Of a stretch of DNA of 28,778 bases, positions 1 through 28,778 are shown piece after piece. The number at the start of each line of letters is the position of its first letter. Position 1 is the stretch's first letter. Source of the stretch: Syncephalis plumigaleata (taxonomy: Eukaryota > Zoopagomycota > Zoopagomycetes > Zoopagales > Piptocephalidaceae); the NCBI GenBank assembly GCA_025201365.1, contig JAIXMF010000162.1, positions 1-28,778 on the forward strand, given 5' to 3'. A program made the translations under genes and the position numbers. Below the pieces are notes generated by a model that was given only the letters and a program-made list of their open reading frames with translations, was not told the origin of the DNA and did no database searches.

Positions 1-465
1 GCTCGTTGGTGTATTCCCGTTTGCAGCGATTGATCTGGCCTGTTTTGAAACGCTAAAAACCACGTATATCAAGCGTGGTCAGGCTAAATTGCCAGCTGGC
101 GAGACATTTACACCATCGGTGTTTGGCACACTTGTATGCGGTATGATATCCGGTACAACAGGCGCAGTTGCCGTGTATCCGCTATCGTTGGTACGTACAC
201 GCTTACAAGCACAAGGTACACCGGGTCATCCTACAACTTATAGCGGCGCATTCGATGTGGTACGCGTCACATTGCAACGAGAGGGTATTCGAGGATTCTA
301 CAAAGGATTGGTACCGACACTAGTAAAGGTACGTAACTTGCAATGGAGTAACTTGCAATCATTAATCATTTTACTATTATTATTATTATCATTATTAATT
401 AGGTGGTACCAGCGGTGGGTATCTCTTATACTGTCTATGAAAAAACCAAGACTTACTTGGATTAG
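1..465 (+). CDS. Mitochondrial carrier (SCaMC / ATP-Mg-Pi type), C-terminal part
   Basis: This is the 3' end of a mitochondrial solute carrier; the gene starts before the window. The frame is open from base 2. Exon 2-328 is followed by an intron at 329-402 (GTACGT...TTAG, phase 0) and a last exon 403-465 ending in TAG. The protein runs through an AIDLACFETLK segment, then the third carrier repeat with the signature YPLSLVRTRLQAQG, and ends VVPAVGISYTVYEKTKTYLD. The PAVGISYTVYE ending and the AIDLA..ETLK segment are typical of calcium-regulated ATP-Mg/phosphate carriers (SCaMC, yeast Sal1), which exchange adenine nucleotides for phosphate across the inner mitochondrial membrane. The N-terminal EF-hands that would prove the subfamily lie outside the window. 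Carrier membership is near certain; the subfamily is likely. Confidence 0.88.
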
Positions 466-587
466 ATTTATTAATAATCATACTAGTCATTATAATAAAA
501 GAAACGCTACTTTTAAATGAATATAGTAAACGAGTATCATCATACATGTATATTAGGCATACTCATTAACTTTTATTATTATTGCTA

Positions 588-1928
588 TTATTCGTTTAAA
601 GCGATTAGTGCCATTAATCCTACACCTACTGACATGGCTAACAATTGAACGATGGATTGTCGAATGGTAACACCACGCGCAGCCAATAACTCTGGCACTA
701 CACCAACTGTAGCCACATAAATAAATCCACCTGCAGTAAATGGCATTACCAGATCGACATCATCGCCGTCATTGTCACTGGTAGATGCTTTGCTAATGTT
801 GGATTTCAACCAAATACCAGCTGCAGTACCGGCAAATGCCCCCAATGCCGTAATAGCCTGCGCCATAGCAGCACGGAATCGACTGAAACCACTTCGTAAT
901 AGAATGGCATAATCGCCAATCTCATGCGGTATTTCATGGAAGAAACAAGCAACAGCGGTGGTAATACCCAATGAACGAGAAGCGTAGAATGCGGCAGCTA
1001 CCGCTAATCCATCGGTGAAATTATGAGTGGCATCAGCTAATAAGTTCAAATAAGCGCTTAGTTTCAAAGATAATGACGCGTCCGTTGATTTTGATGCAAC
1101 GATATCACTAGTTGATGTTTGTTGTTGATTACCGGTGGATTTGGCTGATTTACGCTTACGTCCCTTTGTTTTAGCTGCTGTATCCACCGCCGAACTTTGT
1201 CCATCATATGACTCGTTATCATCTGTATAATCACTATGATTATCTTTGGAGATATGTTGATGACCGTGCTGATGACCGTGCTGATGATGTCCACCTTCAG
1301 ATGATCCATTTAATAGACGCATACCACGATCTATACTAAAGAATACCATGAATCCGGCTAGAACTGCTAGACCAATATAAAGACCACGAGTATGGTCATG
1401 ATGCTCGTCATGATGATGATGAGGATGATGCTCATGTTCATGTTCGTGTTCGTGTTCGTGTTCGTGAGAATGAGGTGCAAATGCATGAGGCAATAGATGC
1501 AAGAATACATCACCGAGTAGACTGCCTACCGCAAATGATACAAGCGTATTAAGTGTTGCCTCGCTGGTTTCATTTGGGATAAAGAACAAAACAGCAATAG
1601 GTGCTAGAGAAACATAAGCGGTAGCAGTTAATGCGGCATAAGCAGGATCTTTCGGAAAGAAGGCGTGTAGCATAGCCAGTTGACTTGGTGAGTTTGTATG
1701 GCTATGGCTATGACTATGACTATGGTCGTGGTCATGGTCGTGGTCGTGTTCATGCTTATGACTATGACTATGGTCGTGTTTAGACGTGTCTACCTCTTTG
1801 GCTAGTGCAAACGGTCCATAATTATTGTCATTGGCGGCTGTTATAATAATAATACCAAGGACTACTATCAGACTGGCGAATAGTGTCAAGGATGTTCTTC
1901 GACTATGAAAACTAGTAAATATTCTCAT
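588..1928 (-). CDS. ZIP-family zinc transporter (KE4/ZIP7-like), histidine-rich
   Basis: A complete intronless gene of 446 residues. Residues about 10-31 are a hydrophobic signal or anchor segment, followed by a long His/Asp run (about 51-78) on the luminal or exterior side. Membrane segments follow at about 105-125 and 128-150, then a second His-rich loop (151-180), another membrane segment (183-205), and a variable cytosolic-type loop with HGHQ repeats (213-230) and a basic patch (263-273). The metal-site motifs of ZIP transporters are present: HNFTDG at 302-307 and HEIPHEIGD at 331-339, so the transport site looks intact. KE4/ZIP7/Yke4 relatives move zinc from secretory compartments into the cytosol, and the His-rich loops fit that subfamily. 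The subcellular site is inferred from family and signal peptide. It converges with the carrier gene upstream and its start faces a relic-bearing intergenic region. Confidence 0.92.
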   Translation of the reverse strand: MRIFTSFHSRRTSLTLFASLIVVLGIIIITAANDNNYGPFALAKEVDTSKHDHSHSHKHEHDHDHDHDHSHSHSHSHTNSPSQLAMLHAFFPKDPAYAALTATAYVSLAPIAVLFFIPNETSEATLNTLVSFAVGSLLGDVFLHLLPHAFAPHSHEHEHEHEHEHEHHPHHHHDEHHDHTRGLYIGLAVLAGFMVFFSIDRGMRLLNGSSEGGHHQHGHQHGHQHISKDNHSDYTDDNESYDGQSSAVDTAAKTKGRKRKSAKSTGNQQQTSTSDIVASKSTDASLSLKLSAYLNLLADATHNFTDGLAVAAAFYASRSLGITTAVACFFHEIPHEIGDYAILLRSGFSRFRAAMAQAITALGAFAGTAAGIWLKSNISKASTSDNDGDDVDLVMPFTAGGFIYVATVGVVPELLAARGVTIRQSIVQLLAMSVGVGLMALIALNE

Positions 1929-2058
1929 CTTGTACTAGTGCCTAATAATAAAGTGAACAACTACTGGATAGGAACAAGGTAGAAAGAGAAAGAGTGTGAT
2001 TTATAATGATATGATACGTGAAAGCAACGTGCTAGTCATTGATGGAATATAATTGGTA

Positions 2059-2474
2059 CAAGATTTTCCTTCTGATTAACGCAGCTAGCCTTTTGTTTCT
2101 ACTAATAAGTAATAGCAATGATAATACATATTTAGATGTGAAAGCGGTAACCATCACAGTTAAGTTGTTTGTTGTTGTCCTTCATTTCTTGAACATTTAG
2201 AAGTAATGGCACTTTGATGTAGTTGTGTTGGAACACCATTTCCATTGCAAATACTGAGAATAATCTGAATAACATTCAGACATGCTGTCATATCCCGATT
2301 CCATACACGATACTCGAATCCTTTACCATTCATGTCATCTTTACAATTCTGATGTGTAAATCTAATAGAATAATGAATTAGTATATTGTTATACATTGTA
2401 CTCATATTAAGAAGGCATGACAAGTGACAATAGGATATCTCGTCAATTAGAAAGACTTGAACACCATGCTTCAT
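2059..2474 (-). mobile_element. Element A: old, truncated Fanzor-bearing element
   Basis: A decayed relative of elements B-D. One terminal repeat is recognisable at about 2059-2100, starting CAAGATTTTCC and preceded by TA at 2057-2058; it ends in the same GCTAGCCTTTTGTTT block seen in the other copies (GTTAGCCTTCTGTTT in B). The opposite end is missing: no GGAAAA..CTG-TA end is found before the F-box gene at 2574. The coding part lies on the minus strand and is described separately. Its divergence from B-D and the lost end indicate that it is the oldest copy here. Confidence 0.6.
2160..2474 (-). pseudogene. Fanzor C-terminal fragment (RuvC-II/zinc/RuvC-III region), degenerate
   Basis: A minus-strand frame of 104 codons contains EYRVWNRDMTACLNVIQI, nearly the same as the WNRDMAACLNFIQI block of elements B-D. 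The WNRD..A..N pattern is the third RuvC segment of TnpB/Fanzor nucleases, where the Asp of NRD is catalytic. Unlike B-D, this copy continues upstream into VFLIDEISYCHLSC, which resembles the Fanzor RuvC-II segment (DE followed by a Cys-rich zinc ribbon). The Cys spacing is irregular (CHLSC, then a single NCKDD), so the zinc ribbon is probably broken. The ATG at 2474 is unlikely to be a true start, because a Fanzor protein would be several hundred residues longer. Inferred to be a non-functional remnant. Confidence 0.6.
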
Positions 2475-2573
2475 TGTTATCTACGCTTGCGTATGATTTA
2501 TTTATGTATTCTTGATTAAAATAACGTCATTGTATTTCTCTACCCCATATCGCCTTTCTTATTCCATTCCACT

Positions 2574-4202
2574 ATGTCTACTACTACTACTGAAATATCG
2601 AGTAATTCCAACTCGTCTTGTAGATTACTACTTTGTCTGAATACTCTTCCATCTCATGACCAGTGTGTCTTTCGTAGTCTACTTGGCCATATTGAATTAT
2701 TGCGTTTATCAGCATGTTGTCGCTCGTTAAGAAGCAGTATTCGAAATGATAAAGCATTATGGCAAGAACGATATCATAGGGATTTCCTATCAGGAGCCTA
2801 TTATGTCAAAGAAATGGAATTCGTATTATGGTGTGTACGCACGGATGTCAACAATCCATGTACATCGGATAAACGAGCCGATCTACTAGAGAATGTGGAC
2901 TGGTACAACACATATCGTCGACGAGTGAGCACCAAGAATAATTGGCGATATGGACGATACAAGACCACACATATCGATATGAAATCTGACAAGAATGGAG
3001 TATGTTATGCCATAGAAGCCGAGTATAATAGTTTAGTTATTATACAACAAAATCGCCCAGACGAAACGCCAGATCACAGTTATATTTTAGAATATCTACC
3101 GCACTCAAACCTTAGATCAAGCAACAATACTGTATATAACAGTACGTTATCTACATCGCCAAATGTTCTTCTGCTGGATAGTGGTAATGCAACTCAGGAT
3201 GATTATGTTGCGGGTGACCATTACATAGCTGTACGACCTGATGTATTCGAGAGTGATACCGACTTTAATGTAAAAATACTTACCCGTAAACATGGTGGTA
3301 TTTTCACTACATTCGATGTTCCAGTACAATATCGACTGGATACAATTGAGGGGAAATGGGCATTATTAGTGTATGAGAGAGATGGATTATTCCATGATTC
3401 ACCAGTTTGTATACGTAAGTGTAGTAACTATACAATAATGCAATATAACTAGTGCTAATAATCAATGAATTCAGCTGGTATAATGGTATTCGATATAGAT
3501 AATAGCATCATGTGTCCAGGAAGTATTGATGATACATGGAATGCGACATGTTTCTACAAAACAACCAATAATACAGCAATAGTATATACGGCAAGACTAG
3601 TCGAAGATGATGATGTAGGACGTATTGAATGGGCATTATACCAATTCTCAAGCAATAATCCTGTTGTACAATTACGAAATGGCTGGTTTCAACTACCTGA
3701 AAGGATTAGGGCTGTGTCAATATTTGCTCAAAATTCATACGATTCGCATATGCTAATTGAAATACTTGATTCTGTTCGTAGTGATCTATCCATAATACAT
3801 AATATAGCATCCGATGGTCAAAGCCATACTCCACGTAATTGCTATACTATATCTAAGCAACACATGCCTATTCCATTATTAAAGGCTGGATGCAGATATT
3901 CAATGTTTGATTTCAGACCAACAAAAGTATGGACAGACTTATTCTATAATGACGATCAAGTATTACAAATACCGGGTACAGTATCCATAAGAAATCTTAT
4001 TGGAGATCTATATATTTTTATTACAAGAAACCATGATCGTATAGAACGTCGATTGCTTGTAGACATCAATAGAAAAGAAATAATACGCAGACTGGACGTA
4101 CCAAACACGGACATGCACTTCAATGATTTTGCAATGCTTGGTACGATAGGTAGTTCTCGTGACAGCGATGCACCGATATTACAAGAATACGGTGAACTAT
4201 AG
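2574..4202 (+). CDS. F-box-like protein of unknown function
   Basis: Two exons, 2574-3414 and 3475-4202, join in phase 1 across a 60-nt intron (GTAAGT...TTCAG) to give 522 residues. Residues about 24-70 resemble an F-box: LPSHDQCVFRSLLGHIELLRLS, then a CRSLR block, then DKALWQERYHRDF. The order Leu-Pro start, helix pair, LW..RY..DF is typical of fungal F-box proteins, which bind Skp1 and present substrates to an SCF ubiquitin ligase. The remaining roughly 450 residues show no WD40 or LRR repeat that I recognise; they alternate short hydrophobic beta-like stretches with polar loops, so a divergent beta-propeller is possible but unproven. The intron is required: without it the first exon frame stops at 3452. 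Codon use is AT-rich like its neighbours. The gene call is firm, the F-box call moderate, and the substrate unknown. Confidence 0.72.
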
Positions 4203-4259
4203 AAAGCATCAATAAATCATTGCAATTCATTATCATTTCTTATAATACAATGGCGTTAA

Positions 4260-4303
4260 TAAAAGCTAAAAGCTAACGGCGCTAGTCAGTTGGAAAAACA
4301 CTG
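4260..4303. repeat. Element E: solo terminal inverted repeat of the CAGTGTTTTTCC family
   Basis: The plus strand reads toward GTTGGAAAAACACTG and is followed by TA at 4304-4305. Its reverse complement, CAGTGTTTTTCCAACTGA, matches the right ends of elements B-D and F. A GCTAAAAGCTAAC block lies inside it, as in the other copies. No partner end is visible upstream, so this is a solo or deleted copy. It lies in the gap between the F-box gene and the truncated proteasome fragment. Confidence 0.6.
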
Positions 4304-4529
4304 TACTTGCAACTTATCCATTCATAGTAATGCTAGTGCTAATGCTAATGTCTATCAATGTGCATGTCCCATATTACAAATGACCAATGTTCCATGCGCC
4401 ACCATTGAAGGGTATGACGTCGGAACTGAATTGACAACCATTGTTGCGTCAGCACTTGCTTCCTCCATTCATCCAGTACTTGTCCGATCACTACAACCAC
4501 CACAACAACAACAGCACTTGTTATTCACA

Positions 4530-4752
4530 ATGACTACGGTACTTAAGGCAGGCGAGGTTGATCTTGGTGTAAGTATGATGTCATAGCTATCTGCTACTTG
4601 CACTAGTATTCCTGTATATTGATGACAATCGTGTCTTGTAGACCACCATCATGGCGGTGGAATTTGAAGGCGGTGTCATTGTCGCTGCTGATTCTCGTAC
4701 CACGATCGGTGTTAACATTGTCAATCCATTCCAGTGCACATGTGATCATTGA
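4530..4752 (+). pseudogene. Proteasome subunit beta type-1 (Pre3/PSMB6-like), 5' fragment only
   Basis: Exon 4530-4568 (13 codons ending GEVDLG) joins in phase 0 across an intron at 4569-4641 (GTAAGT...TTGTAG) to an exon starting TTIMAVEFEGGVIVAADSRT. The joined order GEVDLG-TTIMAV is the propeptide-mature junction of the catalytic beta-1 subunit, whose N-terminal Thr acts as nucleophile after autocleavage. The match stops right after ADSRTTIG: the frame reads 13 unrelated residues and hits TGA at 4750-4752, giving 49 residues against roughly 200-240 for the family. No downstream beta-1 sequence (for example the NRVTDKL region) was found before 5600, and no intron restores the frame. The fragment keeps its splice sites and upstream region, so it looks like a partial duplicate or a deletion relic, not a working subunit. 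An intact copy must exist elsewhere if this is a pseudogene. Confidence 0.75.
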
Positions 4753-5478
4753 GATTTCTACTTGGAACTACACGAATAAACATCCGATCCAGCATCATTT
4801 TAGCCGATTCTTCACTTTACTATATTTACTTCAATATCATGCTAATTTTAGTTCAACCTATACAAATAGAATGTTCTTCCTTTCATTCTAGACAGTTCAA
4901 TGACCAAATCAAACATAAAGGTCTTTAATCTCAGCTAACTGAGTTATAACAGCTATGAATATGCGAATTCCATTAGGAACACTGCCAATTATAGCAGTGG
5001 TATATCCATTTTTACAAAGCTCTAATTGAATGGCATGCCAACGTGCCATGTAGCATGACAGCTGTAACATTCCGCAAACAAAGCGGCACTAGTATCATGT
5101 AATATTTACAAAGGCGACGATTGACTACGCTAATACCAACTTGCAATGCCAACACGCAATAGACAATGCAAACAACCATTCTATGGTGATATGTGTCTAT
5201 ACACACATACGCACAATACAGTCAATCCACCGTGTTATATTTTTATATTTATGATTCTACACGATAATGCTTGCTTCCCACGTCTTATCCTAATGCGACA
5301 CTTGCTGTTATTTACAGAATGACTACGATTAATGAATGGGTAAATCGTTTGATCATTCAAGGAATGAGATTATTGAGATACTAAAAAAGTCTACATGTTA
5401 TCCATTTTTATTACACTCCATTGAATTGCCTTAACCTTGTCGTTTTCACATTGTTAACTCATCGTCTGGCGAGATCAT
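4753..5478. other. Gene-poor stretch, nothing recognised
   Basis: About 725 bases follow the broken beta-1 fragment. I find no ORF with family character, no transposon ends and no RNA gene. The small antisense frame at 5012-5206 shows no recognisable motif. The distal part is probably promoter for the secreted peptide gene downstream. Confidence 0.5.
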
Positions 5479-5486
5479 TATAAAAA
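5479..5486 (+). promoter_or_regulatory. TATA box of the 62-aa secreted peptide gene
   Basis: TATAAAAA followed by GGCC lies 167 bp before the ATG at 5653. Between them is a long CA/CT-rich leader (ACACACACAC at about 5525, CTCTCTTCTC at about 5546). A strong TATA box with a pyrimidine/CA-rich leader fits a highly transcribed gene. The transcription start is inferred to be roughly 25-35 bp downstream. Confidence 0.65.
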
Positions 5487-5652
5487 GGCCGTCGTTCATC
5501 GTCATGAAGAGAACATATCATCACACACACACAACCAACAACCAGCTCTCTTCTCTAGTCAACTGTCTAATAATCACTTTTGATATTATATCGCAATACT
5601 ATATACACACCTGTTCAACAATCAACCAATCAACCAACTAATTAATATCACC

Positions 5653-5841
5653 ATGAAGTTCTCCACTGTCATCTTCGCTGCTGCCGCCATCCTCATTGCC
5701 GCCGCTTCCGCCGAGGCTCGTCCTGGTTTCACCAAGCCACCAACCTCTGGTACCCCATGTGCTGCCGGATCTCCTCCAACTGCTGGTCTTACCTGCCAAC
5801 CAAGCGGTGATGGCACTGGCTGGTGGACCTGGCGCTACTAG
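5653..5841 (+). CDS. Small secreted peptide, 62 aa, two cysteines
   Basis: A short intronless gene with start context ATCACCATGA. Residues 1-20 are a clear signal peptide (basic Lys2, hydrophobic core VIFAAAAILIAAA, cleavage likely after ASA or AEA). The mature part of about 40 residues is rich in Pro, Gly and Thr, has two cysteines (36 and 48) that could form one disulphide, and ends with a Trp-rich tail (GWWTWRY). Codon choice is strikingly different from most neighbours: GCC/GCT, ACC, ATC, TTC, CCA and GGT dominate, the pattern of very highly expressed fungal genes. It has its own TATA box upstream and an AATAAA at 5957-5962. I recognise no family. It could be an abundant secreted or cell-wall-associated peptide, an antimicrobial, or an effector; none of these is shown by the sequence. 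Confidence 0.82.
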   Translation: MKFSTVIFAAAAILIAAASAEARPGFTKPPTSGTPCAAGSPPTAGLTCQPSGDGTGWWTWRY

Positions 5842-5956
5842 ATTTAATCTGCATTGGCAGATTGATCCCAGCAGTTTATTGAAGAATATCTGACATGTCT
5901 CATTACTTTGACTAATCGAGTCTGGTCCTATATACATATACACATATACATATTGT

Positions 5957-5962
5957 AATAAA
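5957..5962 (+). terminator. Polyadenylation signal of the secreted peptide gene
   Basis: A canonical AATAAA lies 115 bp after the stop at 5841, within AT-rich sequence with TATATA runs on both sides. This is the expected 3'-end signal for the peptide mRNA. Confidence 0.5.
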
Positions 5963-6193
5963 CTGCATTGATATATTCAAACTACATATATATATACTAC
6001 AGTATCAAATTATCATATTGTTAAATTTCCCTATTGAAATCATTAATACATCCAACAAATGCCAATCGGTTGTCAATGAAAGGAAGTGAATCGAGGAAAA
6101 TCGTAACATTATGTTAAAAACGAATCAAAATTGATAGTAATTGCTAATGAGGGAGTAATTCTTTTCTCATTCTTTCGCATTCGCTTACGCAAC

Positions 6194-7285
6194 ATGTCTA
6201 ATCAAGAAGCAACTAGTCTGACGGCGCAAATACTTCGAGCTACTCGTTCTGGTCATGATAAAACGGACAAGTTGGCGCAATTACGTTCAGTGACCGCACT
6301 CAGAGATGCTCGTCTTTATCGTCAACTGCTACGAGACTTTTGGGCTGTCTACCAGTCGTTTGAAGCAGCCTGGTCGACAATATTGCAGGATAATAGGAGT
6401 ACTGCCGACAAGGAACATCTAGGTCGTGTGCAGGAAATACTCACTAACGTTTGGATGCCGGAATTGGCACGAACAGCGGCATTTGAGGTTGATTTAGAAT
6501 TTTATTACAAGGATGATGCACGATCATTACTGGCATCCAATGCAACAACAAGTATATCCGATAATGATGATAATAATGCGTCATTCGACGAGATAACCAT
6601 TGCGCGACGAGCATTGGAATTAGCCGAGGAAAGTATGAGTCCGGCTGCCAAAGCGTACAAGGTATAGGTTTCATTCATTCCACTATTACTTGATCATACA
6701 CTAAACTACTCATCTAGACTCATATTGCGGAAATAGCCATTACTGAGCCTATTAGATTATTGGCCTATGCGTACACCATGTAGCTAGTTTACTTGACAAT
6801 ACGCTTATCGTGTAATAACCATGATATTTAGGTATTCTGCCATTACAGCTGGTGGTCAAATATTACGATCTCGTCTAGTAAAGCACTTATTGTTCTTTAC
6901 ACCAACAGATGAATCGCAATCAAATTTACCACGTTCTGCGTTACATCCGGAGTACGCGTTGAATGGACAGCAATTGTTTGATTTCTATCCAGTTGCAAAT
7001 GTACGAGAGGATGCTGTGGAGGATTGGCGGCTTGAACGTCCTATTCAACGCAAGCGACTTCGAACCGAGCTAAAACGTCGCTTGGACGCCTTGACATTGT
7101 CGCCATCCGAGATTGACACCATTATTGATGAGGCCAATTACATTTTCGCTAATAATGCCAAGGTGCTAAGCGAAGCGAGTGATGGCGCCGGATGGTATCT
7201 CCTGCAATGGGCACTATCATGGGGTGCAATTACTGCCGCAGTGGCTGCAACAACCGTATGGCTATTCTCCATCTGGAAACGATAG
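6194..7285 (+). CDS. Heme oxygenase-like protein with C-terminal membrane anchor
   Basis: Three exons (6194-6661, 6718-6779, 6832-7285) join in consistent phase to give 327 residues. The heme oxygenase fold is recognisable: ILRATRSGHDKTDKL near the N-terminus places His21 where the proximal heme ligand sits, the middle carries PIRLLAYAYTMYSAITAGGQILRSRL (GGQ at 184-186, written here as one run broken by exon 3 at Met177), and the C-terminal third keeps the LLFF...EANYIFANNAKVL pattern. The last 25 residues form a hydrophobic helix closed by WKR, a tail anchor as in eukaryotic ER heme oxygenases. Family role: oxidative cleavage of heme to biliverdin, iron and CO at the ER face. Oddity: the distal-helix GD of GDLSGGQ is replaced by AI here, so the catalytic Asp is absent. 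An in-frame ATG at 6131 exists, but 6194 fits the family N-terminus better. Confidence 0.82.
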
Positions 7286-7328
7286 CTTATATAGTTAAGA
7301 ATTCATTATTGTATATAAATCTAATATA

Positions 7329-7622
7329 CAGGGTTTTTCCAACCGATTAACACTGTTAGTCTTCAAGTTTTATCTTTATTAATAAATACATTCTTAGTGC
7401 AAGGTAAATTCTAGTTATGCAGAACGTTGTTTGATGCGGCCTTAATGGCATTCACATTGTGATAATAACATGAGATCAATGCTCAACAAAGAATAAAGCA
7501 TCTACTAATGAAAGCTTCTATACTCACATAATGACAGCGACAAAGATGCTAACTATTATGTAAAAATATTTATTAGGAGCAAGAGTTAAAGGCTAGCAAT
7601 GCTAATCGGTTGGAAAACACTG
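7329..7622. mobile_element. Element F: 294-bp MITE with TA target sites
   Basis: The left end reads CAGGGTTTTTCCAACCGATT and the right end, reverse-complemented, CAGTGTTTTCCAACCGATTA, an inverted repeat of about 21 bp with one indel and one mismatch. TA dinucleotides flank both ends (7327-7328 and 7623-7624), the target duplication expected of Tc1/mariner-type insertion. The interior holds no coding frame and I see no Fanzor remnant. The outermost CAGNGTTTTTCCA is shared with elements B-E, so one transposase could mobilise all of them. It sits between the 3' ends of the convergent heme oxygenase and secreted-orphan genes. Confidence 0.8.
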
Positions 7623-7851
7623 TACGTTATATTACATACATCATTTCATACATTACCGTTGTTTACTAAATACCATTTTGTACTATAACACTCTACAAAG
7701 AAAATTGTTTGACAGCAAATTTGTAAATTTTATTCATCAATTTAGATCATTGTATATGCGATTGACAAAAGCTGAATGATGATAGAATAAAAATAGTCTA
7801 TTTGTAGTATGATTGTTTATTACTACTACTGTTATTATCGTTGCTGTCGAT

Positions 7852-9066
7852 TTAGTTAGACATGCTTCTAGTAAGTGGAGGACGACCTGCTGCTTGTGGT
7901 AATGCCGCGCGATTATTCACCGTCTGTGGCATGGTAATGCTAATATAAGGCGGTGGTTTATCGTGCCTCGAATGATTCGGTGGACTTGACCCTTGATTCA
8001 GGTCACATTTGAGCTTCAAATCGTCGTATAAAGTCCTAACCTGCTCTTCATTCTTTCCACCTTCGTCATAGATTTTGGAGTGGAATAGCCCGAGTAATTC
8101 GAACATTTTCTGGTTAATTTCCTTGACCATTTCATTTGCTTGAACAGCGTTGGTTGGATTAAGCTCCCTTAAATACTTGGATGCAACCTTTGAAAGATTT
8201 GAAAAGACAACCTTTCCGGAATTAAAGCATACTATAGCAATGTACATTCATGTATTAGATATCAATGATGCTAGCTGATTAGTATTTGGTATAGCTTACC
8301 GGAATCTATGGAAGTTTGAAGGAATAGATTTTCGTTCTTCATCTCACGTATAGCTAAAAACAACAGCAATTAGCCATTACCATTCTTCTTAGTATTTATC
8401 GTAATAGCTCCTTACTGCTTATAATTTGCGAAAATGCCCATCTCTTGTATCCAAATGGAAGCTTTTCAATTGTAGACATTTCTGTCCACCAATTCTTATC
8501 GCATCTATTCTCCAATATGAAACAGTCCTCGCCGCTAGTCTCGAATTCCTTATGAAGCTTAGGAAAGTTATCCTTCAATCCCCTTAATGGTAAATTACTG
8601 CGAGCATTGTATAGTCGCTGTTAAACAATATCATCAATTAGCTTTAATAATACTATCGATTGTTTGTTTGTTTGTTCACTTGCATTGATAAGGTAGTATG
8701 GCGTGTATTGTCTACCGAATTTTCTGCACACTAGTATAGCATCCATTGGTGGTACACCTCTGGCACTGGTATACTGTCCGTAGGCGTATACACCATCATT
8801 CTCAGGCACGTTGAATTCGTGTCGTTGCAACTTAAATCCGTTTTTTGTAAACTCATCTTGCTTTCCATAAACTGCATTATAGAATCCTTTGAAAAGTCCA
8901 CCTAAATACAGAGGAGTGTCATGCGTTAGTATCGATATCTAGTTTGCTTTCAATATATATATATGTATATATATGTATTACCACTGCCAGCTACAATATC
9001 AACGGCTGAACCGAGTACCAAAGCGCATAGCAATGATTTGCTAATTGCATTAAGATTAAATAGCAT
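7852..9066 (-). CDS. Secreted or luminal protein of unknown function (5 exons)
   Basis: Proposed exons on the minus strand: 9066-8982, 8901-8654, 8617-8416, 8353-8300 and 8231-7852, 322 residues. The ATG at 9066 starts a signal peptide of about 26 residues (hydrophobic core SLLCALVLGSAVDIVAG). The next part reads GLFKGFYNAVYGKQDEF and DGVYAYGQYTSARGVPP, then a helical region with charged repeats, and a Pro-rich tail (PPNHSRHDKPPPYISITMPQ) ending RPPLTRSMSN. No domain is recognised. Four junctions have good donors and matching phase; the second intron is uncertain. The obvious donor GTGAAC (8665 region) leads to a stop, whereas GTATTA at 8653 gives an in-frame join but an intron of only 36 nt. 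A TATA box lies about 105 bp upstream at 9171-9178. It follows the histone-fold gene on the same strand, 660 bp away. Confidence 0.65.
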
Positions 9067-9728
9067 TCTTACGGTATAATTCGTCAAACAATAGAAATAA
9101 TCGTAAATAGAAAATCATAGAAAGAGAAAAATGGATGCATTACTCGATGGCTAATTGCTTCGCTGAGCAGTATTTATAGCTAAACTAGCAGCATGCTTCT
9201 ATCGCTCGTTTTATTCGGTGGATCATGCAAATTTTCACTATACAATTGAATAGACATGTGGCAATTTCCATAGCTGGATGTTATGACCATTTTTGTATCG
9301 AGTACACTACAAATGAGTATCACAGATAAAGTAGGAGTAAACACGTTTTATTTTTGCCATTTTAAGGCCACTTCCAAATAAACACATCCAGAAGATCATT
9401 CATTATCCACCAATAACTATGACGGCAATGGATATTGTCAATAATATTGGCTGGATTAGATCAACAAATACTTAATACTCGAGCATGTCCATGTAAATCA
9501 TACTATGTATAATAGTGTATAATTACTTCTTTATCGCTCATTCGTTGTCATTCTATACCTATTTATATAGGACTAACAATCAATGTGTATGCTAGTATTA
9601 TGATTATGATTGTTATTGTTATTATAATGATGGAATTAGATCAGCGCGATGTGGTGACAAGTGAAATACATCAGTTTCAAAAGGAAATGGTAATGATGAT
9701 ATACGCGTAATGCTAATATCAATCCTAT
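9067..9728. other. Intergenic region with promoter of the secreted orphan
   Basis: The stretch between the start of the secreted orphan and the 3' end of the histone-fold gene holds no coding frame that I can support. It contains the TATA box at 9171-9178 (listed separately). The rest is AT-rich and featureless, with no transposon end found. Confidence 0.5.
9171..9178 (-). promoter_or_regulatory. TATA box of the secreted orphan at 7852-9066
   Basis: On the minus strand the sequence reads TATAAATA, 105 bp before the ATG at 9066. Position and match fit a core promoter; no other TATA-like element is closer to the start. Confidence 0.5.
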
Positions 9729-10488
9729 TCAAGATGAAATATGTTCAGAGTATGTTCGATGTCCATTCATTTGGTTCTCGAACGCGGCCATGATTGTACC
9801 CGCCGTACTACTTTGATGATCTAGTTCACGCCGTTTCTTAGCAGCCTTAACAATAGGTAGCGTTTGAGGAACAATGTCTAAAATGGATACATTAGATTAG
9901 GAAATGCACACACATATTATAGTATATACTATACTATAGGATAGACCAAAACAAGACAAGACATACCCGATAAAAAGTCCAAATGATCCGTATCAGCTAC
10001 AACATTAGCTATAGGATGGTTATAGATTATGTTAGCAACGACCATTACGCGCTAAGGTATCTCTCACGTGTAACTACAACTTACCAACATCCTTGTACGC
10101 AATAGTTTTCCGTTTCTCGTTATGTGCGTAATTAATGGAAGATTTGGCCATACGCTGTAGAAATAGCTCCTATTAGGAAAAGAGAAGGTTGCATTACAAC
10201 AGCGTATATATTGTATGTTTAACAAACTAGGAAAAGTAATAGAGCCTCGTCTAATCGAGAGGATAATAGGAATAGAGGTCTACTTACTGTAGCAATTGAA
10301 ATGAGGAATACTGCATCAGCACTACAGGTCACGATATCGCGATCTTCCTTGATGATACGCTTAACGCGCGCGGCAGGAAATTGAGAAGTGCCCGTGGCAT
10401 TATGCGAGCCATTAGACGCGTCTAGTGTGTCCATTGGTGCGGTATTACTAGTTTGGTTCGACATGACTGTGTCGCCATTGTCCGTCAT
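9729..10488 (-). CDS. Histone-fold protein, Dpb3/CHRAC1 type
   Basis: Four exons on the minus strand (10488-10288, 10169-10085, 10008-9967, 9877-9729) give 158 residues with all phases consistent. After a low-complexity N-terminus (about 43 residues rich in Asn, Thr and Ser) comes a histone fold: FPAARVKRIIKEDRDI, CSADAVFLISIATELFLQRM, a NEKRKTIAYKDV block and then a DFLSDIVPQ block. This arrangement is that of the CBF/NF-Y-type histone-fold subunits of DNA polymerase epsilon (Dpb3/POLE4) and the CHRAC/ISW2 remodelling complex (CHRAC1/Dls1), which pair with a Dpb4-type partner to bind DNA at forks or nucleosomes. KRKTI.YKDVA and FLSDIVP favour Dpb3/CHRAC1; NF-YC is less likely because of the N-terminal fold wording and small size. 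A basic AAKKRRELD patch follows the fold. Domain assignment is firm, the complex uncertain. Confidence 0.82.
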
Positions 10489-10888
10489 GGTGCTATTGAG
10501 TAAAAGATCTACAGAAAGGTAAAGTGAGTGAGTGAGTGAGTGAGCGAGTGAAGTGAAAAGCGAAAAAATAACAATGGTGCTAGCGTTCTCTTCGGTAACA
10601 GCTTGGACGCACTTACTCTCGCCCTGTACGTAAACAGCACACACACATTCACACAAACAAACACACAAACAATACACCCACTTGTATGCTTATGCACTTA
10701 TACATCATGACAAGGAGATGTGATTCTTACTAGTGATAATAATACAATATTATTGTATTCAAGTAACAGCGTTATATTCCATTAATCGTATAAGCAATAA
10801 CTGATAAAGAGGAAAAAGTTCCTTTGTTATGATGATGATGATGATGATGATGATAATATTTCAAGAACAAACCTATATACGATACATA
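10489..10888. other. Promoter-side region with short tandem repeats
   Basis: Upstream of the histone-fold gene. It holds a (GTGA)n run at 10524-10550, CA-rich sequence near 10636-10675, and an (ATG)n run at about 10829-10853 just before element B. On the gene's sense strand the first two are CT/TC- and GT-rich leader-like sequence. No coding frame is supported; the antisense and leader frames here come from the repeats. Confidence 0.5.
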
Positions 10889-11421
10889 CAGACTTTTTCC
10901 ATCCAATTTGCGCAGTTAGCCTTCTGTTTTATGAATAATTATGATGTTAACACTTACGTATTTAGATGTGGTCGCGATAACGCCACGGTTAATTTGATTT
11001 TCGTTGTTTGGACCCCGTTGTCCTTGTCCTTCTTTCTTTGAACGCTTAGAAGGAACGGCACCTCGTTGGAATTGTGTTGGAACACGACCATCAGCACGAT
11101 GACTGCGAATAATCTGAATGAAGTTCAGACATGCAGCCATATCCCGATTCCATACACGATAATCAATAGCTACTTGTAGGTACATGACATGGTAATATCC
11201 AACTATACTAGTACACTTGTATCATCTACCTTATAGAATTGATGATGATAGTTAACACTATCAATGAATGATCCATTACTGAATACTGAATTGTTATTAT
11301 TATCATGCTGTGTCAATTGGCATATCTGCGGTGATAATGGTGTTAACAGTTGTGTTAATCTATCTATTAATAAACAGCAAACGTTAAAGGATAAATGCGC
11401 AAGTTGGATGGAAAAACACTG
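10889..11421 (-). mobile_element. Element B: 533-bp non-autonomous Fanzor-bearing TIR element
   Basis: Complete element with imperfect inverted ends: left CAGACTTTTTCCATCCAATT, right (reverse-complemented) CAGTGTTTTTCCATCCAACT, both continuing into a TTGCGCA block. TA flanks both sides (10887-10888 and 11422-11423). The end sequence CAG.. with TA targets is Tc1/mariner-like. Read on the minus strand, the first 40 percent is non-coding and the rest carries the C-terminal Fanzor frame (listed separately). No transposase is present, so movement must depend on enzymes encoded elsewhere. It lies between the histone-fold gene promoter and the 3' end of the PP2C gene and has the same orientation as element C. 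Confidence 0.85.
10916..11185 (-). pseudogene. Fanzor C-terminal RuvC-III frame in element B
   Basis: An 89-codon frame contains DYRVWNRDMAACLNFIQI, then GRVPTQFQRGAVPSKRSKK and a basic, Gly/Gln-rich tail. NRD with downstream A..N is the third RuvC catalytic segment of TnpB/Fanzor RNA-guided nucleases; the VPTQFQR stretch after it fits the C-termini of fungal Fanzor-type proteins as I know them. The frame stays open for 12 further codons upstream of the ATG (YKCTSIVG...) to a TGA. The stop codon TAA lies inside the terminal repeat (10916-10918), so coding and element end overlap. A GTAAGT in the frame at KYVSV could alternatively be a splice donor. Alone this is far too short for nuclease function, since RuvC-I and RuvC-II are missing. 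Confidence 0.68.
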
Positions 11422-11643
11422 TATGTATCAACGATGAATGTGTATGCATAGAGTATCTACTATATACGTGTTTACAAATCAATAGATTGGAGCAAAAAAA
11501 GAAACACCAATATTTTGCGACTTTAATATTCAATGATAAACTTGTTCACAGCAGTGTTGCCAATAGTACAGCCCTACAGTTCTTCCATGAATGGACAGGA
11601 CATGGTCATTACTATTACTATCACTACTACTGTTGCTACTATA

Positions 11644-13797
11644 TTATTCGTTGGATGGCTTCTTTGGTTCTTCTACCTGATGATGACGATGCTGATGCTG
11701 ATGCTGATGATCCGTCGTTTTCTTTTCTTCGGCATTTGTTGTAGCAGCCTCCTTTGTCGTTTGCTCGAATGTACGCATCTCCGGTCCTGGTGACTCGACA
11801 ATCTGTTGTGCCAGTGTAGATGGGTCCACCTGATCCGATGATGGATTCGTCTTGTTAGTTGCAGTATTGGTACTGTTAGCTTCATCATTGGTTGCTGATG
11901 CTGATGCCGATGACGATGATGCTGCCAATGGCTGCTTCATAGATGGATCGATATCGGCATAAAGTGGACTCTTGGCCTCCTCTTCCTCGGCCCGTGTAAA
12001 TGCTAGTCCTGCACCCGCATGACTCTGCAGCATACGCATGAACATTTGCATACCCGCTGGTGTTGGGCTAGACGACAAGTCATCGTCATCGTCATCGTTA
12101 TCCCTACCCTCGCCCGATTGATCATTGGATGATTCTACCTCATCGGTCTCGCCTAAAGGAGTTGCCTTGGGTGCAATCCAATCGTACCATTCCTCCTTGG
12201 TTCGTCCATTGAGAATGGCTACAATCGTGACCGTCATGTTGTCACAACCGACACCGCCCATATCGCTTTCCTTGGCTAGACAGCGTTCCATGATACGTTC
12301 GCAAATCTTATCCAATGGAAGACGAGCAGCAATGCCACGACGAACGTAATCGATAACTTTTTGAGATGTTAGGCAATCCCAAATACCTAGATGAAATGTA
12401 ACAATATCATTAGATTAGATTTGTTAGTTTAATTGTAAGTTGGATACATAATCTACAAGCAAATCACTCATGCATCTATGTGTATATTTACCATCACATG
12501 CCAATACAACAAATTCATCCTTGTCGGTAATGGTATGTTCCGTGATTTCAGGATTAGCTATTTTCATTACATCATCATATTATATTAGTTTACATAATGT
12601 TAATATGTGTGCATATATAATGGTGGTAGTTTAGTTTGTCTACTATTACTACTACTATTATTATTACTACTTACAAGTAACAATCTGTTCTTCAGGTGGT
12701 AGCATTTTATTTTGTTTGAATTCAAAGTCGCCAATTGCTCGTGATAAGGCGAGATTGCCTAAGAGAAAGTAAGTAAATAAATAAGTAAATAAAATCTAAT
12801 TCATTTCTTACCATTAACACGTCCAAACTCAACAAATCCACCAGCATTTACAATTCGAGCCGATTCATCTAATAGAGTAGTGATCAGTCAGTCAGTCAGT
12901 CAGTCAGTCAGCCGAGTAATCACATAGCATATTATATTATGATGGCTTTACCTTGATTAACTGGTTTATGATCAAAGGATAATGGCTTTGCTTCACCGTC
13001 AATACTCAATACAGCACGTGAGTCACCAGCATTCGCCTATAATAAATAGATAGTCATTCTATTATGTTCTTCATCTAATAGGGGTTTCCTATTAAATACT
13101 TACCACAAACAAGTGCATGTCATCGGTAATCAGAGCCGATACTGCTGTGCATCCTGATGTCTCGTTCACGTAATCAGGATCTACATTGATGATAAAGTCA
13201 TCATCATATGGTAAGAAATAAAACGTCATCGATCTAGTTCATTCATGTCACACTAACCACTACGGATATCAATGTCCAGACCGAGATAGCCATTCTTCAA
13301 TGCCGTTTTATAGTCTCCATTGGCAAACGCATTGTCCTGGGCAATCCGATGATGTAGCATACGACCGCTATATTCGGCAACTTTCTGACCTGTTGCATTG
13401 ACAAATTTAGTCCAGTCCAATTGTCAATTACCATTAGCTATCCTCTCTCTCTCTCTCTTTGATACTTACCACCATGACCGTCGTAGACACCAAAGAAGCT
13501 AACTCGTTTTCCGTTTCCTAATTGGAGAACAGTGGCATGCGCATCTTCCATACCTATAAGTGACATTGGTCTAGATGAAAGTTATAGCTGTTTATGACTA
13601 TTCGCATGTCTACATATATGCACATATATATGCATATATATATATGGTTGTGTTTCTTTAGACTATAATAAAACAAACAAAACAAAAAGGATACTGATAC
13701 GCCAGCCTTGCATACAGGATGTGCCATAGTAAAGACGATCGTCAGATCCCTCGGACGAGTGCTTATCACGCACCGGTTCAGATAGAGTTTGCCCCAT
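11644..13797 (-). CDS. PP2C-type Ser/Thr phosphatase (Ptc2/Ptc3-like)
   Basis: Nine exons on the minus strand (13797-13695, 13553-13470, 13389-13258, 13180-13104, 13036-12952, 12868-12812, 12758-12675, 12557-12492, 12386-11644) give 476 residues with all phases consistent. The start [15 protein letters not shown] matches fungal Ptc2/3 and could be N-myristoylated at Gly2. Catalytic motifs are intact: MEDAH (36-40), metal-binding DGHGG (59-63), [25 protein letters not shown] and GCDNMT. These enzymes are Mg/Mn-dependent monomeric phosphatases acting on stress-MAPK and checkpoint kinases. After the catalytic domain (to about 300) comes a low-complexity acidic/Ser/Thr tail with a DDDDDD run and a His/Gln repeat near the C-terminus. 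Introns crowd the catalytic domain, while the last 743-nt exon is uninterrupted. An upstream in-frame exon might lengthen the N-terminus (see findings). Elements B and C flank the gene. Confidence 0.93.
12884..12911. repeat. (CAGT)n microsatellite in a PP2C intron
   Basis: About seven tandem copies of a CAGT/GTCA unit lie inside the intron between the fifth and sixth PP2C exons (12951-12869). The repeat is 16 bp from the acceptor side, so large length changes could affect splicing; otherwise no function is visible. Confidence 0.75.
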
Positions 13798-14944
13798 AAC
13801 CACAACACGAATGACTTTGAACGACCGCTTTGGCTCTATGCAGTACAGAGAAGACAATATGATTAGTTGAATACGACGACACGTTCTACAATAGCATCTC
13901 TAATCTGAAGTAAAGCAACAGGGTATATGAAAGTAGGTGCCAATGACCGCATCTTGTAACTTACTCTTAAATGGCCACTTGTTGAATGGATTTAGAAAGT
14001 CGACTACTGATTGAAAAGACAAGGAGGTAGTAGAGGGAGTGAAGTTAACAAGAGAAGAAGAGGAAGAAGTAGAAGAAGAAGTAGAAGAAGAAAGAGAAGT
14101 GGTGGTGGAGGAAGAAGAAGAAGAAAGAGGAGTAGAGGTTGGGGACGCCAGTTTGATAACAATGGTGGTGGTGGTGGTGGTGATGTGTTGTGTGTGTGTG
14201 TGTCCTGTTGTAGGTAAGGAAATAGCCTGTAATGTGGTGATGATGTGATGCTCCCACCAATAGGACGAACCCGTGCGCTTAATAGTTTGTCGTTTAACAA
14301 CCAATTACTGCTGCTATACAGGATACGTGTATGTGTGTGTGGACAGGCACGATGTAGCCGTGTTATTAGTCACCGAGTGGATGTAGTGAAATGACGACTT
14401 GCTTAGCTATCTCTCCACTGAGCTAATAACACTGCACGTACGTTTACTTGGTAGATACGTCACGTGTCAGTATTGTCATAGAAGAACTGCAGGCTGACTT
14501 TGAGTGTGCAGTGTTGCGTTTATAGGATAAGCGAAAGCAAAACTAGACAAAATGAATAGATGTGAGCGATACAAGTGAGACAAATAATGAAACAGAGCTT
14601 TATACCTATAAACAAATGGATTATTGGTTAGTATCCTAGGCAAGCACTCGAGTAAAGTAGTAGAATATAATGGCAGACTACGAGAAAGCTACTATACTAG
14701 AAGTGAGAAAGAAAGAAAGAAAGAGCAGGAGCGAGAGCGAGAGAGGAAAAGGCAAGTGGAGCAAACGAGTGTGATGATTATATTGCTTTATAAGCATAAT
14801 GAGGCATAAAGCGTTGCAGCAATACTGAATAGCAACAGCAGCAACGGCAGCAATAGCAACAACAACAATGGCGATATCAATGGATTGCATGTGGTAACTG
14901 CATGACATGCTAATGCAATCTACACTAGGCTCTTTCGTATCGTA
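13798..14944. other. PP2C upstream region with purine-rich and GTG repeats
   Basis: Upstream of the PP2C start. It holds GAA/GAG-rich sequence at 14042-14140 (CTT/CTC-rich on the PP2C sense strand), (GTG)n at about 14160-14182, (GT)n at 14188-14201, an imperfect hairpin with tRNA-like A box at 14360-14432 (listed separately), GAAA/GAGC repeats at 14705-14750 and CAGCAA-type repeats at 14826-14865. A pyrimidine-rich sense-strand leader is typical of fungal promoters. A spliced N-terminal PP2C extension is possible at 13835-13797 and upstream of 13965. No independent gene can be supported. Confidence 0.5.
14360..14432 (-). other. tRNA-like imperfect hairpin (degenerate)
   Basis: A 73-nt stretch is closed by a perfect 10-bp inverted repeat (GTGTTATTAG / CTAATAACAC). 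On the minus strand it continues TAGCTCAGTGGAGAG, an exact match to the tRNA A-box pattern TAGCTCAGTGG, at the correct distance after a 7-bp acceptor-like stem. The length equals that of a tRNA. However, there is no B box (GGTTCGANNCC), the T-arm does not fold, and no anticodon stem pairs well. It is either a decayed tRNA relic or a chance palindrome. Confidence 0.25.
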
Positions 14945-15477
14945 CAGGCTTTTTCCATCCAATTTGCGCAGTTAGCCTTCTGTTTTTACGAATAAATGAT
15001 AGTTAACACTTACGTATTTAGATGTGGTCGCGATAACGCCACGGTTAATTTGATTTTCGTTGTTTGGACCCCGTTGTCCTTGTCCTTCTTTCTTTGAACG
15101 CTTAGAAGGAACGGCACCTCGTTGGAATTGTGTTGGAACACGACCATCAGCACGATGACTGCGAATAATCTGAATGAAGTTCAGACATGCAGCCATATCC
15201 CGATTCCATACACGATAATCAATAGCTACTTGTAGGTACATGACATGGTAATATCCAACTATACTAGTACACTTGTATCATCTACCTTATAGAATTGATG
15301 ATGATAGTTATTGCTATCAATAAAGGATCCATTACTGAATACTGAACTATTATTATTATCATGCTGTGTCAAGTGACATTTCTATAGCGATGATGGATGT
15401 TAATAATGTGTTAATCTATTTATTAATAAACTGCAAAAGTGAAAAGATAAATGCGCAAATTGGATGGAAAAACACTG
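14945..15477 (-). mobile_element. Element C: 533-bp non-autonomous Fanzor-bearing TIR element
   Basis: Same length and orientation as element B. Left end CAGGCTTTTTCCATCCAATT, right end (reverse-complemented) CAGTGTTTTTCCATCCAATT, with TA on both sides (14943-14944 and 15478-15479). Bases 15002-15310 are identical to 10946-11254 of element B over 309 positions, whereas the 57 bp to the left and 167 bp to the right differ at many positions. It lies between the PP2C upstream region and the Slh1 gene. Confidence 0.85.
14972..15241 (-). pseudogene. Fanzor C-terminal RuvC-III frame in element C
   Basis: An 89-codon frame identical in protein to that of element B except for the last residues (ending in KTEG after a YHLFV stretch where B has IIIIH). 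It includes the WNRDMAACLN motif and the basic GQGQRG tail, and stops at TAA within the terminal repeat. The same interpretation applies: a retained 3' piece of a Fanzor gene without the rest of the RuvC fold. Confidence 0.68.
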
Positions 15478-15607
15478 TATTTTACGCCATTATTAACAGA
15501 CTATGTCACATTACGATTTTTAGTAAATGTCGTAATGGTTCTCCAGCATTATCAGTGTGACTCAGTGATGCTTTGATGAGATCATAAATGCATCACTTTA
15601 CACCTCC

Positions 15608-15640
15608 CACTCACTCACTCACTCACTCACCTCACCTCAC
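15608..15640. repeat. (CACT)n / CTCAC microsatellite before the Slh1 gene
   Basis: About five tandem CACT units followed by two ACCTC units, 90 bp before the Slh1 start codon. It lies in the probable leader or promoter; the sense strand is pyrimidine-rich like other fungal leaders in this window. Confidence 0.7.
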
Positions 15641-15728
15641 ATACATATTTCCTCATATCCACTTATCCCGACAGCCATAGTTTATTTGTCAATATTCCTG
15701 AATTAGCCAGTGTCGTATTGTTCATATC

Positions 15729-18700
15729 ATGTATACTTTTACTGATTACATTCGATATCGTAACACGAATGACTCTATCGTGCCTGCCGCTACTAGTATT
15801 GGTACATCACTAATCAGTGGAGAATCAGCCTTATTAGAGGATTTCCTTCGTAGCTTGAATGTATCGAGTGAATTCTCATCTATTGAAAAGTAAGCAACAA
15901 ATCTATAGAAGGGACCACACCACTAACAGATATGTAGTGTCGAGAGTAAGCCTAGTAATAATAGTAATAGTAATAGTAATAGCAATGGCGTGAAAGCAGG
16001 TAGTTATTGTGTTGCATTATTATCAGTCAAACTTGATAGCGTGTTAATGTGGAGTGTACCCATGGCTATAGGATATGGTAAAGACTGGAAGGTGGCACCA
16101 ATGTTTACAAAGCCAATCTATTTCGACTATTTCGACGATGAAGATGGTCATATACTATGGCCGAACGAGACTGAGGATGAAACGATTACTGAGTCAACAT
16201 GGACATTCGAATGGCTGTTGGAGTAAGTGGATTGTTAAAATACTAAGATGATCGACTAGTCGAATACTAATATTGGAATAACAATGACACGCTTAGTCAA
16301 TGTGAGGCTCATTTAGCGACAAATGAAGCTAGTAAATGGATGACAGCACGACAACTATCCATGGAGTTATTGGAATTGTTACATTCTAATAAATCAGGTA
16401 GCAACGTGAATAGAAATCGAATAATACCTGCGGGAATACTAAACAATCTGCCTATTAGATGATGCAATCCAAATGGCCCTAGTAGATATACTGGGACTGG
16501 ATAATTTCTACCTATTAACGAGTCTAGTTACTCATCGAACGGATATTGTCAGGAATACCAATTTGAAAGAATGTGTACGTAGTTAATCCGACCTATTGAA
16601 TTGTAAATGTATCACACACTGTCGATAAACTAATGCATGAATGAATAGCGGGATAGCTTACCAAAAGTGGAGAAACCAGCAATAGGTTAGTACAATCAAT
16701 CATTGTATATACGCATTACTAGTTGAGGAATATTAATCGAATGGAGTAGCACTCGATGGCGAACGACTAAGGAAAGTAAGGGAGCAACAACTACGTGATG
16801 CTGCCTCTCGTCCATTGGCATCTAGCAATTCACAAAAGGTAGGTGGTGTCAACAAGATTAACATATATATATATGTATGTATGTATGTATTAATATGACG
16901 GTTAGGTGTTCTCTGAGCCAGAATATCCACACGTATTTCATACTGGATCGATGCGTAAACCAATGCCGGCATTTGGTATCACTTATGTACTACCTGAAGG
17001 CACAGTACGTCAAGATACTATGGTGAGTTGAATAGATGTTGTCATCCCCGAGTACTACTAAAGATGCACGCGCATACTATTAGGATTATGAGGAAATTGC
17101 CCTGCCTGCTTCAACTAAGGCTGCACAACTTCCTGGCGAGGAACTCATTAGTATCGCTAGCATGGATAGACTGTGTCGAGGATGTTTCCCGGTACGTAAG
17201 CATGTCGAGTATATGTGTTTATTCCCCTCCTCCCTCCCATCCATGTTTATTCATACTATCAAATAGGGTTACACCACACTGAATCGTGTACAATCAATTG
17301 TATACCCCATTGCTTATACAACAAATGAGAACATGCTGATATGTGCTCCCACCGGTGCGGTAAGTTGCTAGTTATTATAGGCTGTGATTTTCTTTTATTT
17401 ACTTAGGAATGAATGTAACACCCATCGTTGCGTGATGTTAGGGTAAAACTGACGTGGCCATGCTATCCATTTTGCGTACACTTTCACTTTACTGTACACC
17501 CTCTCCATCAGAGAGTGCGAACGAGCTACACATCGACAAGGATGCATTTAAGATTGTATACGTCGCTCCTATGAAGGCATTAGCCGCTGAAGTGGTGGCC
17601 AAACTCGGTCGACGTCTGCAATGGCTACGTGTTTCAGTCAGAGAATTGACAGGTAGGCATTATCATTGGGTGTATGCCACCTTATTGTTAGCTAAATCAG
17701 GGCTAACTAACACAAATGAAATGTATGTAAAAAGGTGACATGCAATTAACGAAAACTGAGATTATGAACACGCAAATCATTGTGACTACACCTGAGAAAT
17801 GGGATGTCGTCACTCGTAAATCTACCGGTGATACAGAACTATGTCAGGTAAGAGCAATATCCATATGAATATATACAAATACAAATATACAAATACAAAT
17901 ATGTGTGCATTTATAGAAAGTGCGACTATTGATTTTCGATGAAGTACATTTATTACAAGATGATCGTGGACCTGTCATTGAAACACTAATTGCACGTACA
18001 TTACGTCAAGTAAGTAATACTTAATATTACTACTAGTATAAACATTAACATGTATCATGTATTAAGGTTGAAACGAGTCAGTCGATGATTCGAATTGTTG
18101 GTCTATCGGCAACATTGCCCAACTATTTGGATGTTGCATCATTCCTTCGGTAATTCCATTACAATTATAGGATATTTGTTACATTTATTAATCCAGTAAT
18201 CAATTAGAGTTAATCCATATCAAGGCTTGTTCTTTTTTGATTCCGGATTCCGACCTATTCCATTAGAGCAGCATTTCATTGGTGTTAAAGGCAAGGCGAA
18301 AACCATTCAAGCCAACACTAGAATGGATAATATATGTTACGAAAAGGTAAGTGGCGATTGAACTTGTTGTGAATTATACATTAATAATACTGAGTATATT
18401 GTTTAATAGTGTGCAGAACTAGTACGAGAAGGACATCAAGTGATGATATTTGTTCATGCACGTAAAATGACAGTGAAAACAGCGCAATCTATTCGAAAGT
18501 TGGCACAGGAAAATGATGAACTTGGTATGGAATCTACCGAGTGATAACCACAATAACAATGGTGTATAGTATACTAACTACTTTACTTGATTAATACTCA
18601 GGTATATTCTCAAGTATTGATCATCCACAATGGCGTCTATCGAAACGAGACATGGCACGATCACGTAATCAAGATTTGAAGGAATTATTCGAGTATGGTT

Positions 18701-21700
18701 TCGGTGTACATCATGCAGGAATGCTACGATCAGATAGAAATCTTGTGGAACGACTATTCTCTCAAGGTGTTATGAAGGTAAATGGATAGACTAGTGTAAT
18801 ATAATCTATTTGATTACCATTATAACATCTTCTTACTCTTATTGTTCTTGATCCAAGGTTTTATGTTGTACATCGACACTAGCATGGGGTGTGAATCTAC
18901 CAGCCTATGCTGTTATTATTAAAGGAACTGAGGTGTATGATGCGCAAAAGGGCGGTTTCACCGATCTATCCATATTGGATGTGTTGCAAATATTTGGGCG
19001 TGCTGGTCGACCACAAGTAAGTTGCCGGTGAATAGTATATTAGCACGCAATGATTTATTTATTATTATTACTATTATTGTTAGTTTGAATCACAAGGTGT
19101 TGGCTATATCATGACATCACATGAACGTTTATCGCACTATATATCATTGATGTTACAGCAACATCCGATAGAGTCGCAGTAAGTAGTGACAATGAACGAG
19201 AACAGCAATGATATTAATGACAGTACAATTAGATTCGTCAAGAATATAGTGGATCATTTGAATGCTGAGATTTGTTTAGGCACCGTGACGACAATTGATG
19301 AAGCGGTAACCTGGCTTAGCTACACCTATTTGTACATTCGCATGAAGAAGAACCCGTTAGTCTATGGACTAACTCATGCGGAAGTAGCCGAGGATCCATT
19401 ACTCGGTAAACGACGACGTGATTTGATCGTTGACGCGGCACGTACACTTCATCGTAATCAGATGATTATATACGACGAGAATACCGGCTATTTATCGGCC
19501 AAGGACCTTGGACGTATATCAGCGGGATTCTACATCAAGTGCAACACCGTGGAGCTAATCAACGAACGATTACGACCGCGTATGACCGAGGCCGATGTAC
19601 TATCGCTTATTAGTGCCAGTAAGGAATTCGATAGTATCAAGTCGCGCGAAGAAGAGGCCAAAGACCTGAAACAATTGCAGGAGAAAGGCGGCGTTTGTAC
19701 CATTAAGGTGGGTCAACAGCAGACTAACTAGCTAACTAGCTCGTATTAATCGAAACAACAACCCTATAATAGGATACGGCAGATCAAACATCCGGGAAAG
19801 TCAATATTTTATTACAGGCGGCTATTTCACGAGTGGCCGTTACGGATTCGGCACTTGTCTCGGATACTGCATACGTATTACAGAATGCAACGCGTATCAT
19901 TAGAGCCTTATTTGAAATTGCCCGCAATCGTAGTTGGGGTCCAGTGGCGGCCGTGCTACTCTCCTTGTCAAAGTCACTCGAGAAGCGTATGTGGCCATTT
20001 GAGCATCCACTTGGCCAACTGGGCCTACCATGGGATATCATCAATAAGCTTGAATCGCACAGCCATGCACCTGCCATTGAATCGATGCGCGACATGGATA
20101 GCAAGGAACTTGGTCAGCTGGTGCGTAATGTACGCTTCGGGCCAACACTGGCTCGCGCTGTTGAACAATTTCCCTTGATACAACTCGAGGCCACTATCGC
20201 ACCCATATCACGCTCGGTACTTCGTATGCAACTGAAAGTGACCCCGGACTTTACCTGGAATGATCGTATTCACGGCACCGTTGAGCCATGGTGGATCTGG
20301 GTGGAGGATTCGGTCAATACCGAAGTGTACCACGCGGAACAATTGCTAATCACGCGAAAGAACGCGAGAGAAACGCAACTACTAGGATTCGTGTTGCCCA
20401 TTCCTGATCCGCTGCCAACGCAAATATTTGTACGCTGCGTATCCGATCGATGGATAGGTGCGGAGACCGTGTTGCCCGTTTCATTCAAGCATCTCATCTT
20501 GCCCGAGATGTATCCGCAACACACGGATCTATTGGATTTGCAACCGTTGCCCGTATCGGCATTGCAGGACGAACTACTCGAGGAGATATGTCGCGTGCGT
20601 TTTAGTCATTTCAATCCGGTGCAAACGCAAATATTCCACACACTGTATCATTCGTCGACTAACGCGCTAATTGGCGCACCCACCGGTAGTGGTAAAACGG
20701 TAGCGGCCGAACTAGCCATGTGGTAAGTGTGAATTGTGGCATAGATGCTATTTATGACAAGTGCAAACTTATTCATGCCGATTTAGGTGGGCATTCCGGG
20801 AATTTCCTCGATCTAAGGTTGTTTATATCGCTCCACTCAAGGCACTCGTACGCGAACGTGTTGTCGATTGGCGTAAACGACTCACGGGCATTATGGGACG
20901 GAAGTTGGTGGAATTGACAGGTGATGTCACGCCAGATATTGCGTCTATCAAAGCGGCCGACATTATCATTACTACACCCGAGAAATGGGATGGTATTAGT
21001 CGTGGATGGAAGCATCGTGACTATGTTCGCGCTGTATCCCTCGTCATTATCGATGAGATTCATTTATTGGGCGCGGATCGTGGACCTATCCTCGAGGTGA
21101 TCGTGTCTCGTATGAATTATATCGGCTCGCAAACGGGTAGAGCCATTCGTATCGTTGGTCTATCCACCGCCCTTGCCAATGCGCGTGATCTGGCCGACTG
21201 GCTAGGTATCGATAAGAGTGGCCTGTTTAACTTTCGTCATTCGGTGCGACCGGTTCCCCTTGAGATCTACATTGACGGATTCCCCGGTCGACACTACTGT
21301 CCGCGTATGGCGTTGATGAACAAGCCGACATTTACGGCGATTAAAACGCACTCGCCCACCCAGCCGGTCATTGTATTCGTGTCGTCTCGTCGACAGACTC
21401 GATTAACGGCAAAGGATTTGATGGCGTATTGCGCGATGGAGGACAACCCACGTCAGTTCCTGCATATGCCAGAGGAGGAATTGCAAATGTTACTAGGTAC
21501 TCAGGTGGAGGATGCCAATCTACGTTTATCACTTGGGTTTGGTATAGGATTGCATCACGCCGGATTACGCGAGGAGGATCGTAAACTATCCGAGGAACTC
21601 TTTGTTAATGGCAAGATACAAATACTCATCGCCACGAGTACACTGGCATGGGGTGTCAACTTTCCCGCACATCTCGTGGTGATTAAGGGTACCGAGTTCT

Positions 21701-23499
21701 ACGATGCTAAACAAAAAGGCTACGTAGATTTCCCGATCACCGATGTACTTCAAATGATGGGACGAGCCGGTAAGCTACTATATAGATTCGCGATGGCTAT
21801 GCCAATAAGAACAAACATCGTCTAATGCATACGTTGTTATCCCCTATGATATAATGTGTAGGTCGTCCGCAATTTGATAACTCGGGTATTGCACGTATTT
21901 TCGTGCAGGATAGCAAGAAGAGTTTCTATAAGAAATTCCTACACGAGCCATTCCCGGTGGAGTCAAGTCTACACTTGCACTTGACGGACCATTTAAACGC
22001 GGAAATCGTGCAAGGCACCCTTAAAACGAAGCAAGACATCATGGACTACTTGTCGTGGACCTATTTATACCGACGATTAAGCCTTAATCCAACGTATTAC
22101 GGCCTCGAAGACCCGAGTCCCACCGGTGTTAACCAGTACTTATCGCGTCTAATTGACACGTCACTCGATGAATTGAAAAAGTCGGGCTGTGTCGACGTGG
22201 AGACGGACGAGGAAACAATCGTGTCAGCGGGTGTCAAGCATTCGGATCATATGCTTCAACCCACTGAACTAGGTCGTATTGCTTCCTTCTACTATTTGCA
22301 ACACACTACAATGCGTATATTTAAGCAGCGACTAGTCACGGATAGTATAGATGAAGAGGAGCTACTTCGTATTCTATGTGATGCCGCCGAATACGATGAA
22401 TTACCCGTGCGACACAATGAAGATATCACCAATCGTGATATGGCGGAACACTTGCCACTTCGAGTGATTACACACGATTTCGATAGTCCACATACTAAGG
22501 CATTCCTACTACTACAGGCGCATCTCTTGCATCGTGCATTACCGGTGGCCGACTATGCAACCGACACTATATCCGTGCTTGATCAATCAGTACGTATTCT
22601 ACAAGCACTTATTGACGTAGCAGCCGAGTTAGGCTACTTGAACGTTGGACTACGTGCTATGCATTTGTTGCAGTGTATTAAACAAGCACGAGGATGGGAT
22701 GACTCGACACTACGCTGTCTACCACCATTAGATGACCAATCGATTGTGGAACAATTGAACCAGGTAACTCATTAACATTAGATACTTTTTTATTACTACT
22801 ATTGCTAATGGTAATCATCATTCATTTAGCATTCTATTGGATCATTAGCTGAACTATTGGAATTACCAACGAGTAAACTTGACAAACTACTCACAAGTAT
22901 ACAACAACAGAATCTTATTGAACCAGTAAGTGCTTTACTACTAATAACATTACTCGACGAATGTCAAGTGATTATTCCCCCTTCTAATGAAGTGTATACA
23001 TTAATCTTTCTTTTTTTCTCTCATTTAGGTTCAACACTCGTTAACCACCTTGCCCATCATGTCGGTAGAATTATCGATGCCGGACTCCGTGTGCGTAAAC
23101 AGTTTAATACAAATCCGAGTCACCCTTGAACGACTATTCTATCCCCAACAACGGCAACATCGCGGTAAATCACCCAACAATGTCACATCGGTATCGGAAC
23201 ATAAACAGAAATATGACGGTCGTGCGTATACCCCACACTTTCCCAAAGTACAATACGAAAGTTGGTGGCTATTACTCGGTGACATTGAACAAGATGATGT
23301 TATGGCGTTGAAGCGCGTCAACTTCCAACAGGAACGATTTGAAGGTCGGCCACCCACTGGTACACGACAATCGAGTACCCTTTGCTTACAAGCACCTGAG
23401 ACACCGGGCAACTACGAATTTACATTATTTATTATAAGTGACGGTTATCTAGGACTAGATCAACAAATACCGGTTACCCTTACCATATTAGCCGAATAA
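15729..23499 (+). CDS. SLH1: Slh1/ASCC3-type tandem Ski2-like RNA helicase
   Basis: Twenty-four exons give 2,055 residues, every junction phase-consistent: ends at 15889, 16222, 16397, 16574, 16685, 16838, 17022, 17191, 17359, 17652, 17847, 18009, 18149, 18346, 18524, 18777, 19016, 19178, 19707, 20722, 21769, 22763, 22925 and 23499. Cassette 1 has Walker A APTGAGKT (365-372, split by an intron), DEVH (485-488), a GLSATLPN motif and FGRAGRPQ, then a Sec63 unit. Cassette 2 has APTGSGKT (1224-1231), DEIH (about 1328-1331), the STALAN variant usual in cassette 2, and MMGRAGRPQFD, then a second Sec63 unit ending with ESWWLLLGD. The N-terminal WLLDQCEAHL region and RPQFDNSG...[16 protein letters not shown] fit Slh1/ASCC3 better than Brr2. 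Slh1 is the helicase of the ribosome quality-control trigger complex, splitting collided ribosomes; ASCC3 also aids alkylation repair. Both cassettes look catalytically intact. AATAAA overlaps the stop codon. Confidence 0.95.
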
Positions 23500-23609
23500 T
23501 AAAGGACTCGTACTATTGATGGTGTGAGTAACTCGTTACAACAACATCAACTACTACTACTAAATGGGCCATCTATGAAACCGACGGCTTAGTTTGATGC
23601 CGACTGCTA

Positions 23610-24150
23610 CAGTGTTTTTCCATCCAATTTGCGCATTTATCCTTTAACGTTTGCTCTTTACTAATAAATGGATTTGCACAATTGTTAACACCATTATTGC
23701 CATAGAAATGCCAATTGATACAGCATGATAATAATAACAGTTCAGTATTAGTAATGGATCCTATATTGATAGCGATAACTATCATCATCAATTCTGTAAG
23801 GTAGATGATACAAGTGTACTAGTATAGTTGGATATTGCCATGTCATGTACTTACAAGTAGCTATTGATTATCATGTATGGAATCGGGATATGGCTGCATG
23901 TCTGAATTTTATTCAGATTATTCGCAGTGTTCGTGAGGACATGGGTATTCCAACACAATTCCAACGAGGTGCCGTTCCTTCTAAGCGTTCAAAGAGAGGA
24001 GGACAAGGACAACGGGGGTCCAAACAACGAAAATCAAATTAACCGGGATAGTTATAGCTATCTTTCACGAAAATACGTAAGTGTTATTATAACTATTATT
24101 TGTTCGTAAAGACAAAAGGCTAACTGCGCAAATTGGATGGAAAAAGTCTG
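23610..24150 (+). mobile_element. Element D: 541-bp non-autonomous Fanzor-bearing TIR element, opposite orientation
   Basis: Left end CAGTGTTTTTCCATCCAATT and right end (reverse-complemented) CAGACTTTTTCCATCCAATT, flanked by TA at 23608-23609 and 24151-24152. The coding direction is plus, opposite to B and C. It aligns with B along its whole length but differs at roughly one base in twelve in the core, so it is an older relative. It lies between the 3' end of the Slh1 gene and the acyl-CoA oxidase start (170 bp downstream), so its right end may fall in the oxidase promoter. Confidence 0.85.
23845..24109 (+). pseudogene. Fanzor C-terminal frame in element D, frameshifted
   Basis: The frame starts like B and C with DYHVWNRDMAACLNFIQI and PTQFQRGAVPSKRSK. 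At 24014-24018 there are five G where B and C have four; this single added base moves the frame, so the original frame stops at 24042 while the conserved tail (GPNNENQINR...KYVSV) continues in the next frame to 24109. The catalytic-type NRD is unchanged. The shift shows that this copy's protein tail is not maintained. Confidence 0.65.
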
Positions 24151-24320
24151 TATTAACACGCCACCTGTCTCTCTCACTCTCTCCTCTTCTTCTATGATAA
24201 AAGCAAACCTGTTTACAACTTATTGTTTCTTTCTAACAACTAATTAACAACTAGCAACATATCGTTTCTACTCTGTTTCTACTTTTTATTTACTTGTGCC
24301 ATTGAATAAAGAAAAAAGCA

Positions 24321-26861
24321 ATGACTACATTGACACCAGTGGAACAGCAACCAGTTGACCTTGCTAATGAACGACGTCAATGTTCATTTCCAGTCAATGA
24401 ACTTACTAACGTCTTTCACGGAGGTCAAGCTGCCTGGGAGCGTAAACAATGGCTAATGAGTCTAGTGGAAAAGGACCCGGTATTTGATCGATCCGATCGA
24501 TATTTCCTAGGTCGTAGTGAAGTAAGCCACTATTTATATTCATCATAGATAATGGATAGAATAATAATAATGAAATATGATCATTTAGCGGTTTCACAAA
24601 GGATTGCATCGTATGCGACGTCTAGTAGAATTACGAAGTCAACACAATTTATCATCAGAGGATATGATTACCCTTCGATTGGCATCCGATGAATATATAC
24701 CGGTATGTAAATAGAATAGAAGGAGAAAGAGAAGAACGATATTAATCCATTACCATGCTCTGTTAGATTTATCTACATTTCGGTATGTTTATACCAACGC
24801 TTGAAGGTCAGGCCAGCGATGAACAACAAGCAAAATGGTTATCTGACGCATTACAATTCCGTACACTTGGATGGTAAGTGATCAGCTAGATTGTTATTAG
24901 AGTAGTAGTAATCAACCATGTTCATCTATTAGTTATGCACAGACTGAATTAGGTCATGGTAGTAATCTATCAGGACTTGAGACAACAGCCACACTTGATA
25001 AATCGACAGATGAATGGATTATACATTCACCGCATCTTTCGGTAAGATGAAATGGAAAACCTATGACATATACAATCTATCCCATTGACCATCAAATACA
25101 TCATTTATATAGTCTGCTAAATTCTGGATTGGTGCTCTTGGCAAGACAGCAACACACGCCATTGTCGTGGCTAAACTGATCATTGACAAGCATGATTATG
25201 GTGCACATCCATTCTTCGTGCCTATTCGTTCACTAGATGATCATAAGATATTCCCCGGTATTACGATTCATGATATTGGACCTAAAGTGGGAGCCAATAC
25301 AATGGACAATGGATTCATGATGTTCGATCATTATCGTATTCCACGCGAGAACATGTTGATGCGTTACTCGCGTGTATCACGTGAAGGTGTCTACACAAAA
25401 CCGATTCATGACAAGTTGGCCTATGGTGCTATGGTAAGTAGTAGTAGCAGAATAGTATATCTATCTAGACTGACAATGAATAACGTATTATACATCATGC
25501 TATATATATATATATATAGACCTTTGTACGTGTGGCTCTCGTTGTCGAATCGGCGGAAACACTCTCGCGTGCCTGCACCATTGCTACGCGTTATTTAGCA
25601 GTACGTCGACAAGGTCCTGTAAAGAAATTGGATCAATCTCTCGAACCACAAGTGCTCGATCATTTAATGGTGCAGTATCGAGTGCTTCCTCGTATAGCGC
25701 AAACGTATGCTCTACGCTTTACAGGCATGTGGATGTACAGAATGTATGACAAATTAATGAAGATGCTTGCCAATCACGATGTCAGTATGTTGGCCGATGT
25801 TCACGCGTATAGTTCCGGATTAAAGAGTTACACGACCACGATAGCCATGGATGGTATTGAAGATCTACGCAAATGTATGGGTGGTCACGGGTAAGTAATA
25901 GCCATACTAATATTGATATTGATGTTGATATTGATATTGATGCATGTAATTTACTGCTATAGTTACTCCATGTTCTCGGGCATTCCTGATTTCTATACTA
26001 CCGCCTTGCCTACTAATACGTATGAAGGTGAAAACTATCTACTTACTGTAAGTGATTGAACGCAAATTAGATAATACTGTTACTTATATGTATCCATGTA
26101 TATGTGTATAGCAACAAACTGCAAAATATCTATTGAGACAAATGGAACTAGTAAGTAGTGGGCAGTTGAACGCACTGTCCAGCACCACTAGTTATCTACG
26201 CCAATTGTTGGAGCCATCTCTATTTGCACAACAACGATGGTCGGTACAATCAGCGCAAGATCTCAATGATGCCACGGTGATACTTGACGCGTACGCTCAT
26301 CGTGCAGCACGAGTCATTTACGAGTTGGCAATCGCCAAGCGTACCGGTGTAGCCTGGCCCGATCTACAAGTGGAATCATCGCGTGTATCGCGTGCCTATT
26401 GTCAATACATCATCGCTTATTGCGTGACACGCTATTTGAGCAGCAAGTCATTCGCTGGTCTATCCTCATCCACGCAAACGGTTATGCAACGCTTAATGAC
26501 GCTCTACCATCTTTATACACTCGATAATAATATGGGTGATTTCACCGAGGACGGTTTCATATCCGCCAGTCAGGTCACGCTTATTCGTAGTGAACTTCGC
26601 TCGTTATTACGCCTCATTCGACCTGATGCCGTTGGTTTAGCGGAGAGTTACGGCTGGCCCGATTTCCTATTGAATTCCGCCCTAGGTTCAAGTGATGGTC
26701 GTGCCTACGAGCGTATGGTCGAGAGTCTCCTACGTGATCCGCTCAATAACAGTGAGATGCAAGATGGCGTCATTCGTAGTTATCACGACTGTATTCGTCC
26801 ATTGATTAAAGGAGAAGTTGGGGTATGGAAAGGACCGAATGTCAATCAATCCAAGTTGTAA
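24321..26861 (+). CDS. Peroxisomal acyl-CoA oxidase
   Basis: Eight exons (24321-24521, 24589-24702, 24767-24873, 24933-25041, 25113-25433, 25520-25890, 25963-26047, 26112-26861) give 685 residues, close to the usual 650-700. Family marks in order: FHGG and [12 protein letters not shown] near the N-terminus, [12 protein letters not shown] (FAD/substrate site, codon for Cys split by an intron), [27 protein letters not shown] with the [12 protein letters not shown] loop, GGHGYS, and TYEGEN, where Glu429 is the likely catalytic base. The C-terminus is SKL, a perfect type 1 peroxisomal signal. The enzyme performs the first step of peroxisomal beta-oxidation, oxidising acyl-CoA to trans-2-enoyl-CoA with FAD and producing hydrogen peroxide. 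All motifs look intact. An AATAAA lies at 26940-26945. Element D ends 170 bp before the start codon. Confidence 0.95.
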
Positions 26862-27347
26862 AGAGAACCGATGATGATGATAATGGTGATCATCATTATT
26901 AAGTCATTGTAATGATGGAATAACATTTAAACGACAAGTAATAAAACATTTGATTAATCGGTAGATTATGCATGTAACAGGAGAACATAAAACTAGTAGT
27001 CAAGAAATGGTCAAATGTAACAAGAAAGTAATGTAGAATGCTTTATCTACCATACTGATGTATGCTTAGGTTGATTCGCCATCATGGTATCATTTAAACA
27101 ATGCTTGCCATGATATTTGGTCATCACTCATTCCATCCTACATTGCTCGTTTCTCTATCCAAGCATTTCAATACAAATGACAATGATTACATAATGTACT
27201 ATATATTTACACACTAGTTATTTGGATTCATCTATTGTTTATTAATTTATGATGTTATTCTATTATTGTTCAGTAATATCATTAAACCCAGTTTAGAGAT
27301 CCAAAAATAGTGGCTAAATCAGTTGTTGGTGTAGATCGGGTATTAGA
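26862..27347. other. Convergent intergenic region
   Basis: This stretch lies between the stop of the acyl-CoA oxidase and the stop of the minus-strand secreted orphan. It holds the oxidase polyadenylation signal (AATAAA at 26940-26945). Nothing else is recognised. Confidence 0.5.
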
Positions 27348-27941
27348 TCATTGAAGTTGCTCTAATGTCTTTTTCAGTTCGACGATTAGCTGTTGCCATA
27401 CCGCGTATCTCACTCTTAAACTCGGTATTTCTTTTTCCAGTTGGGATAATAGCAGTTTCCATTGAAGTGGTCGTAGCCGGTCGGGGGTTTGCTCTATTTG
27501 CTCTATTAGCTCTTGATCTTGGGTTATTTTCTGCATCACTTGCGATGAACCTCGTTCCATTTGCACTAGTAGCCGTTGCAACTCGCTTACATCTTGCCGC
27601 TGGGATGCTGTTTTCTGTCTCGTTAATAACTCTTTCTGTAGCTCTGCTTCCTGGACCCTGTTCTTTGCTTCCTGTTGGAATGGCGCTAATATCTGCTTCA
27701 TTTCCTCTGATGTCACTTGAGGTGTGGGTCGCTGGTTCTTTTCCAATTCTTGATCCCTTGTCAGTTCCTGGCTTGATACTCGTTTTAGGCCTCCTCTCTG
27801 CCCTGCTTGCAGTTGTGGGCTGCCCTGTCCGCCAGTTAGAGACTGGGAACCAGGGGGTGAATGCATAGGAGCAGCATTGGCACAGCCAAGGATGGCCAAG
27901 ACTACGATGGCGGTGAACGATAATGACCGGAAGGAGACCAT
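27348..27941 (-). CDS. Secreted Gln/Glu-rich coiled-coil protein, unknown function
   Basis: Intronless gene of 197 residues from the ATG at 27941; a longer frame to 28070 exists but the chosen start opens directly with a signal peptide (MVSFRSLSFTAIVVLAILGC, cleavage likely after ANA). A short Gly/Gln/Ser-rich linker follows (about 25-55), then about 140 residues with heptad-like Leu/Ile spacing and very high Gln, Glu, Lys and Arg, predicted to be one long coiled coil (EAELQKELLTRQ, VSELQRLLVQME, LLLSQLEKEIPSLR). No cysteine lies in the mature part. No family recognised. A TATA-like ATAAAAGC lies at 28081-28088 on the minus strand, about 145 bp upstream. It could be a secreted structural or surface protein; nothing shows more. 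Confidence 0.72.
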   Translation of the reverse strand: MVSFRSLSFTAIVVLAILGCANAAPMHSPPGSQSLTGGQGSPQLQAGQRGGLKRVSSQELTRDQELEKNQRPTPQVTSEEMKQILAPFQQEAKNRVQEAELQKELLTRQKTASQRQDVSELQRLLVQMERGSSQVMQKITQDQELIEQIEQTPDRLRPLQWKLLLSQLEKEIPSLRVRYAVWQQLIVELKKTLEQLQ

Positions 27942-28071
27942 GTTGTTGTATAGAACTGTCGATAATCCGTTAGAAATAAGTTTAAACGTTACTTGAAAGA
28001 AGAGCGATAGGCGAAGGTGTGGTCGTTGCAGTCGTTGTAGATGAGTGTAGAATATCGAATAAAGCCACAAA

Positions 28072-28778
28072 TAATACGCTGCTTTTATGTTCGAGATGAC
28101 ATTGCTATTCGCGTGTTAACCACTTACACAACATCTCCTATATTCATTGGGGTACATGTTTTCAATAACCATAGTATCCTCTTTTCTCTTTCTACTAACC
28201 ATGAAATCCTTATTGTATCAATACACGTCAAACAAATGTGCGTCATAAGAAACCACGTTCCTAATCTAATAAGGGAATTAAACAATGTGACATTAGTAAA
28301 GGAGCGAATCAATCTTTTCTTAAATTTAGCACCATGCTGTAACCATGATAACTGCGACAGGCAACAGAGCGTTATGCGGAGTAAGCAAGATGGCAAAGTT
28401 GGAAAACTATCTCGTTTGTATGGTTGGGCCATGCTGTACATTATGTCGTGTATCCTTTTTAAGGATAATTGATGAAACATATTGTGTTTCCACTAGCTCT
28501 ATGCTTGTTTCCTCCTTTCAGCGACCACCAAATTGCTAATAGAGAGAGCGGTTATCATGCTGCTTACACCTCCGTAGTATTGTTGAACACCGTCTACTTG
28601 ACCGAATCAACCATGCTTACAATCTATAGACAAATCTACAGTAGCTATCGAATAACATTAAAGAATGCTTTATTATGAATAGGACCAATCGTTATTGTAT
28701 ATTAATTATGATATTTGTGAGTGTACTATCCATTTGCATCAGATTTGCTCATATGCTTGTTGTCTTATATTGATTTCT
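28072..28778. other. Right-edge region, no gene recognised
   Basis: About 700 bases upstream of the secreted coiled-coil gene. Frames on both strands (for example 28041-28472 plus and 28124-28480 minus) overlap each other and show no family motif, signal peptide or splice pattern. I see no transposon end or RNA gene. A gene beginning beyond the edge cannot be excluded. Confidence 0.4.

Follow-up and report, generated by a model that had tools for sequence, protein, structure and literature searches.

The closest described counterparts of the elements reported here are the ghost Spu-1 elements of Spizellomyces punctatus. The available portion of Saito et al. (2023, PMC10432273) describes these as ~550-nt elements with ends like those of a Fanzor element and without a Fanzor gene, present at 134 loci as opposed to 42 loci with a full or partial Fanzor, and raises the possibility of help in trans. 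Bao and Jurka (2013, PMC3627910) report, in the sections accessible to us, elements that carry Fanzor1 alone, with Mariner-type ends and duplicated TA. Among solved structures, Parasitella parasitica Fanzor1 (PpFz1, PDB 9cf0; Xu et al. 2024, PMC11423790) is the closest to the full-length protein discussed below.

The mini-elements of Syncephalis plumigaleata are like ghost Spu-1, as far as the excerpted account goes, in being short, in having Fanzor-type ends and in outnumbering Fanzor copies. According to the same excerpts, ghost Spu-1 carries CA before its 5' end (TAM CATA), whereas the Syncephalis elements have TA flanks; it is said to have no Fanzor ORF, whereas the Syncephalis minis keep the last 54 Fanzor codons; and no transposase flanked by ghost ends was found, whereas in Syncephalis related ends occur on an intact Tc1-like transposase family. 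Set against that description, allelic exchange with full copies is also a Syncephalis feature. The elements of Bao and Jurka resemble Syncephalis Fanzor1, but the accessible sections do not describe a deletion family with a RuvC-III end or allelic exchange. PpFz1, in the available part of its description, differs from the Syncephalis protein, which has its RuvC-III end in a second frame. In a literature search by title, no work was found linking Fanzor to MITEs, nonautonomous elements or gene conversion. Ghost-like minis are already known; the in-place exchange of mini and full-length interiors appears to be new.

The DNA stretch under analysis (the window, 28,778 nucleotides) is S. plumigaleata contig JAIXMF010000162.1, positions 1 to 28,778, forward strand (GCA_025201365.1). 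It contains the following features, with strands given as gene strands.

7329..7622, no strand assigned: related MITE, its ends (CAGGGTTTTTCCAACC..) resembling those of a Tc1-like DDE_3 transposase family
10889..11421, minus strand: mini-element B, 533 bp, TA on both sides, insertion missing from the allelic contig C351
10916..11185, minus strand: RuvC-III remnant frame of B (MYLQVAIDYRVWNRDMAACLN...), continuing beyond the usual stop
11161..11169, minus strand: deletion junction of B, gene-5' positions 1-251 joined to full-element positions 3859-4138 via ~9 nt
14945..15477, minus strand: mini-element C, 533 bp
14972..15241, minus strand: RuvC-III remnant frame of C
15217..15225, minus strand: deletion junction of C
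23610..24150, plus strand: mini-element D, 541 bp
23845..24042, plus strand: RuvC-III remnant frame of D, from the junction ATG to the natural stop, 65 aa
23861..23869, plus strand: deletion junction of D

The ends, TA flanks, WNRD motif and absence of a transposase that the initial annotation ascribed to B, C and D are all found in the sequence at these positions. B, C and D are genuine insertions with Tc1/mariner-type ends, and at B's site on the allelic contig C351 the element is absent and a single TA remains. On this contig the allele of C is a 598-bp element (L089) that shares the flanks and the 5' half of C but has another 3'-coding block, 65 bp longer and rearranged. The allele of D (L021) is of equal size with 17 differences, every one within positions 187-390. 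Between C and B, element positions 168-476 show no differences. The MITE and its allelic copy (L091) are of the same size with 1 difference in 294 bp; this single MITE is the control for exchange from outside the family.

The end pattern TACAGNNTTTTTCCATCCAATTTGCGCA, with up to two mismatches, gave 449 + 437 matches in the 32.6 Mb genome and none for the reversed control, and therefore ~440 elements are present. Their ends are unequal: CAGTG predominates at the gene-5' end and CAG(A/G)C at the gene-3' end. TA occurs at both sides of 41 of 42 elements (one has CA on one side). Four empty sites were read: those of B and L044 are clean single TAs, L030 is off by a few bases, and L055 is not clean. 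Alignment to the full element reveals that the minis combine 251 nt of its gene-5' end with 280 nt of its gene-3' end, with B, C and D each corresponding to positions 1-251 plus 3859-4138. Coding for RuvC-I and RuvC-II is absent from these three elements because positions 252-3858 are missing. The initial annotation had proposed that only the RuvC-III end is kept, which overlooked the 251 nt of the gene-5' end. All 24 aligned minis have an identical junction, which is present at 190 places in the genome; ancestry, single junction and TA insertion are observed directly, and the mini family, with ~190 copies, stems from one founding deletion. A 226-bp class (L049) retains no more than the terminal 62 nt on the 3' side and has lost the RuvC-III codons; the 40 scored of 947 candidates for this class are all at least 88% identical to L049. 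The middle of a 1.1-kb class, read in three elements, has no similarity to Fanzor exon-1 frames at E 0.001. Every size class read carries the guide-side end. The tally is of the ghost type, with ~440 elements by ends, 190 with the mini junction and ~41 Fanzor loci.

A genome search confirmed the expectation that B has full-length relatives with a RuvC fold. Copies of 4.1-4.5 kb with an unbroken frame of 614-743 aa occur at 28 loci in the same genome. With phmmer, the exon-1 frame matches PpFz1 with E 6.6e-108 and SpuFz1 with E 1.8e-32. In the 4.1-kb copies, an acidic linker precedes the RuvC-III end, which is encoded in a second frame. This segment (RLWNRDMAACLNF) aligns with RLWNRDQAAVLNF of PpFz1, collinear in the same chain, although the match is weak alone (E 0.07). 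The alignment of WNRDMAACLN to PpFz1 and the match of the full-length copies to the same protein identify the WNRD frame as the RuvC-III end of Fanzor1, as had been claimed. The frame of B and the relic frames have no matches in Pfam. The Fanzor frames gave nothing above a curated cut-off in Pfam, and PF07282, whose controls were positive in 6 of 14 genomes, retrieved no Fanzor from this genome; the model does not cover Fanzor1 of the Syncephalis type. DPGRRD, with the RuvC-I aspartate, is present in 8/8 full copies and the zinc motif IDExxTSxxCPxC in 7/8, with L050 unmatched by the pattern. Over 28 pairs from 8 full-length copies, dN/dS ranges from 0.31 to 0.58. The intact Fanzor genes are under purifying selection, and RNA-guided cleavage is their predicted activity.

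The minis are non-autonomous, as had been suggested, and the same genome contains both Fanzor and Tc1-like transposase families. A Tc1-like transposase frame of the DDE_3 type (383 aa) is unbroken in five copies. Only one end of this element was located; it matches the gene-5' end of the Fanzor element at 44 of 62 positions, an agreement that 2,000 shuffles never reached. The Tc1 families tcA and tcB were rejected as partners: their ends are unrelated and fail the same shuffle test. None of the 26/26 DDE_3 candidates scored carries the exact CCATCCAATTTGCGCA end, nor does it occur at any of the 30 loci retrieved alongside them, each taken with ~1.5 kb of flank where the contig allows. DDE_1 (PF03184) gave no match, and its controls were silent as well. 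A Tc1-type transposase probably moves the minis in trans.

The remnant frame is kept through most of its length in 26 of 27 minis (L016 is shifted early), and 24 of the 27 have an in-frame Met upstream. The initial annotation had spoken of the last 70-90 codons of Fanzor. The Fanzor end is indeed kept, but the natural C-terminus lies 54 codons from the W of WNRD. It is attained in 23/27 minis, D among them; B and C, whose 89-codon frames shift near the end, overrun it, and L089 is a longer variant. Over 40 codons, pN/pS is 0.46 for minis and 0.49 for six full copies, at loci mostly picked by protein score. Exchange with full copies accounts for this frame retention equally well as a micro-protein.

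Sites for the comparison of alleles were chosen by similarity to B, end pairs or long frames, not randomly; of 28 typed via their flanks, 9 were without a second copy found and 3 were ambiguous. At 16 allelic site pairs both sides are occupied: six differ in size class, three of these being full-length on one haplotype and mini on the other (L053/L017, L054/L035, and L056 vs C1:2829924-2830471), and two further pairs differ by 65 and 119 bp. Of the class changes, those of L029 and L038 have the mini 105-352 bp from a contig start. At the three full/mini pairs, 0.4-0.6 kb of flank was compared on each side, with 97.9-99.5% identity. The pair L026 (C86)/C2 was excluded, as its second flank is 84% identical and matches equally well elsewhere in C86, which has two mini junctions.

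Eight pairs were compared base by base. In the outer ends, allelic differences amount to 0.016 vs 0.094 for non-allelic pairs, a value as low in none of 20,000 resamples, with 15 of 520 non-allelic pairs at or below 0.03. In contrast, centres differ by 0.105 between alleles and by 0.099 between unrelated copies. For 13 minis the set includes the allelic partner, and this allele is the nearest relative of the coding block in 0/13, of the gene-5' outer block in 11/13 and of the 3'-UTR block in 8/13. Distances in 5' and 3'-coding parts among 19 minis are uncorrelated (Mantel r -0.19 and -0.14). The coding block of the mini L004 has no differences from that of the full-length L054. L035 and L054 share their last 120 nt with 1 difference (next best copy: 10); their gene-5' outer 100 nt have 7 differences, with the allele only rank 11 in closeness, and therefore the exchange tract reaches almost to the end. 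Allelic size differences and interior mosaicism are directly observed at these sites. Mosaics of SNPs between minis may be an effect of polishing repeats with reads, which cannot account for the changes in size.

Such chimeric interiors at fixed insertion sites are as in Tc1-style template switching. Fischer, Wienholds and Plasterk reportedly found in 2003 that fixed-site Tc1 copies of C. elegans take sequence from dispersed copies, and are said to have ascribed this to template switching following excision. There intact copies are said to exchange, whereas the Syncephalis exchange alters the size class and can add or remove an RNA-guided nuclease gene. By this analogy, template switching in break repair is the likeliest cause. 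A combination of one internal deletion, Tc1-type movement in trans and template-switch repair that swaps interiors between minis and full copies is, in our judgment, a probable account. A 4.1-kb TA-inserting Fanzor1 element with Tc1/mariner-type ends would have given rise, by one internal deletion, to a MITE-like 'ghost' family whose members a Tc1-type transposase would move in trans. A break at or within an inserted element would be repaired by copying, and this copying could jump to any other relative, whether a mini or a full-length copy. Only the interior would be exchanged, with flanks and ends still allelic, so that a single site might go from full Fanzor to mini, or the reverse. Because the minis' remnant shares one exchanging pool with the full genes, it would keep its coding-like character. 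We infer which transposase may move the minis, that excision may supply the breaks, the direction each change may have taken and whatever part Fanzor cleavage may play.

Another reading holds that the minis are guide-RNA units, transcribed through their coding-side end into the flank, with an RNA that loads full-length Fanzor; the RNP would cut the uninserted allele, and repair would then keep or copy the mini. We regard this as possible but rather doubtful. The ~550-nt ghost Spu-1 elements had scaffolds functional in human cells, according to the available text of PMC10432273, intact Fanzors under purifying selection occur in this genome, and the 3'-terminal 36 nt are almost invariant (30 of 36 columns in 20 diverse copies). 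However, the 5' end is similarly conserved (27 of 36), as transposase sites would be; over 60 columns, 40 are invariant at the 3' end vs 38 at the 5' end. The consensus fold of the 3' end has compensatory changes in none of ten pairs, and nine single 3' ends fold to -12 to -18 kcal/mol with no evident common shape. A conserved fold is not supported by these results; a short scaffold may still be present. An A at -4 is found at 26/37 gene-5' flanks vs 15/37 on the other side (p 0.019), but this TAM-like asymmetry was rejected, being absent from a larger listing (62 lettered of 277 matches: 30 with CAGTG and 28 with CAG(G/A/C)C ends); among 100 end-pattern matches listed, 45 have CAGTG and 50 CAG(G/A/C)C. 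The proposal that exactly the guide-RNA part is kept is not supported: both termini are retained, as in any internal deletion, the 226-bp class has no RuvC-III codons, and the 3' fold lacks covariation. As a prediction from sequence, it is possible that the minis carry a guide RNA scaffold.

Copying driven by Fanzor itself seems unlikely. A flank-derived guide would lead to cutting of the empty allele and filling from the occupied homolog, with switching that alters interiors. This would account for changed interiors inside allelic ends and for the lasting maintenance of the Fanzor frame. It is also consistent with the greater flank divergence at empty sites, where joined 80 + 80 nt flanks are 82-98% identical (six sites), as opposed to 15 of 20 single flanks at least 99% identical at ten occupied partners. 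Yet this contrast is equally expected if shared insertions sit in more recently shared haplotypes, the larger listing has no TAM signal, and excision by itself is reportedly enough in the nematode precedent. That guides from minis and full-length copies alike direct Fanzor to emptied or never-filled sites, where homolog repair with switching re-inserts the copied class, we likewise hold to be improbable.

It is quite improbable that assembly or polishing placed the wrong repeat copy into one haplotype. The SNP mosaics do start 69-264 bases inside elements, about short-read length from unique sequence, and several minis lie near contig starts (L028 at 51, L029 at 106, L037 at 235, L013 at 245, L026 at 310, L038 at 352). 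However, the loci checked contain no N, both flanks match at the three full/mini pairs with 0.5-2.1% differences per side, a 3.6-kb size change is not attributable to polishing, and C and L089 differ by that longer, rearranged block. Finally, independent insertions of different members at the same TA on two haplotypes would explain a size difference without recombination, but are very hard to credit given the allele-like outer ends of partners (0.016 vs 0.094), the last 120 nt of L035/L054 and the improbability of striking the same TA repeatedly.

In-place exchange by template-switch repair is the account we favor. What Fanzor does in nature for the transposon that carries it is an unsettled question. 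Syncephalis offers a natural experiment, in which sister haplotypes differ in whether a given site holds a full Fanzor, a mini or no element, and the genome supplies a candidate transposase. A dependence of the exchange on Fanzor would count as evidence that Fanzor assists copying in a eukaryote; were the Fanzor-driven case true, the minis would act as guide-bearing partners of a cut-and-copy system in a eukaryote, and mini and full-length forms would be interchangeable alleles. If excision alone is responsible, short relatives can still erase or restore a nuclease gene in place, which bears on the origin of MITEs and the persistence of selfish nucleases.

The initial annotation had described inverted ends and TA flanks for three mini-elements, and these features were confirmed on both sides of each copy:

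10889-11421, minus strand, mini-element B
14945-15477, minus strand, mini-element C
23610-24150, plus strand, mini-element D

Scanning the genome (32.6 Mb, 383 contigs) for the family ends returned 449 + 437 matches, and the reversed control of the same pattern returned zero. The first 100 ends in the list could be combined into 31 pairs, with sizes of 210-228 bp (n = 4), 541-599 bp (n = 15), 1,022-1,222 bp (n = 11) and 4,181 bp (n = 1). The last pair (L058) is a mini-element with a non-LTR retrotransposon inside; this insertion (203-3694, with a 1163-aa frame containing RT and RNase H) lies near the gene-5' end of the mini. The smallest class corresponds to full-copy positions 1-176 + 4077-4138 (exemplar L049), and every match of this type is at least 88% identical among the 40 of 947 candidates scored. 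The 1.1-kb class combines Fanzor-element ends and pieces of the 3' region with a middle that was not recognised here.

The proposal that full-length Fanzor copies exist elsewhere in the genome held: by way of their long frames we detected elements of 4.1-4.5 kb containing a Fanzor gene. In the 4.1-kb copies a frame of ~635 aa comes first; behind it lies a second one, which contains an acidic linker and RLWNRDMAACLN. The first matches Fanzor1 from Parasitella parasitica (E 6.6e-108) and from Spizellomyces (E 1.8e-32), and is broken in one copy (L053); the second resembles that Parasitella chain at its C-terminus, a match that is weak alone (E 0.07) and lies directly after the first. A protein search with 65/65 candidates scored gave, as tallied from the table, ~41 Fanzor loci, in 28 of which a frame of 614-743 aa is unbroken. 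Comparison of eight full-length copies gave dN/dS values of 0.31-0.58, which argues that this gene has been maintained. B, C and D each consist of full-copy positions 1-251 joined to 3859-4138. Since this junction is identical in 24/24 aligned minis and recurs at 190 genome places (≤3 mismatches allowed), we infer a single founding deletion and later amplification. This kind of family is already known, because two reports describe ghost Fanzor elements from S. punctatus with scaffolds that function in human cells (PMC10432273) and mariner-type elements with Fanzor1 only (Bao and Jurka, PMC3627910). Listings from an open-access library with few subscription papers yielded no account of forms with and without the nuclease being exchanged in place.

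Over positions 1747-25550, the window contig (C71) represents an alternative haplotype of contig C351 near 613-637 kb, with identities of ~94 to 99% in the compared pieces outside elements. The window also encodes ordinary host genes:

588-1928, minus strand, ZIP zinc transporter
6131-6667, heme-oxygenase-like protein
19186-20726, Brr2/Sec63-type helicase
25532-26861, acyl-CoA oxidase

Positions 2064-2474 hold a diverged Fanzor-family relic (~72% to the allele of D) with a frame containing YRVWNRDMTACLN; an end scan found no family end for it, and its allelic stretch is ~95% identical over 982 nt. A lone CCAAC-type end at 4288-4303 (AGTTGGAAAAACACTG, then TA) had no partner by end scan.

B is missing from C351, where one TA is left at the site. 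Three further empty sites were read: one clean TA (L044), one off by a few bases (L030), and one that is not clean, opposite full-length L055 (C223:517400-517950), where a block of ~30-40 nt differs at the insertion point, possibly a repair scar. By way of joined flanks, we typed 28 further sites (14 + 14). Ten have an occupied partner, six an empty one and nine none found; three are ambiguous (L019, one flank only; L048, repeated sequence; L026, poor second flank). All 35 candidates of the first flank search were scored, and 40 of 53 in the second, where failure to find a partner therefore carries little weight. With six pairs seen directly and the L026/C2 pair left out, this gives 16 occupied/occupied pairs, six of which differ in size class. 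Two full-length copies, L053 and L054, share common flanks with minis.

Allelic pairs with changed size class (bp)
L053, 4140; L017, 540
L054, 4143; L035, 536
L056, 4283; partner, 548
L043, 1022; partner, 579
L029, 540; partner, 238 (mini near contig start, weaker case)
L038, 548; partner, 237 (mini near contig start, weaker case)

Two pairs differ by an insert or block (L024, 537 vs 656; C, 533 vs 598), and the remaining 8/16 are equal to within 13 bp; sizes of the 238-, 237-, 579- and 656-bp partners and of equal-sized partners on C298, C319, C1 and C77 come from coordinates alone. The mini junction lies inside the 656-bp partner and a RuvC-III match inside the 579-bp partner. Four full-length copies have a known partner, three opposite a mini and L055 opposite its empty site; flank typing found no partner for L052 and L057 (L050 and L051 were outside the typed set). 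With the element excluded, the three full/mini pairs show 97.9-99.5% flank identity on either side over 0.4-0.6 kb. Separately, C86:310-1420 and C2:439472-440160 apparently contain two close minis versus perhaps one (coordinates only), possibly a copy gained or lost by recombination.

Base by base, the outer stretches of eight allelic pairs diverge by 0.016 versus 0.094 in 520 non-allelic pairs, a value as low being reached in 0/20,000 resamples of eight, and the centres by 0.105 versus 0.099; the stretches were picked once the pattern was known and the non-allelic pairs are mutually dependent. In four mini/mini pairs, all differences fall within 187-390 (D), 265-464 (C), 110-426 (L015/L033) and 104-426 (L025/L031); in L035/L054 the first is at position 40. 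The gene-3' flanks of L015/L033 agree over 214 nt and differ beyond that, and a control MITE shows one difference from its allele in 294 bp. Minis B and C, separated by 4 kb, match perfectly over 168-476 and differ at 43 positions outside this stretch. Among 19 minis, 5' distances fail to predict coding-block distances (Mantel r -0.19, -0.14), and blocks that share a side of the junction are correlated (0.45, 0.38). The coding block of one mini (L004) has 0 differences from full-length L054. The RuvC-III frame attains its natural stop in 23/27 minis, loci mostly chosen by protein score and thus biased toward open frames, and its pN/pS is 0.46 over 40 codons in minis versus 0.49 in full copies. 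Exchange with full copies would account for these open frames with full-copy-like ratios.

A genome search with Pfam DDE_3 gave 26 candidates, all scored. Five of the copies keep a 383-aa frame unbroken, which is DD34E by eye and has Sleeping Beauty as its sole PDB match at E ≤0.01 (2.3e-4). No transposase with the exact Fanzor-element end was found among these candidates or in the 30 loci retrieved with them, each including ~1.5 kb of flank where the contig allowed. The single located end of the 383-aa element matches those of the Fanzor elements at 44/62 gene-5' and 41/62 gene-3' positions, scores attained by 0/2,000 shuffles; two other Tc1 families of this genome did not pass this comparison. 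We regard the 383-aa element as a candidate for a relative of the mobilising transposase. Full-length L051 (C1 near 572 kb) contains at 5024-6676 a complete Tc1-type element with a 380-aa DDE_3 frame; three copies 100% identical to it (L080, L081, L082) suggest recent activity.

We also looked for signs of guide use. TAM asymmetry was absent among the matches listed in a larger set of end flanks, the two ends were nearly equally conserved with no excess on the guide side, and the fold showed no covariation.

A replaced interior between allelic ends and flanks is the expected outcome of break repair with template switching, which Fischer reportedly described for Tc1 in 2003. Such switching is in line with gap repair as modelled for P elements and Tc1 (PMC3878927). 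Since homology is needed on both sides, the tracts lie centrally, and their position is no indication of where a cut was made. Breaks would most simply come from excision by a Tc1-type transposase; repair copying with template switching would then replace the interior, while ends and flanks stay allelic. Cleavage of emptied sites has been proposed for TnpB, and Fanzor cleavage of such sites may be an additional contributor.
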